Below, one piece after another: positions 1 through 61,871 of a stretch of 61,871 nt of DNA. The position numbers were made by a program, and so were the translations under genes. Under the pieces are notes generated by a model. The model was not told where the DNA came from. It searched no databases and saw nothing but the letters and a program-made list of their open reading frames with translations. The stretch is taken from positions 1-61,871 of the forward strand of contig JAHHIL010000028.1 of NCBI GenBank assembly GCA_019358975.1, read 5' to 3'. The number at the start of each line of letters is the position of its first letter. The first letter of the stretch is position 1. This DNA is from Trichocoleus desertorum ATA4-8-CV12. Lineage in GTDB: Bacteria; Cyanobacteriota; Cyanobacteriia; FACHB-46.

Positions 1-56
1 GCCCGATAAACAGAGGCGATCGCCTGAGTAACATCCGATTTTGTGGTTGGAGCCAT
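1..56 (-). CDS. ECF-type sigma factor, N-terminal end only (partial)
   Basis: The minus strand opens at an ATG at 56-54 and reads MAPTTKSDVTQAIASVYR before the window edge. This resembles the start of the long ECF sigma factors of the ECF42 kind (first helix of sigma region 2). That group is known for being encoded beside DGPF/YCII-domain genes, and such genes follow here in the opposite direction. Only 18 codons are visible, so the call rests on a short match remembered from the family plus the neighbourhood. Its role would be to direct RNA polymerase to the DGPF gene promoters. Confidence 0.55.
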   Translation of the reverse strand, partial: MAPTTKSDVTQAIASVYR

Positions 57-73
57 AGCTGAGCTAAAAAGAC

Positions 74-222
74 AAAAAACTTTTTGGTGAAGTGTCGATT
101 TGAGCAATTCCCGTTCGACTGACTTACGAAGGAGGCAAAGCTCAATCGTACCGAATGAAAAAACTTTTTGGCGAGGTGTCGATTTAAGCAATTCCCGTTC
201 GACTTAACTACAAAGGAGGCAA
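74..222 (+). repeat. 84-bp tandem duplication carrying the leader and ribosome site of the first DGPF gene
   Basis: The block starting at 74 recurs starting at 158 (offset 84) with few changes. Both copies hold the same A6-CTTTTTGG start, a CAATTCCCGTTCGACT core and a GGAGG (131-135 and 215-219). The second GGAGG is the ribosome site of the gene at 227. The first copy's GGAGG precedes an ATG at 155 that opens a ten-residue reading frame, MKKLFGEVSI, ending inside copy two. Confidence 0.8.
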
Positions 223-226
223 CGGA

Positions 227-583
227 ATGAAATACATGCTGCTGATCTACATGGACGAAAACGCCCTGAGCGAAACCGAGCGAGAGCATTGCTATGTAGA
301 ATCCGCCCAACTCGCACAGGAACTCAACGCCAAGGGTCAGTATTTGGCGACCGCTCCACTCCATCCCGTGGCAACAGCAACCAGTATCCGCGTTCGCGAC
401 GGTAAATCACTCGTGACTGATGGACCGTTTGCTGAAACCCGCGAACAATTGGGTGGATTTTTTCTGATTGATGCTCAGGATCTCGATGAGACGATCGCGA
501 TCGCCACCCGCATCCCAGGAGCGCGAGTTGGCACGGTCGAGATTCGTCCTGTTCTTGAAATTGTGGGATTACCAGCGCATTGA
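227..583 (+). CDS. YCII/DGPF-domain protein
   Basis: 118 residues, the usual length for a stand-alone YCII-related domain. The protein begins MKYMLLIYMDE and has the signature DGPFAETREQLGGFFLID near residues 66-83, followed by the strand-helix-strand end of the ferredoxin-like fold. The biochemical role of this family is not settled; genes of this type are typically linked to ECF42-like sigma factors. The start is fixed by AAAGGAGG at 212-219. It is the first of several small DGPF/VOC genes running in the same direction, probably one operon under the divergent sigma factor at the window edge. Confidence 0.85.
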   Translation: MKYMLLIYMDENALSETEREHCYVESAQLAQELNAKGQYLATAPLHPVATATSIRVRDGKSLVTDGPFAETREQLGGFFLIDAQDLDETIAIATRIPGARVGTVEIRPVLEIVGLPAH

Positions 584-600
584 ACTTGAGGAGAACCATC

Positions 601-1101
601 ATGCAAAATAATCATATGATCACCCCCTGCTTGTGGTTTGACGATCAAGCCGAAGCCGCCGCTCAGTTTTACACCGCCATTTTTCGCAATTCCAAGATCG
701 TTCACATCAGCCGTTAGGCAGAAGCTGGACAGGAAATTCACGGAAAACCCGCTGGAACCGTCATGACCGTTAGCTTTGAACTAGACGGTCAGCCGTTCAC
801 AACCCTGAATGGAGGCCCAACCTTCAAATTTAACAAAGCGATTTCCTTCCAAGTCTTTTGCGACACCCAGGAGGAAGTGGATGATTACTGGCAAAAACTG
901 TCTGCGGGTGGGGATGAAACTGCACAGCAATGCGGCTGGCTCAAAGATCAATATGGCGTCTCATGGCAAATTATTCCTCGCATTCTGATTGAGCTGCTCA
1001 ACCACCCCGACGCAGCAATATCCCAAAGGGTTACCGCTGCCATGCTGCAAATGAAGAAAATCGAGATTGATGAACTTAAGCGTGTCGCTGCGAGTGAGTA
1101 A
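601..1101 (+). pseudogene. PhnB-like VOC protein with an in-frame amber stop
   Basis: The frame from the ATG at 601 reads ITPCLWFDDQAEAAAQFYTA and so on, the standard start of PhnB/3-demethylubiquinone-methyltransferase-like VOC proteins. It meets TAG at 715-717, after residues ISR. The family normally has a tyrosine followed by Gly-Glu here, so one base change explains the stop. The rest of the domain (FELDGQPFTTLNGGP, FQVFCDT, GWLKDQYGVSWQI) continues in the same frame to 1101. An ATG at 763 could restart a 112-residue fragment lacking the first beta-alpha-beta unit. It lies 17 bp after the DGPF gene with an AGGAG site, so it belongs to the same operon. Confidence 0.8.
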
Positions 1102-1157
1102 TCAGCACACCAAACCCATAGCCGTCCAGTTCAAACCACTCAACAGGAGATTTCACA

Positions 1158-1586
1158 ATGAAAGTCATGGTCATTGTCAAAGCCACCCAAGATTCCGAAG
1201 CTGGCATCATGCCGAGCGAACAGCTTTTGACTGCAATGGGGCAATACAACGAAGAATTAGCCAAAGCAGGTATCTTGCTCGCTGGTGAGGGGCTTCATCC
1301 TAGCTTAAGAGGGGTACGAGTTCACTTTTCAGGCACAGATCGCACCGTTATCCAGGGACCATTTCCAACGCAGGAGCTAATGGCAGGGTACTGGCTGTGG
1401 CAGGTGAATTCAATGGAAGAGGCGATCGCCTGGGTGAAGCGCTGCCCCAACCCCATGCCCGGAGACTCCGAGATTGAGATCCGTCCCATCTTCGAGGCAG
1501 AGGATTTTGGTGAAGCTATGACACCCGAATTAAGGGAGCAGGAAGACCGCATTCGGGCCCAGCTTGAAACGCAACAGCAAAAGTAA
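1158..1586 (+). CDS. YCII/DGPF-domain protein, QGPF variant
   Basis: 142 residues with the same fold as the gene at 227 but a longer C-terminal helical tail (residues 120-142, rich in Glu, Gln and Arg). The signature reads IQGPFPTQELMAGYWLWQV, so the conserved Asp of DGPF is replaced by Gln. The frame KRCPNPMPGDSEIEIRPIFE is typical of the longer subgroup seen beside ECF sigma factors. Start chosen at the ATG after AGGAG at 1146-1150. Function unknown beyond the family assignment. Confidence 0.82.
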   Translation: MKVMVIVKATQDSEAGIMPSEQLLTAMGQYNEELAKAGILLAGEGLHPSLRGVRVHFSGTDRTVIQGPFPTQELMAGYWLWQVNSMEEAIAWVKRCPNPMPGDSEIEIRPIFEAEDFGEAMTPELREQEDRIRAQLETQQQK

Positions 1587-1667
1587 CATCAACTACCACG
1601 CCAATGATGTTCGTGGGCGAACGATCCGCTCATCCAAACGCAGAATCGATGACGAAAGGAGAAAACA

Positions 1668-2102
1668 ATGGAACTCAATTCTTACCTGATGTTCAATGGC
1701 AACTGTGAAGTTGCATTCCAGTTCTATCAACAATGTCTGGGTGGCAAGATCAGGATGATGATGACTCACAAAGAGGCACCCTCATCAGAACATGTACCTA
1801 CTGAATGGCAGGACAAAATTATGCACGCCTGTCTCGATTTAGGCGTTGGCGGAGCCTCTCCCTCGGAAAATCGTTTGTTGATGGGATCTGACAGCCCACC
1901 TGGATATTTTGAACCCCCACAAGGCTTCTATGTACAAATTAGTGTTGCCGAACCAACCGAGGCAGAACGGATTTTTCACGCTCTAGCAGAAAACGGCAAA
2001 GTGAAGATGGCGATCGCTCAAACCTTCTGGTCTGTCCGTTTTGGCATGTTAATTGATCAGTTCGGTACGCCGTGGATGGTCAACTGTGAGCAAGTAGCTT
2101 GA
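1668..2102 (+). CDS. PhnB/YjdN-like VOC family protein
   Basis: 144 residues. It begins MELNSYLMFNGNCEVAFQFYQQCLGG, the common start of PhnB-like VOC proteins, and ends WSVRFGMLIDQFGTPWMVNCE, the closing strand pair with the usual FG..D.FG.PW motif. Such proteins form a paired beta-alpha-beta-beta-beta cleft, often metal binding, but most have no assigned substrate. An AAGGAG site lies at 1655-1660. It continues the run of small same-strand genes, and there is no sign of damage. Confidence 0.82.
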   Translation: MELNSYLMFNGNCEVAFQFYQQCLGGKIRMMMTHKEAPSSEHVPTEWQDKIMHACLDLGVGGASPSENRLLMGSDSPPGYFEPPQGFYVQISVAEPTEAERIFHALAENGKVKMAIAQTFWSVRFGMLIDQFGTPWMVNCEQVA

Positions 2103-2157
2103 GTCTTGAATCGTCTTTCAACCGATACAACTGCAACAAATCACACTCGAAAAAACC

Positions 2158-2559
2158 ATGACTACTCAAATCTTCGTCAATTTACCCGTCAAAAACCTCA
2201 AGCAGTCGATCGAATTTTTTACCCAACTCGGCTTCCAGTTCAATCCTCAATTCACTGATGAAACTGCTACGTGCATGATTGTCTCCGAGAGTATCTTCGT
2301 GATGCTCTTGACTCATGAGAAGTTTAAGACGTTTACGCCAAACACGATTTGTGATGCTACAAAAAGTACTGAAGTGTTGGTGTGCTTATCGACGGAGAGC
2401 CGAGAAAAAATTGATGAAATGGTTCGCAAGGCGATCGCAAGGGGTGGCACAACCTACAATGAACCTCAGGACCACGGATTTATGTATGCACATGGGTTTC
2501 AGGATTTAGATGGTCACATTTGGGAACTGATGTACATGGAACCCAGCGCAATCAACTAA
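2158..2559 (+). CDS. VOC family (glyoxalase-like) protein
   Basis: 133 residues beginning MTTQIFVNLPVKNLKQSIEFFTQLGF and ending DLDGHIWELMYMEPSAIN. The D-x-D-G-H-x-W-E-L motif near the end is the usual second-half metal/turn motif of glyoxalase/bleomycin-resistance relatives. The closest match by eye is the group of uncharacterised 'VOC family' proteins common in bacteria rather than glyoxalase I itself. No good ribosome site is seen close to the ATG. The stop codon is followed directly, in the same frame, by the remnant of an acetyltransferase. Confidence 0.8.
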   Translation: MTTQIFVNLPVKNLKQSIEFFTQLGFQFNPQFTDETATCMIVSESIFVMLLTHEKFKTFTPNTICDATKSTEVLVCLSTESREKIDEMVRKAIARGGTTYNEPQDHGFMYAHGFQDLDGHIWELMYMEPSAIN

Positions 2560-2763
2560 TCAAAGAAACTCGATCGCACCCCTGATTGGCGAGAACAACT
2601 GATTGCTGAGATAGAAGGGCGTGCGATCGGCTTTATCCAGATTATTGATCCCACCCTTGAGGAGAGTCATTACTGGGGAGATATTGCTGCAAATCTTCGC
2701 GCCATTGACATTGGGATTGGTGAAGCGACGGATTTAGGCAAGGGTTATGGAACGAAAATGTGA
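2560..2763 (+). pseudogene. Fragment of an AAC(6')-like GNAT acetyltransferase
   Basis: In the frame immediately following the VOC stop codon the sequence reads DWREQLIAEIEGRAIGFIQI, then HYWGDIAANLRAIDIGIGEA and DLGKGYGTKM before a stop at 2761-2763. This is the middle of a GNAT enzyme of the aminoglycoside 6'-acetyltransferase-like type. It includes the start of the acetyl-CoA loop (normally G-x-G-Y-G-T), but both the N-terminal quarter and the C-terminal third are missing and there is no start codon. It must be a decayed remnant. Confidence 0.65.
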
Positions 2764-2845
2764 GTGTTCTCCGGAATCGCTCTCAATTGCAATGTATTTC
2801 TACAGGCTCAATCTGCTATTTCACAATTAGAATATCGTGAGGTTC

Positions 2846-3730
2846 ATGAAATACTCTTTCAGCAAGCAGTTTAGACGATTGGCTCTGATGATGGGTAGCC
2901 TTCTACTGCTATGCCTGTGCAGTTTGGCACCTGTATCTGTCCAATCTCAGCCTGCCACAAAAGATGCTACCCAGGCGATCGCGCCTTCCAAGCAAACTGC
3001 GATTGCCCAAGCGCAAAATCTAGCGAAAGCCTTCAAGGAATTAGGAGTAGATGGCTCGATCATCATCTATGACAAAAAGCGCGATCGCTTTTACGAACAT
3101 AACCCGACTCGCAATACAACGGTGTTCTATCCTGCCTCTACCTTCAAAATTCTCAATGCCCTAATTTCTCTCGAAACGGGCGTAGTTCGCGATGATCTTG
3201 CCGTTCTGACTTGGGATGGTGTGCAGCGTGAAATCCCTGCTTGGAATCGAGATACTAATCTCCGTCAAGCCTTTAAAGACTCTACCGTTTGGTTCTATCA
3301 AGTCCTTGCTCGTCGCAATGGGCATGAACGAATGCAAAAATTTGTGGCGCAAGCAAACTATGGTAATCGCCAAATTGGCACACCTGACCGAATTGATCAC
3401 TTCTGGTTAGACGGCCCTCTGCAAATTACGCCTAGACAAGAAATTGAATTTCTTCAACGGTTAGAGCGAAACGATCTGCCCTTTTCAAAACGCACAATTG
3501 ACTTGGTCAAAGACATCATGATTGTGGAGCAAACACCAGACTATATCTTACGAGGAAAGACAGGCTGGGTGACGGAGGTTAACCCCGGTGTGGGTTGGTT
3601 TGTCGGTTATTTAGAGCAAAATAACAATGTGTATTTCTTTGCCACTAACATTGCTATGTCTAAAATGGAAGATGCTCCTAAGCGATTAGAACTGACTCGT
3701 CGTACTTTCAAAGCACTAGGGCTGCTCTGA
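2846..3730 (+). CDS. Class D (OXA-type) beta-lactamase homologue
   Basis: About 294 residues with an N-terminal signal peptide (LALMMGSLLLLCLCSLAPVSV), so probably periplasmic. Counting from an upstream GTG at 2837, all class D motifs are present in order. They are STFK at 101-104 (nucleophile Ser and the Lys that is carboxylated in the family), STV at 149-151, YGN at 175-177, WLDGPLQI, and KTG at 241-243 followed by W. Known class D enzymes open beta-lactam rings through an acyl-serine intermediate; activity here is inferred. I prefer the ATG at 2846 because GAGG sits just before it, although the spacing is short. The gene stands alone, without a regulator next to it. Confidence 0.85.
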   Translation: MKYSFSKQFRRLALMMGSLLLLCLCSLAPVSVQSQPATKDATQAIAPSKQTAIAQAQNLAKAFKELGVDGSIIIYDKKRDRFYEHNPTRNTTVFYPASTFKILNALISLETGVVRDDLAVLTWDGVQREIPAWNRDTNLRQAFKDSTVWFYQVLARRNGHERMQKFVAQANYGNRQIGTPDRIDHFWLDGPLQITPRQEIEFLQRLERNDLPFSKRTIDLVKDIMIVEQTPDYILRGKTGWVTEVNPGVGWFVGYLEQNNNVYFFATNIAMSKMEDAPKRLELTRRTFKALGLL

Positions 3731-3856
3731 TTTGAAGCGATCGCTGCCCCTGATAAGTTGCATGGTGGCTGAATTTCTCTCAAGTCGGCAGTTAAATATC
3801 GAAAGATGAGGGTGATGGTGACAGCCTACGGAGAGCAACCCAGTCACCATCAGTGC

Positions 3857-4495
3857 CTACAGATTTAGAGATTGAACACTCAAATCCTTCAATGTAATCG
3901 TGTAATGATGTTGTTTCCCTATTGCAACAAAGGAGGCGATCGCTTCACTGGTCACCGCCACGGTTAGCATGACCAAATTCCGGGCCAGTGAATAATCGCA
4001 AACATCATCATTGACATCTGAAGGAACGCGATAAACATCATTCCAAATCACTTCAGCGTAATCAGCAGCGAGCCCAGCGTGGAGGCAAGGAGTTTTAGTC
4101 TGCTCAGCATAATCTTTCACTGCTCGCCGTGAAGTACTGTTATCAAACACATCCACAATCAGTTGACTGCCTTTGAGTAGTTGAACCACATTCGCCACAG
4201 TCAACTCTTTGGTTTCTACTTCCACCTTTGTCGCGATCGCCCGATATAAGTTATTCGCCAAAATTTTGGCTTTGAATGCACCCACATCAGAACGGTAGTA
4301 AGGCTGAGTCGAGAGATTACGTTCTTCAATGCGATCGCGCTCGATCACCTTGAGCTTACCAAACCCAGCACGAGCCAAGTTTTCAGCTAAATTTCCCCCT
4401 AACGCTCCTGCACCACAGATAGCGACAGGAAACTCCTTTAGCTTTGCCATCACAGCATCGCTTCGATAGAGTTGTTCGTGAAAAAAGATACTCAT
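3857..4495 (-). CDS. ThiF/MoeB/HesA-like adenylyltransferase-fold protein
   Basis: 212 residues, shorter than MoeB or ThiF (about 245). The nucleotide loop GAGALGGNLAENLARAGF lies at residues 28-45. It is followed by the acidic strand VIERDRIEERNLSTQPY, which matches the ATP/Mg site of E1-like enzymes, where Asp, Arg and Asn contact the nucleotide. VDVFDNSTSRRAVKDY matches the D-N-x-x-x-R region. I see no zinc-binding CxxC pairs and no clear catalytic cysteine motif, so it may adenylate without thioester chemistry. The stop of the upstream 277-residue gene is one base from this start, so the two are co-translated. The protein or small-molecule substrate is unknown. Confidence 0.75.
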   Translation of the reverse strand: MSIFFHEQLYRSDAVMAKLKEFPVAICGAGALGGNLAENLARAGFGKLKVIERDRIEERNLSTQPYYRSDVGAFKAKILANNLYRAIATKVEVETKELTVANVVQLLKGSQLIVDVFDNSTSRRAVKDYAEQTKTPCLHAGLAADYAEVIWNDVYRVPSDVNDDVCDYSLARNLVMLTVAVTSEAIASFVAIGKQHHYTITLKDLSVQSLNL

Positions 4496-4496
4496 C

Positions 4497-5330
4497 TCAC
4501 CACTCCCGGTCTTCCATTACACCCACTAACGATTGCAAGTCAAAGTCGTGGTCGCGTCCGCTTAAGCAAATACCAGAACTCACGACGGTCAGGTCATCTT
4601 TGGCGATTGCGCTCGTATGACGAACCCCATCCGATGTTGTCCAATCGACTGTCCAGTAATCCCCCCGATCCTGGAACTGGTGCAGTTCACCACCACCTAG
4701 TTTAAGCGCTTGACGTAGACGTTTTTCATCTCGTTGAGGATGAGCAAAGCCTTCAGTTCTTTGAGTGGCTAGATCGTAGAGCGATCGCATTTCGGGTGTG
4801 ATGCCCTTAAACTGCAACTCTTCAACAGGAATCAGTTGCTTGAGATTGGATTGCAGAGTTTCGGCGATCGCAGGATCATCACGGCGATCGATCTCCTCGA
4901 ACCAGCAGGAGTTACCATTCCAACGAGCGATAATCTGCTCAAAAGCAATTCCTTCGGTGACTAGATGCACAGGTACAGGTTTAATGGTTTTGAACCGCTG
5001 GCGCATGTCTGCTTCGTTGACTGGATAAGCTAACCAGGTTTGATGCTGTAAGCGATAGGCCAAGCGTAGACGAATGGTTGGCAAGTTCTGTAAGTAGGCA
5101 GCAATTTGAGGTAGATCGGCCTCTTCAATCAACATTGCGGTCTGTGCATTCACAGCCTGGAAGATGCCCCATCCCTCGAACTTTTGGGGTTTGGGAGTGA
5201 AGGTGTAAATCATACCTGCTACCCGTGTGCGAACTTTTCCACCTTTGACGCAAGGTGCCAAAAACTGAGTGGATTGTAGTTGTGCTTCGGCACTCGCAAT
5301 CTGGCTTAAGAGCTTGCGGATGTCTTGCAT
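4497..5330 (-). CDS. Conserved hypothetical protein paired with the ThiF-like gene
   Basis: 277 residues, no signal peptide and no membrane segment. I do not recognise a named domain. Visible features are a Lys/Arg-rich KGGKVRTRVAGMIYTF stretch near residue 30, a PVPVHLVTEGIAFEQIIARWNG central segment, a helical RSLYDLATQRTEGFAHPQRDEKRLRQALKLGGG region near 205-240, and a two-stranded WTVDWTTSDGVRHTSAI end. The gene sits one base upstream of the ThiF-like gene on the same strand, which implies a shared job, perhaps as substrate presenter or regulator of the adenylating protein. That is inference. Confidence 0.7.
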   Translation of the reverse strand: MQDIRKLLSQIASAEAQLQSTQFLAPCVKGGKVRTRVAGMIYTFTPKPQKFEGWGIFQAVNAQTAMLIEEADLPQIAAYLQNLPTIRLRLAYRLQHQTWLAYPVNEADMRQRFKTIKPVPVHLVTEGIAFEQIIARWNGNSCWFEEIDRRDDPAIAETLQSNLKQLIPVEELQFKGITPEMRSLYDLATQRTEGFAHPQRDEKRLRQALKLGGGELHQFQDRGDYWTVDWTTSDGVRHTSAIAKDDLTVVSSGICLSGRDHDFDLQSLVGVMEDREW

Positions 5331-5435
5331 ATTGACACCTCATTATGGCGGTTGTGGGCATCTGTCTTAGGGTGGCTGTGCATCATCTCAAGATGACTAC
5401 ACTGGAGTACAAAAGCATGATTCTGGAGAACAGTA

Positions 5436-5660
5436 ATGATGACCGCTGATGACTCTCAGAATGTACCCAAGCAAGTTGATCAAGAAGACTGGTTTAGCCG
5501 TGGCAGGGCAGATGCACTGATGGGACACTCTAAACAGCCTCCTGAAATTGATCCTGAACAAGCCAGCCAGTATGACTTGGGATATGGTGAAGGGAGCCTC
5601 CAGCAATCTCTCGCTCAGAGCACCTCAGCACCAGACGCTGCGATCGCTACAGACGATTAA
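5436..5660 (+). CDS. Small conserved acidic hypothetical protein
   Basis: 74 residues with a GGAGAA ribosome site at 5424-5429 and two possible ATGs (5436, 5439). The core DWFSRGRADALMGHSKQPPE followed by YDLGYGEG resembles small cyanobacterial proteins with a repeated 'F-x-x-G-x-x-D/G' pattern, as in short soluble proteins of unknown role. It is acidic at both ends and has no signal peptide. It is transcribed divergently from the ThiF pair. No function can be given. Confidence 0.6.
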   Translation: MMTADDSQNVPKQVDQEDWFSRGRADALMGHSKQPPEIDPEQASQYDLGYGEGSLQQSLAQSTSAPDAAIATDD

Positions 5661-5726
5661 GCCTGTCAATGACTGACTCCGTTGGTGTGCAAGGGCATGT
5701 TGACTCAGCTTCTCACTAGGGGAAGG

Positions 5727-6164
5727 TCAGGAGCGCAAAGAACCTCGGATCTCCATCAAAATTTGTCCTAATTTGTTTTTGCCGCTGCCATCTTTGCCAC
5801 AGCCCCAGTAATAATCAACCGGGGAGTTTTCCACCAACACTTCATCCCCCGTTGCCAGCAAGATTTCTCGGATGTCTGCATGAGCCATAAACTTTTGCAG
5901 AACTGCTTTTCGCATCACGTCATCTTTCACTTGCTCCCAATCAGAACGAAGTGGAAGAGAGCGATCGCGCCCCATATTCGCTGCATCTTTAGGAGTTTTG
6001 GTCTGTCTTAGCTTCTCTAAATAAGGCGTCTCAATAAACTTCTGAGCTTGAAAATAGTGTTCGCTCGTTGCCCAGTACAGATCATCTAACATAAAGCCAT
6101 GTGCTGAGAAATTGGAGAAGCAACCATAGGGCTTTTCGCGTTCGACGTAGAAGTAGATAGTCAT
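5727..6164 (-). CDS. NADAR family (YbiA/RibX-like) protein
   Basis: 145 residues, full length for this family. Motifs seen are FYVEREKPYGCFSNFSAHGF, YWATSEHYFQAQKF and YWGCGKDGSGKNKLGQILMEIR. Together these make the NADAR active-site cleft, with conserved Glu in SEHYFQA and the W-G-x-G-x-D-G-x-G-x-N-x-L end. Known members cleave N-glycosidic bonds: riboflavin-pathway intermediates in YbiA, and ADP-ribose from guanine bases in the DarT1-NADAR toxin-antitoxin pairs. It lies 156 bp downstream of a DUF4291 gene on the same strand. The gap contains a tandem ACTACAA motif and could hold its own promoter. Confidence 0.85.
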   Translation of the reverse strand: MTIYFYVEREKPYGCFSNFSAHGFMLDDLYWATSEHYFQAQKFIETPYLEKLRQTKTPKDAANMGRDRSLPLRSDWEQVKDDVMRKAVLQKFMAHADIREILLATGDEVLVENSPVDYYWGCGKDGSGKNKLGQILMEIRGSLRS

Positions 6165-6246
6165 AGTTGCTCGTTACCGTTCCTCTCAGACTGCGTATGT
6201 AGGCTCTAAAGGTTAGGGCACGCAGGATATTAAAGTGATTTTATTT

Positions 6247-6264
6247 GTACTACAAATACTACAA
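6247..6264 (-). promoter_or_regulatory. Tandem ACTACAA boxes upstream of the NADAR gene
   Basis: GTACTACAA (6247-6255) is followed directly by ATACTACAA (6256-6264). On the gene strand this reads TTGTAGTAT-TTGTAGTAC, about 85-100 bp before the NADAR start. ATACTACAA also occurs twice upstream of the Ro60-like operon at a similar distance, so both may answer to one regulator. A T/A-rich ATAAAAT follows and could be a -10 region. Confidence 0.4.
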
Positions 6265-6320
6265 TAGCAATTTCGGATTGTCTAGGGCGATCGCTATTTT
6301 GTAGAAAGCAGTCATCGCCT

Positions 6321-6974
6321 CTAAAGTATGGCTTCAACGGTTGATAACTGGCGCCGTCGAGCAATCTCTGGATCAGCAACAGGATAAACTGACTCACTGG
6401 GGACGATAAGTTGCGCCCAATTTCCAGTCTGAACGAATGAATATTGCTCCCGAACGAATTGGGAGATATCCTCAATACTCACAATCCAATCACGGGTGTA
6501 TTGAGCCAGCGTTTCACCCCGTAATCCCAATTGGATGGCACGTCGCTCTAGCTTGGCACCAGACGGATGATGATCCGGGTCCCACTGCAACCGTACTGAG
6601 GATTGAGCTACGGCTTGTTTCCACTCGGCTTCAGTGGAGTAGACCTCTGGAGAAAAGCTGGAATGGACAGCGGTTGCCAAAATTGTTTCAAACGCCGATT
6701 GCTTGATCCGAATTGCCAGAATAACTTCCTGACCTGCTTTGGTGCCCCAGCCAGAACGGTACATCATCCATAAAAAGTTGGGCTTAATCCAACTCATGCG
6801 ATTCAGGCTAAACTCACCACCGAAGTAACCATGCTCAAGGGCAAAATGGGCGATCGCCGGACGATATGCCTGATACACCACAACGGAGGCTTCACCGTAC
6901 TGAGCAATAATATGTCGTCCAGTTTTCGGTGAGCGGAGAATGCTAGTGGTGTAATCTTCTATTAAAAGTTGCAT
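6321..6974 (-). CDS. DUF4291 family protein
   Basis: 217 residues, typical for DUF4291. The recognisable blocks are GRHIIAQYGEASVVVYQAYR, FSLNRMSWIKPNFLWMMYRS and GTKAGQEVILAIRI in the first half, then VRLQWDPDHHP and KLERRAIQLGLRG. It is cytosolic and has no signal peptide. The function of the family is not firmly established in what I can recall. I have a weak memory of it being grouped with ADP-ribosyltransferase-like folds, and I cannot confirm that here. It lies upstream of, and on the same strand as, the NADAR gene. Confidence 0.8.
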   Translation of the reverse strand: MQLLIEDYTTSILRSPKTGRHIIAQYGEASVVVYQAYRPAIAHFALEHGYFGGEFSLNRMSWIKPNFLWMMYRSGWGTKAGQEVILAIRIKQSAFETILATAVHSSFSPEVYSTEAEWKQAVAQSSVRLQWDPDHHPSGAKLERRAIQLGLRGETLAQYTRDWIVSIEDISQFVREQYSFVQTGNWAQLIVPSESVYPVADPEIARRRQLSTVEAIL

Positions 6975-7223
6975 ATTATCTTTCGCCTCCGCAATCTACA
7001 CCTTCTTGACACCCCTTATTAATATCGCCTCATGAGAGTAAGCGATCGCCTAAATCGAGGACACGCCATAGCATGTTACAAACGAGACTATGGAAACTTC
7101 TGTGTCATTCTTATTGCCAACAGAATTAGGCAGGACATCAATGAGCTTAAAATTCTGCTATGAAGTAAAATTTCATCTATGATTTAGAGTAGATTATAAG
7201 CTTTAAGTATTCTGTAAGTAATG

Positions 7224-7740
7224 AACTACCCCGCCGCAAGCAGCGGGGTATCAGCATCAAAAGAGGGCTAATTGCTCATCTCGATGCAGTTGCAGATACT
7301 CCTTGCCCTGCTTTTTGACATACCTGGCAATCATACCTTCATCCCCATGCTTGCCCACCGTACTGGCAAAGTACCCGTCACTCCAAAACTCCCCACCCCA
7401 CAGCTGCTTTTTCACCCCTGGGCACCGTTTGAATACCTCGCGTGCTGTTAGGCTCTTGAGCATCGTCACCAACTTCGTCACACTGTACGTCGGCACCGAC
7501 TGAATTAAGAAGTGCACATGGGCTTTGTCGATCCCAATCTCGACAAACTTAATCTCATAACGCTTCTCGATTTCAAGGCATACCTCACGTAAGACTGCAT
7601 CAACCTGTTCGTCAAACACAGCCCGTCGATACTTTGCAGGAAACACCAAGTGATACAACAAAACAGTGACGTTATGGCTCTTGTGAATATATTCACTCAT
7701 CCTGGCATTTTACGCCCCGAGGGGCGGGGAATCTACCCGC
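7224..7740 (-). mobile_element. IS200-type insertion sequence (single-gene IS200/IS605 member)
   Basis: A single Y1 transposase gene is flanked by subterminal hairpins. At the downstream end there is an 8-bp perfect stem TACCCCGC/GCGGGGTA (7227-7250). At the upstream end a GC-rich hairpin, GCCCC-GA-GGGGC, lies around 7714-7725. There are no terminal inverted repeats, as expected for this family. The exact ends are estimated. The element seems to have entered an older ISKra4-like transposase gene. Confidence 0.75.
7257..7700 (-). CDS. tnpA: IS200/IS605 family transposase TnpA (HUH, Y1)
   Basis: 147 residues, full length. The HUH metal motif is HVHFLIQ (near residue 60) and the catalytic tyrosine lies in the helix EGMIARYVKKQG (near residue 127). 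The start YIHKSHNVTVLLYHLVFPAKYR is standard for the family. These enzymes act as dimers on single-stranded hairpin ends during lagging-strand synthesis. There is no accompanying TnpB. The gene appears intact, so the element may still be active. Confidence 0.9.
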   Translation of the reverse strand: MSEYIHKSHNVTVLLYHLVFPAKYRRAVFDEQVDAVLREVCLEIEKRYEIKFVEIGIDKAHVHFLIQSVPTYSVTKLVTMLKSLTAREVFKRCPGVKKQLWGGEFWSDGYFASTVGKHGDEGMIARYVKKQGKEYLQLHRDEQLALF

Positions 7741-7877
7741 AGAGATTGAATCTGCTCTCGCAGGGTCAGCTCGATGCCTTCGAGCGTCTTCATCGCTTCT
7801 GGGTCACTTTCGTCGTACAGAATTTGAGCAATCGCTTCAAGGTGAACTTGGAGGGCTTGTTCTTGAGCAGGAGTCAT
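7710..7877 (-). pseudogene. N-terminal fragment of an ISKra4-like transposase
   Basis: From an ATG at 7877 the frame reads MTPAQEQALQVHLEAIAQIL and then YDESDPEAMKTLEGIELTLREQ, a helical start like ISKra4-family transposases. Within codons it runs into the IS200 end and stops at 7710-7712. Nothing of the catalytic core remains. The join suggests that the IS200 element interrupted it and the rest was later lost. Confidence 0.5.
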
Positions 7878-7919
7878 GTCAGAGGTTGCAGCAAGTGAAT
7901 CCTTCTATCCTGACTGATC

Positions 7920-8228
7920 TCACCCAACTCTTGCAAAGGTGACATGCTCCCATAAGACTTCAGGCAATGTCTTTATTTCTTCATACTTACAAAATCTCAT
8001 TATGAGATTTACAAATATATGGTTATTTTTCCATTTATCCAACCAGTCATTTGAAGATCCTGCGTGAAAGTGATATGCATTAACTAATGCATCTCCAAAT
8101 ATTGAAATGCATTTTCGATGGTTAATAAAACCAGGATCAATATGACTACTGAGGCTATCATCTTGATCAAATCCTGGCAATGGTTCCATATCTTGAAGGC
8201 TCAGTGAAATTTGAAATGAACTAGGCAT
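7920..8228 (-). CDS. Hypothetical protein
   Basis: 102 residues with an ATG start. It reads like a genuine soluble protein, with mixed residues and aromatic pairs such as NAYHFHAGSSNDWLDKWKNNHIF and a C-terminal KYEEIKTLPEVLWEHVTF. I do not recognise the family. The local base composition is more AT-rich than in its neighbours, which fits recent arrival. No ribosome site is obvious. It could be a remnant of a larger gene. Confidence 0.4.
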   Translation of the reverse strand: MPSSFQISLSLQDMEPLPGFDQDDSLSSHIDPGFINHRKCISIFGDALVNAYHFHAGSSNDWLDKWKNNHIFVNLIMRFCKYEEIKTLPEVLWEHVTFARVG

Positions 8229-8259
8229 TGCTGATCAACAGTTGTGAATCAGCAATGCT

Positions 8260-8291
8260 CTATTTTAACCTCACCTATCCAATTGCAAAGG
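8260..8291 (+). repeat. Copy 1 of a 32-bp repeat flanking the Uma2 gene
   Basis: The 32 bases at 8260-8291 match 8984-9015 with about six differences. In the plus frame from the ATGs at 8255 and 8979 they encode MLYFNLTYPIAKVVLC and [16 protein letters not shown]. Changes are mostly in third positions, which suggests two remnants of the same gene start on either side of Uma2. Confidence 0.5.
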
Positions 8292-8343
8292 TCGTGCTGT
8301 GTATAAAATTTCCAGCGGCTCCAGATGAAAGGGATATACTAAC

Positions 8344-8907
8344 CTACAGTTTCAACCAACCGAATACATCACTTACAGTTAGCCGCAAGTTGGCAACTAA
8401 ATTAGGAACAGGTAAAACTTCATCTGCTTCTTGTAGCAGTTCGGGTTGTTGTCCTGATGGGTAGATGAGAAGCGATCGCTCGTCTGGATCAATCAGCCAA
8501 CCCATCTGACAGCCATGCTTTAGACAGTGCAAAATATTACCCGTTACCTTGGTTGGGCTTTGTTCTGGAGACAGAATCTCAATCGTCCAGTCTGGGTAAA
8601 TTGGAAATACATTGGCAATGTCGCCATTATCATCAACCGGAATTCGATTCCAGGCAAACACAGCAACATCAGGAACAATAGATCTGCCGCCAAACGTACA
8701 CCGCAATTCTGGAAAAGCTAAAGCAATTTTCTTATCTTCAACCACCTGATTGATGGCTGTCACTAACTTGCCTTGTAGCTTGCTGTGCTTTCCCTGCGGC
8801 ATCGGCTTTTGAACCAGCTGTCCATTAATGTATTCACTCGCTGGTTTTGTCTCTGGTAAAGCCAGAAACTCCTCCAGCGCGATCGTTTTTTCAGGGATTT
8901 GTACCAT
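8344..8907 (-). CDS. Uma2 family (DUF820) endonuclease-like protein
   Basis: 187 residues, the usual Uma2 length. The restriction-endonuclease-like core is visible: EYINGQLVQKPMPQGKHSKLQGKL, then FPELRCTFGGRSIVPDVAVF (the P-D motif) and PDWTIEILSPEQSPTKVTGNILHCLKHGCQMGWLID (the E-x-L-S-P-x-x-x-x-x-x-K motif). These families are greatly expanded in cyanobacteria, with no agreed role. The ATG follows a weak AGGG. The gene lies just downstream (3' side) of the Ro60-like gene on the same strand, but this is probably a chance neighbour, since a repeated gene remnant flanks it. Confidence 0.85.
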   Translation of the reverse strand: MVQIPEKTIALEEFLALPETKPASEYINGQLVQKPMPQGKHSKLQGKLVTAINQVVEDKKIALAFPELRCTFGGRSIVPDVAVFAWNRIPVDDNGDIANVFPIYPDWTIEILSPEQSPTKVTGNILHCLKHGCQMGWLIDPDERSLLIYPSGQQPELLQEADEVLPVPNLVANLRLTVSDVFGWLKL

Positions 8908-8983
8908 CAGCGATTCCCCCTTTGCCCAAAGTCAGCACTCAGAATAGAAAGGGCAGTAGTCCACCAAAATGATGAACCATGCC

Positions 8984-10565
<1,582 letters not shown>

Positions 10566-10613
10566 CGATCGCGTTAAAAAGATAAAATTTTGGTCAAATT
10601 GGGCAAAGCATTA

Positions 10614-10803
10614 CCGCGCAAGTTGCAGAAGCTAGGTCAGGGCTGATTGTTGGATGCTAAATACCAAGAGCTTCCCCAGCATTTAGCATTCCTTCTCAGC
10701 ACTATTTGTGCCTGCTATCGGTCTCAGGCTTGCAGCGTATCCCTCCAGATACGCACCGTTGGTTTGGTTAGAGAGTATGTAAGCTTCTGCGATCGGGGCG
10801 CGG
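10614..10803 (-). ncRNA. Y-RNA-like structured RNA, copy B (190 nt)
   Basis: It has the same terminal CCGCGC/GCGCGG pairing and a 9-bp perfect second stem (10625-10633 with 10782-10790, GCAGAAGCT/AGCTTCTGC). On the minus strand the 5' arm continues TTACATACTC, as in copy C. The head is larger, with several hairpins: GCGTATC/GATACGC (10735-10754), GCCTG/CAGGC, GCAC/GTGC and a 9-bp ATGCTAAAT/ATTTAGCAT. The T-arm-like sequence of copy C is not conserved here. No reading frame of note is present. Confidence 0.6.
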
Positions 10804-10840
10804 CAATGATCGCCTCACTGCCAAATTGAATTAGGTCACC

Positions 10841-10957
10841 TCGTGCAAGTTGAAAAAGCAATTGTGTTATACACAGGAATCGAACCTGTAGTACTTGATC
10901 TCAAATCAAGTGCCTTACCGTTTGGCGAGTATGTATGCTTCTTCTATTAGGGCACGA
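10841..10957 (-). ncRNA. YrlA-like RNA with tRNA-like head, copy C (117 nt)
   Basis: Terminal TCGTGC/GCACGA pairing and a second stem (10852-10860 with 10936-10944, one G-U) match the plan of copies A and B. On the minus strand the head holds three tRNA arms in order. They are a D arm GCC-AAACGGTAA-GGC, an anticodon arm CTTGA-TTTGAGA-TCAAG, and a T arm ACAGG-TTCGATT-CCTGT with a canonical T loop. The acceptor is reduced to about 4 bp (ATAC/GTAT) and runs into the Y-like stem, so this is not a working tRNA. It begins 14 bases after the stop of the small gene at 10972. Confidence 0.7.
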
Positions 10958-10971
10958 AGTAGAAAGATTGT

Positions 10972-11217
<246 letters not shown>

Positions 11218-11223
11218 CTATAA

Positions 11224-11265
11224 GCATAATACAACATACTACAATCTGTCAATAGGATACTACAA
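11224..11265 (-). promoter_or_regulatory. Promoter with two ATACTACAA boxes for the Ro60-like operon
   Basis: On the minus strand a TTGACA (11252-11247) is followed 18 bases later by TATGCT, or by TATTAT at 15 bases. Two identical boxes, ATACTACAA at 11236-11244 and 11257-11265, straddle the TTGACA and are exactly 21 bp apart, two helical turns. This is a good geometry for a repressor or activator dimer of dimers. The same motif lies upstream of the NADAR gene. Confidence 0.5.
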
Positions 11266-11419
11266 AATTTTTAAGAGGTGAGAGGGTAATCATTGAAAGA
11301 ATGGCTGGATTGCTTTCGGAGTCTGGTTGTAGGCGTTACGCTTAAAGATGGTCACTACTCTCAGCAAGTCTATGAGTAGTTTCTACGCATCTCTCTCAAA
11401 TAATGCGATCGGAGTTCAC

Positions 11420-12085
11420 ATGGCAACCTATATCGTCACAGGGGCAAATCGGGGAATTGGTTACGAGTACTGTCGGCAACTACAAGCACGGGGTGAAACC
11501 GTCATTGCTGTCTGTCGTACGGCCTCGGAGGCATTGCAGCAGCTAGGAATACAGGTTGAAGCGGGAATCGATATTACCTCAGATACTTCCGTGTCAGACT
11601 TACGAAAGCGCTTGGGCGATCGGGACATTGATGTTTTGATTAACAATGCAGGCATCATCAAGCGCGTCACCCTGGAACAGCTAGACTTCGACTGCATCCG
11701 AGAACAGTTTGAGGTGAATGCGCTCGGTGCTCTACGGGTGACCCATGCACTACTGCCCCAGCTCCCAGCAGGCTCCAAAGTTGTGTTGATGACCAGCCGC
11801 ATGGGATCGATCGCAGATAATACTTCGGGTAGTTCCTATGGCTATCGCATGTCGAAGGTGGCGTTATCGATGGCAGGAAAATCTTTAGCTCACGATCTCA
11901 GACCCCGTGGCATTGCCGTCGCGATTCTGCATCCTGGTTTAGTGCAAACTCGCATGACTAATTTTACGGCAGGTGGCATCACACCAGAGGAATCTGTGCA
12001 AGGTTTGTTGACCCGGATTGATCAGTTGGCCTTGAAGAATACGGGCACGTTTTGGCACGCCAATGGAGAGGTGTTGCCTTGGTAA
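11420..12085 (+). CDS. Short-chain dehydrogenase/reductase (SDR)
   Basis: 222 residues from the ATG at 11420, chosen because GGAG at 11411-11414 precedes it and MATYIVTGANRGIG starts the Rossmann fold at once. TGANRGIG is the classical T-G-x-x-x-G-x-G cofactor loop. NNAG (LINNAGI) follows, then the catalytic Ser in LMTSRMGS and Y-x-x-x-K in YGYRMSK. HPGLVQTRM is the usual loop after the active site. The substrate is unknown; the nearest relatives by eye are the C-factor/YciK-like small SDRs. It is transcribed away from the Ro60-like operon. Confidence 0.85.
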   Translation: MATYIVTGANRGIGYEYCRQLQARGETVIAVCRTASEALQQLGIQVEAGIDITSDTSVSDLRKRLGDRDIDVLINNAGIIKRVTLEQLDFDCIREQFEVNALGALRVTHALLPQLPAGSKVVLMTSRMGSIADNTSGSSYGYRMSKVALSMAGKSLAHDLRPRGIAVAILHPGLVQTRMTNFTAGGITPEESVQGLLTRIDQLALKNTGTFWHANGEVLPW

Positions 12086-12112
12086 TCAGCGCCCTCTGGG
12101 CCAAGGCAGAAC

Positions 12113-12186
12113 TCTAAGCAGCTCCGCTTTGGCCCCATGACGAACATTTGTAACCCTTCGCCACGAAAAAATCGGAGCTGCTTAGA
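12113..12186. repeat. 14-bp inverted repeat with 46-bp spacer
   Basis: TCTAAGCAGCTCCG (12113-12126) and its exact complement at 12173-12186 flank 46 bases. A second nested pair, GGGCCAA/TTGGCCC, overlaps the left arm. It lies 28 bp after the SDR stop. It may be a terminator-like structure or the ends of a small lost element; there is no T tract. Confidence 0.5.
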
Positions 12187-12218
12187 ATCGAGAAGTTTTG
12201 TCTGCGATCGCAATTTCT

Positions 12219-12383
12219 ATGACAGCCCGCCACAGCCAATCACAGCTTCAAGACTTGACTCAAGCAGTGCTCCAAGATGGCTTTTGTATTCTGCACATTG
12301 CCCGCGAAGGCGACTTGCAGAACCGAGGAGCTGCCCGCTACTATGTCACCCTCCCGTTTCACCCTCTTCCATCTGCCCTTTGA
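12219..12383 (+). CDS. Short hypothetical protein, probably a gene remnant
   Basis: 54 residues from the ATG at 12219: a helical LQDLTQAVLQDGFCILHIAR followed by EGDLQNRGAARYYVTLPFHPLPSAL. The sequence reads like part of a real protein, but it ends abruptly and has no ribosome site. The neighbouring inverted repeat overlaps the region just upstream. Function unknown. Confidence 0.3.
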   Translation: MTARHSQSQLQDLTQAVLQDGFCILHIAREGDLQNRGAARYYVTLPFHPLPSAL

Positions 12384-12905
12384 ACGATCGCGAATTTAAG
12401 TAAAGTACAAGGTTTTGATGACAAAGAGTCACGGTGTTTTTCGTTAGTCGAAGAGATTAAGCGATCGCTTTAAGAAACTCCTATTGGTGATAGAAGGGGG
12501 TTGAATGCTATGCATTGTCACATCTTTCTTCACAAAAAGGATAACTACCAAAAGGTTTGTGAAAAAGGGCAGTTGCAAGAGGGCAATCGCTTAAATATCC
12601 ACTACATCAGCGTTTTAATAATTATTCTATTTGTAAAGAAAGATGCGGCAATGGATAGGATTGTTGTTGCCCTGCTGCTCCAGGAAGTTGAACAAAAGCG
12701 ACTGTTACTACAAAAGCAGGGATGGGACATTCAGATCACAAGGTGCAAGATGTAGTCAAGGTATTTGCAGATATTGCGGAAGAGGTTAGACAGTGGTTGT
12801 CCTAGCCACGGCATAACCAGTCGGTTGCAGCGGACATCTGAAACTTTTATGCTGGATTCAAAGCTACTTGCTACCGCTGATTTGAGATGTTAGGAGGCTT
12901 TACCC
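12384..12905. other. Gene-poor stretch with a probable decayed frame
   Basis: No convincing intact gene. Around 12650-12805 the plus strand encodes DRIVVALLLQEVEQKRLLLQ, and then, after a frame change near 12730, HKVQDVVKVFADIAEEVRQW ending at a stop near 12805. This looks like the frameshifted remains of one small helical protein. An AGGAGG at 12892-12897 is the ribosome site of the HAD gene. Confidence 0.3.
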
Positions 12906-13502
12906 ATGCGCGCAGTCATCTTCGACATTGACGGCACTCTCCTTCACTCCAGTAAACTCGATGACGAAACGTACACCTCCGCCATTCACGATGTACTGGG
13001 ATCTGTGCAATTCAGAAAATCATGGAGCCACTATAAAAACGTCTCTGGTTCTGGAACCCTCCTTGAAATTCTTGGTGACAATAACATCGGGAATACCGCT
13101 GGTGTGCTGCGTGCCGTTGAGGAGGCATTTGTCGCTAGAATTTCTAGGCACATTGAGAAGCATGGGCCGATCATGGAGGTACCAGGCGCAAAGGACTTCG
13201 TTAGTAAACTAGCGAGCTCAAGAGCCTGCCAAATAGCCTATGCCACTGCCGGATGGTTCGCATCTGCTCGGATAAAATTGAGATCATCGCAGTTTCCAGT
13301 GGATGGGATACCCTTAGCATCGTGCAACGATCACATTGACAAAGTCGCAATCATGACCCATGCGTTCAAGCAACTCACCGCGCCGTTTGATTCAATTACA
13401 TACTACGGCGACGGCGAGTGGGACAAGTTGGCAGCTAACGCGCTGGGTTGGAACTTTGTCCCTGTGGGTGAGAAGCTAAATGGTCTCGAGCACTTTATTT
13501 AA
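12906..13502 (+). CDS. HAD superfamily hydrolase
   Basis: 198 residues. Motif I, FDIDGTLLHS (residues 5-14), carries the nucleophile Asp and the +2 Asp. Motif II is YATAGW, a lysine (KVAIM) provides motif III, and motif IV is YYGDGEWDKLAA. A helical cap follows motif I, as in beta-phosphoglucomutase or phosphoglycolate phosphatase relatives. The reaction is presumably phosphate-ester hydrolysis of a small metabolite; the substrate cannot be read from the sequence. A TTAGGAGG site just upstream fixes the start. It stands alone. Confidence 0.85.
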   Translation: MRAVIFDIDGTLLHSSKLDDETYTSAIHDVLGSVQFRKSWSHYKNVSGSGTLLEILGDNNIGNTAGVLRAVEEAFVARISRHIEKHGPIMEVPGAKDFVSKLASSRACQIAYATAGWFASARIKLRSSQFPVDGIPLASCNDHIDKVAIMTHAFKQLTAPFDSITYYGDGEWDKLAANALGWNFVPVGEKLNGLEHFI

Positions 13503-13784
13503 ACGCACCAGAACCTTCATTTAGGAATCGCGCTCCGCCGCCAGACAAGCGACTGTGATCTGAATAGATACGAGAGGTTACCTGGCGGTGATTGCACTTC
13601 GCGGTCTTGAGTCTGTCAGTTCATGCCAGATGGTGGGCTGCTTCTAGGTATCAGTGGGGCAGTAAATTGAAGTCCATCTGTTGGTGTTTCAGGTTAAGTT
13701 CTATTTAGCTCTTGGTGGTGTAAAAAAGATAAAGTTGTTGCCAAGTCCAGTTCTGCGAATTTATTGATACGTACGGCAATTCCA

Positions 13785-14264
13785 GTGATTGAGATCAAAC
13801 CGCTCCAGCAACGTCAAATTGAACAAGCCAAGCAAATCGTCACGACAGTTTGCTTAGAGGTTTGGCGAGATATCGTGACCGAGGAGGAGTTGAATCGCTA
13901 TGATTCTATGTCCGATATTGAGCATATGCGCTTGCACTATTTCGACAATGGTGGTGTGTTCTTGGTCTTGGTGGACAACGAGCACGTTGTAGGGACTGGA
14001 GCAATCCGAAAACTTGATAATGAAGTTTGCGAACTTAAGCGTATGTGGTTTCTCAAAGAGTATCGAGGACAAAGATGGGGCTGGAACATGGCTCAAAGGC
14101 TTCTTGATTTTGCTAGGCAGGCAGGTCATCGAAAGGTGAGACTAGACCTCGTGAACGAGGAGCGCCAACTACAGGCACTCAAACTCTACAAAAGACTTGG
14201 CTTCTACTCAATCGAGAGATATAACGATAGTCTATGCAATATTTTTATGGAAAAGCTTTTATAG
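13785..14264 (+). CDS. GNAT family N-acetyltransferase
   Basis: About 159 residues. The GNAT core is clear: VFLVLVDNEHVVGTGAIRKL, ELKRMWFLKEYRGQRWGWNMAQRLLDFARQ (motif A, with the R/Q-x-x-G-x-G/W acetyl-CoA loop as Y-R-G-Q-R-W-G), KVRLDLVN and ALKLYKRLGFYSIERYN (motif B). Start uncertain: a GTG at 13785 fits the domain edge, and a TTG at 13764 would add seven residues. Neither has a strong ribosome site. The acceptor substrate is unknown. Confidence 0.8.
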   Translation: MIEIKPLQQRQIEQAKQIVTTVCLEVWRDIVTEEELNRYDSMSDIEHMRLHYFDNGGVFLVLVDNEHVVGTGAIRKLDNEVCELKRMWFLKEYRGQRWGWNMAQRLLDFARQAGHRKVRLDLVNEERQLQALKLYKRLGFYSIERYNDSLCNIFMEKLL

Positions 14265-14340
14265 TGGTAGTCAAGCAGCCCTAACTTTGCGTTGGTGCCG
14301 ACAGAGCAGAGTTTATCGGTCGCTGCACAACTTCACCGCT

Positions 14341-14458
14341 AATGCTATAGCATTACCGAAAATGACTAACTTCAGCATTATTTGGTTTATCATGGCTTGA
14401 CGCCTCAATCGTTTGAGGCGTATTACAAAAAATGCACCACTATTCATTTTCGGCAATG
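14341..14458. repeat. MITE-like imperfect palindrome
   Basis: The arm CATTACCGAAAATGA (14351-14365) pairs with TCATTTTCGGCAATG (14444-14458), 14 of 15 positions. Between them sits an 8-bp hairpin, CGCCTCAA/TTGAGGCG (14401-14420), and at the left edge a perfect palindrome, AATGCTATAGCATT (14341-14354). No gene lies in 14265-14613. The size and symmetry suit a miniature inverted-repeat element, or a terminator for the GNAT gene. Confidence 0.4.
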
Positions 14459-14613
14459 TTTCTAAAAAAGCTATAACACCTCCTCGCAAACCCAAAAATC
14501 AAGAAGTTCGATCGCTAGGGTAGGCAGTAGCAATCTTACGCCTACAGACTGAATCATGGACTGGAAAAAATCCAGACCATTGGCTACATGAGGATGGATG
14601 GAAGGCGATCGTC

Positions 14614-14880
14614 ATGCGGATAAAACTGAAGGAAATTACGTTTGCTAATGGGTCAGTGTGCGTAGACCTCTACAACCTCGGTTTTAGGGTTCAAGCAGTC
14701 GTCAACACACAGCAGGCGAGCGGGTCAGCGGGAAGCAACCCAGGAACGCTCTTGCAGGGAGAAGAGATGGCAGTTGAGCGAGTGTTCACGAATGCTGGTC
14801 GGTTATGGGTCAGCGGCAAAAATCCCAGAGACGAACGAGTGGATTTGGACCCAAAAGATTTGATTTACGTGGAGCAGTAG
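14614..14880 (+). CDS. Hypothetical protein, intact member of a three-copy local family
   Basis: 88 residues beginning MRIKLKEITFANGSVCVDLYNLGF and continuing RVQAVVNTQQASGSAGSN, RVFTNAGRLWVSGKN and DLDPKDLIYVEQ. It is strand-rich, lacks a signal peptide, and resembles a small SH3-like or Hfq-sized beta protein by pattern only. Two damaged copies lie at 15505-15542 and 16151-16428 on the other strand, and the DNA just before the start (GAAGGCGATCG) is repeated with them. No function recognised. Confidence 0.5.
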   Translation: MRIKLKEITFANGSVCVDLYNLGFRVQAVVNTQQASGSAGSNPGTLLQGEEMAVERVFTNAGRLWVSGKNPRDERVDLDPKDLIYVEQ

Positions 14881-14889
14881 CGATCGCTG

Positions 14890-14940
14890 TCGTAGTTACG
14901 CAACAAAGTATGGCAAGAAGGCGTTAGGTATGGCTCAAGA
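14890..14940 (+). repeat. Dispersed repeat, GGCGTTAGGTATGGC type, copy 1
   Basis: Contains AAGGCGTTAGGTATGGCTCAA preceded by TTACGCAACAAAGTATGGC. The same unit is found inverted at 15680-15729, with variants at 15800-15839, 16519-16570 and 59828-59867. Confidence 0.7.
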
Positions 14941-15504
14941 ACTTAACTGCCGTCGTGGCTTGTTTGGAAGCGATCGCCAACCAAGGTATGGCATCGGCAC
15001 AATAGCCGCAGATTGTGACAGAAGGTGCTAAATGGTGCCCTACATGATTGGATTACCACTGCCGCAACTTTCTCAGTGTGGCAAACTGTGCCAATGAGTG
15101 CCGCTGGGTGTTGATGGGTGATGGCTTGTGCCAACGTGCGATCGCAGGGTTATGATCACGCCCTTTCACAGCCCTCGGCTTGTTGGGGAAATTTGTCCCA
15201 TTGAGTCCAAGCAAAAGAGTAGCATTGCTATGATTGTGGCCGTCAATTTGTGGAAGCCTCGCAGTGGCGAGTCATTCCTCCTGATAGTAAAGCTCTCCTA
15301 GAGTGTTGACAAGTCTTCTAGAATTTCCCCAGCAATTCTCAGTATGAGAATGATTCTCACCCAAGCTTCTGAATTCAATTGCTTCTAGTGCCTGAAACCC
15401 GCATTCTGCAGTTCAAGAAATTGAGTGAGAAAGCTGGTGGGGGCACTTATTTCAGTACAAATGTTTCAAAATGAGAATTGCTGTCTGCGAACACTGCCCC
15501 TGCC
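14941..15504. other. Gene-poor stretch
   Basis: No supported gene on either strand. Short open runs exist but lack starts, ribosome sites and protein-like composition. It lies between two copies of the dispersed repeats and includes HIP1 octamers. Confidence 0.5.
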
Positions 15505-15542
15505 CCATTAGCAAACGCAATTTCCTTCAGTTTTATCTGCAT
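15505..15542 (-). pseudogene. Truncated copy of the 88-residue gene
   Basis: From an ATG at 15542 the minus strand reads MQIKLKEIAFANGAG, matching the first residues of the intact gene at 14614. It then runs into unrelated sequence and stops. Only about 13 codons are homologous. Confidence 0.55.
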
Positions 15543-15679
15543 TCCGATCGCCTTCCATCAGTCTTTACTTAGCCAATGATCTGAATTTCCCAAAGTCCCT
15601 GACTCAGTCTGTAGGCACAAGATTGATGATGCCGTTCTTGTTTGGCGATCGCTTCCCCAAAAGCCCGACGGCGGTTTAG

Positions 15680-15729
15680 TCTTGTGCCATACCTAACGCC
15701 TTCTTGCCATACTTTGTCGCGTAACTGCC
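15680..15729 (-). repeat. Dispersed repeat, copy 2 (inverted relative to copy 1)
   Basis: Matches 14890-14940 on the opposite strand over about 50 bp (CCATACCTAACGCCTTCTTG followed by CCATACTTTGTCGCG), so 14.9-15.7 kb is bracketed by an inverted pair. Confidence 0.75.
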
Positions 15730-15799
15730 GCACTTTTTACCAAACATTTGCCGCACCTTGGAGCAGGTGTTCCCCAAAGCGGGACTGCGACAGGTTCTT

Positions 15800-15839
15800 T
15801 TTGCGCCATACCTAACGCCTCTCGTCGCGTGACGGTCGC
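15800..15839 (-). repeat. 40-bp repeat shared with the relaxosome leader
   Basis: Identical, in inverted orientation, to 59828-59867. It includes the GGCGTTAGGTATGGC core and the CTCGTCGCGTGACGGTCGC arm. Immediately after it GTCGCGTGA recurs (15835 and about 15865), as it does beside the relaxosome copy. Confidence 0.85.
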
Positions 15840-15926
15840 GTGACTGCGGCATCCCTGTCGCGTGAGCGCGACACTGAGTCGATCTACCCCATATCCATTG
15901 CAGCAATTTTCGTCGCAGCTCAACTT

Positions 15927-16041
15927 TGACGCACTTCTGACGCACTCTTGACGCACTTCTAGTCCTTAGGAGCCATTAATTCGGCTTCATCGACTTCTAC
16001 GATTGATTTTTGACGCACTTCTGACGCACTCTTGACGCAGT
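15927..16041. repeat. Two triplets of 11-bp iterons (second parC-like site)
   Basis: TGACGCACT occurs at 15927, 15938 and 15949, and again at 16011, 16022 and 16033 (last copy TGACGCAGT), always 11 bp apart. The two triplets are 84 bp apart. The complement AGTGCGTCA is the repeat found in front of parM at 60129-60159, so these are probably ParR-binding sites too. Confidence 0.7.
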
Positions 16042-16052
16042 TTGTGTGAATT

Positions 16053-16081
16053 AAAAAACCCCTAGCTGTGCGGTTAGGAGT
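16053..16081 (-). terminator. Rho-independent terminator
   Basis: On the minus strand ACTCCTA, a 10-nt loop and TAGGGGT form a 7-bp stem (one G-U) followed by TTTTTT. It would end transcripts coming from the damaged gene at 16151-16428. Confidence 0.6.
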
Positions 16082-16150
16082 GTTATGGGTAGTACAAAAG
16101 TACAAATGGCATCCTTCACAAGTTTATTCTAGGACTACTGGCAGCTTAGT

Positions 16151-16428
16151 TCAGCCCTGTCGCGATCGCGCCTCTTCTACATCAATCAAATCTTTGGGGT
16201 CCCAATCCACTCGCCGCCTCTGGGGTGCTTGCCGCTGACCCACAAGCGACCAGAATTCGTGAACGCTCGCTCCATTAACATCTTTTCCCCCTGCAAGAGC
16301 ACCCCATGACTGCTGCCTGCTGACCCGTCTCCCTGTTGAGTGTTGACCGCTTGAATCCTAAAACTGAGGTTATAGAGGTCTACAAACACTCCTCCATTGG
16401 CAAACACAATTTCCAGTTTTATCCGCAG
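16151..16428 (-). pseudogene. Frameshifted copy of the 88-residue gene
   Basis: The minus strand reads RIKLEIVFANGGVFVDLYNLSFRI and GRLWVSGKHPRG in register with the gene at 14614. The ATG has become CTG, one codon near the start is missing, and a frameshift near 16205 replaces the D-x-D-P-K-D-L-I end; shifting the frame restores DWDPKDLIDVEE. A GTG at 16407 could start a 73-residue version. Confidence 0.65.
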
Positions 16429-16518
16429 AGCGATCGCCTTCCACCCGTCTTCATTTAGTCAAGCTGATGTCCCACCTTGGTTGGGATCGCTACCCCAAGA
16501 CACGACCGCAACAACTTG

Positions 16519-16570
16519 ATTTTGCGCCATACCTAACGCCTTCTTGCCACACCCTTGTCGCGTGATGCCG
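16519..16570 (-). repeat. Dispersed repeat, copy 4
   Basis: GCGCCATACCTAACGCCTTC with a following TGTCGCGTGA, the same unit as at 15680 and 15800. Confidence 0.65.
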
Positions 16571-16656
16571 CGCACTTGCCTTCTGTTACCGGATAGCTCA
16601 GCTCCAATCAGTCGGAGGCGAGATTGCTTTGATCGCCAATCACCCATGAGCTCCAA

Positions 16657-16806
16657 TTGCTCAACTGCCAGTCCAGGAGGGATGAGAACGTACTCGCTAA
16701 GCAGTACGACTGTATGGATGGGGAAGCTTGGGACGCACGCTGGTTCGCCTATTTTGGCAACGGGGAAATTGATTGTAGTGCCAGCATTACCAAAGGAGAG
16801 AGCTAA
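16657..16806 (+). CDS. Possible short hypothetical protein or remnant
   Basis: A 50-codon frame from a TTG at 16657 encodes RRDENVLAKQYDCMDGEAWD followed by ARWFAYFGNGEIDCSAS. The composition looks protein-like (aromatic and acidic), but no clear start or ribosome site is present. It is convergent with repA. It may be the tail of a lost gene. Confidence 0.25.
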   Translation: MLNCQSRRDENVLAKQYDCMDGEAWDARWFAYFGNGEIDCSASITKGES

Positions 16807-16832
16807 TGAGTAATGTCCACTTCGCGGGAGGG

Positions 16833-19800
16833 TCAGTCTTTAACTTCCGATCCTCTAGAGTCAGTCCCATAGGCTTCTAAGCTCTCCCTCATATCACTTG
16901 AGACCGCTTCATTGAGCCAGGAATCTGACTCAGTTGTAGGCTCTCCGCCTGGATCACCCGCAGGAGATTCAATCTTAAACCGGACAGGTGATCCAACCTC
17001 TGGCTCTATCTCTAAACGCTGCTGAAGTTGCTGCCGTTTCTCCTGCCGACGTTGCAGAATCCCCCACACCTGCTGCCAATGAGCCAGATCCAGACTGTAC
17101 ACCCTGAGTTTCTCCCTCTCATAGCCGGGATGAGTTCGAGACCAATGCATGGTTAACTTAATACCTATTTGGGAGAGGAGCTGGTGAATGATCTGAGTGT
17201 CACTCATCGCGCTGGTAATGGTGTAGTGGAGTGCGACTTTGATTGGTGCTGTCAGTTCTCGGGCGCGATCGGCGTAGGGTTTCAAGTCGTACTTGCACCA
17301 CTGCCAACCAGAGCGCATCTTGGCAATGAGTTCATCCATGCCAATGTTTGAGCGCAGCCAACGCCGCAGTTCGGAGCCGGAAATATCCCAAGGGCAATAC
17401 CCCTGGTTCCAGGTCGCCTGCTTCTCCAATGCTTTAGCACTGCGATCGCTGGCCACGCCTGGAAACAGTTGCATCTCCAGGTTGAGCAGCTCTCCCCGCC
17501 GTCTGCCTTCTTTGTCCCACAACACATCTTCTAAGGTGAGGCAATCGAGGCAGTAGAACTCTTTGAAGTAAAACTTGGCGACTGCTAACGATTCTTCTCG
17601 CCCCAGTCCCTCCCTTTGCTCCAACATGAGAATTTCGCTGAACCTGAGGTCTTCTGCATTTAACATCGCCTCCGCATCTACCTCCTGCTGTTCTTGGCGA
17701 GCGATCGCCAGCAGCGCTTTCATCGCTGAGTTGTTTTCCCGATCTTCGATGCTCACTTGATTACCTTCAAATCGCAGTCGTACTAGTAGGGCATCCCTCA
17801 AGTGATACATGGCGAAGTTCTGTTCAGCAGCAATCCGGCAAAACAGGTTGAGATGGGGATCACTCTGCCAGTCGTAGTGAGTGACTTCCCCGGTGACATC
17901 TTCTTTCAAGCTGGAACGAATCAGTTGAATGGTGGCCGTAGTGCGTTGCTGGAGATGGTCTTTGAGCTCCAGGATATTGGGGGAACGACTCACCTTCGAG
18001 AAGTTGCTACCTCGCTGGGCACACCAGACGAGGCGCTCAACCGGTTCTCGAACTCGACCCAGGGCCTGGGCCATATCTGCGTCGGTGCTGGAGGTTCCGG
18101 TAAAAATGCCGTAGACCTTGGAGATGATGCTTTGAGCTTCAATGCTGACTCCCGTCGCCACCGAGGGAGAACAAATAATCAGGTCATATTCACCTCGTTG
18201 CAGCACCACGTCTGGAGTTTGAATAAATTCGCGTTCGCAATCCCCGCCGCTGGTTTCGGAGTTGACGAGCAACAAGCGCTGGTGGGGAGCCTCTTGGCCA
18301 ATCAGGCGGGCGATCGCCTTACTGGTTCCCTTACTATCAGTGGCGACGAAGAGAACTTTGCCGCGTGCCAAGGATTGCATCTCTGCTAGCAGTTTTCCAG
18401 TAATGGCGCTGCGATCGGGGGAGCGAATAAAGCGCACGGGGTAGCCTGCGGACTGGTAGGCGTTGCGGATTAAGAAAATGGGGGTGTCATCGCCTCGCAA
18501 CTCTTTCAGGTAATGCAGAGTCGCGTTGTCAAGATCGGCGTCAGCCACAATGACGCGACGAGCTACTCGAATCAGTTCGCGTAACCGTGATAGCAGCACC
18601 GGACGTTTGCCATCCTTGGCACAGGTCGAACTCGTCAGCAGGTGGCGGATGACCTGCACCACTTCATCGAGGATGAGATCACATTCGCTGAACTTGTTGG
18701 GATCAATGCTGAGTAAGGAGTCCACACACAGTCCGACTCGCAGGGTGTAACCGGCTCCATTGATAAACTCTCCCTTGACCTTATCGAGATCCCCTTTGTA
18801 GTCCAGTCCCAAGCGAGCGGACAGGTTGCGCATCAGTGCGATGCGGTGCCCTCCCGCGATCGCTTTTTCAGAATCTTGGAGTAGTGCCTGAATTTGTTTG
18901 GTTTTCCCAGTGCCTTTGGCACTCGCGATCGCCACAATGCCGCTGTCAGGAAGATGGTTGAGGACGAGAGTGGACAGGTCAGCGGTGGTGACTTTAACTG
19001 CGGCGGGATAGGTCAACCGATGCTCTAAGCGTTGCCAGATCAACCAGTGCTGCAAAGGCAGTGCCTGGTCGTAAGCACTCTGCCAAGCGGCAGCGCCACA
19101 GCGCACCATCAAATCATCGACCCCTTTGCCTTGAGCCGCTTTCCACGTTGCGACACTGACTAAGTTGCCTGCTTGACCTAGCAATCCTCCCAAGCGATAC
19201 AGGGCCACGGACACTCGTTGTTGGGTCGCTTCCTTTTCGTCCTGGTCAAACGCCAAAACGAAGCGGCGATCCGGGATAGCAAATCTTGCAGCATCGGGAA
19301 TCAACCGTCGAGTGCCATCGAGTAACCTTTGATAACCGCCGTTGACCCCGTAGAACGCCAAGGGCACGAAACCCTGACTCAGTAGCGAGAGCGCCTTTTT
19401 ACCCCCTTCAGTCGGCACCAGGGGAATTTCAGGGTGTGCCTCAACCCAATCCCAGAAGGAGCCAAACAGAGGAATTTCTACGCCATAGCGCCGACCGATT
19501 AACTGTCGAATTTCAGGTGGGACCGGGGGGAGATAGGCGCGGGAACCATTGCCGACAGGAGTTTCGTACTTCTGAATTTTACCTTTGCTATTGTGCCGGG
19601 GATGACTCAGTTTTGCCTGCCAGCAGGAACCATCTTCATTGATGAGTAGAACGGCATACAGATTGGTACGGGCCTGATACCCAAAGCGAGTCACATGCCA
19701 ATTCAACGCTTCGTGGATGGGATAGGTAACCTCACCACCCGGGAGCGATTCAGTATCGCCAACCAATCGGGTTGCAACTTGGTACAGGCAGGGCGCGATC

Positions 19801-19883
19801 GCGCTACCTTCTACAAATTCTTGTTGGATTTGCTGCGCAAACTCATCTCGGTGAGTTGAAGGAAGAGAGACTAGGAACGTCAT
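16833..19883 (-). CDS. Plasmid replication protein, CyRepA1 family (DUF3854 plus helicase-like ATPase)
   Basis: 1016 residues. The N-terminal third is a DUF3854/TOPRIM-like primase region: PLVPTEGGKKALSLLSQG at 155-171 (acidic Glu), LAFDQDEK at 210-217 and GKGVDDLM near 252-259. The middle is a P-loop ATPase with Walker A ASAKGTGKT at 320-328 and Walker B LILDEVVQ at 403-410. Helicase-like features follow: VADADLDNATL, LFVATDSKGTSKAIARLI, and MAQALGRVREPVERLVW as an arginine-finger-like motif VI. This layout is characteristic of cyanobacterial plasmid initiators that prime and unwind the origin. The upstream 1-kb region holds origin-like repeats. The C-terminal 40 residues are acidic and low in complexity. 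Confidence 0.88.
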   Translation of the reverse strand: MTFLVSLPSTHRDEFAQQIQQEFVEGSAIAPCLYQVATRLVGDTESLPGGEVTYPIHEALNWHVTRFGYQARTNLYAVLLINEDGSCWQAKLSHPRHNSKGKIQKYETPVGNGSRAYLPPVPPEIRQLIGRRYGVEIPLFGSFWDWVEAHPEIPLVPTEGGKKALSLLSQGFVPLAFYGVNGGYQRLLDGTRRLIPDAARFAIPDRRFVLAFDQDEKEATQQRVSVALYRLGGLLGQAGNLVSVATWKAAQGKGVDDLMVRCGAAAWQSAYDQALPLQHWLIWQRLEHRLTYPAAVKVTTADLSTLVLNHLPDSGIVAIASAKGTGKTKQIQALLQDSEKAIAGGHRIALMRNLSARLGLDYKGDLDKVKGEFINGAGYTLRVGLCVDSLLSIDPNKFSECDLILDEVVQVIRHLLTSSTCAKDGKRPVLLSRLRELIRVARRVIVADADLDNATLHYLKELRGDDTPIFLIRNAYQSAGYPVRFIRSPDRSAITGKLLAEMQSLARGKVLFVATDSKGTSKAIARLIGQEAPHQRLLLVNSETSGGDCEREFIQTPDVVLQRGEYDLIICSPSVATGVSIEAQSIISKVYGIFTGTSSTDADMAQALGRVREPVERLVWCAQRGSNFSKVSRSPNILELKDHLQQRTTATIQLIRSSLKEDVTGEVTHYDWQSDPHLNLFCRIAAEQNFAMYHLRDALLVRLRFEGNQVSIEDRENNSAMKALLAIARQEQQEVDAEAMLNAEDLRFSEILMLEQREGLGREESLAVAKFYFKEFYCLDCLTLEDVLWDKEGRRRGELLNLEMQLFPGVASDRSAKALEKQATWNQGYCPWDISGSELRRWLRSNIGMDELIAKMRSGWQWCKYDLKPYADRARELTAPIKVALHYTITSAMSDTQIIHQLLSQIGIKLTMHWSRTHPGYEREKLRVYSLDLAHWQQVWGILQRRQEKRQQLQQRLEIEPEVGSPVRFKIESPAGDPGGEPTTESDSWLNEAVSSDMRESLEAYGTDSRGSEVKD

Positions 19884-20218
19884 ACAGCCCCTCCCTCTTT
19901 CGTTAGTCTGATTCCCGCTGGAATAGCAACCCTTAGCTGTAGAAATTGAAAAGATTTTTTACCTTGCTTATAGAGTTGAAACATGGCTTATCGCCCCTCG
20001 CTGTAAGGATTCGCGCGAAAAATGCCATGCAGCAGCAAGAGTGTCTCGTAACAGGCTTGCTACCAGTACGAAACTCCTCATAAAATAGCAATAATAAAAC
20101 TTATGCCTTTAACGGCATGACATTGCTATAGCTACATAGCTAATCCACAAGCACACCTTTTCTATGCCTGTGAGATTAATGTGTCTTTGCAATCGCTTAA
20201 TCGATAAAAGTCTTAGAG

Positions 20219-20256
20219 GCCTTGTCCAACTGCGAATTGGATGAGGCTTTTTCTTT
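20219..20256 (+). terminator. Strong rho-independent terminator with no upstream plus-strand gene
   Basis: GCCTTGTCCAA pairs with TTGGATGAGGC (two G-U pairs, 7-nt loop), followed by TTTTTCTTT. No plus-strand gene precedes it, so it probably ends a small RNA running opposite to the repA leader. Confidence 0.65.
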
Positions 20257-20651
20257 GTGGTTATCCTTCCTCCTAGCACTAACTGGCTTTTCATTTTTCA
20301 GAGAGCTACTTTAGGACGCACCCGCAGCGCTTGGTAGAAGGTCTTTCCATTCCAGAAGCTAAATCACGCTAGAAATCTAGCTTAAAAATGGTTACGAACC
20401 TGGTACACCCGTCCTATCGGTAGATGAACGATAACAACACAATGGAAACCATTATCAGGAAATCTCACGGAATAGTCTTCCCTCCATTAGCTCAGAATGG
20501 TTATGAACTCGTGCCATTCTACAAGGCAGATCTAAATGCTCACTTTGTTTACGCCCCGTTAAGATCATTTAAATAATTAGGCTTGTTTACTTTTTCCAAG
20601 AGCGTTACTGTCAAAGGCTTTTCAGAATTTCAAAAAAAATTTTATCCCCTG

Positions 20652-20770
20652 GGGTCGGGCAAATTATCCCTGAGGGTCGGGCAAATTATCCCTGAGGGTC
20701 GGGCAAGTTGCCCTTAAGTTTGGGTTTGTTTCACCTTAGAGTTTATCTATTTGCCCCCTAGGGTCGGGCA
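20652..20770 (+). repeat. 22-bp direct repeats, candidate origin iterons
   Basis: GGGTCGGGCAAATTATCCCT-GA starts at 20652 and again at 20674. A third degenerate unit begins at 20696, and a fourth GGGTCGGGCAA occurs at 20761. The 22-bp period equals two helical turns. They lie between repA and the XRE protein gene in a 1-kb stretch without genes. Confidence 0.65.
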
Positions 20771-20773
20771 ACA

Positions 20774-20905
20774 GTTTACAGGCTGAAAACCTCACAATGT
20801 AAGTGTTTCAAGATTTTAGGCACTGCGTAAGTAAACAAAAAATGGTATTTTGTTTACTGTTTACTCATTCCTGTTTACTTGTTTACTTTGTTTACAAGCG
20901 TAAAC
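20774..20905. repeat. Cluster of GTTTAC boxes, candidate operator or origin sites
   Basis: GTTTAC (or GTAAAC) occurs at 20774, 20831, 20852, 20859, 20873, 20881, 20890 and 20900, with another at 20585. The cluster ends just before the stop codon of the XRE-domain gene and lies in the leader of repA. It may bind that protein's HTH domain. Confidence 0.55.
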
Positions 20906-20907
20906 TC

Positions 20908-22881
20908 TTAAGCGTTGAGGTTCAAAATAGCTCTCAATTGAGCCGCATCTTCAGGTTTGATACTTCGTTTGTCCCGCTCAATCAAGCTAATCCACATTTT
21001 GGTTTTACCGAGCTTCTTGCCCAGTTCTTCCTGGCTCCAGCCCTGACTTTCCCTAGCTCTCTTAATCTGCTCTCCGTTTAGGACTGAGCTAACTGGGATA
21101 GGCTTGGAGGTAGCGGGCTGATGGGTTGCGCTGATTGTTCGCCTCTTCCGTCGCAGCTTGGCAATGCCATCCGCAATTTCCCTCGGAGGGTGGATGTATA
21201 GACGGCTATTTCGAAGTAATTCCCAAAACCCCTTAGGGCGTTTCTTTTCACCTCGCCCCCCTGCTTTCCAATCGGGTTGAATTTCGGCTGGGTAGGTGAT
21301 CGGGTCGAATTCGATAGTTAACCCTGCTTCATGCAACACCAATAAATCCCGATCCCAGGTATTGGCTAGTTCACTCCGTAAGTCTCGGTTGCGTTGTGCG
21401 GCAATCACTTTTTCACTCCCGTAGGCAACTTCCATCAGGGTAGAAGTCAGCATTACCTGATTCGTGCTAACACGCATCCTGAATGAAAGCCATGCCAGCA
21501 TCCGGGCAGCACCTTCACTGTGTTGCCAGACGCGAGTGATGGTTTGCAGAAGGGTTTTTGAGAGAACTCCATACTGGTAAAAGGCATTGCCTTCTTCTGA
21601 GCCCCGCTTGTTGAGGAAGTACTTGGCCCACATCCCTGCCCGACAGCGAATCGTCAGCCCGGTACACTTGATGTCTCCTAAGAGATTTCGTTGGCCGTGA
21701 TAGCCGATTGCCACCTCCCACAGGCGGCTTTTTTCCACATAAAAGCTTTCAATATTGCCTTGTTGAGGCCAGTGTAGGAAGGTGAGGATCTGAGCTGGTT
21801 GCTCAGAAATGCGCTCGATTAGCTTGAGCCGCTGCTCTTTGGTTAGGTCTTTCCGTTTATCTAGCCCTAGATAGGATGAGATTTGAGCATCATCCACCAC
21901 AAACTCTTCTTCCCACGGGCGATCGAGAGTAGTAACGTGAGCAGCGTAGATCAGGTGCATGCAAGCCGCCCGGATATCGAAAGTCTCAATTACCGCCAAG
22001 GCAGCTTCCCCTGCCAGAGCTTCTGGATATTGCTCTTCTGGGCTATCGGTGACCCAGAAGATCAGTCGCCCTCTCCCATCTTTGAGGGTACTAGTATAGG
22101 TTAGCTTGCCATCCTCATCCAGTTGCCACTGGAGGTCGCTGCGCTGCGTCAGGATATTAACACTCTCCCAGAGCAATTTGCACGTCGCAAAATTGCTACT
22201 GATTCCATTGGCAAACAGATCAGGACTCGTCGCTGGAGCATTTGGAACTGCTTTTTGTTGCCCTAAGCCCGATAGCCACTCCAGCTCCTGAAGGCTCTTA
22301 CTGGGTAAATCATATTTATTGAGAATGAGTTGAACTGCCTGGTCAATATAAACTTGCAGAACCGAAGAAAAGTTGGACTTTAGTGAATCAGAGGCTTCAT
22401 CAAAAATGTAGCGGTAGAGCGTCTCTAAGCGAGCTGGAGCATCCATCTGCTCCAACACGACCTGCCCCAGATCTTTTTCCATCTCAGCGAATGCCATCTT
22501 GGTCAGGTTAAACCACATATAGGAAGCCGAAGACTCCCAGAAGTTTAAAGCCTTAAAGAGATGTTCTACTTGCTCTTCAGCAGCGATAGACTTGCGAGTG
22601 GTTTTGCTGGTCCGCTCAAGCGAGACAGTATGTTTTCCGTTCTTACCCTTCTTAATATCAAGATAGGGCGATTGGAGCTTGCGGAGCTCAACTTCTCCTG
22701 AATTGAGGGCAAGTTCGACCCGTTGACGGTAGACCTCAATGATTTGTTGAGAAATTTGAATGGCGACCAGTTTCAGGATCGGCGATCGCGAAAGTTCCTC
22801 CTTGAACTTTGCCTCCCACTCATCTGGGATAGAAGCAAGGAGCGTCTGTCTGTCGATCGCAAGTGGGTTATTGAGGGACAT
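20908..22881 (-). CDS. Large plasmid protein with C-terminal XRE helix-turn-helix
   Basis: 657 residues from the ATG at 22881 (MSLNNPLAIDRQTLL); a TTG at 22926 would add 15. The last 55 residues are an XRE/Cro-type HTH: IKRARESQGWSQEELGKKLG, KTKMWISLIERDKRS. The body is mainly helical. The middle (ISSYLGLDKRKDLTKEQRLKLIERI, then WPQQGNIESFYVEKSRLWEV) has the look of a winged-helix replication or partition protein, but I recognise no named domain. It is adjacent to the origin-like repeats and upstream of repA on the same strand, so copy control or initiation is the likely role. That is inference from position. Confidence 0.65.
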   Translation of the reverse strand: MSLNNPLAIDRQTLLASIPDEWEAKFKEELSRSPILKLVAIQISQQIIEVYRQRVELALNSGEVELRKLQSPYLDIKKGKNGKHTVSLERTSKTTRKSIAAEEQVEHLFKALNFWESSASYMWFNLTKMAFAEMEKDLGQVVLEQMDAPARLETLYRYIFDEASDSLKSNFSSVLQVYIDQAVQLILNKYDLPSKSLQELEWLSGLGQQKAVPNAPATSPDLFANGISSNFATCKLLWESVNILTQRSDLQWQLDEDGKLTYTSTLKDGRGRLIFWVTDSPEEQYPEALAGEAALAVIETFDIRAACMHLIYAAHVTTLDRPWEEEFVVDDAQISSYLGLDKRKDLTKEQRLKLIERISEQPAQILTFLHWPQQGNIESFYVEKSRLWEVAIGYHGQRNLLGDIKCTGLTIRCRAGMWAKYFLNKRGSEEGNAFYQYGVLSKTLLQTITRVWQHSEGAARMLAWLSFRMRVSTNQVMLTSTLMEVAYGSEKVIAAQRNRDLRSELANTWDRDLLVLHEAGLTIEFDPITYPAEIQPDWKAGGRGEKKRPKGFWELLRNSRLYIHPPREIADGIAKLRRKRRTISATHQPATSKPIPVSSVLNGEQIKRARESQGWSQEELGKKLGKTKMWISLIERDKRSIKPEDAAQLRAILNLNA

Positions 22882-23151
22882 GACCTTAAACGCTTGCCGT
22901 GTCTGTGATTTTACAGCAATCCTCAAGAAAGCTCGTGCCTTAATAGTGAATCGAGTTTAGCCTTGCTGTCGGGGTTAGTGTTGCCCTCAAAGGGATTGCA
23001 ATTGTCCAAGACCACTTGAACAATTATTTTTTCTAACGAAATCCTAATTATCTAGTTCTGTAGAGCCTGAGATGGACTCTACAGACAAGGCGTTTAGCTC
23101 CGTCTCAAGTTGCTGAATGCTGGGAAACTCCCTTGGAGTTGCAATGCTAAC

Positions 23152-23919
23152 TCACTCAGCATCACCTACCCGTGGCAGTGATGGAGCTTGTTGAATCGTC
23201 TCTTTGAGTGCTTGAAAATCTGCTCCAGATATCAGCTTTACTCCTGCGGAACTCAAAGTTAGAAAAGAAGGAGTACCCTCGATTTTAAGGTGATTGGCCA
23301 GTTGCATATCCTGAGCGATCGCCTGGGTTGCAGCATCGCTATGGCGATCGCGGTTGAACTGGTCGAGGTTGAGTTTGAACCGAGTGGCGATCGCTAGGTA
23401 GAGGGGTTCGTCCAAGTTTGGTTGTCGCTCGAACAGCGCATCATGAAAGGGCCAGAATTGTCCTTGCTGTCCGGCAGCCCAAACAGCTTTGGCGGCGGGT
23501 AGGGATTCGGGATGAATGTCCGTTAGCGGAAAGTGCTTGTAAATTAGAGCCACCTCCGGATGTTGAGCCAGGAATTGCTTCAGCGATCGATGAGCCTGGA
23601 TGCAAAAAGGACACTCAAAGTCGGCAAACTCGATCAAGGTGACTTTAGCCTGGTGAATATCACCGAGAGATGGGGAGGTGCGAATGATGTACTCAAGCTG
23701 CGGTCGAACCTGAGCGATCGCTGCGGTCTGTCCCTGTTTTTGCTGCTCTTGTTTTTGCTGCTGGTAATCGGCCAGAGATTTGAGAATGACCTCCGGATGC
23801 TGCTCAATAATTTCCAGAACCGCTTGTTCCAGGCTCGGGTCAAGTGCTTCAGCAGGAGGCATCCCGACCATCCAGAGGCAGCAGCAAAACAGAACGACAA
23901 AGTATTGCCAGATTTTCAT
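23152..23919 (-). CDS. DsbA/ScsC-like periplasmic thiol-disulfide oxidoreductase
   Basis: 255 residues. Signal peptide MKIWQYFVVLFCCCLWMVG with a likely cut after ...PPAEA. The N-terminal helical region (EQAVLEIIEQHPEVILKSLA) resembles the trimerisation stalk of ScsC/Com1-type proteins. The thioredoxin fold then begins with VTLIEFADFECPFC, active site C103-P-F-C106, and the cis-Pro loop is EGTPSFL. It probably forms or isomerises disulfides in exported transfer proteins; many conjugative plasmids carry their own Dsb-like enzyme. Its ATG overlaps the stop of the upstream gene (ATGA), so it is translationally coupled. Confidence 0.85.
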   Translation of the reverse strand: MKIWQYFVVLFCCCLWMVGMPPAEALDPSLEQAVLEIIEQHPEVILKSLADYQQQKQEQQKQGQTAAIAQVRPQLEYIIRTSPSLGDIHQAKVTLIEFADFECPFCIQAHRSLKQFLAQHPEVALIYKHFPLTDIHPESLPAAKAVWAAGQQGQFWPFHDALFERQPNLDEPLYLAIATRFKLNLDQFNRDRHSDAATQAIAQDMQLANHLKIEGTPSFLTLSSAGVKLISGADFQALKETIQQAPSLPRVGDAE

Positions 23920-24521
23920 GGGTCACCTGCCTCAATTGCAGAATTTGCCATCTTCACGAGGGCAGCGTGATCGCCCACCTTGATGCCCATTGAGTAGCGG
24001 TAGCTATACTCATCCCAAACGACTTTGGCATCACTACAATTGGCTCCGCAAGTCCAGGGGATAAACCAGCCCTCAATATCATTAGCCAACTTCACTTTTT
24101 GCATCGGTTCTTGGGACTTCACGCCTGGATAGCGGCGCACCCAAGCATACTCAGACTCAATCGATTGAGCAGGCTTCAGATGACCTGTCACCGTACCAAA
24201 GCGACAGGCATTGCCACCAGAGCAGGTGGGGGAATAGCCTAAGACGACTTCATACCCCCGATTGGAAGGTTGTTCTGGCAATACAGCTTGAATGGGGGGT
24301 GGTTCATAGTTGGCTTCTATCTGCAAGTTCTGAGGCAGATAGGTGGGCAGGCGCAGAGGAATCTGAGTGCGCTTCAAGGTGGGATGTACCGGAGCGAAGA
24401 GGGTCGAGGCATTTGAGATCGAGGGAGGAATTTGCTGTGTGAACGCTTGCAAGGCCAATCCACCCCCTAAACTGAATCCCAGCAAGATGGCGAGTAGTCC
24501 TAACTTAAATCTTAATCTCAT
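23916..24521 (-). CDS. Exported hypothetical protein with paired cysteines
   Basis: About 201 residues from the ATG at 24521 (MRLRFKLGLLAILLGFSLGGGLAL, a signal anchor). An ATG at 24545 is also possible. The exported part has four cysteines in two pairs, SPTCSGGNACRFG and WTCGANCSD, well suited to disulfide formation by the DsbA-like protein encoded next. The repeated EYAWVRRYPGVK and WDEYSYRYSMGIKVGDHAALVKMAN segments suggest an alpha/beta sensor-like domain. Unknown family. It lies in the operon between the 173-residue exported protein and dsbA. Confidence 0.65.
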   Translation of the reverse strand: MRLRFKLGLLAILLGFSLGGGLALQAFTQQIPPSISNASTLFAPVHPTLKRTQIPLRLPTYLPQNLQIEANYEPPPIQAVLPEQPSNRGYEVVLGYSPTCSGGNACRFGTVTGHLKPAQSIESEYAWVRRYPGVKSQEPMQKVKLANDIEGWFIPWTCGANCSDAKVVWDEYSYRYSMGIKVGDHAALVKMANSAIEAGDP

Positions 24522-24559
24522 GGTTGTTGACCCCAACTCTGACATGAAACCTGTGACAC

Positions 24560-25081
24560 TTATTGGCTCACCTGTGTATTTGCAGGTAGCTTGAACCCGA
24601 GTTGCCTGAGTGCCCAAAGGTCTTCTGGGTAGAAAAGGCCCTGAGCCGCGATGACGCGATTGACATTCGCTTGTACTTTGGCCCGACCCCAGCGCCGTAT
24701 TTCGTTTTGATAACGACCGAGTGCCAGTTGATTGGCCACATTTCGCTCAACAATTTGGGTTAAGGAGACAGCATCACCCGGTGCGTTGTAAAACTCTTCC
24801 CGGCACTGTGAGCCTACGACTGAAATGACGAGATCAGTTCCGCCTGCTTCATCTGGATGAAAGGTGTAAAGCAGGAAGTAAGTGTTTTCCTTTGACGAGG
24901 CTTGAGCGATTAATTCTGTGCGGACAATGGGTGGCCGAACTCGACTAGGAATACAAGGTTTTACGAACTCTGGAATTGAGGCTGGTTGAGCTTGTCCGAT
25001 GTGCCCACTTCCAATGACCATGAGCGTCGTGAGACAGGTCATTAATCCAAATACAATTGTTTGCTTCAAAGCTTTTTTCAT
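24560..25081 (-). CDS. Exported hypothetical protein
   Basis: 173 residues with a clear signal peptide (MKKALKQTIVFGLMTCLTTLMV, cut near GQAQ). The mature part has two cysteines (KPCIPSRVRP and SQCREEF) that could pair, a central strand region (TYFLLYTFHPDEAGGTDLVISVVG), and a basic helix (QLALGRYQNEIRRWGRAKVQ). No family recognised. It follows the wall-hydrolase gene by 23 bp on the same strand and probably acts in the periplasm with it. Confidence 0.65.
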   Translation of the reverse strand: MKKALKQTIVFGLMTCLTTLMVIGSGHIGQAQPASIPEFVKPCIPSRVRPPIVRTELIAQASSKENTYFLLYTFHPDEAGGTDLVISVVGSQCREEFYNAPGDAVSLTQIVERNVANQLALGRYQNEIRRWGRAKVQANVNRVIAAQGLFYPEDLWALRQLGFKLPANTQVSQ

Positions 25082-25104
25082 GATGCTGCCTTTGATTCTA
25101 GTGA

Positions 25105-27498
25105 TTAGAACTTGATGTACTTTCTGGGGTCAACCTCGCGACCGCTATAGGGGTTGCCAGGAGTGGCTCCTTCAATCACGGTGATGTGTAAGTGGGGTCC
25201 TGTGCCCACCCCTGATTGCCCACTTCGAGTAATGATTTGTCCTGCTGAAACGGCATCACCCACTTTGACGAGCCGCTTTGAGTTATGCGCGTATAGCGTC
25301 ATCAGTCCCCGGCCATGCTCGACAATGACCGTCTCGCCATAACCACTCATCCAGCCTGAGTACACGACTGTGCCTCCATCTGCGGCTTTAACGGGAGTGT
25401 GGCTCGGAACTCCTAAATCAATGCCGCGATGGAGAGAACTGCACCCCGCACAAGGTGACGCTCTAGGGCCAAATTCACTCGTGACTGGAGCACCTGGAAT
25501 CGGGTTTTGCAATTGACCCGTTCCTTTGCCACTGCCTTGACTGGTGCTGCTACAAGTGAGAGCGGTTGTGCCCGTGGTCGTCAAACGACGACTAGAGGTC
25601 AAAGCCTTTTGGAAAGTTTGAGCATATCGGGCAATCAGTTGCCACTGGTCAGTTCCATTCACTTGTTGCCGCGCGCAGCGATAGTCTGCTTTGCCGCCAG
25701 CAATACACTGGGCGAGGGGGCGCATGTGCCCATACCAGCCTTCTTTCATCCCTCGACACAGGGCATCTGCCGCGATCGCGGGTTGAGTCAAGCGTCTGTC
25801 CCTGATCCCTCGGTAAGCGGATAAGCCTAAGCGCTGGAGAACAAAGCGTTTTTTGTCACACCAGGTCACCTGAATCATGCCTTCACCCCAGCCGCACTCG
25901 TCATAGTGATGGCGGCTGTACTCATCCATCGTGTTCCAAAAGTCGGTTTCATGTTGCGCAGTGGCCAGAATATAAGCCAGTTGCGCTGGATCACTCACGC
26001 CTGCTTTAGCACAAGACTGCATAATTAAGGGAACCATTTTGATGGCTTGAGCTTGCTTGCTACTGGGTAGAGAGGCCAGAACCTGTTGACTGAGCGCATC
26101 TAATTTTGTGGAATTGACTTGGCAAATCTGACTGCCCTGATCTGAGGCTGTGCCTGGGTCATACTGGTGAATCATTGCTTGCACTTCCGGGGGAAGTTCA
26201 GGTTCCTGAATCCCGGATGGCGGTGGGAGCTCAGTCAGTCCGACGAGAACTTTGCCCTTCTCGTGAGTGGGAAACCAGGGAACTGGACCAATGAAGTAAG
26301 GGGTACAGCCGAGATCGACAAAGGCGCTGCGATGGCACACCCGAAAGTACAGTCCGAACTTTCCCGTTCCCGTCGATTCGTCTGTATCCGTCAGCACGAC
26401 CTTAAAGGCTTTGCCAAATGGGTGTCTTCCTGTGGGCTCTTGACCCCCATTGAGCGTTCCTAATACCCCATGCCCCCCTGGTACCATCTGCCCCCCCGCG
26501 CCATTGCCTCCTCGAATCCATCTGGCTCCATGTAGCCGGGTCGGGTCGCCCGCAGTTCCCAGCGAAATTGGTGAACTCAGTTCCAGGTAATCGCACCCTT
26601 GGGCTTGAGCGCACTCATAATTGAAGCCCACCTTATAGCTGCCCGTGATGCTGTGTTGGGTGGGTGTCCAGCGGGACTCCTGGTGTGCACTATCACCCCC
26701 ATAGGTCACATCATGAATGGCGATCAGACCCAGGAACTGAGCGGGATTGAAGAAGGCAGAAAAAGGGACATGGCCCAGTCCTGGGATTTGGGCCAGATGG
26801 AGGTTTTTCCAATCCCGAATGCTACTCAAGGTCGCCTGTTCCAGCCCTGGCAGTTGCGTGAAGCTGTACTGACTCAGGTCCAGGTGATTGAGAGAGAGAT
26901 TGCCGACTGCTGGGATCTTGGCTAATGCAGCGATCGGCTGCTCTGTCCAGACCCTAAAATTACCCATCTGTGAAAGGGTTTGGGCAACATTGGGGATGTT
27001 TTGGGCCATTAGGTCATAGAGCGGTCTGACCTCGCTGATTTTGAATCCCGCGATCGCGGGTATCTGGTTCACCAAGCCAGCAATAGTTTCTTCCTTGAGA
27101 AAACTAAAATTGCTCAAGCTCAAAATGGTGGGGTCAACCCCGCCCAGCCGCACGCCATCGCCAAGCGTAAAACTGCCAAGATTAAAAGCATCTTGAACAT
27201 CCCCCAGTTTCAGCACATTCAAGACAGAGTCTCCTGCCTGCCATGAGCGCGACAAGGTGTAGTCAAGCTGTCCATCTGCATCTTCTGGTACGTTCAAGTT
27301 CCCGGTGCTGTCAAAGGGCGGAAGGGAGGCAAAGGAAACTTGATCCCAAGCCGGAGCGTACTGTCCCGTTGCGTCAGACGTTACGGGTAATGCTGAGGCC
27401 ACCTGGGCTTGAACGGGAGATGTAGCCAAAAATAGGAACCCCAAAGCAAGGCAAAAGCAACTCAGAATAGACTGGATTCGGTTGAGCAGTGAGAGCAT
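25105..27498 (-). CDS. Exported wall hydrolase: lysozyme/GH19-like domain plus M23 LytM peptidase
   Basis: 797 residues with signal peptide (ILSCFCLALGFLFLATSPVQAQ). The first 230 residues contain leucine-spaced repeats (LNHLDLSQYSFTQLPGLEQA, LAQIPGLGHVPFSAFF). Residues 470-630 resemble a GH19/lysozyme-like fold (QLAYILATAQHETDFWNTMD, with the catalytic-type Glu in QHETDFW). Residues 660-797 are an M23 endopeptidase with HRGIDLG near 687 and HLHI near 768, the zinc ligands. Such enzymes open peptidoglycan for the mating pore (a VirB1/TraL-like role). It is the first gene of its operon and is preceded by a copy of the plasmid 54-bp upstream element. Confidence 0.82.
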   Translation of the reverse strand: MLSLLNRIQSILSCFCLALGFLFLATSPVQAQVASALPVTSDATGQYAPAWDQVSFASLPPFDSTGNLNVPEDADGQLDYTLSRSWQAGDSVLNVLKLGDVQDAFNLGSFTLGDGVRLGGVDPTILSLSNFSFLKEETIAGLVNQIPAIAGFKISEVRPLYDLMAQNIPNVAQTLSQMGNFRVWTEQPIAALAKIPAVGNLSLNHLDLSQYSFTQLPGLEQATLSSIRDWKNLHLAQIPGLGHVPFSAFFNPAQFLGLIAIHDVTYGGDSAHQESRWTPTQHSITGSYKVGFNYECAQAQGCDYLELSSPISLGTAGDPTRLHGARWIRGGNGAGGQMVPGGHGVLGTLNGGQEPTGRHPFGKAFKVVLTDTDESTGTGKFGLYFRVCHRSAFVDLGCTPYFIGPVPWFPTHEKGKVLVGLTELPPPSGIQEPELPPEVQAMIHQYDPGTASDQGSQICQVNSTKLDALSQQVLASLPSSKQAQAIKMVPLIMQSCAKAGVSDPAQLAYILATAQHETDFWNTMDEYSRHHYDECGWGEGMIQVTWCDKKRFVLQRLGLSAYRGIRDRRLTQPAIAADALCRGMKEGWYGHMRPLAQCIAGGKADYRCARQQVNGTDQWQLIARYAQTFQKALTSSRRLTTTGTTALTCSSTSQGSGKGTGQLQNPIPGAPVTSEFGPRASPCAGCSSLHRGIDLGVPSHTPVKAADGGTVVYSGWMSGYGETVIVEHGRGLMTLYAHNSKRLVKVGDAVSAGQIITRSGQSGVGTGPHLHITVIEGATPGNPYSGREVDPRKYIKF

Positions 27499-27541
27499 GA
27501 CGCTAGGAAAGATGAGTCATGCGGTCACTGTAAAAATCTGA

Positions 27542-27594
27542 AATGTCAGAGAAATGGCACTGAGGAGATCGGCAGATGGAATTGAGATGTCAAT
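27542..27594 (-). promoter_or_regulatory. 54-bp plasmid upstream element, copy 1 (wall-hydrolase operon)
   Basis: On the minus strand TTGACATCTCAATTCCATCT, 17 bases, then CATTTCTCTGACATTT. Its inner end lies 43 bp from the start of the wall-hydrolase gene. It is the most diverged of five aligned copies. Confidence 0.65.
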
Positions 27595-27770
27595 CTAACT
27601 GTTTCTAAGCAACCCACTAAATTACCTCAGTAGATTGCTTCTAGCGATTACGAGGTTAGAAATTGCCAAACTTTTAGAGTCTGTAAGTTTCTCCCACTCC
27701 TTCACCCCAAACGTGGGAAAATTGCTGTGATTGAATTTCAGAGCCGAGAAACTCAACCTGCTTCCTCAGG

Positions 27771-28313
27771 ATGCAACGATCAATTCAACTACTAAGTGGT
27801 ACAGGAGCAATCGTAGCTGGGCTCCTTTGTGACATGAGGGAGCGCCACCTGGAGGATTTTGAAACGATCTGGCAAGGAATGCTGAGTGTGACAAACCAAG
27901 CCGATCGCGACTGGAGATGGAATTACAAACTGCAACAAGCCGATCAAGCCGTTCGATATGAAGCTTACGTGATCGAAGTAGAGAGCCTCACCCAAGGACT
28001 GATGTGGCTGGAAACCCAATGGCATCGCTCTGTCTTGCCGCAGCGCGATCGCCTGGTTTATGTAGAAGCTTTGGCGGTGGCTCCTTGGAATCGTCGATAT
28101 CTCGAAGATCCCCCTTATTTGCAAGGAGTGGGCCGATCCCTTCTGCTGTTTGCGCGACAACGTAGCCTAGAACTGGGCTATGGCGGTCGAGTGGGGCTGC
28201 ATGCACTTCCCGGTTCAGCAGGCTTTTACCGCCGCAATCAGATGGCGGAATATGGGCCAGACTCTGACAAAGCAGGCTTGATATACTTTGAGTACAGCCT
28301 GATTCGAGGCTAG
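27771..28313 (+). CDS. GNAT-like acetyltransferase
   Basis: 180 residues. The C-terminal half shows the GNAT motif A region, VYVEALAVAPWNRRYL...LQGVGRSLLLFARQRSLELG, with Q-G-V-G-R-S as the acetyl-CoA loop, followed by GRVGLHALPGSAGFYRRNQM (motif B). The first half is a divergent helical region with the substrate-side strand YEAYVIEVESLTQGLMWLE. It starts an operon of two with the gene at 28348. A free-standing GNAT next to a small partner could be a toxin-antitoxin pair, but the partner is not a recognisable DNA-binding protein. Confidence 0.7.
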   Translation: MQRSIQLLSGTGAIVAGLLCDMRERHLEDFETIWQGMLSVTNQADRDWRWNYKLQQADQAVRYEAYVIEVESLTQGLMWLETQWHRSVLPQRDRLVYVEALAVAPWNRRYLEDPPYLQGVGRSLLLFARQRSLELGYGGRVGLHALPGSAGFYRRNQMAEYGPDSDKAGLIYFEYSLIRG

Positions 28314-28347
28314 ACTCAAAGTATCATTCCTTGGGAAACAATCCTGC

Positions 28348-28887
28348 ATGGACGACCAGACACTTGCTATCCAATATGCCCAAACAGGCGATCTGATGGA
28401 TCTGTGCGGCGCGGATGCCTGGTTGCACGAATCAGCTCAAATGGAAGAAGCTGTCAGGGGTCAGGTGGAAGCGGGGCTGGCGATGCAAGGATATCATCGC
28501 GCTGTGAATGCGATGGAGCCGGGGCAATCCCAACCAATGCGACAGCAGATGCAGGTGCAATCGATTTTGTTTACAGGCTTGCAGCAGTGGATGGCATCCT
28601 GGAATTTAGGCGCAGGGTTTGAAGAGGCCTATACTGTGGCGCGCCGCCTCATTCGGGAGCATCTTGTCGCGCCAACTCCCAGCCAACAGATAGCGATCGG
28701 ACAAATTTCGGCAGCCGTGGCTCTAGGCGATTGTGCTCACAAACTGACTCAGCCCCAAGTGGTGGCAGTGCTCACTGAGCTGTTGAGCCCAGAAGATTGG
28801 CAAATGGTCGCCCATGCTGCTTCGCGATCCATTGCCTCTCAGGTTCTGAAAGCGAGGCAAACTCCTAGTGATCCAGCCGTAGCATGA
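28348..28887 (+). CDS. Hypothetical protein downstream of the GNAT gene
   Basis: 179 residues, almost entirely helical (QMEEAVRGQVEAGLAMQGYH, IAIGQISAAVALGDCAHKLT, QVVAVLTELLSPEDWQMVAH). No signal peptide and no recognised domain. It lies 34 bp after the GNAT gene and is convergent with the giant polymerase gene, separated by a hairpin. It may be a partner of the acetyltransferase. Confidence 0.6.
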   Translation: MDDQTLAIQYAQTGDLMDLCGADAWLHESAQMEEAVRGQVEAGLAMQGYHRAVNAMEPGQSQPMRQQMQVQSILFTGLQQWMASWNLGAGFEEAYTVARRLIREHLVAPTPSQQIAIGQISAAVALGDCAHKLTQPQVVAVLTELLSPEDWQMVAHAASRSIASQVLKARQTPSDPAVA

Positions 28888-28899
28888 CGCTCTCATACT

Positions 28900-28914
28900 G
28901 CGGAGCTTCTCCGC
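28900..28914. terminator. Hairpin between convergent genes
   Basis: GCGGAG-CTT-CTCCGC forms a 6-bp stem between the plus-strand gene ending at 28887 and the minus-strand gene ending at 28933. T tracts on either side are weak, so it is a possible bidirectional terminator only. Confidence 0.4.
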
Positions 28915-28932
28915 TTTGTCCAGGTATTATTT

Positions 28933-31900
28933 TTATCGCTCATAACTCGCCACGACTGCTGGGTTGTGTGCCGCTAACTGAAGCTGTTGAGCAAACCGTT
29001 CAAATCGAGCGGCATCGCTATTGGTAATTCGGGTCGCTTTACAATCAACCCTGCCCTGTTCCACTTTGAGGATTAACCCCCGTCCCCAGGACAACATCTC
29101 GGTGGGTAACTGCTGGCAATCGCCCTCGGTCGGTTGCACTCCTCGTCCTAGAGCCGTCGCTGCTAGCAGGCCATCGCGTTCAAACAGGAGGCACTGCTGA
29201 CCGCTATAAAACATGCCCCCTGCCATTGGTTGTCCCTTCAGGGCCAGAATGGTTTGAGCCTGGGCAACCACCGTTTCGACTTGGGCAAGCCACTTTGCCT
29301 GGTCTTTCGCCATTGCCTGCAATGCCTTTGCGCTCAGAGGTTGCTGCTCCTGGGCAAGGGCTTTACCCACCTCCTCAATCCGTTGCAAATAGCGATCGGA
29401 CTGCCCAATCTCCCGCGCCTGGATGTACCACAACCGCATCTCATCTAGGGTCGGTTGTGGAGCTGGCTTTCCCAAAGAGGCAGCGTTCGTCGGAGTGATA
29501 GCGCGACCGGACGGTTCCCAAACTAATCGGGTCGGCTGATTTGTTTCAGAAGCAGTGGTATTCAACGGGATTGCTGGTTCGAAGCGGGTCTCTTGACCTC
29601 TCTCTTCTAGGGCTTCTAGCTTCGCTTGGGCGATGGCTACGGTCTCAGCAGGGGACTGCTGGCTTTGGACGCCTAGCTTGGTTAACGCCGCAGCAGTTTC
29701 TCGAAACGCTTGCAAATCCGCTTCGCTCACATCGGCTGTGGTAGCTGGATCAAGTTCTGACCCAATGCGTTGAGCCGTCATTTGGCTTTCCCCTTTCCCC
29801 ATGACAAAAAAATTGTCATTGTCTGGGTTGTAGCCGATATCGAAATGATGTCCCTGAACCGTCCAGAACCCCCCCTCAAATTGGAGATGCCCAATCTGCT
29901 CTGCGAAGGCATAAGCCCGTTCAGCAATTGCCAAGATCTCGAGTCCTCTGGCTAATTCAGCTTCTCTGGAGGCTGCGGGCATGGGAGATACTTCATCGGT
30001 TCGACCCTTTTGGATCAGATCTGTTGCTTGAGCGATCGCCGCTAATTCTACGTCTGTTAGGGGGCGTGGGTTTTTCGGGGCTAAAAACTCAGTGGCAATT
30101 TGAGCGATCTCAGAGCGCTCCTCCAGCTCGGTGACCTGATACCAGTTCCACAGCCCATCGCATGCTGCTTGACCCTCCCAGGCAGGTTGAGGAATATCCC
30201 GTAAGCAATCATTCCAATCTTTATACCCCTCTGGTTGAATCCGAATCAAGGCATGCTCGGGGAACTGTGGTACAACACTCCAGGCTTGGCGGTTGCCATC
30301 GCGATCGCTATCTTGGGCCAAAATGAGTTCGCCACCTCCGTCGAGTACCTGTTGAATGGTAGCCACGGGAATCGCTCCTCGCCCATCCGTAGACAGGTAA
30401 ACAGTTGCCCCCATGTCTCGTGACTCATCCATTGCGGCAAAAGCAATGGCATCGATTGGAGATTCCGTTAAAACCACGCGATCAATTGTTCCGTCTCCCT
30501 GCTGAATCCAGAAGAAACCGTCTTCCCGTCTGGTTCCAGGGGTGAGCCCTTTGAAGAACTCCCCGTCTGCATTAGGGATTGTGCCTCGGAGATTTGCCCC
30601 GATTGCGGCACCGCACTCAAAGGAATCTAGGAGTTCATGGCGAAAGAACATAACGTTTTGTCGAGAGTCTGCTGCGATGATGCCTTGCTGATGCAATGCC
30701 TCAACGATTTCTGGTGGGAGTCTGCGCTCCTCGGTGAGATACTGCTGTACCGCCTGCCACTGAGATTCGTCTCGAACATTGCAAGTGGGTGGGCGTTTCT
30801 GGAGTTCGGTCTGTTCAGGGATTTGTGGGAGATGCTGGGCTTCTGCCAACCACGAAAGTGCGTCCTTGTAGCTACTTCCCTGAACGTGCATGACCAGATC
30901 GATCGCCCCGTACTTGCCCGTCACACCTGTTGCCCAGTCTGAAAACCGGTGGTTATTGTTGTAAAGGCTGAGGGTATGCCCTTCATTGGTCCACTTCTGA
31001 GCGTCACGTTTGTCCTGAGTTAACCCTAGATTTTGGGCAACCTGAGCCAGCGGCAACTCGCGCAGGGTTGCTGCCAGCTGCTTCATCTCTTCACTCCTCG
31101 CTGGAGGCGGACTGGGATGAGGTTCTACTTCTTTGGCTGAAATGACTGCTTCAAGCATTGGGACAGGTCGGGCATTGCGTCCTGCCCAGTTCTCGCAAAT
31201 CATCGCTTCGACCTCAACGGGCACCTCTTTCAAGAACTGCTGCCCAGCTGCCACCATTGTTTGTACTAGAACTTGCCCTGCCCGATCTGCCTGGGTGGCT
31301 GGCACTTCCAAAACAATTTCGTCGTGTACCTGCATCAACAGCTTTGCTCCAGTTCCTCGCAGTTTTTCCGGCAACTCGGCGATCGCCAGCTTGGTAATGT
31401 CTGCTGATGTGCCTTGGACGGGAGCATTAATGATTTCGGTGAAGGGGGCTGTGCCGTCCCATTGGCGTAACCGTCCGCCCAAGGTTCGACAAGAGTTTGC
31501 CTGTTCAGCTTTGACGCGATCGTGCCAATCGATTAGGCCGGGGTAGGTCTTGAAATATTGGCTGCGATATTGCTCGGCTTGGGGCAGAGAGAGGGTGACT
31601 CCATAGTTGCTGTGGGCGTAACTTTGAAATCCTGGTGCCCCCATGCCATAAATCAACCCAAAGTTCACGGCCTTTGCCAGTCGCCGTTCATCTTTTGTGA
31701 CCTGATCCACTCCTTTATGGAGAAGCAGGCTGGCTGTGAGGGCATGGAGGTCTTGTCCATTTCGGTACGCCGCTTTCATGCGGGACTCCCCACTGACTTC
31801 AGCAGCAATCCGCAGTTCGATCTGGCTGTAATCGGCTTTGATCAAAACATTGCCAAGAGCCGGTTCAAAACAACCTTTGATGCGAGGGTCACGGGGGACG

Positions 31901-34900
31901 TTTTGGAGATTCGGGCTGGTACAGCTAAAGCGCCCGGTCACAGCCCCGCACTGGTTAATGTGAGGATGAAGTCGCCCCGTTGAAGGGTGAATCAGCTTCC
32001 CATACCCTTCTGCGTAAGTGGACAGGGCTTTCGCCGTCCGGCGATACTCCAACAATTGAGCGACAACGGGGTATTGCTCCTGCAAGGGGATGAGCGTTTC
32101 CTTGCGGGTGTTGGTGACTGGAATGCCCAACTGCTGAAGTGCTGGGAGCAGTTGTTTTGAGCTTTCTAGATTAATGGTGGGCAAGTGGTCATCTGATAGG
32201 GACGGCTGAATCACCTCTGCTTGCTGGAGGAGGGCTTGAATTTCTGGTTCTAAGCGAGATTTTTGATCCCGCAACGTTTGTGCCCAGGCTTGCAAATTCT
32301 CTCGATGGATCGCCATGCCGTTCCATTCCATCTCGGCCACGCCTATCACCGCACGGAACTCCAGCAGAGCAGTTTCAGCCAGCCCTTTTTCTTCTAGTTT
32401 TTCTGCTAGAGCATCTCGCAGCGGTAGCAATACCTCCACATCTTTGATTGCATACTCAATCTGGCTCTGGGTTAACTCGCCGCCCCAATGGCTTATCTGT
32501 TCAGTTTTATCAAGATCCACATTCAAATAGCGATGGGCGATCGCTTCGAGTTTATGAGACTGATTCAATCCAGCGCCAATCACTTGGGAAGCGAGCATCG
32601 TATCGAAGAGGGGTCCTTTGACCTCTAGCCCAATGGATTTGAGCATCTGGAGATCAAATGAAGCATTCTGGATAATCTTTTCGGCATCACTTCCCAATAC
32701 CTCATTAAGGAGGTGTAACTCCTCTGCTGTGAAATTAGCGCATTGAATCAGGGTGACAGGCTGATCGATGGCAGCAAGCTGAATTAGTTCTACCTGGTCC
32801 TGATGCGGATCAAGTCCCGATGTCTCGGTGTCGATCGCCAGCCTCTCAACACCACTCAAGCGAGGGATGATTTGTGCTAACTGGTCTACTGTCCTAACCC
32901 GTACTACCTCAAACTCATCTGAGGCTGCTGGAGTCTCTAATTCTGGGGACACTGGAAGTTCAAGTTCTACGATTTCTCCAAGCGCCTGAAGCTGTGTGGT
33001 TTCTGTGATGTCAGTTTTAGTAGCTACGTCTAGCTCCGGCTCTAGTCGCTGTGCTGCTAAAGTTTCCCGTGCGGCTTCGGCAAACCCTTGGTGCAGGAGG
33101 TTACGCGAGAAGAGTTGAGCAAAGCCACGATCTGGGTAACGGGATTCACCGCCTCGAAAGGGATTTTGCACCGCAGTTTCTTGAAACTGAAGCCGACCAT
33201 TTGGGTGAATCCCAAACACCATCTCAGAGTCAATCAAGGTGTCACCGTTCTGCTCCAGATAGTGGGTGAAGTAGAGTTGGCTGGCGTGTCGTTCGACCAC
33301 CAGGGGGATATACGGTCCATTCTCAATTCGCAGATGGAAGTCTTCCCCTTGCAGAACCAGGGAGGCTAATCCAGCTTCGTGCAGCAACTTCGCAACATTG
33401 CGTTCAGCACCTCCTGTTTGCTCTTTAGCCGGTAGAATACTCTCCTTGCCGGTTAGTTTTTCCGCCTGTTCCAACAATTCTTGCAGGGATGGAAGATCTT
33501 CTCCGAATGGGATTTGTTCATCCCCATGCCCCATCAACTGGTCTGCCTGCTCAAACAATTCTGGCAGCGATGGGAGAGGCCCTGTGGATGGTGCTTCGGC
33601 AAGAGGCAAGAGAGAATCAGTCTCTGCTTCAGACAACTGTGATGCTGCATCCGGAGCGATTACGGTAGAAGCGTTCAGCGCCCGCTCTAATTCTCCCTGC
33701 ATTTCGGTTTGGATTCCTAAGCGCATGAACTCCGGTGTTAACCCTAAGCGATCGCGCTCTGGATAGTGCTCTAAAAAAGGTTCTACCCCAGTTGGTGTAT
33801 TGGAGATGACTTGAAGTTTTGGTAGCCTGATGCCTAGAAACTCCCGCGCCTTGTCTTTGAAATCAAATGTAGCCAAGGCGTATCCTTGCTCACTGATCAA
33901 CACATTGAGAACCTGATCGATTCGTTCTACTGGAACGACGACCTCCATGCGATCGCTCACCGAGTAAAAGTCACTGCCACAGGCGGCAATCAGGGTTGGG
34001 TCGAGAGAGAAGCGAGCCCCAAGGCCGGAGTTTGGGGTTTGCAGGACAAAGCCAGCAGCGCTACTGCCAAGCCGAGCCGCCGCCTGGGATTTAACCGTCA
34101 GAACTTCATCAAGGGTTTTGACAGAGCCTTGATAGCCCGTGACTTCCGTCAAAAAGACTTTCACCTGTCTGGGGTCATGGAAGGTGACCGGTTCATTGCG
34201 CAGGGATTCTTGAATATCAAAGCTGGCAGGCATGATTAAACCCTGCCTCACTCCTCCAGTGTGGTCGGTATAGTTTAAAAACTTGCCGTTAGGGTATTTT
34301 TCATAGGCTTTGAGCAGGTTGCCCTGAAAGATTTGTCGCTCCAGGCGTTTGGTCTTTTGCCGCAAATCAAATGCCGCATAGATATCCTGTCCCTCCCAGT
34401 TGGTTTCCTGGGCCGTGATGGTTGTTGCTTTTCCCTCCTTGCCTCGGTTGAAGCGGGTCAGAGGGATGGTGAGGATACGGGCATAGTTATCGGTAAGAAT
34501 CTCAGCTCGCCAGTTAGTAGGGGCGGCAGGACTGCCGTTTTGCCCTTTCTGAAATACCTTGGCCACCACGCCATAGGTGATGTTGCCTTCAGGCGACACG
34601 ACACGGACCGATCGCCCGGGTGGAAAGTGCTTAAGCACCTGAGTGACATGAGTGTACTGGCTATTGAGCCGTTCTATGAATTTGTCTCGAGCGTACTTGT
34701 CATGCTTCGTGGGAAGGATGTCAGAGCGATATTGTAGAGTCACTTGTCGCAATTGCTCACTCTGCTGCCGAATCTGCTGAGTTGCGGCCTCTTCAGCTCG
34801 GCCAAAATCATGTTCAGCAACAGCTTTGACTCGCGCCAACCCCAGGTTTTCCCGAACGGTGTTGATGACTTCCAGTTGAGTGAACGGTTTAACCGGAACT

Positions 34901-36384
34901 TTGGCATCGACCACTTCTAGGTAAACAGGCCCGGTAAACTCGTTGCGAACCGTCGTCTCGTCTGAAATAACTTCCATCTGAGCGATCGTCCGAGCATCGA
35001 GATCTAGCTGCTGGGCCTCCAGCACACTTTCCCCCATTGCCTGCTTCTGAGCAATCAGATCTAGCGTTTCCGATTCAATCAAGCTGTAGAGTTCCTCCTG
35101 CTCTTTGACTGGAAGCAAGGGAATTCGCCCCGTCACCCGACTAATCAGTTCTGTATCTGTTTCCCCCTGGAGCCCCTCAGAGGGAAACGCCAGTTTTGCT
35201 TCTAACTCTGGGTTGTCTTCCAAAATCTCAGTAACGACTTCCTCACCGTAGGGATTGAGGAAGTCCACCACATTGGAAACGGATAACGCGGAATCACGAT
35301 CGGCAGTTGTATTGGCGTTGAGTGTCGCCATTTTTTTAGACAGGATGGCTCCTAAGCGCTTCTCAGCCGGGAGATCACTCATCAGTAGCGTAATTTCTGG
35401 TTCCACCACCTGCCCGAAGCGGTTGACACGACCAAACATCTGCATCACCTGGTTGATGTCGCGCTCAGGTTGCGCCATGATCATGTGTCGCTGTTGCTGA
35501 TCCACGAATTTTTCAGAGGCGTGAAGGTTAATACCTGTTGCACCAGAGCGGTTGAGGATGAGAACATCGAGTAAACCTCCATTGAATTGACTAACCGTTT
35601 CAACCTTTGCCTTTGGACTAACTTCTTTGGTTGAGCGAAAGCCATAGCCTTTTTCTCCGGTGGAGGTGTAATCGATCGTGTGCTGCCGTCCGGTAATCTC
35701 GCCAACCCGATAGCCTTCCTGATCGAGCCGCCACTTGATATAGTCAATGGAACTGAGGGGAATGGTAGACAGATCTACTTCATCAACCAAGGCACTCGCA
35801 TCTTCATATGCTGCGAGTGCTTCATCTCCTAGCTCCTCATCCGTCATCCGCCTGCGGATGGCATTTCCTTCGTAATCTTTAATCGTGACATCACGGGAGC
35901 GTTCCAGGTAGCGACCGAGAACATCCCCGAAGGAAATGTTGATGGCATCGCCCGGATTCAAGTTGTGATCATCGGCGTACTGTTTGATGAATGCTGCCAT
36001 CGTATTGGCAACCGCAATCACAGGTTTTTGCCCTCGCTCGATTGCTGCGATCGCCTCCTGCACGGTTGCCTCAGCCTTCTGACACAGCAAGCCTTGATCG
36101 ATCGCGTTGTTCATCAACGATGTGAAGTGGGTCGATCTCGCCCCGGTTTGCCCAATCGAGTTATCTTCGCTGGCGGCCTTGGCTTCTTTCTTCAGTTGTT
36201 TGCTGAGTTTCTGAACAGCCTTTTCCTTGACTAAATCAAACTGACTGATCGCCCGCATGATGCCAGAGATGCTATCCGCAATCTCGCGATCGACCCCAAC
36301 CGTCTTGGCGGCAAACGTGACCCCCTCAAACGATCGCTCTCGCCTGAGCATTTGACCGGAGGCCACAAATTTGGTGGCCATCAT
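28933..36384 (-). CDS. Giant protein: Strawberry-notch helicase C half, DEDD exonuclease, DNA polymerase A, DUF3991/TOPRIM region
   Basis: 2483 residues. Residues 1-400 are the C-terminal half of a Strawberry-notch-type superfamily 2 helicase (TGINLHAS near 281, QVMQMFGRVNRFGQ near 315). Residues 1170-1350 are a 3'-5' exonuclease (AIDTETSG, QNASFDLQML, YAIKDVE). Residues 1450-1750 are family A polymerase: motif A DYSQIELR near 1518, motif B KAVNFGLIYG near 1575, motif C QVHDE near 1683. Residues 1765-2060 resemble DUF3991/TOPRIM primase-like modules (LTESPIDAIAF, AQDSDRDGN). The rest is unassigned, with small repeat modules near the end. It presumably replicates or converts transferred DNA. 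Its ATG overlaps the stop of the upstream gene, which holds the missing helicase half. Confidence 0.85.
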   Translation of the reverse strand: MMATKFVASGQMLRRERSFEGVTFAAKTVGVDREIADSISGIMRAISQFDLVKEKAVQKLSKQLKKEAKAASEDNSIGQTGARSTHFTSLMNNAIDQGLLCQKAEATVQEAIAAIERGQKPVIAVANTMAAFIKQYADDHNLNPGDAINISFGDVLGRYLERSRDVTIKDYEGNAIRRRMTDEELGDEALAAYEDASALVDEVDLSTIPLSSIDYIKWRLDQEGYRVGEITGRQHTIDYTSTGEKGYGFRSTKEVSPKAKVETVSQFNGGLLDVLILNRSGATGINLHASEKFVDQQQRHMIMAQPERDINQVMQMFGRVNRFGQVVEPEITLLMSDLPAEKRLGAILSKKMATLNANTTADRDSALSVSNVVDFLNPYGEEVVTEILEDNPELEAKLAFPSEGLQGETDTELISRVTGRIPLLPVKEQEELYSLIESETLDLIAQKQAMGESVLEAQQLDLDARTIAQMEVISDETTVRNEFTGPVYLEVVDAKVPVKPFTQLEVINTVRENLGLARVKAVAEHDFGRAEEAATQQIRQQSEQLRQVTLQYRSDILPTKHDKYARDKFIERLNSQYTHVTQVLKHFPPGRSVRVVSPEGNITYGVVAKVFQKGQNGSPAAPTNWRAEILTDNYARILTIPLTRFNRGKEGKATTITAQETNWEGQDIYAAFDLRQKTKRLERQIFQGNLLKAYEKYPNGKFLNYTDHTGGVRQGLIMPASFDIQESLRNEPVTFHDPRQVKVFLTEVTGYQGSVKTLDEVLTVKSQAAARLGSSAAGFVLQTPNSGLGARFSLDPTLIAACGSDFYSVSDRMEVVVPVERIDQVLNVLISEQGYALATFDFKDKAREFLGIRLPKLQVISNTPTGVEPFLEHYPERDRLGLTPEFMRLGIQTEMQGELERALNASTVIAPDAASQLSEAETDSLLPLAEAPSTGPLPSLPELFEQADQLMGHGDEQIPFGEDLPSLQELLEQAEKLTGKESILPAKEQTGGAERNVAKLLHEAGLASLVLQGEDFHLRIENGPYIPLVVERHASQLYFTHYLEQNGDTLIDSEMVFGIHPNGRLQFQETAVQNPFRGGESRYPDRGFAQLFSRNLLHQGFAEAARETLAAQRLEPELDVATKTDITETTQLQALGEIVELELPVSPELETPAASDEFEVVRVRTVDQLAQIIPRLSGVERLAIDTETSGLDPHQDQVELIQLAAIDQPVTLIQCANFTAEELHLLNEVLGSDAEKIIQNASFDLQMLKSIGLEVKGPLFDTMLASQVIGAGLNQSHKLEAIAHRYLNVDLDKTEQISHWGGELTQSQIEYAIKDVEVLLPLRDALAEKLEEKGLAETALLEFRAVIGVAEMEWNGMAIHRENLQAWAQTLRDQKSRLEPEIQALLQQAEVIQPSLSDDHLPTINLESSKQLLPALQQLGIPVTNTRKETLIPLQEQYPVVAQLLEYRRTAKALSTYAEGYGKLIHPSTGRLHPHINQCGAVTGRFSCTSPNLQNVPRDPRIKGCFEPALGNVLIKADYSQIELRIAAEVSGESRMKAAYRNGQDLHALTASLLLHKGVDQVTKDERRLAKAVNFGLIYGMGAPGFQSYAHSNYGVTLSLPQAEQYRSQYFKTYPGLIDWHDRVKAEQANSCRTLGGRLRQWDGTAPFTEIINAPVQGTSADITKLAIAELPEKLRGTGAKLLMQVHDEIVLEVPATQADRAGQVLVQTMVAAGQQFLKEVPVEVEAMICENWAGRNARPVPMLEAVISAKEVEPHPSPPPARSEEMKQLAATLRELPLAQVAQNLGLTQDKRDAQKWTNEGHTLSLYNNNHRFSDWATGVTGKYGAIDLVMHVQGSSYKDALSWLAEAQHLPQIPEQTELQKRPPTCNVRDESQWQAVQQYLTEERRLPPEIVEALHQQGIIAADSRQNVMFFRHELLDSFECGAAIGANLRGTIPNADGEFFKGLTPGTRREDGFFWIQQGDGTIDRVVLTESPIDAIAFAAMDESRDMGATVYLSTDGRGAIPVATIQQVLDGGGELILAQDSDRDGNRQAWSVVPQFPEHALIRIQPEGYKDWNDCLRDIPQPAWEGQAACDGLWNWYQVTELEERSEIAQIATEFLAPKNPRPLTDVELAAIAQATDLIQKGRTDEVSPMPAASREAELARGLEILAIAERAYAFAEQIGHLQFEGGFWTVQGHHFDIGYNPDNDNFFVMGKGESQMTAQRIGSELDPATTADVSEADLQAFRETAAALTKLGVQSQQSPAETVAIAQAKLEALEERGQETRFEPAIPLNTTASETNQPTRLVWEPSGRAITPTNAASLGKPAPQPTLDEMRLWYIQAREIGQSDRYLQRIEEVGKALAQEQQPLSAKALQAMAKDQAKWLAQVETVVAQAQTILALKGQPMAGGMFYSGQQCLLFERDGLLAATALGRGVQPTEGDCQQLPTEMLSWGRGLILKVEQGRVDCKATRITNSDAARFERFAQQLQLAAHNPAVVASYER

Positions 36385-38870
36385 TTGCTGGAGTGGGACT
36401 CCCCCTCTTTGAGAGTTCGCTGCAAGGATGAAATGTCCGTCACTGCTGCGGTAGCATCGGATCTCCGTGCATAGAGATCCATCACAGCGGGGTCTTTAAC
36501 AGCGGTGGCACTGGCAAAAGCTACTCCAGCACAGCGATCGACTAGTTCTCGCACGAATTCAGCGCGATCCGGGGCTGCACTGGCAATTTTCCATCCTTTT
36601 TCTCCAATACTGCCTCCCGCTTCATGAGCCTCATCAAAAATAAAAACGGCTTTCGGAGCGAGCGATCGCAAAAGATCCCGACGAAAGGGTTCTTCGCTCT
36701 GAACGGTTTGCAGCTGGCTGTAGGTGGTGAAAACTGCGTGATATCCCCCCATTCCTTGTTCTAAAAGTTGTTGCATTTCTGCCTGCTTCTGGGGTGGGGA
36801 GACTGCTTTTAGTTTCGTTCCATCTGGCAGATCCAACGTTGTGTTGCTATTGGTTGCAAAGATTGTGACGCCTGGTTTACCGATGTCTGCCAAGTCTTCT
36901 AGCATCGATACATAGAGGTTGGGCTTCTGGGTGACAAAAATTGGAATGTATCCCTGGTTAATGGCATCCACAATTTGGCTGGCGCAGAAGCGTCCCTTTC
37001 CATTCCCTGTTTGGTCGCCATTGAGAAATACTTTGTTGCGATCGCGCTGCCAAAACGCCAGAGCATTTGCATCAATTTGCTCAGCGTAGAGATACTGCCA
37101 CATCTGCTCTTTGGATTCATACCCCAACCGCTGCTGCACAAAGGCATCAACATCACCCACAACTTGCTCTAATTTGTCGAGGGCAATCTGAGCTGCTGTT
37201 GCCATGTTGGCTGGAATTAGGGTGCCGGGTGTTCTACCTTGGCTGCGGGGAATGTAAGCCACATTCAATGGAGCATCCGAGCTAGGATGCTCTTGCTCTG
37301 TGATTGACATGGGTCGAATCCTTACTGCTGTATTGGGATAAAGGTTTAATCGCTGGTCATGCCGTAGGTCAGATTGGATAGCCAGTTCTCCAGCGTGAAA
37401 TTGTCGTGGTCCTCCTGCAAGCCCTGTTGCATCTCTGGGCTGCTTGGCTGAATGGGAAAGGGAAAATCTAATTCCGTCTCCGAGAATCGAATCCTGAATG
37501 TCTCGTTGCGTTCCAGAAATGTCTCTGCCCATTCCTCGGTCCACCACCATAGGGCCTCGAGTTCCTGAGTCTCGGAGTTCTCGTATAAGCTGGGAGACTC
37601 CTGGAGATAAAGCTTCCTCAACCCCTGAGCGAGTCTGCGGTGCGTCTGCACCTGATCCTCGCCACTGCGCTCCATCCAGGTGTGAATTAGCCACTGAATT
37701 CGCAGCATCATCAGACGGTTGTAATCCCGCTCGCTCATCTGGCTCATCCCCCATGGGATTTTGACCATCAATAATTCCTGATCCCCTAATTCTGGGCTCC
37801 AAACGGATGGGTAGCTCGCGTAATCCTGATAATCTGGTTGCTGGTTGCTGGATGGGTTCATTGGGGAGTAGCTCCTTGAGGGCATCGAAGGATTTATAAA
37901 TGGGCGGGACATCGGCGGCTGGTAACTCTCTGACTGCTTGCCCTCTGCCCTCAATTACAATCAGGTCGATCGGGAAACCCGCCCCCTGCTTGCGGTAAAG
38001 ATCACCCCAAATCGAAATATGTTGAGTAACCTGGTATTGCTGATAGAGAGCGTAGAAGAAGCCTCGGCTCTCAATGGCGTTGTAGCGATTCGAGCGGAGA
38101 TCTTCGTCTAATCCCAGCTTGCCTCCGAGGATCAGTACCGCTCGACCGTCATCCTTCATGGCTTCTAAGGCTTTGAAGGCGATCGCCTGATCGATCTGAC
38201 GAGTGCCCCTCCGATTGCCAGGGATGGCAAAGCGTTTAATTCTGCCCTTCTCATCGTGGATGGGTCCGAACGGTGGGTTGGCGATCACAACATCCACTGC
38301 TTCGCTTGGACGATACTGACTGGCATCAAACTGGGTGAGTTGGCGATAACCTCGCTGGGTCAATTCGGCATGGCGATCGCTGTTCAACTCGTTGGCAATG
38401 ACCTGGGCAGGATTGGCTTCAATGAGTAGGGCACCATTTCCAGCTGTTGGTTCATAGACGGTGGTTTCTGGATTGATTCCCGCTAGAGTGGAAGCTAGAT
38501 AGGCAATCGGAATAGGAGTGCTGTATGCCTGCTGTAGGACTGAGGTAGAAGATCGAACGCCGAGAACAGGCTGGCGATTCATCAGGTCAATAAGCTTGTC
38601 GTAGGCCTGGTGAGTCGTGGCTGATCCTGCAATGAAGATAGGAGCGACCCGGACGAGCGCCGCTTCCATCGCCTCATCCACCACTTTAGTGAGCGCGCTG
38701 CCAGGGGGAATACGCTCTCCCAACACCGCCTCGGCCTGCTGCCGCGCCCGGTTAATGCGGGCGTAATGTTCTCCTTGCAATAGCGAACTGTGGAACGCCC
38801 GAATCAGGGCTTCCTTACGCTCATTCATAAATTGACTAATTGGGTTATGGGAGTCGAGATTCGATGCCAA
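36381..38870 (-). CDS. N6-adenine methylase fused to the N-terminal half of a Strawberry-notch helicase
   Basis: 829 residues. Residues 130-290 form an adenine-specific methyltransferase (VYEPTAGNGALLIEAN for S-adenosylmethionine, VVIANPPFGPIH near 196). After a polar linker, residues 590-820 carry a helicase motor half: a modified P-loop, NGDQTGNGKGRF, near 617, VTQKPNLY, and Walker B AVFIFDEAHE near 742. The frame ends at 36381 directly beyond a C5 run (36401-36405). A -1 shift there would read on as GVPLQQMMATKF into the downstream gene, the expected continuation of the helicase. So this is one gene split by a frameshift, or one read by programmed slippage. Confidence 0.82.
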   Translation of the reverse strand: MASNLDSHNPISQFMNERKEALIRAFHSSLLQGEHYARINRARQQAEAVLGERIPPGSALTKVVDEAMEAALVRVAPIFIAGSATTHQAYDKLIDLMNRQPVLGVRSSTSVLQQAYSTPIPIAYLASTLAGINPETTVYEPTAGNGALLIEANPAQVIANELNSDRHAELTQRGYRQLTQFDASQYRPSEAVDVVIANPPFGPIHDEKGRIKRFAIPGNRRGTRQIDQAIAFKALEAMKDDGRAVLILGGKLGLDEDLRSNRYNAIESRGFFYALYQQYQVTQHISIWGDLYRKQGAGFPIDLIVIEGRGQAVRELPAADVPPIYKSFDALKELLPNEPIQQPATRLSGLRELPIRLEPRIRGSGIIDGQNPMGDEPDERAGLQPSDDAANSVANSHLDGAQWRGSGADAPQTRSGVEEALSPGVSQLIRELRDSGTRGPMVVDRGMGRDISGTQRDIQDSILGDGIRFSLSHSAKQPRDATGLAGGPRQFHAGELAIQSDLRHDQRLNLYPNTAVRIRPMSITEQEHPSSDAPLNVAYIPRSQGRTPGTLIPANMATAAQIALDKLEQVVGDVDAFVQQRLGYESKEQMWQYLYAEQIDANALAFWQRDRNKVFLNGDQTGNGKGRFCASQIVDAINQGYIPIFVTQKPNLYVSMLEDLADIGKPGVTIFATNSNTTLDLPDGTKLKAVSPPQKQAEMQQLLEQGMGGYHAVFTTYSQLQTVQSEEPFRRDLLRSLAPKAVFIFDEAHEAGGSIGEKGWKIASAAPDRAEFVRELVDRCAGVAFASATAVKDPAVMDLYARRSDATAAVTDISSLQRTLKEGESHSSK

Positions 38871-39042
38871 ACATCTCGTCGAGCTTGGCTTTTAGGTCTG
38901 GGTCTTCCTCGCGCATGACGGGCGGAGTCTCTTCGTCGAACACCGCATCCGGGTTATCGGGCGGGAGTACTGCATTCGATGCGGCTTGCTGTTGCAGCCA
39001 CCATTGTTGCCATTGAAGGGGTAAGGCGTCGGGGTCTACCAT
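38845..39042 (-). CDS. Small acidic hypothetical protein
   Basis: 65 residues: LPLQWQQWWLQQQAASNAVL, then an acidic FDEETPPVMREEDPDLKAKLDEMFGIE tail. It overlaps the start of the methylase-helicase gene by 26 bp and follows the 494-residue gene by 2 bp, so it sits inside the transfer operon. The amphipathic end could bind a partner. No family recognised. Confidence 0.6.
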   Translation of the reverse strand: MVDPDALPLQWQQWWLQQQAASNAVLPPDNPDAVFDEETPPVMREEDPDLKAKLDEMFGIESRLP

Positions 39043-39044
39043 AT

Positions 39045-40529
39045 TTAACCTCGCTCCATTTCTCGATTGAATGGTTGGATTGTGTCACTGCTTATTTCAT
39101 CAGCAGCTAAGGCCAGCGTCGCTTCTTGTGCCATCTCTGCCAGTTGTTGAATTTCTGTGGGGGTGAAATTCGTCTGAACGCGATCGCCATCTAGGATCAG
39201 AAGGTGGCCATTGGAGGTACTGGCAACTAAGCCTGCTCCTTGTCGTTGGATCGCCATTCCCGTTTCGGGGCTCTCCAGTTCTCTGACTCCCGTTTGCTCA
39301 AAAAAGGATTGCAGTTGATTTAATGTGACCAGCTCCAGTCGTTGTTCCTGTTGCACCCTGAACGCGATTGCTTGATGGATCGCCTGAGTTTCCACCAAAT
39401 CCTCCGTAACTTCAACGTGCCCCACCACAGAACTTGCGGGCGTGGGTCGCCCAAGGTCATCTACGGATACTAGAAGCACAGGCGACTCGGACAACACCTC
39501 GTGATGTAGGGTCTCGACATTTCCCATCTGTTGTCCGTTCGTCGCCTCTACCTCTGAAAGGGGACGTTGCTGCATTTCGAGTGACGGAGTATCCGAGAAA
39601 AAAGCTAGCAGTTTTTTGGGCATCGGGGCCTGAGGTGGTAGATTTCGCTGCCGTTGCAGTTCTTCATTCAGCAGCTGGTAGACGAGATTGAGGTCGTCCG
39701 TTAGGTTCTCAGGGGCTTGAATGGTTGAGTCTAAATTGAATGGGTCGAAGTCCAAGATAATGTCTCGCTCGGGAGAGAGCGTCACATCCACCCCCTGCTG
39801 CTCATCCATGACGTAGAGACCCCGGCCTCCATCCGGTTGCTCCGGGGCGTAGTGCTGAAGCATATAGCGAGATAAATCCTCAACCTGGTCAGGAGTGGCG
39901 TTGAGTTGACTTACCGCGATCGCGTCGGCTTGAATCTTGACGATTTCTGGGTACAAGGTATTCACCTGAACCTGCCCATCGGCGATCGCAAAGTGTTCTA
40001 TGTTGTCCACTTCAATGCGGGCAGCAGTGTGCGCCATTTTTACGGGTAGCGATCGCTCAGACTCGATGGGATATTCCAGAAGTTGCCGTAACGTGATGAT
40101 TTGTTCGGGGCGCAACTCCTCCAAAGCGGGGAGCAAAAGTGGGAGGGGGCGCTCAATCACCGCATCTCCTAGCTCAATCCGGACGGAAGTTTCAGTCGGG
40201 TCCAAGTTGAGAGGCACTCGAGGTGAGAGCCCTAAGGGGTCGGAATCCCGGTAGGGCAGTGCGGCAAAATCCCTCCCTTCGATCCGTAAGCGCTCTGGTT
40301 GCCCTTCTAGTACCGGAGGGGATACCTGCCCGCCGAGTGCTGGCATCGGATCTCCTGCCAACAACCCCTGTTTTGGCCCTTCCTCGACCTCAATATCAAT
40401 CCGAGGTATTGCCTCTGGCTGCGTACTACTCTCGAGGTCTAGTTTGGCGAGGAGTCGGGCGATCGCCTCACAGATTTGATTGATATCGTGTTGCACTCGG
40501 TGAGCTGCACCTGCATCCATAAAAACCAT
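39045..40529 (-). CDS. Hypothetical protein of the transfer region
   Basis: 494 residues with an excellent ribosome site (AAAGGAGGTGAGTCA just before the ATG). It is soluble and very acidic. The C-terminal 70 residues, SFFEQTGVRELESPETGMAI to LAEMAQEAT, form a short 'strand-turn-strand then helix' module (GHLLILDGDRVQTNFTPTEIQQLAEMA). Similar modules recur in the giant protein's tail and the 418-residue protein at 56044. The rest is low in recognisable motifs. It lies between the coupling protein and the methylase-helicase and is probably a DNA-processing accessory. Confidence 0.65.
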   Translation of the reverse strand: MVFMDAGAAHRVQHDINQICEAIARLLAKLDLESSTQPEAIPRIDIEVEEGPKQGLLAGDPMPALGGQVSPPVLEGQPERLRIEGRDFAALPYRDSDPLGLSPRVPLNLDPTETSVRIELGDAVIERPLPLLLPALEELRPEQIITLRQLLEYPIESERSLPVKMAHTAARIEVDNIEHFAIADGQVQVNTLYPEIVKIQADAIAVSQLNATPDQVEDLSRYMLQHYAPEQPDGGRGLYVMDEQQGVDVTLSPERDIILDFDPFNLDSTIQAPENLTDDLNLVYQLLNEELQRQRNLPPQAPMPKKLLAFFSDTPSLEMQQRPLSEVEATNGQQMGNVETLHHEVLSESPVLLVSVDDLGRPTPASSVVGHVEVTEDLVETQAIHQAIAFRVQQEQRLELVTLNQLQSFFEQTGVRELESPETGMAIQRQGAGLVASTSNGHLLILDGDRVQTNFTPTEIQQLAEMAQEATLALAADEISSDTIQPFNREMERG

Positions 40530-40542
40530 TGACTCACCTCCT

Positions 40543-42267
40543 TTAACGTTTCACTTTCAATTTGCCGTTGGCGATGGAGGTTTCTTCCATGGGTTGCGGT
40601 AAGATGCGCTCCGCTTCCGCTTCTCGCTCAGCAATCATGCGTTCGGTGTAGATTCGCAATTCGTCTCGAGTCAATTTGGGTTGAGGACTGCGCTCGGCGA
40701 GTCGTCCTTTCACCTTCTGATTCCAAAGCTTCCGGGCTTTGTTCTGCTGTTGTTCAATCGCTTCAGTGAGTTTGATTTTTTGAGCGATCGGAATACTCAC
40801 TTCATCTTTGAGTGAGATTGCGGGATTAATCAAAATACACTTTCCCGGAGCCAGCCTGAGAAACTGATCCGGGCTAAAGAGTTTGCGGGTGCGTTCATTG
40901 TCTGAGACATTGGTGCTGGCTTTACCGCCACTGCGCCCCTTGGATTTCTGCTTCAGAGCCAAATGCTCTTCGCCAATATAGTCACTCGACCACTGGGCTG
41001 ATTTCAGCTCCTGCGGGTTAAACCAGGCTTTGGTGGCACAGTTCGACAAAATGGTGCGCGACATCGCCTCACCGTAGCGCTGTTCCAACTGGCCAAAATC
41101 TTGATAGCCCATAATGGTAATGGCTCCTGCCGAGCGCTGTGTGGCAAAGGCAGTGGCTAAATCAATTCCCACGGTTGGCGCTTCATCGAGGATAAAGACA
41201 AAGGGGTCTTTACGGGCGATCGCCACATTGCGGTCGAGCACCATTTGCATAATGCCGGTCAGAAAAGGAGCCAGCGCCGTTTTGATCGCTTTATCCATAC
41301 CAATCACCACCAACTTCTTGCCTTCCAGGGTTAAAGGGATGGTGGTGGGGCCACAAAAGGCATTGGCAAGGCCAGGGGTGGTGAAGGGCACGAACAGGTT
41401 TTGTGCCGTGCCCCGAATGCTATCGGCGGTCTTCTCACTCCCTGCGACCGAGAGATACTGTGAAAACGTATTTTTGGTGAGTTTACTGAGCTGGGGAGAA
41501 TTCTGAATCCGCTTAGGTAAATCGGTCATCGATAAAATGACCTGACACATCATCATGTCCGGGAAACAAGTTTGTTTGGCCAAGAGCAGTACAGCCTGGA
41601 TGAGTAGATCTCCGGCGATCGAGAAGAAGGGATCATCAGAGGCATTTTTATGTTCTGAGCGCATACAGTTGTGCATGACGGAGGCCAGTTGACGCGCTGC
41701 CATCCCGTCCATGTCGTCGAGCAAAAAGTCCAAAGGATTACAAATCTCTGATTCCGGCATCCCAGGTGCAAACACATGCACGTCATAACCTGCTTTGGTG
41801 GCAGTGGGTAAGACCACGGAAACCAAGCTGTCATTGGGTTCGGTGTACTTAAAGTCGTAGACGAGTGTGGGCATCTCCTGCTCAATGGCAGACTGAGCGA
41901 TCGGCAGCACCATACTGGCGGTCTTACCCGAACCTGCCCCTCCCGAAATCGCTACGCCTCGCTGGGCATCGGGTAAATACAGGGAGTTGTAGATCTTGAA
42001 AGCAACGACATTGTGCTTGCGGGCTTCGATTTGTTTGAGAGCTTTGCGCCGAGCTGCTGCTTTCTCTCGGCTACTAGCGAATCGCGCGGTGGCTAAGCGT
42101 CCTTTCTTACCTTGTCCCTGCCCCAGCCAGGACAGCGCCACAAAGCCAACGAGCGCCAGGAGCAACATCAGACCATTCCCGCCTTGCAAGGAATTGAGTA
42201 GGCTGCTCCCAGAATGGACCAAACTGTGAGTCGCAGGGGTTGAGGAATGCGTCATTGGGTTGGGCAT
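40543..42267 (-). CDS. Type IV coupling protein (VirD4/TraG/TraD family)
   Basis: 574 residues. One N-terminal membrane segment (GLMLLLALVGFVALSWLG) is followed by the P-loop GGAGSGKTASMVLP near residue 107, LVYDFKYTEPNDS, and Walker B FVFILDEAPTVG near 355. Residues 400-420 (SRTILSNCATKAWFNPQE) fit the coupling-protein core. Such hexameric ATPases hand the relaxase-DNA complex to the secretion channel at the inner membrane. GGGAGG precedes the ATG. Compared with typical members the N-terminal periplasmic loop is missing: there is one membrane helix instead of two. Confidence 0.88.
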   Translation of the reverse strand: MPNPMTHSSTPATHSLVHSGSSLLNSLQGGNGLMLLLALVGFVALSWLGQGQGKKGRLATARFASSREKAAARRKALKQIEARKHNVVAFKIYNSLYLPDAQRGVAISGGAGSGKTASMVLPIAQSAIEQEMPTLVYDFKYTEPNDSLVSVVLPTATKAGYDVHVFAPGMPESEICNPLDFLLDDMDGMAARQLASVMHNCMRSEHKNASDDPFFSIAGDLLIQAVLLLAKQTCFPDMMMCQVILSMTDLPKRIQNSPQLSKLTKNTFSQYLSVAGSEKTADSIRGTAQNLFVPFTTPGLANAFCGPTTIPLTLEGKKLVVIGMDKAIKTALAPFLTGIMQMVLDRNVAIARKDPFVFILDEAPTVGIDLATAFATQRSAGAITIMGYQDFGQLEQRYGEAMSRTILSNCATKAWFNPQELKSAQWSSDYIGEEHLALKQKSKGRSGGKASTNVSDNERTRKLFSPDQFLRLAPGKCILINPAISLKDEVSIPIAQKIKLTEAIEQQQNKARKLWNQKVKGRLAERSPQPKLTRDELRIYTERMIAEREAEAERILPQPMEETSIANGKLKVKR

Positions 42268-42312
42268 CGTGCCTCCCTTAGTTGAGGATCTCGTTTGTCA
42301 TGCAGCCTAGGT

Positions 42313-43011
42313 TTACGGCATCACTGAGCGCTGGTTAACAGACACTGAAGCCTCTCCCATTTCGGCTAAGCGGGAGATGAGGGTTATTGAAACGTGGGAT
42401 TGAGCGATCGCTTGGTGAAGCGGCAGGCCATTGCGAACGCGCGCTAGAAACGCTTGAGTCCGCCGAATGACAGGACTATTGCTTTCAATCAAACCTTGAA
42501 CGACTGCCTGTTGTAGTCCTCGTTCGACCGCTTGCCAGTTTGCAGGATGCAAATTTGCCCCCCTAGAATGGCTTTCCGGGGTAATCACCACGCTGGCGTA
42601 TTGTGCCTCTCCACTGCCATAGCCCACCTTAAACAGGTAGACCTTGCGGCCATAGGCAGACTGGGTCACGACTGTCAGCAAAGTGGTTGGAGTGGCGGGC
42701 AAATTGGGAAAGGAGATGCCTGTGACTCGCCGCAAGTGGATCAAAGATGCTCCCGCTTCTAAGTTGCTATCGAAGTCGATCGTCAACCTGTTGGGGTCAT
42801 CTAACCAAGCTCGGTGGATGGTTTCGCCAGTGTGGGTAAAGTCAATATTCGTCCCCGATCCTGGCCAAACGCTGATCTGGGCTCCGTTGCCACTCAATCC
42901 TTGGGCCTGCATCTGAGGAATGGAGCGAGTCATCGGTGTGGCGATCGCGCTCAGCGGAGCCGATAGGAGGGTGGCGATCGCAAGCAGAACAAAGATGGGT
43001 ACTGTTCTCAT
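42313..43011 (-). CDS. VirB9/TraK-like exported T4SS protein
   Basis: 232 residues with a signal peptide (MRTVPIFVLLAIATLLSAPLSAIA). The first part, ISVWPGSGTNIDFTHTGETI, then RAWLDDPNRLTIDFDS and the strands LLTVVTQSAYGRKVYLFKVG, resembles the N-terminal beta-sandwich of TraK/VirB9 proteins. A helical tail replaces the usual C-terminal domain. The position, directly after the VirB10-like gene, supports this. Start taken at the ATG 43011; a TTG at 43026 is possible. The first 170 bases overlap the end of the VirB10-like frame. Confidence 0.65.
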   Translation of the reverse strand: MRTVPIFVLLAIATLLSAPLSAIATPMTRSIPQMQAQGLSGNGAQISVWPGSGTNIDFTHTGETIHRAWLDDPNRLTIDFDSNLEAGASLIHLRRVTGISFPNLPATPTTLLTVVTQSAYGRKVYLFKVGYGSGEAQYASVVITPESHSRGANLHPANWQAVERGLQQAVVQGLIESNSPVIRRTQAFLARVRNGLPLHQAIAQSHVSITLISRLAEMGEASVSVNQRSVMP

Positions 43012-44680
43012 GGCTGGCAACTTCAAATGAATGGTGGATGAAAACTTGTAGGGCTTGACCGGCGGGAACCACCCACAGAGCGGGTCGGTTCACAATCTCT
43101 TGCATCTCCTGCTGATGCCGCTGTTGCACTTGTTGTGCGAGAGAACCAAACGCCCCCTGTAAGATGCCACCGACGATATTGGCATCTCCATTGTGGATAG
43201 ACGTAGAGGAAAGATAAGGGGAAGTGGTGGTGCTTTCAGAATGAGGGCGATTCAGCAATTGCCCAACTTGTCCTAATGCGCCATAGAGAGCTCTGTTTCG
43301 ATCCAGGCGCGCCAGTTCCCGATGCCCCGACTTTTCTCGTTCTGCAAGAATGGGTTTTCCCTGTTCCCGGGTGATGAGAATGGCGTCAGGCGGTAAACTG
43401 ACTACCTCTCCACCGTGGGGGGTGGGGAGGACGGCATGGGTGGCAGTCAGCTGCACGAGGCCACTTTGGGAAATCGAATTGACCTGGGCAATGAGTTGAG
43501 TGTCTCTGGGTAGCGCGATCGTGCCATTGCCTGTGGCAACCGCATCATTTAAGCGAATGGAGAAGCGTTGCGGTTGCTCTTCAGCTGCCAAATCTTCGGC
43601 CCAGAAAATGGGGGTTTGGAGAGTGGCGCTCGCCATTGCTCCTGGGAGAACTGGGTCAAAATCACTGGGGTGACCCGATAGGATGGCAGTGACATCAGCT
43701 TGGTAACGAGAATCGTCCCAAGCGCTCGCAAATTCTACCGCTGGGGTTCCAGGTTGACTAACCACGGACACCACCGCTTGCGGATGACGCTTCGGGAACT
43801 CGACTGACGCTGCCGTTTCATCGGATACATCACGAGACGAAGCACTCGGCATTTGTCCATAGCTACCCGCTACCAGCGCTTGTTGCCATGCCGTTTGGGG
43901 ATCTACCGCTGGGGCTGGGGAATCAACGCTTGAGACGACAGGAGACGTGGCAAAAGCACGGACTGGAGATGAAGTCGGAGCAATGGAGGGTGGCATCCGG
44001 ACTGGAGTGTAAGGGACGCTGCTGTAATTAGCAGTCGTAATCGTTCGAGTTGGGCTAACAGGCGTTGGAGTTTGCGTTCTGGAAGTTGAGGGAGATGGAT
44101 AGGCCTGCGCTTTGGGTGTGGGTCCATTACGGATCTGAGCTTGGTGATTTAACGTCTGAGCCTGACTTCCTAAAGCATTGATGGTTTTGAGATTACCGAT
44201 TTGCTCTTGTGCTGGGTCCACGGATGTCTTGTCTGCTGTTGGTGGAAGTTGAGTCGGTTCTGGCTGTTTAACAACCGGCTTGATATTCTGCACGCTCCAG
44301 AGAAATAAGCCTAGACCAGCGACCCCCACCCCGATGATGGAGGCTACAAATCCACCCTTGGCCCAAGGATTGGTCCAGAGGGTTGGCTTCGTTGCAGCTT
44401 GTTCTTCTTCAGATTCGAGTAAATCTTCTGGGTCCAGCAAATCCGTTTTGAGTGTTGCGGGTTGGGGGACTTGCTCCTCAACCTCATCCGAGAAAAGTTC
44501 ATCGACCGGCTCCTCGCTATTGGGAGCGATCGCGTCTATTCGTTCGGGGGGCTGAGTCAGGGGTGTGGATGGATGTCTACCTGGGGGAGGGTCTGGCTTA
44601 AACCCAGTCAGTGCTGCCAGCATTTCCCATTCCCCAGCCGGTAACTCGACATGAGATAAGGGATCATTGTCTTCAAACAT
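42842..44680 (-). CDS. VirB10/TraB/TrbI-like T4SS scaffold protein
   Basis: 612 residues. An acidic cytosolic N-terminus is followed by one membrane helix near 112-133 (GGFVASIIGVGVAGLGLFLW) and a long proline-rich periplasmic linker (TPTPVSPTRTITTANYSSVP). The TrbI-type beta-barrel region carries FSIRLNDAVATGNGTIALPRDTQ and GGEVVSLPPDA, then VVPAGQALQVFI near the end. It spans both membranes and energises the channel in known systems. The last 60 residues (THLCSACDRHPP onward) overlap the next gene in another frame and look unlike the family, so the natural stop seems to have been lost. Confidence 0.82.
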   Translation of the reverse strand: MFEDNDPLSHVELPAGEWEMLAALTGFKPDPPPGRHPSTPLTQPPERIDAIAPNSEEPVDELFSDEVEEQVPQPATLKTDLLDPEDLLESEEEQAATKPTLWTNPWAKGGFVASIIGVGVAGLGLFLWSVQNIKPVVKQPEPTQLPPTADKTSVDPAQEQIGNLKTINALGSQAQTLNHQAQIRNGPTPKAQAYPSPSTSRTQTPTPVSPTRTITTANYSSVPYTPVRMPPSIAPTSSPVRAFATSPVVSSVDSPAPAVDPQTAWQQALVAGSYGQMPSASSRDVSDETAASVEFPKRHPQAVVSVVSQPGTPAVEFASAWDDSRYQADVTAILSGHPSDFDPVLPGAMASATLQTPIFWAEDLAAEEQPQRFSIRLNDAVATGNGTIALPRDTQLIAQVNSISQSGLVQLTATHAVLPTPHGGEVVSLPPDAILITREQGKPILAEREKSGHRELARLDRNRALYGALGQVGQLLNRPHSESTTTSPYLSSTSIHNGDANIVGGILQGAFGSLAQQVQQRHQQEMQEIVNRPALWVVPAGQALQVFIHHSFEVASHENSTHLCSACDRHPPIGSAERDRHTDDSLHSSDAGPRIEWQRSPDQRLARIGDEY

Positions 44681-44691
44681 GGCGATAGTTC

Positions 44692-45468
44692 TTAGGGATT
44701 GAGGGTTTGAATATCGAGATCTCGCATCTCCCGAATCTGTAAGCCACTTTGCTTCAGGCGATAGACAGCTTGCTGGATGGGAGTGGAATGATCCGGAAGG
44801 GGATCTGAGGTGGGTTCGATCGCTGCGACAAATACGGACTTATTGAAGGGAACGGTTAACCCTTGAGGGTGGGTGCCATCAAAGATCAAGAGGTTAGCTA
44901 CTACATCCACCTGCCAGGTATCGTCGTCCAGCGGTTTGGGCTGAGAGACGGACTCAAAGCTCAACACACTTTGGGCGCTCCCAGTAAAGACTTCTGAGGG
45001 CGTCAGGGTGGCGACGGCTGCGAGAAATTTGCTGCGAAAGTCTTCTTGAAACGCAAAAGAGGCTTGCCAACTCGAGGTCGTTACTTTTCCACCGCCACTG
45101 CCTAAAGAAACGCCTGGATCAGACATTTGTCGAGTGGTCGGTGAAATCAGCCTGCCTGTGGTTGCGGGGTCAGCGGGTACGGTTGCGACCTTGGTGTTCC
45201 AGGTGAACATGAGGGCCAAACTGTCTTTGACAAAGCGATGGACGGTTTCAGGCGTTCGCTGTAAATGATCGACTGGCTCCATTGAGACAGAGCGCCCATC
45301 TACCATTTGCACCATTGCTGGAGTTGGTTTGTGTGCCAGATGGGTTACCCGGACGGTGTTGATAATTCCCAGCAAGAGAACCAGTCCTTGAATGCCCAGC
45401 GTCCCGAGGGCAAACAGGGGCAGAATATCTGAAGAATCAAAGCGTCGTTTGGGTTTTAGGAGTTGCAT
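44692..45468 (-). CDS. VirB8/TraE-like T4SS inner-membrane protein
   Basis: 258 residues: short cytosolic start MQLLKPKRRFDSSD, one membrane helix (ILPLFALGTLGIQGLVLLLGI), then a periplasmic domain with VHRFVKDSLALMFTWN and DDDTWQVDVVANLLIFDG, consistent with the TraE/VirB8 NTF2-like fold. It lies immediately after the VirB6-like gene and before VirB10, the normal order. Sequence similarity is weak; the call leans on topology and position. Confidence 0.7.
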   Translation of the reverse strand: MQLLKPKRRFDSSDILPLFALGTLGIQGLVLLLGIINTVRVTHLAHKPTPAMVQMVDGRSVSMEPVDHLQRTPETVHRFVKDSLALMFTWNTKVATVPADPATTGRLISPTTRQMSDPGVSLGSGGGKVTTSSWQASFAFQEDFRSKFLAAVATLTPSEVFTGSAQSVLSFESVSQPKPLDDDTWQVDVVANLLIFDGTHPQGLTVPFNKSVFVAAIEPTSDPLPDHSTPIQQAVYRLKQSGLQIREMRDLDIQTLNP

Positions 45469-45486
45469 GAGATCGGTGCTCCAAGA

Positions 45487-46623
45487 TTACTGGTGATATG
45501 CCAGGTCATTTTCATTCAGGCTGACGTTGGGGGTATAACCCGTTAAAATCGCCGCTGCTCCTGTGGCCCCGGAGGAGATGACATTGAAAGTTGTCATGCC
45601 ACCCCCAGCGGCTAAGGCAAGCGCTAATGCGGGAGCGAGCACACCCAGAATGATCAGAAATCCGGTGGTATCGGTGACTTCAGCGTTGACGACGACCCAG
45701 GCCGCGAGACCCACAATGATGTTGTAGGAAACCTGAGCGAGTCCCAGTGAGAAAAATCCGGTCAGCCAGGCCAAAAAAGGTTTGTACTCCAAGGCCAGCG
45801 AGCCTGCAACCGCAATCGGTCCCATGAGGGCGTTGAGCAGCAAGGCAAGTTCCAGAATATTGGTGAATGCCCAACCAAAGCCTAGGAGCAATCCTGACGC
45901 TAAATCTTGAAAGATCGATCCGGCAAATCCTGCTAACCCCGCAAAGAGAGGGTTGGCTCCCTCACTCAACACGCCAACCCCAGTGGCTGGTTGTTGATTG
46001 GCGGCGGTTAACCCCCGTTCGATCGCTTGTTGAATCTGACCCAATCCGCCCGGTAACTGGATGTGTTGGATGGGTTGAGCCTTGATGGTCTTCTGGACTT
46101 GCTCATGGGCTTGCTGGAGACAGGCTGCTTGTTTATCTGCGACCAACCCGTAACACTGGCTCACCTGAGTTCGCAGCTCTGCGGCTAAGGCATTTCCCAG
46201 AACGGTGGATTGCAAGGCGTCCTCGAGTTTGACTTCCAGAAACTCCAATTGCAACACTTGATGAGCTTGCGTGTGAATTACATTGCGAATGGCAAGGGTA
46301 CTGCGTCCTAGAATCGCTCCGTGATTGGCGAGAAGCACCGCGATCGCCAGGGGCAGAATTAGGCTTTGCATCGCCGATGTCCAATCTTCTTGATCGACTA
46401 AGCGCCGCATGAATTGCAGCATAAAAAAGACTAGAGCACCCGCTGCAATGAAGCCCGCCAGATTGACGATGCCGTAATAAAGTTGGCTGTGAAAGAGACC
46501 GACCCACTGTTTGTTCCAAGCTTCACCGATTTGTTGGGTGGTCTCCATGCCGCTTGCGAGCAAATCGCTGGCCCCTTCCACGGCCAGGAGCGGGAACGTC
46601 AGGGGGGAGAGAGCAGAATTCAT
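45487..46623 (-). CDS. VirB6/TrbL-like polytopic membrane protein
   Basis: 378 residues with about six membrane helices. Two lie near the start (YYGIVNLAGFIAAGALVFFMLQF, LILPLAIAVLLANHGAIL). After a loop with two cysteines (VSQCYGLVADKQAACLQQ) four follow (LLLGFGWAFTNILELALLLN, the AVAGSLALE region, and IIVGLAAWVVVN, FLIILGVLAPALALALAAGG). The topology and place between VirB5 and VirB8 fit the VirB6/TrbL channel component. It has its own copy of the 54-bp upstream element 43 bp before its start. Confidence 0.75.
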   Translation of the reverse strand: MNSALSPLTFPLLAVEGASDLLASGMETTQQIGEAWNKQWVGLFHSQLYYGIVNLAGFIAAGALVFFMLQFMRRLVDQEDWTSAMQSLILPLAIAVLLANHGAILGRSTLAIRNVIHTQAHQVLQLEFLEVKLEDALQSTVLGNALAAELRTQVSQCYGLVADKQAACLQQAHEQVQKTIKAQPIQHIQLPGGLGQIQQAIERGLTAANQQPATGVGVLSEGANPLFAGLAGFAGSIFQDLASGLLLGFGWAFTNILELALLLNALMGPIAVAGSLALEYKPFLAWLTGFFSLGLAQVSYNIIVGLAAWVVVNAEVTDTTGFLIILGVLAPALALALAAGGGMTTFNVISSGATGAAAILTGYTPNVSLNENDLAYHQ

Positions 46624-46666
46624 AAGTAGTAATTGAATTCAGGAATGGTCTAACCCTAAAACCTGT

Positions 46667-46720
46667 ATGTGTTAGCCGTATGGCAATGAAGGGATCGAGA
46701 GATGGAATTGCGATGTCAAA
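46667..46720 (-). promoter_or_regulatory. 54-bp plasmid upstream element, copy 2 (VirB6-like gene)
   Basis: On the minus strand TTGACATCGCAATTCCATCT, 17 bases, CATACGGCTAACACAT. It fills the gap between the VirB5-like stop (46722) and the VirB6-like start (46623), so the T4SS operon may have an internal promoter here. Confidence 0.75.
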
Positions 46721-46721
46721 G

Positions 46722-47864
46722 CTATTTTGTTTGCCCTGGCAGGTAGAAGTTTGCGGCACTGTTGAGGACGTAGAGAGCGGCCCCCATGCGTTCTGCGTGG
46801 TGCATCCGGTTCGCTTCATCCGCCGCTTCTGAGATGTTAGTGTTGACGACGCTATCGGCGGCCATCTGCTGGCGAACGCCCATCAACTGCGCGTAGCTTC
46901 CAGCGCTCAGAGAAGATTGAGCCGCCGTCATAGCAGTCAAATCTTTCATGACATCTTGGGTCACATCTTTGGTTTGAGCGGCGGCAGCAGTTTGCTGAAT
47001 GGATTGCAATGCCTGAGAAGCTGCCTGGGTATCCGCTGCCATCTGCTGTTGTCCTGCCGTCCCAATCACGGTTTGGGCCATTCCGCGACTGGCTAGGCGA
47101 TCGCTTTCGGACTTCACTGAATAGGCAATCGCTTGAGGATTGGTATTGAAGCGATCGCTCTTCTGCAAGCGAGGATGATTGGGTTGCCGTGCCATCTGGT
47201 CGATGGCTGCATGGGTAGCTTGAATATCGGGTAGACCCAACGCGCCAACCTGAGGCGTGATTCCAGAGTCTCCAGGCGCTTTCGGAATTTGCCCCACTGG
47301 GTTGTTGAGTGAGATATCGAGTCCTGGCTCTCCACTTCCGTGACTTCCACTGTTTCCATTCCCAGAACTGCCGCCTAATAAGTCATTCAAGATGTTCTGG
47401 AGAAAGGTCGTGAAGGAGCGTAGGAGGGATTGGAAAGGGTTGAGCAGGGTTGCTGTTCTTCCAGGACTGCCGCCAAAAATGCTGCCGATTTTGTCCTCAA
47501 TGGGTCCTAGAACTTCATCGATCGCACCTCCAACAGCTTGGTGGAGAGTGTTTTCGACCTGATTAACGGCACCAGTAATCGTTTGATTAATCGTATGCTC
47601 AACCTGATTGACTGTCCCGTTAATCGTGTTTTGAACTTGGTTAATGGGGCTGAGTACCTGGTTCGTGACATTCGTAACCGTTTGACTCAGGGTGTGGTTG
47701 AGCTCCTCCAGCGGGCCTGCTTTGGCATAGGGTGCAGCCAGGGTTAAGACAAACCCTAGACCAGTGAGTATCATCGCCGTGCGCTGAAAACTCAACTGGG
47801 AGAATTGAGAGCTGGGCTCTTTTGTGGGTGCTTCGGTATCTTCACCCTCTGAATTAAGCAGCAT
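46722..47864 (-). CDS. VirB5/TrbJ-like exported coiled-coil protein
   Basis: 380 residues. A membrane/signal segment near 30-48 (MILTGLGFVLTLAAPYAKAG) is followed by an 11-residue-like repeat (INQVQNTINGTVNQVEHTIN, QTITGAVNQVENTLHQ) spanning about 60-115. A glycine/serine-rich linker then leads to a C-terminal helical part (TKDVTQDVMKDLTAMTAAQSSL). VirB5/TrbJ proteins are exported helical pilus-tip or channel parts, which fits position and shape, although I see no diagnostic motif. It overlaps the VirB4 stop by 11 bp. Confidence 0.65.
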   Translation of the reverse strand: MLLNSEGEDTEAPTKEPSSQFSQLSFQRTAMILTGLGFVLTLAAPYAKAGPLEELNHTLSQTVTNVTNQVLSPINQVQNTINGTVNQVEHTINQTITGAVNQVENTLHQAVGGAIDEVLGPIEDKIGSIFGGSPGRTATLLNPFQSLLRSFTTFLQNILNDLLGGSSGNGNSGSHGSGEPGLDISLNNPVGQIPKAPGDSGITPQVGALGLPDIQATHAAIDQMARQPNHPRLQKSDRFNTNPQAIAYSVKSESDRLASRGMAQTVIGTAGQQQMAADTQAASQALQSIQQTAAAAQTKDVTQDVMKDLTAMTAAQSSLSAGSYAQLMGVRQQMAADSVVNTNISEAADEANRMHHAERMGAALYVLNSAANFYLPGQTK

Positions 47865-50682
47865 GAATAAACTCCTTCTTTTCTAAAGTGGACGAGGAAA
47901 TCGCTGGAGCGATCGTTTCGAGGGAGGCTCCATTGCGAATGGCGCTCACGTATTGCTCGGCAAACTTGGCCATGCCCAAAAGTTTCTGGGCTGGGTATTG
48001 AGCTAAGACGCGAGAGCGAGCGGCTTGCTCATCGGGGTTGTTGGCAACCGTGGCAATTTGGATGGGGCTCGGGTAATAGCGGCAGTAGGTGTAGGTGCCA
48101 TCAATATCGAGCAGCCAGTTGGAGTACAGCTCAGAGCGCCGGGGAAAGAAATGTTCCCCCGCGTTACGTGCAATGATGCCTCGCTCATAGTTGAGGTGTC
48201 TCACAAAGGACTCGATCGCCAGGGGTTGAATCCGCCCAATCAGACGAGCGTTCATGTTCTGCATGATTTGTTGCCCTGCCACCGAGTTCATGATGGTGTC
48301 GGGGTCTTGGGCTGAGAGGAACACCCGAATCCCAGATTTTGCCCCGTTGGCGCAGAGCCGTCCGATTAAGCGAGCGATCGTGTTGAAGGCGAACAGAATG
48401 GGTGATTCATCAATGAAGAAGATCGACTTTGGACTTTCCAATGCCCGTCTTAGCGCAGCAGAGTAGGCAGACAGCGAGAGCACTGCGGCTTCGTTCTCGT
48501 TGCTGAGGTTTCGCAAGGCAAAGACCAACAGTTGAGCATTGGTGGGAAAAGAGGAGGGATGTCCGATCGCCTTACCAATCCGCGAGGAATTGAGCCAGTA
48601 ATCGAGTTGCAGCATCATCTGCGTCTGGGCACTGCGAATTGAGCCGATGTCATCCTCTATCCCTAGTTTTTCAAGGGTGCAGAAGCTCATGAAGTCAAAC
48701 AGCGTGGGCATCTGCTTCCAGGGGATCGAACCGAATCCCGCCTCATGCGCTGCTGCGTATCGTTCGGTAATTCCGGGGTCACTGAAGAAGTTAGTCAGTG
48801 CTCTTCCAATGAGCGATCGCACCGTTTGCTCCAGCAAGGGATCTTGTTGGGCCGAGGGCAGCACCATTGTGACCAGCGCCCCTTCGAGAAATGCTTTGTA
48901 GTCATCAAAGCGTTCTAAGCGTTTTTCTTCACTGAGGTTGAGATGGCGCAGGTCAGGCAACTCCATCAGGTTGTTGCTCTCTTTGCCGATGTCGAAGTAA
49001 GCGGCTTGAGGTTTGAGAAATTCAGCGTAGTCAGAAAACGTTGAGGTGCCATCCGGTTTGGGATAGTCTAGGGCGACCACGGGATAGCCTTCGACCAGAA
49101 AACGGCTGAGTGCACCGGAGAGAAGGACCGATTTGCCAGAGCGGGTGGTGCCGTAGCAGGCGATGTTGCGGTGCTCGTGGATGAAGTCAACCCGCACCGG
49201 ACTGCCACCTTCATCGGCAATGAGTTCTAACCCAGAGCGATCGCCTGGTTTGGTCATCGTCAGAGACATCAGCCCCGGGGCTTCGTGGGAGAGATAGGTC
49301 ATTTGCCGTTTGAAGGGGGCCCCCAAGAGCTTTTCCCAAGAGCAAGGTAGCGTTTGCAGCCAGATCTGCCAGGTGAGTTCTGTTTCCCGCACTACTTTAG
49401 CGGGAAGCTGGAAGCATTCAGAGAGCAGAGTGCAAGCTTCGTTCAACTGGGTTGGTGTGTCTCGATGGACGAGAAATACGGTTGCCACCTGAATCGGCAT
49501 GGCTCCCTCATAAAGCTTGGCTTGAGCTTGCACTGAGCGTTGAGTCTTGATGTAGGCTGCCACATCAATGCTGGATTTGCGCTCTGCCAGTTGAGCGGCC
49601 ACGTTATTTTGCTTGATTAGGCGTTGCATGTTTACCTTGACCAGGCTGGCATTGGTGCTGGCTACCTGACAGAACACTTCTGTGTCAAATACCTGGGGAC
49701 GACAAAGCACGTTCCACAAGAAACGTAGTTGTTCTTGCACACTTAAAAAGCCACCCGGTTTCGCTGTAAAGGTCAATACCCCCACATACTTGCCCTTGAT
49801 CTTCATCCATCGCCGATCCGCTTTGGGCACTGTGGTATGCCCCTGTTCTCCCTGAATCAACATTGTGGCTGGATGTACGTCACTCGCCACAATTTCAGAG
49901 AGCCCCTGGGGATTGAAGAGCAGGTATTGGGGCACGTCGGGGGCAGGCGATAGGTTAAATCGGGTCCAGATCTGCTGCCACAATTGCTGAACATCCATCG
50001 GTTTGACATCTAAGCCCATTTTGATGTTGAGCAGTTGCTCCCAGCGTAAATAGCCTTCCGTCAAGACCCGTTGCAGGGTATCTTCCAGGCGTTGTTCGGC
50101 GACCTCATCTCCCTTGCCTTTGAACACCTCCCAGCACTCCACAACTTTTGCGAGGGACTTCTCAATCCAATCGGCATCACTGGAGGTTTTCTGGTTCGGT
50201 TCAATGGTATAGGTGGCGTAGAGATGCAACTGCTTGGGTTTACGAATCCCTGCCGTTTTCAGCTCCTGTGCCCGAGTCTTTTCGCTCATCAAGAGCAGAC
50301 GCAATTCTGGAGAAGGAGCTTTCGCTAGCAGTTGATCGAGTTCTGCTTGGCGATCGCAGTCCTCACGAAACGATTGCAGGTGCAGTGTGAGATGACCGCT
50401 CGCAGGCAGTTCTTTGAGGGCAGATTCCAGTTTGTTCAAAGTAGGTTTGATTTGCTCCGAGCGCAGGGTATCGTGGATACCACTGCTGGCAAAGCCAAAG
50501 ACAAACTGGTAGCGGTTTTTGCTTTTTTGCAGAATCGCAGTGCCAACACTTCGTCCCTTCAACTCCAATTGAGCGAAGCCAGCGAGGGCATTGAAGTCTT
50601 CAAAGGCCGATTGAGTCACCGTCTTTTTCTGCTGTCCCCGCTCTAGCAGGGTGACTCGCTTTTTACCTAATTTTGGTTTCAT
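47854..50682 (-). CDS. VirB4/TraC-family conjugation ATPase
   Basis: 942 residues from the ATG at 50682, whose ATGA overlaps the upstream stop; an upstream in-frame ATG (50808) would overlap that gene by 130 bp and is less likely. Walker A ACYGTTRSGKSVLL lies near residue 509, Walker B SIFFIDESPILF near 754, and the following FLSAQDPDTIMNS sensor-like segment near 790. NLMELPDLRHLNL and DPLLEQTVRSLIGRAL are typical of VirB4-type motor domains. The long N-terminal half is the less conserved dimerisation part. It powers pilus assembly and substrate transfer. Confidence 0.88.
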   Translation of the reverse strand: MKPKLGKKRVTLLERGQQKKTVTQSAFEDFNALAGFAQLELKGRSVGTAILQKSKNRYQFVFGFASSGIHDTLRSEQIKPTLNKLESALKELPASGHLTLHLQSFREDCDRQAELDQLLAKAPSPELRLLLMSEKTRAQELKTAGIRKPKQLHLYATYTIEPNQKTSSDADWIEKSLAKVVECWEVFKGKGDEVAEQRLEDTLQRVLTEGYLRWEQLLNIKMGLDVKPMDVQQLWQQIWTRFNLSPAPDVPQYLLFNPQGLSEIVASDVHPATMLIQGEQGHTTVPKADRRWMKIKGKYVGVLTFTAKPGGFLSVQEQLRFLWNVLCRPQVFDTEVFCQVASTNASLVKVNMQRLIKQNNVAAQLAERKSSIDVAAYIKTQRSVQAQAKLYEGAMPIQVATVFLVHRDTPTQLNEACTLLSECFQLPAKVVRETELTWQIWLQTLPCSWEKLLGAPFKRQMTYLSHEAPGLMSLTMTKPGDRSGLELIADEGGSPVRVDFIHEHRNIACYGTTRSGKSVLLSGALSRFLVEGYPVVALDYPKPDGTSTFSDYAEFLKPQAAYFDIGKESNNLMELPDLRHLNLSEEKRLERFDDYKAFLEGALVTMVLPSAQQDPLLEQTVRSLIGRALTNFFSDPGITERYAAAHEAGFGSIPWKQMPTLFDFMSFCTLEKLGIEDDIGSIRSAQTQMMLQLDYWLNSSRIGKAIGHPSSFPTNAQLLVFALRNLSNENEAAVLSLSAYSAALRRALESPKSIFFIDESPILFAFNTIARLIGRLCANGAKSGIRVFLSAQDPDTIMNSVAGQQIMQNMNARLIGRIQPLAIESFVRHLNYERGIIARNAGEHFFPRRSELYSNWLLDIDGTYTYCRYYPSPIQIATVANNPDEQAARSRVLAQYPAQKLLGMAKFAEQYVSAIRNGASLETIAPAISSSTLEKKEFIHAA

Positions 50683-51032
50683 GATTTTCTCCGCTTGCGG
50701 CTGGGTTTGCGACTCCGTTTCGTCGCCCGTTTTGCTAGCAGGCTGATGTAGGGTTGGTTGCCCAACGTCCAGCGCGGCACCCCCTGAAACTTGCTCAAAA
50801 ATCGCCAACTTTCATCCCCCGTTAAGGCCCACCAGGTTCCCATCCCCCAAGCCGCGATCAAGCAAGTTGCAATCCAGGGCAAGCCCAAAAGTCCCTGACA
50901 GATGAGGTAAGAGACGACAATAATGCCAATCCAGGCCACCACCTGCTCGCCCGGGATGGGTCCTAAGCGAGGTTTGGCATTGAGGATTTGATTGACTGGC
51001 ACAAATTCATCTTGGTTCGGTTCAGTCGCCAT
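50679..51032 (-). CDS. VirB3/TraL-like small membrane protein
   Basis: 117 residues from the ATG at 51032 (MATEPNQDEFVPVNQ). There are two adjacent membrane helices (VVAWIGIIVVSYLICQGLLG, LPWIATCLIAAWGMGTWWAL) followed by a very basic tail (KRATKRSRKPSRKRRKS). Two helices near the N-terminus, and a gene directly upstream of virB4 with an ATGA overlap, are the hallmarks of VirB3/TraL. The ATG at 51101 is possible but has no better ribosome site. Confidence 0.72.
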   Translation of the reverse strand: MATEPNQDEFVPVNQILNAKPRLGPIPGEQVVAWIGIIVVSYLICQGLLGLPWIATCLIAAWGMGTWWALTGDESWRFLSKFQGVPRWTLGNQPYISLLAKRATKRSRKPSRKRRKS

Positions 51033-51145
51033 AGCTGGTTCGTAAGAGAAAGAATGGTAACGGCGATCTCGCTTGAAGTAGACTTCAGAAGGGACGTTCA
51101 ATCACCGTTACTTGGGGCATCAAAGAGCTGAAACAGTGAAGGTGA

Positions 51146-51859
51146 TTAGCTCGTGATGAGTGTGGTTAGCGCGTCCCCCATGACAATGCAAAGCACCACA
51201 ATGAGTGGAATGCGAGCGGCGGTTGTCCAATCTTCATCGTTGCGGAACGCATTGATGACGCGGATCAAGGCAATGCCAATGTAAATGCAGAAAATGACTC
51301 GCAAGGTTCCAAAGATCAGGGGGATAAAGGTGTCCACGCCTTGAGCACCGTTGATCGCAAACAGCTGTTGCACGTATTGTTCAGCGGTGTTAAAAAATAA
51401 GGCTTGACTGGGGGCTGTGGCAGAGAACCAGGCACCACTGGCAAAGCACGTGGAGAGCCAAGGTAGCTTGTGCTCAGGAATGCCTGTCTTTGCGAGTAGC
51501 CTGCTCCAGAGCTTCTGGCAAAGGGGACTAGACCGGATGATGCCTTTGACAATCCGCAGGGTTAAAGCTGCGATCGTTGCACCGAGTATAAATAGAGGTG
51601 CGTGGAGAATCAGGTTCAGTCCCAGGATGGCACCAGAAACGAGCCAGGGAGCTAACTTGCGTAACTGAGTGCGAACCTCTTTGGACCAGAATCGAGATAT
51701 TATCGCCCGCAAACCTATTCTCGACGTGGCAGGTGGAGTTACTTCGAGCAGGGATGCTGCATCAGGAGCAAGCGGCAGCGACAGAGATAATTTAAGGGGA
51801 CAAGGTGCTTCAGCAGACTCTGGACTGAGTTCACGTTCCTGCAAGATTGGGTTAGACAT
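51146..51859 (-). CDS. VirB2/TraA-like pilin precursor (long form)
   Basis: 237 residues from the ATG at 51859 (MSNPILQERELSPESAE). A charged leader of about 80 residues precedes several hydrophobic segments (LVSGAILGLNLILHAPLFIL). After an alanine-rich ATAPSQA junction, near residue 155, the last 80 residues form two helices joined by a basic loop (IFGTLRVIFCIYIGIALIRV-INAFRNDEDW-IPLIVVLCIVMGDALTTL), the VirB2/TrbC hairpin shape. It heads the T4SS operon, as pilin genes do. The long leader is unusual. Confidence 0.6.
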   Translation of the reverse strand: MSNPILQERELSPESAEAPCPLKLSLSLPLAPDAASLLEVTPPATSRIGLRAIISRFWSKEVRTQLRKLAPWLVSGAILGLNLILHAPLFILGATIAALTLRIVKGIIRSSPLCQKLWSRLLAKTGIPEHKLPWLSTCFASGAWFSATAPSQALFFNTAEQYVQQLFAINGAQGVDTFIPLIFGTLRVIFCIYIGIALIRVINAFRNDEDWTTAARIPLIVVLCIVMGDALTTLITS

Positions 51860-51929
51860 AATTTCTCTCTGGGTAATCAGTATTGAGTGAGGGAATAACT
51901 TCGCAACTGACTTGAAGCCTAAGGCTCTC

Positions 51930-51983
51930 ATGTGTCAGAGATATGTACACAGATAGAAATCGAGATGGAATTGGGATGTCAAA
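51930..51983 (-). promoter_or_regulatory. 54-bp plasmid upstream element, copy 3 (T4SS operon)
   Basis: On the minus strand TTGACATCCCAATTCCATCT, 17 bases, CATATCTCTGACACAT; inner end 70 bp before the pilin-like start. TTTCTA lies 17 bases after the TTGACA and could serve as a -10. Confidence 0.75.
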
Positions 51984-52007
51984 TCGCTTTTTCTCAAGTT
52001 GGGTTAT

Positions 52008-52036
52008 GCCCCCTTCAAATTGGGGCTTTTTTCTTT
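52008..52036 (+). terminator. Rho-independent terminator without an upstream plus-strand gene
   Basis: GCCCC-9 nt-GGGGC followed by TTTTTTCTTT. On the plus strand nothing coding lies before it, so it may end a small or antisense RNA running over the T4SS promoter, or insulate the two-component genes. Confidence 0.6.
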
Positions 52037-52219
52037 CACTTGCTAGCAGAAATGGCTAATTTTCGGCACAATAGATAAGGATGTTACAGAAGCGGGCAGT
52101 TGGGGCGCGAAATAGCTGCTCGATTTTCCTCAATTCCGGCTGTCATCTACCTTGAGGAAGCCCTCAAAACATGATCGAATTTGTGGATTTCTGTTAAATA
52201 ACCTTTACTAGCACAAGAC

Positions 52220-52975
52220 ATGAACATTCTGGTCGTAGAGGACGAGCTCAAGCTCGCGACTCTCGTTCAGCGTACTTTACAGTCTGAAGGCTATCAGTGT
52301 GAAGTTGCCCATGACGGAGAAGCAGGGCTAAAGGTCGTCCGTGAACAGCAACCCGATCTAGTGATCCTCGATATCGGGTTGCCCAAAATCAATGGTTTAG
52401 ACGTTTGTAGTCGGATTCGTCAGAGTAAAACGATTCAGAAAGACCCTTACATCCTGATGCTGACGGGCAAGGGGGATGAGGTCGATCGCATCATTGGGCT
52501 GCATACTGGAGCCGATGATTATATGGTGAAGCCCTTCAGCTTGAAGGAGCTAGTAGCCCGGGTCTTTGCTCTTTTGCGACGAAATTTGCGAGCCGCAGAG
52601 CAGCTTCAAGCGACTCATCAGGTGCCAGAGACGGCTAAAACAGAAACTGCCATCATCACCGATCACTTCTTTATCGAGCCGGAGATGCGGCAGGTGATAG
52701 TTCAGAAAGCTCCCGGTGCTCCCATTGAATCAGTTGAATTGACGACCCTGGAGTTTGAACTCCTGTACACATTGGCGAAAAAGCCAGGGCGGGTCTGGAC
52801 TCGAACGCAATTACTGGATGAGATCCGAGGCATTGATTATGTGGGGGACGACCGCACGATTGATGGGGCGGTGAAACGCTTGCGTCCAAAAATTTCCCCA
52901 CTGAATGACTTAACTCGATTTATCAAAACCCATATCCGCCTGGGATATAGCTTTGAGGACAGCCGTCCCCGATAG
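52220..52975 (+). CDS. OmpR/PhoB-family response regulator
   Basis: 251 residues. The receiver domain, residues 1-120, has acidic pocket E7-D8, phospho-acceptor D51 (LVILDIGLPKINGLD), Thr in MLTGKGDE, and Lys in DYMVKPFSLKEL. The winged-helix output domain, residues 145-248, shows TTLEFELLYTLAKKPGRVWTRTQLLDEI and DRTIDGAVKRLRPKI. It is paired with the kinase 36 bp downstream. Its position opposite the T4SS operon makes it a candidate regulator of the 54-bp elements. That is inference. Confidence 0.92.
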   Translation: MNILVVEDELKLATLVQRTLQSEGYQCEVAHDGEAGLKVVREQQPDLVILDIGLPKINGLDVCSRIRQSKTIQKDPYILMLTGKGDEVDRIIGLHTGADDYMVKPFSLKELVARVFALLRRNLRAAEQLQATHQVPETAKTETAIITDHFFIEPEMRQVIVQKAPGAPIESVELTTLEFELLYTLAKKPGRVWTRTQLLDEIRGIDYVGDDRTIDGAVKRLRPKISPLNDLTRFIKTHIRLGYSFEDSRPR

Positions 52976-53011
52976 GGCGAAAATGATATCGAAAGGGAAG
53001 GATGCAAGAAG

Positions 53012-54130
53012 ATGGCTCGTCGCAAAATTCATCTCTCCCTGAGCCTGAGACTCTTTCTAGTGAATCTACTGGCGCTCGCACTAGGGGTGGCGGCAATCGG
53101 CATCGCCTATACTTACCGATCGCAAAAATTTTCAGATGGCTTCTCCAAGATTGTGAAGCCAAATGTTTTTGCTGATGGACGCAACCAAAATCAGGAGGTG
53201 ATTGAGCTATTTAATCAAATCAATGCAGAAGGGATTGTATTAGCATTGCTATTTAGCCTCTTGAGTGCAGCAGGACTGAGTATTTTCATGACTTATGTAC
53301 TGACTCGCCCTCTTAAGAAGATTGAGTGGGCTGCCAAGCGTTTCAGCGAGGGAGATATAGAATCGCGAATACCGCCCCTGGCAATTCCGGAGTTACATCA
53401 CCTAGGGTTGACCTTGAATAGTGTGGCAAATCGGCTCCAAGGGGTGGAAGAGCGACGACAGGCCCTGATCAGTGAAGTGTCTCATGAAATGAGTACCCCT
53501 CTGATGATTATTTCTGGCTATCTGGAAATGATTGCAGAGGGGAGATTGCCCTCTGAGGAGGTGGTTGACGTAGCTCAAACCCTGCTGACCGACGCGGAGC
53601 GGATGCAACGTCTCCTGAGCGATTTACGAATGCTGGCACGAATTGAACTGGGTTCTCTCCCCTTGAACCTTCAGGTTGTTCAACCCCAACCCTTGATTGC
53701 AGAGGTGATTCGTGCTCTAGCGATCCAAGAGCGGCAGGAGGTTTGCCGTCTTATCCTAGAGTGTCCTGAGGCGCTTCCTCCCATTTTTGCTGACCCGGAT
53801 CGCACCCGACAAATTCTGGTCAATCTAGTAACGAATGCGCTGAACTACACGCTTGAGGGCAGTGTAATCGTCTCTGTGAGCTATGACTCGAAGTACCTTT
53901 GGGTGAGTGTCACCGATACAGGGATTGGGATTTCAGCCGAGGATTTACGGCGGGTATTCGATCGCTTCTGGCGCTCCGCGCGATCGCGCGAGATGCGACA
54001 GGAAGGCTCAGGGATTGGCTTGGCACTCACCAAACGATTGCTAGAGGCACAGTCTGGCCGAATTGAGGTGGAAAGCGAATTGGGCCAGGGCAGTATGTTT
54101 CGATTTTGCCTTCCATTGGCTGAGCCTTAA
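53012..54130 (+). CDS. Sensor histidine kinase
   Basis: 372 residues. Two membrane helices (LRLFLVNLLALALGVAAIGIAY; LVLALLFSLLSAAGLSIFMTYVL near 75-97) flank a very short periplasmic loop of about 40 residues. HAMP follows (LTRPLKKIEWAAKRFSEGD), then the HisKA box SEVSHEMSTPL with H158. The ATPase domain carries NLVTNALNYT, VTDTGIGISAEDLRRVFDRFW and GSGIGLALTKRLLE. It phosphorylates the adjacent regulator. The small sensor loop suggests detection of a membrane or envelope cue, such as pilus assembly or mating contact. Confidence 0.92.
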   Translation: MARRKIHLSLSLRLFLVNLLALALGVAAIGIAYTYRSQKFSDGFSKIVKPNVFADGRNQNQEVIELFNQINAEGIVLALLFSLLSAAGLSIFMTYVLTRPLKKIEWAAKRFSEGDIESRIPPLAIPELHHLGLTLNSVANRLQGVEERRQALISEVSHEMSTPLMIISGYLEMIAEGRLPSEEVVDVAQTLLTDAERMQRLLSDLRMLARIELGSLPLNLQVVQPQPLIAEVIRALAIQERQEVCRLILECPEALPPIFADPDRTRQILVNLVTNALNYTLEGSVIVSVSYDSKYLWVSVTDTGIGISAEDLRRVFDRFWRSARSREMRQEGSGIGLALTKRLLEAQSGRIEVESELGQGSMFRFCLPLAEP

Positions 54131-54138
54131 TAGTTGCA

Positions 54139-54696
54139 TTATGGCAAATATCTAAAGCGGGTTAGGGGGTAGATGCGTATAGATGCCTGACCAATAATGT
54201 TTTGCCCTGGCACAAAGCCCCAGAAGTGGCTGTCATAGCTATGGTTTCGATTGTCTCCCAGGACAAAGTATTGTTGCTTGGGGACGATCACAGGCCCATA
54301 GTTATAGGTCGGCTGCTCTTTCACATAAGGCTCATCAATAACCTTACCGTTGATTAGCGTTTGTCCATTACAGATTTGCACCACATCTCCTGGTAGACCT
54401 ACCACACGTTTGATCAGGTCATGATGCAAGTTTTGTGCCTCCAATTCTGGGGGAGCTTTGAATACTACTAGATCCTCTCGCTGAGGAGGATGGAATCGGT
54501 AACTGAGTTTTTCAACCAGCAGGCGATCGCCCACTTCCAGTGTTGGTTGCATGGATTCAGATGGGATGTAGCGCAACTCAGCAATCAAGGTGTGGATGCC
54601 CAACGCCATGAGTAACCCAACTGCAACGGTTTTGGTGGAGTCAATCCAGGGGTTGGGGGTGTCTTTACGAGAGTAAGTTGGGTGTAGGGTCGTCAT
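54139..54696 (-). CDS. lepB: Signal peptidase I
   Basis: 185 residues, complete. One membrane anchor (VAVGLLMALGIHTLIAEL). Catalytic S48 is in IPSESMQPTL and the general base K96 in LIKRVVGLPGD. The substrate-cleft motifs GDNRNHSYDSHFWGFVP are present. It cleaves signal peptides of exported preproteins at the inner-membrane surface. Carried on the plasmid, it could process the pilin-like precursor, as TraF does in some plasmids. Last gene of a four-gene operon; its ATG overlaps the stop of the preceding gene. Confidence 0.92.
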   Translation of the reverse strand: MTTLHPTYSRKDTPNPWIDSTKTVAVGLLMALGIHTLIAELRYIPSESMQPTLEVGDRLLVEKLSYRFHPPQREDLVVFKAPPELEAQNLHHDLIKRVVGLPGDVVQICNGQTLINGKVIDEPYVKEQPTYNYGPVIVPKQQYFVLGDNRNHSYDSHFWGFVPGQNIIGQASIRIYPLTRFRYLP

Positions 54697-54899
54697 AAAA
54701 ATGTGCTAGCCAGTGCGAGAAGGGCAAGAATTGCTTTATAAGTCCAGTGAATTTGAGTTTTAGGACAGAGCAGGATGGCAAATCCCAGGTGTAGGACGCC
54801 AAGGAGAGGGTTTTGCCAGAGTTCTAGCCCGCCTACAATGGTGAGTAAGCCCGTCATGAACCACTCCAGCCATCCTACAAATCGAGCAAACCCGTCCAT
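54693..54899 (-). CDS. Small membrane protein
   Basis: 68 residues from the ATG at 54899 (MDGFARFVGWLEWFMTGLLT). Two or three membrane helices (WFMTGLLTIVGGLEL, GVLHLGFAILLC, AILALLALASTFL) and almost no loops. It overlaps lepB by four bases. An upstream GTG-type start at 54920 would overlap the previous gene. No family recognised; it is probably part of the signal peptidase/pilus maturation group. Confidence 0.6.
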   Translation of the reverse strand: MDGFARFVGWLEWFMTGLLTIVGGLELWQNPLLGVLHLGFAILLCPKTQIHWTYKAILALLALASTFL

Positions 54900-54904
54900 C
54901 TTGC

Positions 54905-55408
54905 TCACGGTAAACCCCAACGATTCTTGTGCTGCTGTCGGGCACTGTGTTGGGCTTGTTGCAGCATAGGGACAATTTCGGTCGGCAGGTTCTTCTGATT
55001 GGGGTGAAGTTCAGCGAGTCCCTGCGCTAGGAGAATCTGTTGTAAAAGTGTGCCACTGGGCAGACGGACGAGTGCCAAGGGAGACTCTGGACTCAGGAAC
55101 TGGATGTCAATCTGGTTCTGATAAGCGTGAATCAGCATCCTCGCGGCGCGATTGGCTTGATTCTGCCAAGTGGCGTCAATAGGTTTGAGCCCTGCCAGTT
55201 GAATGCTTCGAGACGGATGTTGCGGCGAAAAGATTTGCCAGGTGTTGCTATCCATCGAGATCACCCTTGTCTGCGCCACTTTTTGTGACAGTAACTTCGG
55301 TGGTTGAGCGGATTGGAAAAGTTTTAGGATGCCCCAGCGCATCGCGATCGGTAGCAATAATCCCAGCAAGCTACTGTACACCAGTATTCGTGCTGGGCCT
55401 GCCTTCAT
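54905..55408 (-). CDS. Membrane-anchored staphylococcal-nuclease-like protein
   Basis: 167 residues. One N-terminal membrane anchor (ILVYSSLLGLLLPIAM), then a small beta-barrel region (SIQLAGLKPIDATWQNQANRAARML) and the C-terminal LVRLPSGTLLQQILLAQGLAEL with QAQHSARQQHKNRWG. Together these match the later part of thermonuclease-like domains (typically L-V-x-x-x-G-x-x-L-N-x-x-L-V-x-x-G-L-A and A-x-x-x-A-R-x-x-x-x-G-x-W). The catalytic Arg/Glu/Arg set is not clearly present, so it may bind rather than cut. It overlaps the upstream gene by four bases. Confidence 0.6.
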   Translation of the reverse strand: MKAGPARILVYSSLLGLLLPIAMRWGILKLFQSAQPPKLLSQKVAQTRVISMDSNTWQIFSPQHPSRSIQLAGLKPIDATWQNQANRAARMLIHAYQNQIDIQFLSPESPLALVRLPSGTLLQQILLAQGLAELHPNQKNLPTEIVPMLQQAQHSARQQHKNRWGLP

Positions 55409-55935
55409 GATTTGCTACCGAACCAGCGATTAATGAAGTGAAATTCGTGGAGCAGTAGGTTTCTGAGACGCTGTTGCCAGGATGGATTTAAGCGAAATAG
55501 TGGGGTTTGTCGGGCTAGGGCTTGCTGTAAATCCGCAATGCCTAAGCCAACAGCAGTCAGCTGCAACTCCAAATGCCCAATTTCTGGAACTGCCCCTCTC
55601 CCAATCGAGCGTTGCCCCAGGAGATTCACGACTCTGGTTGCGGTCTTAATCTGTTCCACCAAGCATTGCATTAAGGCTGCATCACTTTTTTGATCCAGCA
55701 CATCATCAAAGATGCCATCCTCCCACCTGATTTCTTGCATGAGCGTATTTATATCGACAGGTAGCCCTGACTCGGTAGTAGAGGCTGATGTGGCAGCAGC
55801 GCCGGGAACGCCTGCCAACAAGTTGCCAAAGAGTGTTTTCATCGCCATCCGATCGCCTTCAGACAGTTCATCCTTCAGCGAGGGGTCGCTCAAAACTTGA
55901 TCTAAAAATCCCTCTAATGGATTCGGTTCGCTCAT
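55405..55935 (-). CDS. Hypothetical protein, first gene of the lepB operon
   Basis: 176 residues, soluble and largely helical. It begins MSEPNPLEGFLDQVLSDPSL with an Ala/Ser-rich hinge near 45-55, followed by helices WEDGIFDDVLDQKSDAALMQ and LQLTAVGLGIADLQQALARQ. It ends in an aromatic/basic stretch (LRNLLLHEFHFINRWFGSKS). No family recognised. Preceded by copy 4 of the 54-bp element at 45 bp and coupled to the next gene by overlap. Confidence 0.65.
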   Translation of the reverse strand: MSEPNPLEGFLDQVLSDPSLKDELSEGDRMAMKTLFGNLLAGVPGAAATSASTTESGLPVDINTLMQEIRWEDGIFDDVLDQKSDAALMQCLVEQIKTATRVVNLLGQRSIGRGAVPEIGHLELQLTAVGLGIADLQQALARQTPLFRLNPSWQQRLRNLLLHEFHFINRWFGSKS

Positions 55936-55980
55936 ATGAGTTACGCCTCAACTTAAGAATGTTCTTACCTTAGAGAGTGG

Positions 55981-56034
55981 ATGTGTTAGAGATATGGGAA
56001 CGAAGGGGAATTAAGATGGAATTGGTGTGTCAAA
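55981..56034 (-). promoter_or_regulatory. 54-bp plasmid upstream element, copy 4 (lepB operon)
   Basis: On the minus strand TTGACACACCAATTCCATCT, 17 bases, CATATCTCTAACACAT; 45 bp before the first gene of the lepB operon and 10 bp after the stop of the 418-residue gene. Confidence 0.75.
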
Positions 56035-56043
56035 GCTGAATTC

Positions 56044-57300
56044 TCACCCTCGCTCCGTCTCCCCTGGTTTTGGCGATGGGGTCTCTATGGAATCTTTTGA
56101 AAGGAACTCGAATACCTGTAGGTCCTCTGCTTCTGTCCGTGGACCAGTGTCTGAGCCTTCAGCATCAGACACTCTAGAGCGATCGCGACGGTAGGTGTGA
56201 ATCAGGCTGCGGTCGTGATCGGCTGACGGTTGCCATTGTGGGTGTTTCACCTGAAGCCACGCCTGGAGAGATTGCATCTGCTCAACGTCGAATGGGGTAA
56301 TATTTCCCAGCTGCTCCAGCCCTTGCAGTTGCCAGCAGTTCTGATCGCAGTAGTCGTGCCAGTTCGTTGCTGATACCAAGCGAGAGCTTCGCTGTTGCGC
56401 CCCGCGATCGCCAGGGCGATCAATCCAGAAGGTGTCAGTTGCAGGAACATAGCCAAAGCGATAGTTGCCGATGCCACTAACGTAGCTCTGATCCGCTTCA
56501 TCTAGGTGCAGCGTTCCATGTTGTTCCTGATAGGCGAAGAGTTGTTCCGCGATCGGCAAGATGGCATTGGCTCGACTGATTTGCTGTTCCCAGTATGTGC
56601 CTTGCCAACCGTCGCGGGGATCTGCTAGAGCTTCAAAACGGATGGATTGCGGCTGGGTGAGCCAGGTATCAATGTCCTGCCAAGTTTGGAGGTCATTGCG
56701 GCTCAATGACTGTGCATCCTCCCTTTGCACGCTATAGGTCATTGCGGCATCGTCGCGACTAATGAGATAGACCGCGTCATCCACCGTGACTCGGTAAAAC
56801 CATTCGTTGCTGTTGAGAGATTCCTTATAGGCCTCCGTTCCCTGCTCTACATAACACTCAAATAGTCGGGCAGCAGTAACTGAGATAGCCTCTTGTGCTT
56901 CAGGGAGGAGGGAGTGCTCTAGTTTCCAGGCTTGTTGTGCCGAAGAGGTGAATGATCGTAAGTCAACCGTCTCAGGAACCGCCTGGTCATCTAAAAAAGC
57001 GTTCAGTTCCCGGAATTCCTCCAGTTGTTGATCAGTGATTTGGGAGCTGTTGCCAGAGAGAAACGCCTGCTCATGATATCCCAACTGCCAGCTGCCAGCA
57101 TTCGCCGTCATCCAAAGCGAATCAGACTCGGGGTTGTAAATCAGGGTATGCTCGTTGCCTACATATTGCCAGAAGCCATCTTTCGTTCTCTCCAAGCTGC
57201 CCCGATCCTGAGCCAGGGCTAAGGTTCGCTCTAGAATCAGCCGAACTTCCTGAGCGCGAGACTCTTGTTCTGGGGAGGATGAGTCAGATAGATACATCAT
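56044..57300 (-). CDS. Hypothetical protein built of repeated 'W-x-x-x-G-x-x-Y-x-x-x-Y' modules
   Basis: 418 residues with at least three similar units of about 100 residues. Each has a strand pair, then an acidic turn, then a helix: GFWQYVGNEHTLIYNPESDS, EWFYRVTVDDAVYLISRDDA, and YVSGIGNYRFGYVPATDTFW. These are followed by DLQTWQDIDTWL-like helices. A similar unit, FWTVQGHHFDIGYNPDNDNF, occurs in the C-terminal part of the giant polymerase protein. The module may be a nucleic-acid or protein-binding adaptor shared by the transfer proteins. Its start overlaps the upstream membrane-protein gene by four bases. Confidence 0.65.
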   Translation of the reverse strand: MMYLSDSSSPEQESRAQEVRLILERTLALAQDRGSLERTKDGFWQYVGNEHTLIYNPESDSLWMTANAGSWQLGYHEQAFLSGNSSQITDQQLEEFRELNAFLDDQAVPETVDLRSFTSSAQQAWKLEHSLLPEAQEAISVTAARLFECYVEQGTEAYKESLNSNEWFYRVTVDDAVYLISRDDAAMTYSVQREDAQSLSRNDLQTWQDIDTWLTQPQSIRFEALADPRDGWQGTYWEQQISRANAILPIAEQLFAYQEQHGTLHLDEADQSYVSGIGNYRFGYVPATDTFWIDRPGDRGAQQRSSRLVSATNWHDYCDQNCWQLQGLEQLGNITPFDVEQMQSLQAWLQVKHPQWQPSADHDRSLIHTYRRDRSRVSDAEGSDTGPRTEAEDLQVFEFLSKDSIETPSPKPGETERG

Positions 57301-58100
57301 GATGAAGCGTCTCCCTGGGATGTGGGTGAGTGATGGATCTGGAGGTGGGCTGGCTTTTGCCCCAATGAGGTGACGTGAAGCAACCCGACCGTCAGGGCAC
57401 TGGTCAGAAGGGCGAGAACGCCAGCCTCAAGGAGTTTGGTCAACCTACCGCTCTCTTTCCAATTCGAGATCGTCTGTTTCCAAGGATTGAGCCAGGTAGT
57501 TTGCGCCTGAGTCCGACGTTTCCTGGGGTGAGCCGTGCTCAGTCCGGTTAGGGCATGAATCATCAGATCGAGCTTCGTCCTCAGCTCGTACCATTGTTCG
57601 TCGCTCATACCGCTCGAGGACTTGGGCCACGAGTTCATCCAATGCGCGAAACTCTGTTCCAAGTCTGCTTGTTTCGCCGTTGCCTCCAGCATCCGTGCTA
57701 GTCCTGCCATGCTCTGAGGGAGTGGCTTGAGGTCGGCAATCAAATTGTTCACCTGCTGGTGGCTCGCCAACTTCTGAACCATCTGCTGCAATTGGAGCAT
57801 CTGCTCGCTCGTCGCTGGTACAGGGTTCTGGGTTGACGTGTTCGGTTCGACTGCGTTTGCCTCCGGGGGTACCATACGCCCTAGCTGCATTCGTCTCTGG
57901 TGAGCAGGCAAGCTCTGAGGAGAACTGGCGATCGCTGGGGCTGGGTTCTCTAAAGGCTGCGATCGCGGTGGTAGCTTGACCACTGGGTTGCGGGTGGGGT
58001 TTCCTTGATAAGGGTTGCTGGATTGAACCACTGTGGGTGGAGCTATCCGTTTGGGAGAACACTTCTTGAACTCGTTGAAAAACATAGGAGCTCGTTCCAA
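57297..58100 (-). CDS. Membrane-tethered hypothetical protein overprinting the relaxase tail
   Basis: 267 residues in a different frame from the relaxase, whose last 656 bases it overlaps completely. The first 90 residues are proline-rich, then helical (MLQLQQMVQKLASHQQVNNL, MAGLARMLEATAKQADLEQS). It ends in one membrane helix (AGVLALLTSALTVGLLHVT) with a short tail. Protein-like composition, a single clean membrane segment and an ATGA overlap with the next gene support it as real. It may tether the relaxase complex to the membrane. Confidence 0.6.
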   Translation of the reverse strand: MERAPMFFNEFKKCSPKRIAPPTVVQSSNPYQGNPTRNPVVKLPPRSQPLENPAPAIASSPQSLPAHQRRMQLGRMVPPEANAVEPNTSTQNPVPATSEQMLQLQQMVQKLASHQQVNNLIADLKPLPQSMAGLARMLEATAKQADLEQSFAHWMNSWPKSSSGMSDEQWYELRTKLDLMIHALTGLSTAHPRKRRTQAQTTWLNPWKQTISNWKESGRLTKLLEAGVLALLTSALTVGLLHVTSLGQKPAHLQIHHSPTSQGDASS

Positions 58101-59208
58101 TTAAGGGGATGAAAGGGTTGGACAGGTAGGCATCAATGGTCTGCTGAAGTGTGGAGAACGGGAGAAGCCCTGGTTGCAGAAGAGCTTGACGTTCCAGTTC
58201 TCTGCGATCTATGGACTGGGTGTGTCGTTGCCCCAGCCACTGCGAGAGCCACTGCCTGACTTGAGCGATTGCAACCGGTTCTGTGGCTTCTGTTTGGGTG
58301 GGCTGAGGCTGAAGTGCGATTAAGCCCATTGCCCGCGCTTGGCGCTGCCAGCAGCATTGCAGTTCATCGCGGTCGTACTCTACTTTGCTGGGGCGAGTTA
58401 TCCGATTGGCCCAGGCTTGCGCCTTGCTGCTGGCTCCGACTCCTACAGCTTCCTCAATCTGGTTGAGGCGGCGACTGAAGGCGCGAAGCTGTTTGTTTGT
58501 GAATCCCTCTAATTCCCATAACCCGTGTCGCCGGTTGGTGACGTAGACGGAATATCCTAAGTCCTGCGCGGCGCAAGCTAGCTCGTTTCGATAAATCTGC
58601 CCCAGCAGCATCTTGGCTTTATAGATCTCCGTATTGTCGAGACTTTGCCAGTGCCCTGTTTTGGGGTGGCGCTGAAGGTTGAGAATCACGTTATGGGTGT
58701 GAAGCTGGGGATCGAGCGCGCGACTGGTCTCGTGGTGGAAGCAGGCGATCGCGACTTCTCCAGTGGGCACCTTGAATCGCTTTCCTCTCTCAGTAATGCG
58801 AGTGCAGGCATAGCGTGCTTCCACGACCCTCAGCATTTCGCGGTTTGCTTGTTGGTGGGCAAGTTCTAAGAGGCGATCGCCAAAGACTAGAGCTTGCAAA
58901 CTCACGGACTTCGGCGCACTAGTCGTCAGATCAATCCCTGCCCGTTCGGTTGGGGCAGGCTCTCCTAGAGCTTTCGCATTGAGTTGCTGCTGATGGAAGC
59001 GAGTTTTGTTCACTAGGATGAGTCCGGTGGGCGATTTGCCAGCCAGCAGTTGATTGAAATCGGCAGGTAGGACGGCTTGTACCAGCCCTAATCGGTTGCT
59101 GCTGTTGCCGCACCACTCGCTGGAGGGCGTTGTGGAAACGCCCGTCTTCCCTTCGCTGTAATACCTGGAGGCATAGGTGGGGGATACATTGGCAATTGAA
59201 ACAACCAT
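57445..59208 (-). CDS. MobF (TrwC/TraI-like) conjugative relaxase, without helicase domain
   Basis: 587 residues from the ATG at 59208, fixed by AGGAGG six bases upstream. The N-terminal tyrosines are Y16/Y17 in TYASRYYSEG, as in TrwC-type enzymes. The HUH metal histidines lie in FHHETSRALDPQLHTHN (about 155-170). TTSAPKSVSLQALVFGD is also typical. It nicks oriT and stays bound to the 5' end of the transferred strand. TrwC and TraI carry a C-terminal helicase; here the last 220 residues are low-complexity, disordered sequence overprinted by another gene. The helicase role is perhaps taken by the Strawberry-notch proteins. Confidence 0.88.
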   Translation of the reverse strand: MVVSIANVSPTYASRYYSEGKTGVSTTPSSEWCGNSSNRLGLVQAVLPADFNQLLAGKSPTGLILVNKTRFHQQQLNAKALGEPAPTERAGIDLTTSAPKSVSLQALVFGDRLLELAHQQANREMLRVVEARYACTRITERGKRFKVPTGEVAIACFHHETSRALDPQLHTHNVILNLQRHPKTGHWQSLDNTEIYKAKMLLGQIYRNELACAAQDLGYSVYVTNRRHGLWELEGFTNKQLRAFSRRLNQIEEAVGVGASSKAQAWANRITRPSKVEYDRDELQCCWQRQARAMGLIALQPQPTQTEATEPVAIAQVRQWLSQWLGQRHTQSIDRRELERQALLQPGLLPFSTLQQTIDAYLSNPFIPLIGTSSYVFQRVQEVFSQTDSSTHSGSIQQPLSRKPHPQPSGQATTAIAAFREPSPSDRQFSSELACSPETNAARAYGTPGGKRSRTEHVNPEPCTSDERADAPIAADGSEVGEPPAGEQFDCRPQATPSEHGRTSTDAGGNGETSRLGTEFRALDELVAQVLERYERRTMVRAEDEARSDDSCPNRTEHGSPQETSDSGANYLAQSLETDDLELERER

Positions 59209-59209
59209 G

Positions 59210-59785
59210 TTATTCCTCCTGGTCGGGGTCTGGAGTGGGAGGGGTTTCGATGCCAAGCCGGATCGCATAGCGTGTGAGTTCTGCCTTAATTGAATCTGCC
59301 ATGTCCTTGCGGTCGAGCTTTTCTTCAGGGAGTGCCACATCGAGCAGGATGTGTTCACCTGCTAGAATCAGCGCTTCCACTTCTCGGCGCGTGAGGGAAG
59401 CCAGGGCAAAAATATCTGGCAACAGTGCCAGCAGTGGGTGAAACTCATCCAGGAACACCTGGTTTTCCGTGAAGAGTCGCGTGATGTCCCGTCGCGTTTG
59501 TTGCTGTTCTTGGATTAAGGAGGCAACGATCGGCTCTAACCCCTGTTTGAGCAGAGAATCGTCAAACTTCAGGTGCGGCTCGGTTTGGGTAGGTGCAGCA
59601 GATGGGGCAATTTTCGCCAACTGATTTGCCCCAGGTAGCGGTAGGTTGGCTGCAAAGAACGCTCGGACGACTTGAGAGATTAAGTCAGAGGTGCGGATTC
59701 CGGCTTGGGCGGCAATCTCGTCGAGTTCTGCGGCTTTTTCATCCGGGAAGTAAACCCGGTACTCTTTATGGTTTTTACGAGTCAT
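59210..59785 (-). CDS. Ribbon-helix-helix relaxosome accessory protein (MobC-like)
   Basis: 191 residues from the ATG at 59785 (MTRKNHKEYRVYFPDEKAAE). The start is a strand plus helix-turn-helix arrangement, EYRVYFPDEKAAELDEIAAQAG-IRTSDLISQVVRAFF, a ribbon-helix-helix pattern. The remainder is helical (LEPIVASLIQEQQQTRRDIT), ending in an acidic tail. Proteins of this kind bend oriT and help the relaxase, whose gene begins one base after this stop. No ribosome site precedes the ATG, so an upstream TTG (59824) cannot be excluded. Confidence 0.68.
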   Translation of the reverse strand: MTRKNHKEYRVYFPDEKAAELDEIAAQAGIRTSDLISQVVRAFFAANLPLPGANQLAKIAPSAAPTQTEPHLKFDDSLLKQGLEPIVASLIQEQQQTRRDITRLFTENQVFLDEFHPLLALLPDIFALASLTRREVEALILAGEHILLDVALPEEKLDRKDMADSIKAELTRYAIRLGIETPPTPDPDQEE

Positions 59786-59812
59786 AGGAGGTGATAGACA
59801 TTGAGTGCGACT

Positions 59813-59867
59813 GTCACGCGACAAGCTGCGACCGTCACGCGACGAGAGGCGTTAGGTATGGCGCAAA
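59813..59867 (+). repeat. Candidate oriT region: TCACGCGAC repeats and the 40-bp shared repeat
   Basis: TCACGCGAC occurs at 59814 and 59835. Bases 59828-59867 are identical to 15800-15839 on the other strand and end in the GGCGTTAGGTATGGC core. It lies just upstream of the RHH protein and relaxase genes, where oriT is usually found. I cannot point to a nick site. Confidence 0.45.
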
Positions 59868-59941
59868 CTAACCCTGAGTGGCGCGACATGGGCGATCGCT
59901 ACTGGAGATGCAGTCCATGCTCCTCACGTTACCGAGACAAT

Positions 59942-59993
59942 ATGTCAACGAGATGGAATTGAGAGGATCGGGGGATGGAACTGCTGTGTTTTT
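59942..59993 (-). promoter_or_regulatory. Degenerate copy of the 54-bp element facing the relaxosome operon
   Basis: GATGGAACTGCTGTG (59974-59988) and GAGATGGAATTGAGA (59950-59964) resemble the box-A part of the other copies in the same orientation relative to the minus-strand relaxosome genes. Box B is not recognisable. Weak call. Confidence 0.35.
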
Positions 59994-60039
59994 GGAGGCG
60001 ATCGCCCTTCATGATATTTCTTTGACCAGAACAGACTTA

Positions 60040-60095
60040 TTTGACATCACAATTCCATCTCAATCGCTATTCATTCGCATACGGCTGACACATGG
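60040..60095 (+). promoter_or_regulatory. 54-bp plasmid upstream element, copy 5 (parMR operon)
   Basis: TTGACATCACAATTCCATCT, 17 bases, CATACGGCTGACACAT, on the plus strand and facing parM. The iterons at 60129-60159 lie between it and the start codon, so ParR binding there could repress the promoter, as known for ParMRC systems. Confidence 0.75.
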
Positions 60096-60128
60096 AGTTT
60101 CTACTCTCAGGTTTAGAAACAAAGATCA

Positions 60129-60159
60129 ACTGCGTCAAAAGTGCGTCAGAAGTGCGGCA
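60129..60159 (+). repeat. parC: parC-like centromere: three 11-bp iterons
   Basis: ACTGCGTCA (60129), AGTGCGTCA (60140) and AGTGCGGCA (60151) are spaced exactly 11 bp, directly upstream of parM. The 11-bp direct repeats in front of parM are the known form of the R1 parC site bound by ParR. The same repeat occurs as two triplets at 15927-16041. Confidence 0.65.
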
Positions 60160-60194
60160 AAAAAATTTTTCATTTCTACTTAGAGATTAAAGCG

Positions 60195-61289
60195 ATGTCA
60201 CAGTATCAACTATTTGTCGATTTAGGTATGTCAGGCACAAAAGCCTCGCTATCGAATGGAACCAAGTTTCAGAGTTATCTCTGCCCGTCTCGGGTAGCAG
60301 ACTTGCCACCATCGGAGTTGCAAATCCTGCGCGATCAGGGGACACAGTTTGGTGGGGGTCTGGAATCGGGGGCTTACCTTCAGCTTGGTGATACGGCTTA
60401 TGCTCTGGCAGAAGATGCTGAGGGGCGATCGAACAAAACTACGGCCATGCTCCGCAAGAGTACCCTGGCGCATCTGCGTATTTTGGGAGTGGCTGGAGAA
60501 ATGGCGTACCGCTTCCAGGTGTCATCCTTACCCATCAACCTAGGGGTCGCCTTGCCCTTTAATGAATATCTCTCGGATCAACATGAAGTGGCCCGGGCCT
60601 TACAGGAAGTGCATCACTTTACTTACCGGAGTCGAGATGTTGAACTCTTGCCCCAAGTCATTAAGGTTCTGCCGGAAGGAGCAGGCCTCGTGCAGTGGCG
60701 CAAAATTCAGGCAGCCAAGCGAGGAGAAACGAATCAAACCTATGTGGTGGTGATGGTGGGCTACCGGGATTTGACATTTTTGGTTTTCCGTCAAGGCAAA
60801 CCGCCGACGGGAGAACCGAGCAGCACGGTCAAACTGGGGTATCTGGAATGCTTGCAATCGATCGCTCAGGGGATTTGTCAGCCGGAAAGCTCCTATTTGC
60901 TCGATGCTCTGTTGCATGGACGAGGTACCGTTGCCTTTCCGGACCAACCGGGAAAAGTCTTTGAGCTAGTCGATCGCCGCCAGAAGGCAGAAGCTTACTA
61001 CTGGGAACAGGTGAGGCATCATCTGAGCGATAAGTTTGCCGCGCTCGATGTCCCGCGATATGAAGTGCTGGTGGGCGGTGGAACTGCCTTGACTGAGCTA
61101 AGACCTCAGTTAGAATCATTTCTCAGTAACCTGCCAGGAGCCACAATTAACTGGATGCCAGATCTGTCGCGAGAACTGGCAACGGTATTGAGAATTCCAA
61201 CCGAAGCCAATCAGGCTCGGTTTGCTGATTGTTTTGGGGGAGCTAAGTGGTTAGCGATGAAATTTGCTCAAATCGCGGAGGTGGCATGA
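60195..61289 (+). CDS. parM: Actin-like plasmid segregation ATPase (ParM/StbA family)
   Basis: 364 residues from the ATG at 60195 (MSQYQLFVDLGMSGTKASLSN). An in-frame upstream ATG at 60141 lies inside the iterons and is rejected. VDLGMSGTK is the phosphate-1 loop of the actin/Hsp70 fold. VVVMVGYRDLTFLVFRQG holds the phosphate-2 position and EVLVGGGTALTEL the adenosine motif. It forms filaments that push plasmid copies apart when capped by ParR bound to parC. The next gene overlaps its stop by four bases, and the gene order parC-parM-parR is complete. Confidence 0.85.
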   Translation: MSQYQLFVDLGMSGTKASLSNGTKFQSYLCPSRVADLPPSELQILRDQGTQFGGGLESGAYLQLGDTAYALAEDAEGRSNKTTAMLRKSTLAHLRILGVAGEMAYRFQVSSLPINLGVALPFNEYLSDQHEVARALQEVHHFTYRSRDVELLPQVIKVLPEGAGLVQWRKIQAAKRGETNQTYVVVMVGYRDLTFLVFRQGKPPTGEPSSTVKLGYLECLQSIAQGICQPESSYLLDALLHGRGTVAFPDQPGKVFELVDRRQKAEAYYWEQVRHHLSDKFAALDVPRYEVLVGGGTALTELRPQLESFLSNLPGATINWMPDLSRELATVLRIPTEANQARFADCFGGAKWLAMKFAQIAEVA

Positions 61290-61735
61290 TGGCAAAGTTA
61301 GAACGAATCATTGTTCGTCTGGATGTGCCGAGTCACTGGAATGAAGGTAAGATTCTAAAATTTCTGCAAACTGACCCAGGGCTTGATTTCAAAGAAGCGG
61401 TGCTACGGGCACTCAGAGGATATTACCTGCCCGAAGCTCTCGAGGACGAATTAGAACCCGTCCAGTTTCGGCGCGTGGTTGAAGCGGCGATCGCTGATTT
61501 GCAGTACCGGGCCTTTCAGCTGCAACTGCAGTTTTGTCCGGATATGCCGTTGATGCTTCCAGCCCAAGTTATGGCAGGAATGACACAACTGCCCTATTCC
61601 CAGTGCTTACAATCTGCTTCCCTAGCCAGAAACTCAACTCCAACTGAAGATGGATCTGCGGTTGAAACGACAATCACCCAGATGCGGGAAAGTCTGAGCG
61701 ACGTGGATTTGAATCAAGTTCTAGATGATTTTTAG
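61286..61735 (+). CDS. parR: ParR-like centromere-binding adaptor
   Basis: 149 residues; ATGATG overlaps the parM stop and GGAGG lies just upstream. The N-terminal 50 residues, LERIIVRLDVPSHWNEGKIL, then DFKEAVLRALRGYYLPEAL, fit a ribbon-helix-helix DNA-binding domain. The C-terminus is polar and ends DLNQVLDDF, comparable to the disordered ParM-binding tail of ParR. It should bind the 11-bp iterons and repress the operon. Assigned mainly from position and shape. Confidence 0.7.
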   Translation: MMAKLERIIVRLDVPSHWNEGKILKFLQTDPGLDFKEAVLRALRGYYLPEALEDELEPVQFRRVVEAAIADLQYRAFQLQLQFCPDMPLMLPAQVMAGMTQLPYSQCLQSASLARNSTPTEDGSAVETTITQMRESLSDVDLNQVLDDF

Positions 61736-61738
61736 GTT

Positions 61739-61871
61739 ATGACCGAATTCTGTTCTCTTAGTATTGTTGGGTTTGCCATTCTAGCGATCGGGCTACACCT
61801 GAGCGCCCTCATCAAACCGTGTCGCCAGCCCCGGCGTCGGCTACCGACTCGTTATCTATCTCCTGCCTCTC
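61739..61871 (+). CDS. Start of a membrane protein, cut by the window edge
   Basis: Three bases after parR an ATG opens MTEFCSLSIVGFAILAIGLH followed by LSALIKPCRQPRRRLPTRYL, still open at the window end. One membrane helix is followed by a basic stretch. It is probably the third gene of the parMR operon. Too short to identify. Confidence 0.5.
   Translation, partial: MTEFCSLSIVGFAILAIGLHLSALIKPCRQPRRRLPTRYLSPAS

Follow-up and report, generated by a model that had tools for sequence, protein, structure and literature searches.

RNA C, which lies on the minus strand at positions 10838..10960, is very probably a Y-type RNA of a divergent Ro60 system in which a tRNA body is joined to the Y stem through its acceptor side, and we assign this identification a probability of roughly 0.9. 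In the window, by which is meant the whole 61,871-base stretch of DNA that was analyzed, exactly three Y-stem units were found (RNA A, RNA B, and RNA C, all on the minus strand), and the best explanation of the locus as a whole, which we favor at somewhat better than even odds, is that of three tandem Y-type RNAs, with RNA C as a Ro-docked, uncharged look-alike of a tRNA. The initial annotation had read RNA C as a tRNA-mimicking Y RNA with no usable acceptor stem, and the present analyses agree with this reading; RNA C is not a decoding tRNA, and it lies beside a Ro60-family gene, which was recognized by its fold. That bacterial Y RNAs mimic tRNA is already known, as stated in the available part of a review (PMC8394870) and, reportedly, by Chen et al. 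2014. Within the literature searched, three features are new, namely a join at the acceptor side combined with an anticodon that varies, the placement in tRNA arrays, and sister RNAs that resemble rRNA; no paper on this Ro-like/RNA C system was found in that literature, a result that speaks for that scope only.

Folding, a scan for Y-stem units, and a covariance model were used to delimit RNA C. The fold of 10838-10960 reached -38.6 kcal/mol (z -4.40), which was equalled by 0 of 200 shuffles, and an RNA on the plus strand was rejected because its fold is weaker (z -2.41 versus -4.40 on the minus strand). The unit scan places RNA C at 10836-10962, and an RNA C-type covariance model of 59 relatives scores the same interval at 117.6 bits, with RNA C itself being among the 59 sequences of the alignment. 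As is general for bacterial Y RNAs, RNA C consists of a long stem formed by its 5' and 3' ends and a separate distal module. The outer stem pairs 10952-10960 with 10838-10846 and the inner stem pairs 10936-10944 with 10852-10860 (both on the minus strand); the conserved elements of the Y stem are the outer helix, a CC-rich internal loop, the inner helix, and the UUACAUACU and ACUUG boxes. The distal module is a tRNA-like core (10869..10932, minus strand) that matches the Rfam tRNA model RF00005 at 44.8 bits (E 2.5e-6, 10869-10932), and ARAGORN calls a tRNA-Ser(UGA) at 10866-10936 on the minus strand, the sole tRNA call in the window, within which this program found no tRNA array. The D arm (10912-10926), the anticodon arm (10894-10910; 5 bp with the loop UUUGAGA), and the T arm (10873-10889; 5 pairs with the loop UUCGAUU) follow one another on the minus strand. 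This is the series of D arm, 7-nt anticodon loop, and perfect T arm that had been described earlier with no strand given, and both ARAGORN and RF00005 place it on the minus strand. The triplet at the anticodon position (10901..10903, minus strand; ARAGORN), which varies among relatives, is UGA, and no long variable arm accompanies it, as the initial annotation had read from the letters.

The acceptor side of RNA C is short and closed. The RF00005 match covers only model positions 4-67 of 71, and because it starts at model position 4, the first acceptor pairs are absent. The acceptor-like helix is AUAC/GUAU, with four pairs and a fifth position that is C-A here and C-G in most relatives. The earlier estimate of about 4 bp was accurate, and the earlier conclusion that no usable acceptor exists holds, with a helix of 4-5 bp enclosed by further stem; the description of this helix as merging into the Y-like stem is only roughly right, as a few unpaired bases on each side precede the inner stem.

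Relatives of the locus were compared to assess how widely this architecture is conserved. The locus set consists of the best 80 of 156 protein relatives in genome contigs, all 80 of them cyanobacterial according to their record titles, which together with the window gives 81 loci. The 4 kb upstream of each gene was scanned for Y-stem units with at most one mismatch per box, so that weaker units are missed. On the coding strand, 322 upstream units were found in 79 of the 81 loci, whereas the reverse strand gave 7 units, shuffled sequence 3, and downstream sequence 29, of which 27 are rRNA-like members of this system. The 72 loci whose upstream sequence reaches 2,500 nt or more carry a median of 4 units (range 2-7), and by types that were assigned with simple patterns, 70 of these loci have an RNA C-type unit, 54 a short A-type unit, 48 a unit in YrlA order, and 29 a 23S-like unit.

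The structure of RNA C is maintained by covariation. Alignment A1 comprises 59 of 115 class I units with a tRNA call, the window included, over 135 columns; close relatives were excluded manually, and the 10 distinct units whose distal part exceeds 82 nt are all absent from it. With a 38-pair structure, 94.8% of cells pair, a figure favored by the structure having been drawn from the A1 sequences themselves, and 26 of the 38 pairs show double changes. None of 500 shuffles reached any of the covariation measures, and structures slid along the alignment pair only 32.6-52.1% of cells. Pairing is 92.3% in the outer helix, 96.2% in the inner helix, 89.8% in the D arm, 96.3% in the anticodon arm, and 100% in the T arm; the acceptor-like helix is 95.2% paired and mostly invariant in sequence. 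Decay of the D and T arms in homologues, which the initial annotation had named as evidence against its reading, was looked for in A1, and both arms proved to be kept by covariation. Eight RNA C-type units carry a long variable arm like that of class II tRNAs (L056, L059, L060, L075, L080, L082, L086, and L087). A T arm that is seemingly interrupted by a GGTACCC-type repeat was seen in L017, L026, L027, L028, L034, L037, L038, L082, and L089.

Downstream of RNA C and on the same strand, positions 8995..10428 encode a protein of 477 amino acids with a helical-repeat (HEAT) ring and a vWA domain. The AlphaFold2 model of this protein (pLDDT 79.2, pTM 0.75) retrieved Ro60 and Rsr structures as the first-ranking Foldseek matches (1yvp, E 5.1e-11), and VIA aligned 434 residues with Ro60 at Z 21.1, rmsd 4.4, and 15% identity, compared to Z 13.8 and below for unrelated vWA proteins. 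The fold, ring and vWA alike, is thus common to this protein and to Ro60/Rsr (NF041674, PF05731) over 434 residues; however, at about 15% identity to the Rsr/TROVE proteins it is invisible to Pfam TROVE (PF05731), which gave no match at E up to 10. PHROG 850, an RNA-binding protein family, matches it at E 1.7e-5. We conclude from the predicted model that the product of 8995-10428 is Ro60-like by fold, a strongly diverged relative of human Ro60, and is not a Pfam TROVE member. RNA C hence has the Ro60-family neighbor that is expected of a Y RNA, and this neighborhood is conserved in 79 of 81 loci.

Two further Y-stem units lie between RNA C and the Ro-like gene. RNA A is a short unit (10483..10571, minus strand; fold z -4.25, unit scan) whose 3' edge is 54 nt before the Ro-like start codon, and it may be part of the mRNA leader; a short unit lies within 150 nt of the Ro-like start in 52 of 81 loci. 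RNA B (10609..10808, minus strand) was found by the unit scan and has a 150-nt distal module with repeats D1 and D2; it was considered as an rRNA mimic and rejected, as nhmmer gave no match to E. coli 16S, 23S, or 5S rRNA at E up to 1. Upstream of RNA C, a 66-aa partner ORF that ends in Tyr-Gly (10972..11172, minus strand; ORF list and AlphaFold2) stops 11 nt before the RNA and was detected at 69 of the 81 loci. Its AlphaFold2 model is beta-grasp-like (pLDDT 91.7), but its structural matches are weak: the top VIA score, against PB1 and ubiquitin-like folds, is Z 5.3, and Foldseek does no better than E 0.3. The link to ubiquitin-like proteins is suggestive, a lead that comes from the predicted model. 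A ThiF-like gene (3857-4495, minus strand) is shared by 43 of 80 loci and a 277-aa gene (4497-5330, minus strand) by 49 of 80. The contig is probably a plasmid because it encodes a CyRepA1 plasmid replication protein (16833-19883, minus strand; E 8.3e-109). A promoter-like site at 11223-11252 on the minus strand does not exceed the chance level (1 site versus 1.4 expected), and RNA C may therefore be part of a longer transcript; a search for intrinsic terminators found none.

The association between RNA C and the Ro-like protein was also measured in a survey of 194 cyanobacterial genomes, in which the Ro-like protein is encoded by 20 and a canonical TROVE protein by 36. The RNA C model produced 33 matches of at least 90 bits in 23 genomes, and the best match of any other type reached 55.9 bits. 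RNA C-type RNAs at or above 90 bits are present in 18 of the 20 genomes with the protein and in 5 of the 174 others (Fisher p 5.8e-19), an overlap that was read by eye at this cut-off with a model trained partly on the same species; the two genomes with the Ro-like protein and no such RNA are G098 and G165.

Relatives of RNA C are linked to tRNA arrays. Eleven plasmid records from Nostoc, Calothrix, Kovacikia, and Tolypothrix hold relatives at 60-80% identity, and in the three that were read (L156-L158) the relative lies within an array of 19-24 ARAGORN genes, directly after tRNA-Trp. Thirteen further matches, taken from the 33 at 90 bits or more, were read as well: 11 are surrounded by 9 or more tRNA calls within 4 kb (the exceptions are L160 and L169) and 10 adjoin tRNA-Trp (the exceptions are L160, L165, and L169). 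In Kovacikia, the tRNA array is succeeded by the small ORF, then by the Y units, and then by the Ro-like gene. An RNA C relative sits next to tRNA-Trp in arrays such as the trn operon of Anabaena; however, ordinary tRNAs of these arrays have full acceptor stems and RNA C does not. The Anabaena array is expressed only in response to translation inhibitors, and TrcR represses both the array and rtcB, according to the available part of one report (PMC10272220). In the portion of another that was available (PMC6424891), a Chlorogloeopsis gene for a TROVE-domain protein, which may be a canonical or a divergent Ro, rose strongly after erythromycin.

Other identities of RNA C can be weighed against these data. 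Since ARAGORN and Rfam both call a tRNA, RNA C might be a tRNA-Ser, either functional or in decay, or else a suppressor-like tRNA that the plasmid has acquired, a reading that we regard as exceedingly improbable. A decoding tRNA has a 7-bp acceptor stem and a free 3' end for CCA, and tRNA-Ser has a long variable arm in addition; RNA C has only the enclosed helix described above and lacks a long variable arm, its tRNA body sits inside a longer conserved stem, and across C units the acceptor-like helix is at most 5 bp, with a simple CCA-after-helix pattern in 1 of 131. Among 42 tRNA-model matches in the genome, RNA C has the second-lowest score and is the sole match that does not span the model, and a true tRNA-Ser(UGA) is encoded elsewhere (G000:C34:45731-45815, 64.8 bits; L110, an 87-base ARAGORN call). 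This genuine gene, together with arms that are kept by covariation in 59 relatives despite 23 full anticodon triplets, led to rejection of a working or decayed tRNA. No claim is made that the body derives from one particular tRNA, as its best blastn matches are split, mostly among tRNA-Asn; one of these best matches, in locus L062, is itself a missed unit. Another possibility, that RNA C is an ordinary YrlA member with the same architecture and RYPER role, has a small chance of being correct. RNA C has in common with YrlA the mimicry of tRNA, a Y stem and a tRNA body with T and D arms beside a Ro60-family gene; furthermore, RNAs in YrlA order occur in the same arrays of relatives, where the T arm appears, from sequence patterns, to lie in the 5' half of 53 of 73 units with a distal part of 91-110 nt, and none occurs in the window. 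The topology of RNA C is nevertheless the reverse. In YrlA (RF02553), the body is permuted, running from the T arm through an acceptor-like hairpin to the D arm, and the Y stem replaces the anticodon arm, whereas RNA C keeps the ordinary order of D, anticodon, and T with its anticodon arm, and has the Y stem in place of the acceptor. The YrlA order was seen with RF02553 on a Gordonia phage locus (52.1 bits, under the gathering cut-off of 69 bits); with an E limit of 5 the same model did not match RNA C, and with a limit of 0.001 it had 0 matches across the genome. YrlA membership was therefore rejected by topology and by score, and the earlier attribution of RNA C to the YrlA-type design was not upheld.

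Two further alternatives concern what the tRNA body is for. The body could serve as punctuation at which tRNA-processing enzymes cut, freeing the neighboring mRNA and RNAs from one transcript, and such a role would fit the position of RNA C, which is flanked on its own strand by the small ORF and the Ro-like gene, as well as the relatives inside tRNA arrays. We give it only a slight chance, because the acceptor stem that is read by RNase P and RNase Z is missing and the enclosing outer stem is as conserved as the tRNA body. More probable than this, but still unlikely, is the proposal that RNA C is a decoy or sensor for anticodon nucleases or other anticodon-reading attackers in an arms race, with the Ro ring removing or repairing the cut RNA. 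In A1, the anticodon position holds 26 strings (23 full triplets and 3 with a gap), and U33 and a purine at 37 are each present in 57 of 59 sequences. Among pairs of relatives that are at least 90% identical elsewhere, the anticodon positions differ at 514/1251 (0.41) and 397/874 (0.45), compared to 0.06-0.07 for other positions of the same pairs, which makes the anticodon about seven times as changeable. By parsimony on protein-gene trees, none of the 128 columns changes more often than position 34 in either group of relatives (22 and 16 changes, median 2), and U33 changes once. RNA 2'-phosphotransferase-like ORFs, as we take them to be, follow the Ro-like gene in L010 and L075, which would also favor nuclease attack. 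On the same trees, however, positions 35 and 36 rank lower, at 11 and 7 in one group of relatives and at 3 and 42 in the second, and further columns of the loop and linker change almost as quickly; the triplets include CUA, which reads a stop codon; and Salmonella YrlA is not cut by anticodon nuclease, according to the available part of that report (PMC7790460). Plain loss of constraint explains the data as well, and the variation, judged from sequence, fits either loss of constraint or diversification. ARAGORN gave 30 labels to 124 units (the label of the window was added by hand from its separate result), the commonest being tRNA-Pyl(CUA) with 23, and many cyanobacterial calls of tRNA-Pyl(CUA) and of tRNAs with odd anticodons may thus be Y RNAs.

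The acceptor-joined Y RNA of a divergent Ro60 system that we favor suggests a mechanism, which we hold tentatively and at slightly below even odds: RNA C would be an adaptor or decoy for a tRNA-recognizing partner under translation stress. As one of three tandem Y-type RNAs of this cyanobacterial system, RNA C would use the conserved two-part stem as a handle that docks on the Ro ring. The stem is presumably unlike the Ro-binding motif of vertebrates or Deinococcus, and it is for this reason genetic linkage that points to docking. The far end is a class I tRNA body that, because it is joined through its acceptor side, could not be charged or enter the charging/EF-Tu cycle; its D, T, and anticodon arms would nonetheless be accessible to proteins that bind tRNA. 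Produced together with the stress-induced tRNA arrays, or in a similar way, RNA C could either bring such a partner to the Ro ring or occupy it; candidate partners are a modifying enzyme, an exonuclease such as PNPase, or a tRNA nuclease, and the purpose would be tRNA quality control during translation stress. In the known design, that of YrlA, the Ro stem replaces the anticodon arm, and RNA C has the opposite join and keeps a fast-changing triplet. This join makes the purpose of the tRNA mimic testable by asking which partner needs the anticodon arm.

Sister RNAs at related loci resemble those parts of 23S rRNA that contact tRNA and factors. A set of 33 units, all 131-152 nt in length except for one that is longer, matches 23S rRNA over helices that we take to be H69-H71 (E 1.3e-6 to 1.4e-6 in a profile search of 25 kb). 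They are found at 33 loci, among them L014, L015, L018, and L020, about 1.3-3 kb upstream of the Ro-like gene. The sequence CTAAGGTA is present in 30 of the 33 units and a 3' GGTAAGARC stretch in 27 of the 33; because this stretch resembles E. coli 23S just before the matched piece, the H69-H71 piece looks permuted, apparently at the H69 loop. The 23S-like unit of L062 gave nothing with Rfam or with blastn against E. coli and was matched only through the profile of the 33 units versus 23S; it is without the CTAAGGTA box, even at one mismatch. A search of the genome itself for 23S found none in the assembly. Downstream of the Ro-like gene, 27 of 29 units carry motifs of what are presumably the sarcin-ricin loop or the GTPase centre. 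Units that join the two were found downstream in 27 cases, in L012, L013, L016, L053, L060, L075, and others, and in L155 at 11196-11407. A profile of the 27 downstream units and one from Kovacikia matched the GTPase centre of E. coli at E 5.6e-12 and the sarcin-ricin loop only at 0.079; the reversed profile gave no match. Neither kind of rRNA-like unit (23S H69-H71 or GTPase centre/sarcin-ricin) was found in the window.

The rRNA-like sisters and the tRNA-array setting, of the Anabaena type that is induced by ribosome inhibitors, point to one translation stress system. It is possible, and about as probable in our judgment as a coin toss that leans slightly against, that filamentous cyanobacteria and some giant phages have a second, unrecognized Ro60 system in which a panel of Y RNAs shows pieces of the translation machinery on one Ro-docking stem. 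The members of this panel would be a tRNA that is attached through its acceptor and whose anticodon varies (RNA C), a tRNA attached on its anticodon side (the YrlA order), 23S H69-H71, and the joined GTPase centre and sarcin-ricin loop; the window would hold the tRNA member and two others, with the rRNA members being seen in relatives. Such RNAs could be decoys or gauges for binders, modifiers, and cutters of tRNA and rRNA that are deployed with stress-induced tRNA arrays. In phages, the uncultured 595-kb phage LR756511 encodes a protein that is 48% identical to the Ro-like protein, and a viral contig encodes one that is 43% identical, both with Y-stem units. The Y-stem RNAs that accompany giant phage relatives of the Ro-like gene (L150 from LR756511, at 132-541 and 2688-2923; L090, at 2803-2983 on the minus strand) include tRNA bodies in permuted order, and one of these RNAs has an acceptor stem that is almost complete.

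The genome also encodes a canonical Rsr, on another contig (G000:C4; NF041674, E 1.8e-92). Two tandem tRNA-like RNAs lie upstream of it (L144, at about 2968-3094 and 3124-3248); their acceptor stem measures about 7 bp, and their anticodon arm is extended by a long insertion. These RNAs and RNA C are both tRNA mimics beside a Ro60 gene; however, the arrangement is reversed, as the L144 RNAs keep the acceptor and RNA C keeps the anticodon arm, and one cell thus has two Ro systems with tRNA-like RNAs joined at opposite ends. Of the two L144 RNAs, only the second (3124-3248) reaches the Rfam tRNA model.

Follow-up and report, generated by a model that had tools for sequence, protein, structure and literature searches.

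The window analysed here, the whole of contig C28 (61,871 bases) from a draft genome of 6.06 Mb in 90 contigs, holds two overlapping ORFs on the minus strand whose predicted domains look like parts of one large protein. This raises the question of whether the pair is one gene read through by ribosomal slippage, two genes whose products act together, or a single gene that is one base short, either in the strain or only in the deposited contig.

Two reading frames of one gene

The upstream ORF (36381..38870, minus strand; 829 codons, from TTG as listed) carries a methylase-like domain and the first RecA-like lobe of an SNF2/Strawberry-notch motor, and the downstream ORF (28933..36384, minus strand; 2483 codons) carries the remainder of the motor, DUF6908, an exonuclease, a family-A polymerase, a TOPRIM primase-like module and a C-terminal tail. 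The first frame ends as ...TLKEGESHSSK*, with its TGA at 36383-36381, and the second begins with an ATG at 36384-36382 of the same strand. The start/stop overlap, in which the downstream ATG lies over the upstream TGA (36381..36384, minus strand), reads AAATGATGG and not ATGATGA, as the first-pass annotation had it, and its layout could permit re-initiation.

That annotation had also placed a one-base offset at a plus-strand CCCCC at 36401-36405. We found the run in place; on the minus strand it is a run of five G (36405-36401) at which the family frame exits the upstream ORF and enters the downstream ORF, and ESHSSK, the last six residues of the upstream ORF, lies outside the family frame. 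When the sequence is read one base back at this run, the joined reading is ...KEGGVPLQQMMATKF, the same peptide that is encoded directly by L021 (JAIXVO010000786.1), a sister plasmid contig (cyanobacterial MAG) that is collinear with the window over 23.2-46.1 kb and holds every module in a single 3236-codon ORF. The DNA of the window and L021 aligns with a single one-base gap at the junction, and wherever a homologue spans the site, both window ORFs align to one unbroken ORF in it. This bears out the proposals of a single gene whose two ORFs are shifted by one base, and of an unbroken Strawberry-notch/SNF2 motor after a -1 joining. The fused protein had been put at ~3,320 residues; counted from the TTG it would have about 3,310. 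The gene is without a second copy in the genome (one DNA match; one match in G000).

All of the domains named at first pass (methylase, helicase, exonuclease, polymerase and TOPRIM) were recovered by Pfam across the two ORFs, and all lie on the minus strand. The methylase-like region (37881..38573; UPF0020/N6_Mtase), with a motif I-like YEPTAGNG and NPPF, is followed by the first motor lobe (36384..37193; AAA_34, SNF2 fold of the L021 homologue) and the second (34975..36384; Helicase_C_4, L021 homologue model), and the two Strawberry notch profiles score well above their thresholds (AAA_34, 52.5 bits with a cut-off of 27; Helicase_C_4, 77.6 bits with a cut-off of 30.5). DUF6908 (33079..33399; Pfam) comes next, then a 3'-5' exonuclease module (32392..32898; DNA_pol_A_exo1) that keeps motifs ExoI/II/III, a family-A DNA polymerase module (31183..32274; DNA_pol_A) that keeps motifs A, B and C, and a primase-like DUF3991 plus Toprim_2 region (30202..30744; Pfam) with a DWND (DaN-) motif. 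The names given to the motor, exonuclease, polymerase and Toprim motifs are those to which we take these residues to correspond.

Protein identity between the window and L021 is 83% for the upstream part (813 codons) and 81% for the downstream part (2415 codons), and pN/pS over the same codons is 0.21 and 0.17, respectively. Since pN/pS is low in both halves, both were kept as protein until recently; judged by their substitutions, the two halves resemble selected coding sequence.

The junction among homologues

To see how relatives read across this site, we gathered homologues from a plasmid collection (472 records matching the first half, 441 matching the beginning of the second), from a scan of named genomes (67 loci) and from a scan of IMG/VR (28 loci). 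The junction survey comprised 115 loci, two of which are the window's own sequence and 10 of which are without one or both flanks (L007, L009, L010, L013, L025, L073, L084, L086, L087 and L092); the remaining 103 hold both flanks, although at least five of these are repeat fetches (L005/L019, L006/L011/L054, L008/L022 and L015/L045), leaving at most 98 distinct places. A single frame crosses the junction in all 103, and in 102 the sequence from the outer end of one matched stretch to that of the other is free of stops, the exception being L047, which is broken elsewhere. The frame break is thus specific to the window copy, and no relative carries it.

The first-pass annotation had offered programmed slippage as one option, and a programmed or leaky -1 slip at the G run would produce both a short and a full-length protein. 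Judging from the letters, the P-site GGG codon could re-pair one base back. Among the 103 loci, however, we found no conserved slip site, because the junction codons and the G-run lengths vary (longest run 1 to 6), and no homologue has the offset frame; L021 codes the site as GAG GGA GGT, with no homopolymer there. The window region does fold better than most shuffles (z -2.1), but the in-frame region of L021 has a predicted fold just as strong (z -2.9) and of another structure. Because both sequences fold well but differently, we set aside the idea of a shared RNA structure that stimulates slippage. In the passages of Antonov et al. (PMC3711429) that set out their scheme, the programmed class needs a conserved shift site within a cluster, and singletons go to indel mutation or sequencing error; by this scheme, the window singleton is one or the other. 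We consider slippage highly improbable.

Five relatives are truncated or frame-broken at other points (L025, L047, L073, L084 and L086), and in L025, L073 and L086 homology starts near downstream-ORF residue 47-57, with unrelated sequence before it. Such cases point to a gene in decay rather than to a particular site.

A functional split would mean that the ORFs yield two proteins, coupled in translation, that come together to rebuild the motor, and its bearing depends on where the motor is divided. The L021 motor model (739 residues, mean pLDDT 81) aligns to SNF2 ATPases with Z about 17, values that come from a second look at Foldseek's ranking and not from an independent search; when the motor profile was run against the sequences of solved structures, nothing matched at E 0.01. 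In the L021 model, a predicted helix (residues 253-277) contains the break, and six residues, GVPLQQ, are in neither window product, including G264 and P266, which are invariant among 31 sequences, and Q268 and Q269, which are nearly so. As the first-pass annotation had noticed, the motor halves fall on separate proteins, with Walker A, DEAH and SAT on the first and the motif V/VI regions on the second.

The catalytic motifs kept in both halves, the low pN/pS and the ATG/TGA overlap are what a split would lead one to expect. Even so, invariant residues inside a predicted helix are lost, the stop/start overlap is a by-product of conserved MM residues and not of selection for coupling, and none of the 103 homologues consists of two adjacent ORFs at the site, so the survey gives no second two-gene case. 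Homologues consistently encoded as two genes had been named in advance as the outcome that would overturn the one-gene reading, and the opposite was found (0/103 split at the site). On this survey both the programmed slip and the natural split were rejected, and we regard a functional split as very unlikely.

A lost base: mutation or read error

What is left is a single gene that is one base short in the deposited sequence. We lean modestly towards a real mutation and rate a homopolymer read error as somewhat less likely, because none of 678 chromosomal homopolymer runs of at least five bases had a frame break. This control compared 60 stretches (1.2 Mb) of the window's genome with 80 stretches (1.6 Mb) of a same-genus genome and covered 232 orthologue-like ORFs with 81,260 aligned residues, at a median identity of 95.5% in the reverse comparison. 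Across 212,147 bases matched at 80% identity or more, 0/678 runs (220 of G or C) were frame-broken, a count that rests on one same-genus pair and by construction takes in runs inside unbroken matches, with breaks then inspected by hand. Of the four breaks flagged, one lies in an upstream leader and another is an indel of 14+3 bases; the other two are single-base differences within runs of 2-3, and there either genome could be the aberrant one. In the reverse comparison, two loci accounted for the three breaks flagged. The result argues against an assembly that is prone to homopolymer errors.

The first-pass annotation had also offered a homopolymer read error, in which the strain's gene is intact and the deposited contig is one base short at the G5 run; the one-base loss held up, and the error as its cause we grade somewhat below mutation. 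We put this reading short of an even chance but still at a substantial one. The homopolymer context of the site fits it, as does purifying selection on both halves, as if the gene were intact, and a read error would give identical letters. Against these points stand the chromosomal control from the same assembly and the ordinariness of five-base runs in this gene, which has 37 homopolymer runs of at least five bases.

That another base is missing elsewhere on this contig also counts towards a read error. The VirB10/TrbI ORF (42842-44680, minus strand) is one base short relative to L021 just before its stop, near 42990-43015, and the missing base lets the protein run on at its C terminus, by roughly 57 residues, into the region of the next gene. 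Among the 15 plasmid matches listed, one ends at query residue 602 (25.7% identity), two at 564 (28%; near-identical Leptolyngbya boryana records, one a repeat) and 12 at 551-557, so among these matches the extension lies mostly outside the homologues' coverage. Two one-base losses in about 20.8 kb of compared genes are commoner than on the chromosome, although the divergence is greater here.

If a real mutation is the cause, as we favour, a long single gene of a conjugative cyanobacterial plasmid would have lost one base recently, only in the window copy and inside the motor domain. The upstream product would consist of the methylase, the first motor lobe and a short incorrect tail, and the downstream product, if re-initiated at the overlapping ATG, would carry the second lobe and the exonuclease, polymerase and primase-like parts. 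Because the motor motifs are divided between two products, the motor is probably non-functional unless its two halves come together again, and because the six lost residues include two positions that are invariant in 31 homologues, DNA translocation is probably lost in the window copy. The exonuclease, polymerase and Toprim motifs are intact in the second product, and polymerase and primase activities may survive there. The frameshift itself is ordinary; it serves as a warning that these two ORFs of the plasmid are one broken gene, and otherwise matters little.

The intact protein and its plasmid

Intact members of the family are "polyvalent" proteins of conjugative plasmids. Their common backbone is an N6-type DNA methylase with an SNF2/Strawberry-notch motor, joined in most cyanobacterial members by DUF6908; the C-terminal modules vary. 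The slot between DUF6908 and the primase-like module holds exonuclease-polymerase in L021, MutS_I in L014 and little or nothing in, for example, L054; L017 has MutS_I without a Toprim match. Among the fetched loci, for which short contigs and cut ORFs limit the count, only L021 has exonuclease and polymerase matches, and an exonuclease/family-A polymerase before the TOPRIM module was seen only in the window, L021 and a fragment on G203 contig C278. The fragment is 60% identical over residues 1122-1866, and a match to the DUF6908 region (976-1140) adjoins it within a frame of 1101 codons. When viral contigs were scanned for further exonuclease-polymerase-primase fusions, a single weak match, at the primase end, came up.

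Main-text passages of Iyer et al. (2017, PMC5512222) describe polyvalent proteins with methylase-SNF2 dyads, Strawberry-notch-like motors, MutS-I and Toprim primases, an N-terminal LPD36 domain adjoining the methylase and a DaN- motif that marks Toprim primases of mobile elements. The present gene resembles those of these passages in being carried by a conjugative plasmid and in combining numerous unlike enzymatic domains in a single polypeptide, although the single chain is that of intact L021 and of L014-L017, the window chain being two ORFs. The adenine-methylase and SWI2/SNF2-like motor dyad and the Toprim_2 primase with its DaN- motif are further likenesses to what these passages describe, as is MutS-I in the relatives L014 and L017. 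The first 100 residues gave no match in the general Pfam search. The same passages describe polyvalent proteins as few in cyanobacteria, whereas our survey found many cyanobacterial loci. Unlike the proteins of those passages, the window and L021 gene has an exonuclease/family-A polymerase module; the main-text passages on DNA polymerase and polA name no polymerase fusion, and a search of titles and abstracts returned no paper on one in such a protein. The intact protein is thus a variant of the polyvalent proteins, and its module set, not the frameshift, is the noteworthy part.

The added module matches the cyanobacterial plasmid bifunctional 3'-5' exonuclease/DNA polymerase NF011539 (score 669.1, cut-off 640; downstream-ORF residues 1160-1734), and its best plasmid records are cyanobacterial, 40-47% identical over at least 93% of the module. 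Unlike those NF011539 records, which are annotated as stand-alone, it sits between DUF6908 and the primase-like module. The latter resembles T7 gp4 and other TOPRIM primases through the window Toprim_2 match and a model of the L021 C-terminal module (nearest T7 primase, best Foldseek E 2.9e-4), although this model is of low confidence (mean pLDDT 68), no zinc ribbon was shown, and the primase activity is a predicted one. DWND lies within KDWND at downstream-ORF residue 2055, and D316, W317 and N318 are invariant in 14 sequences. PADLOC profiles matched only single domains, and a defence system reading was not adopted.

Phage P1 DarB, as described in the passages of Iyer et al. (PMC5512222) on it, likewise fuses an N6-adenine methylase to an SF2/SNF2-type motor. 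In contrast to DarB, the window gene is plasmid-borne, has Strawberry-notch-type profiles and carries long C-terminal replication-like modules, and any antirestriction role would be by analogy. From its families, the intact protein would travel with or act on transferred plasmid DNA: the methylase-motor pair would shield this DNA from restriction, the role proposed for DarB, and synthesis of the complementary strand would fall to the primase-polymerase part. We tentatively suggest, as a possible and doubtful reading, that the intact form, as seen in L021, serves as a one-chain machine for establishing conjugating DNA, in which a methylase-SNF2-type translocase, a proofreading family-A polymerase and a TOPRIM primase jointly mark and convert the incoming single strand, with exonuclease-polymerase, MutS-I or nothing in an exchangeable slot between DUF6908 and the primase. 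If these parts cooperate, post-conjugation DNA protection and complementary-strand synthesis could be studied with one purified protein, and in cyanobacteria, where polyvalent proteins were reported scarce.

With a TrwC-type relaxase, a TrwB/T4SS coupling protein and TrbI/VirB10 encoded on it, the window contig is most likely a conjugative plasmid. A search for terminal repeats (15-400 bases) that would indicate circular closure found none, and the contig ends are without overlap. The relaxase profile covers only residues 64-344 of the TrwC-relaxase ORF (57445-59358, minus strand), and a 267-codon ORF (57297-58100, minus strand) with a membrane helix predicted by eye overlaps it by ~655 bases in another frame and has no plasmid match at E 0.01. 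This layout recalls RSF1010, in which mobB lies inside mobA. A 1016-codon ORF (16833-19883, minus strand) with DUF3854 and a weak origin-binding-helicase match is a possible plasmid replication protein, and an actin-like protein (ALP_N; 60141-61289, plus strand) possibly serves plasmid partition. The contig also carries a tRNA-Ser (tga) gene at 10866-10936 on the minus strand.
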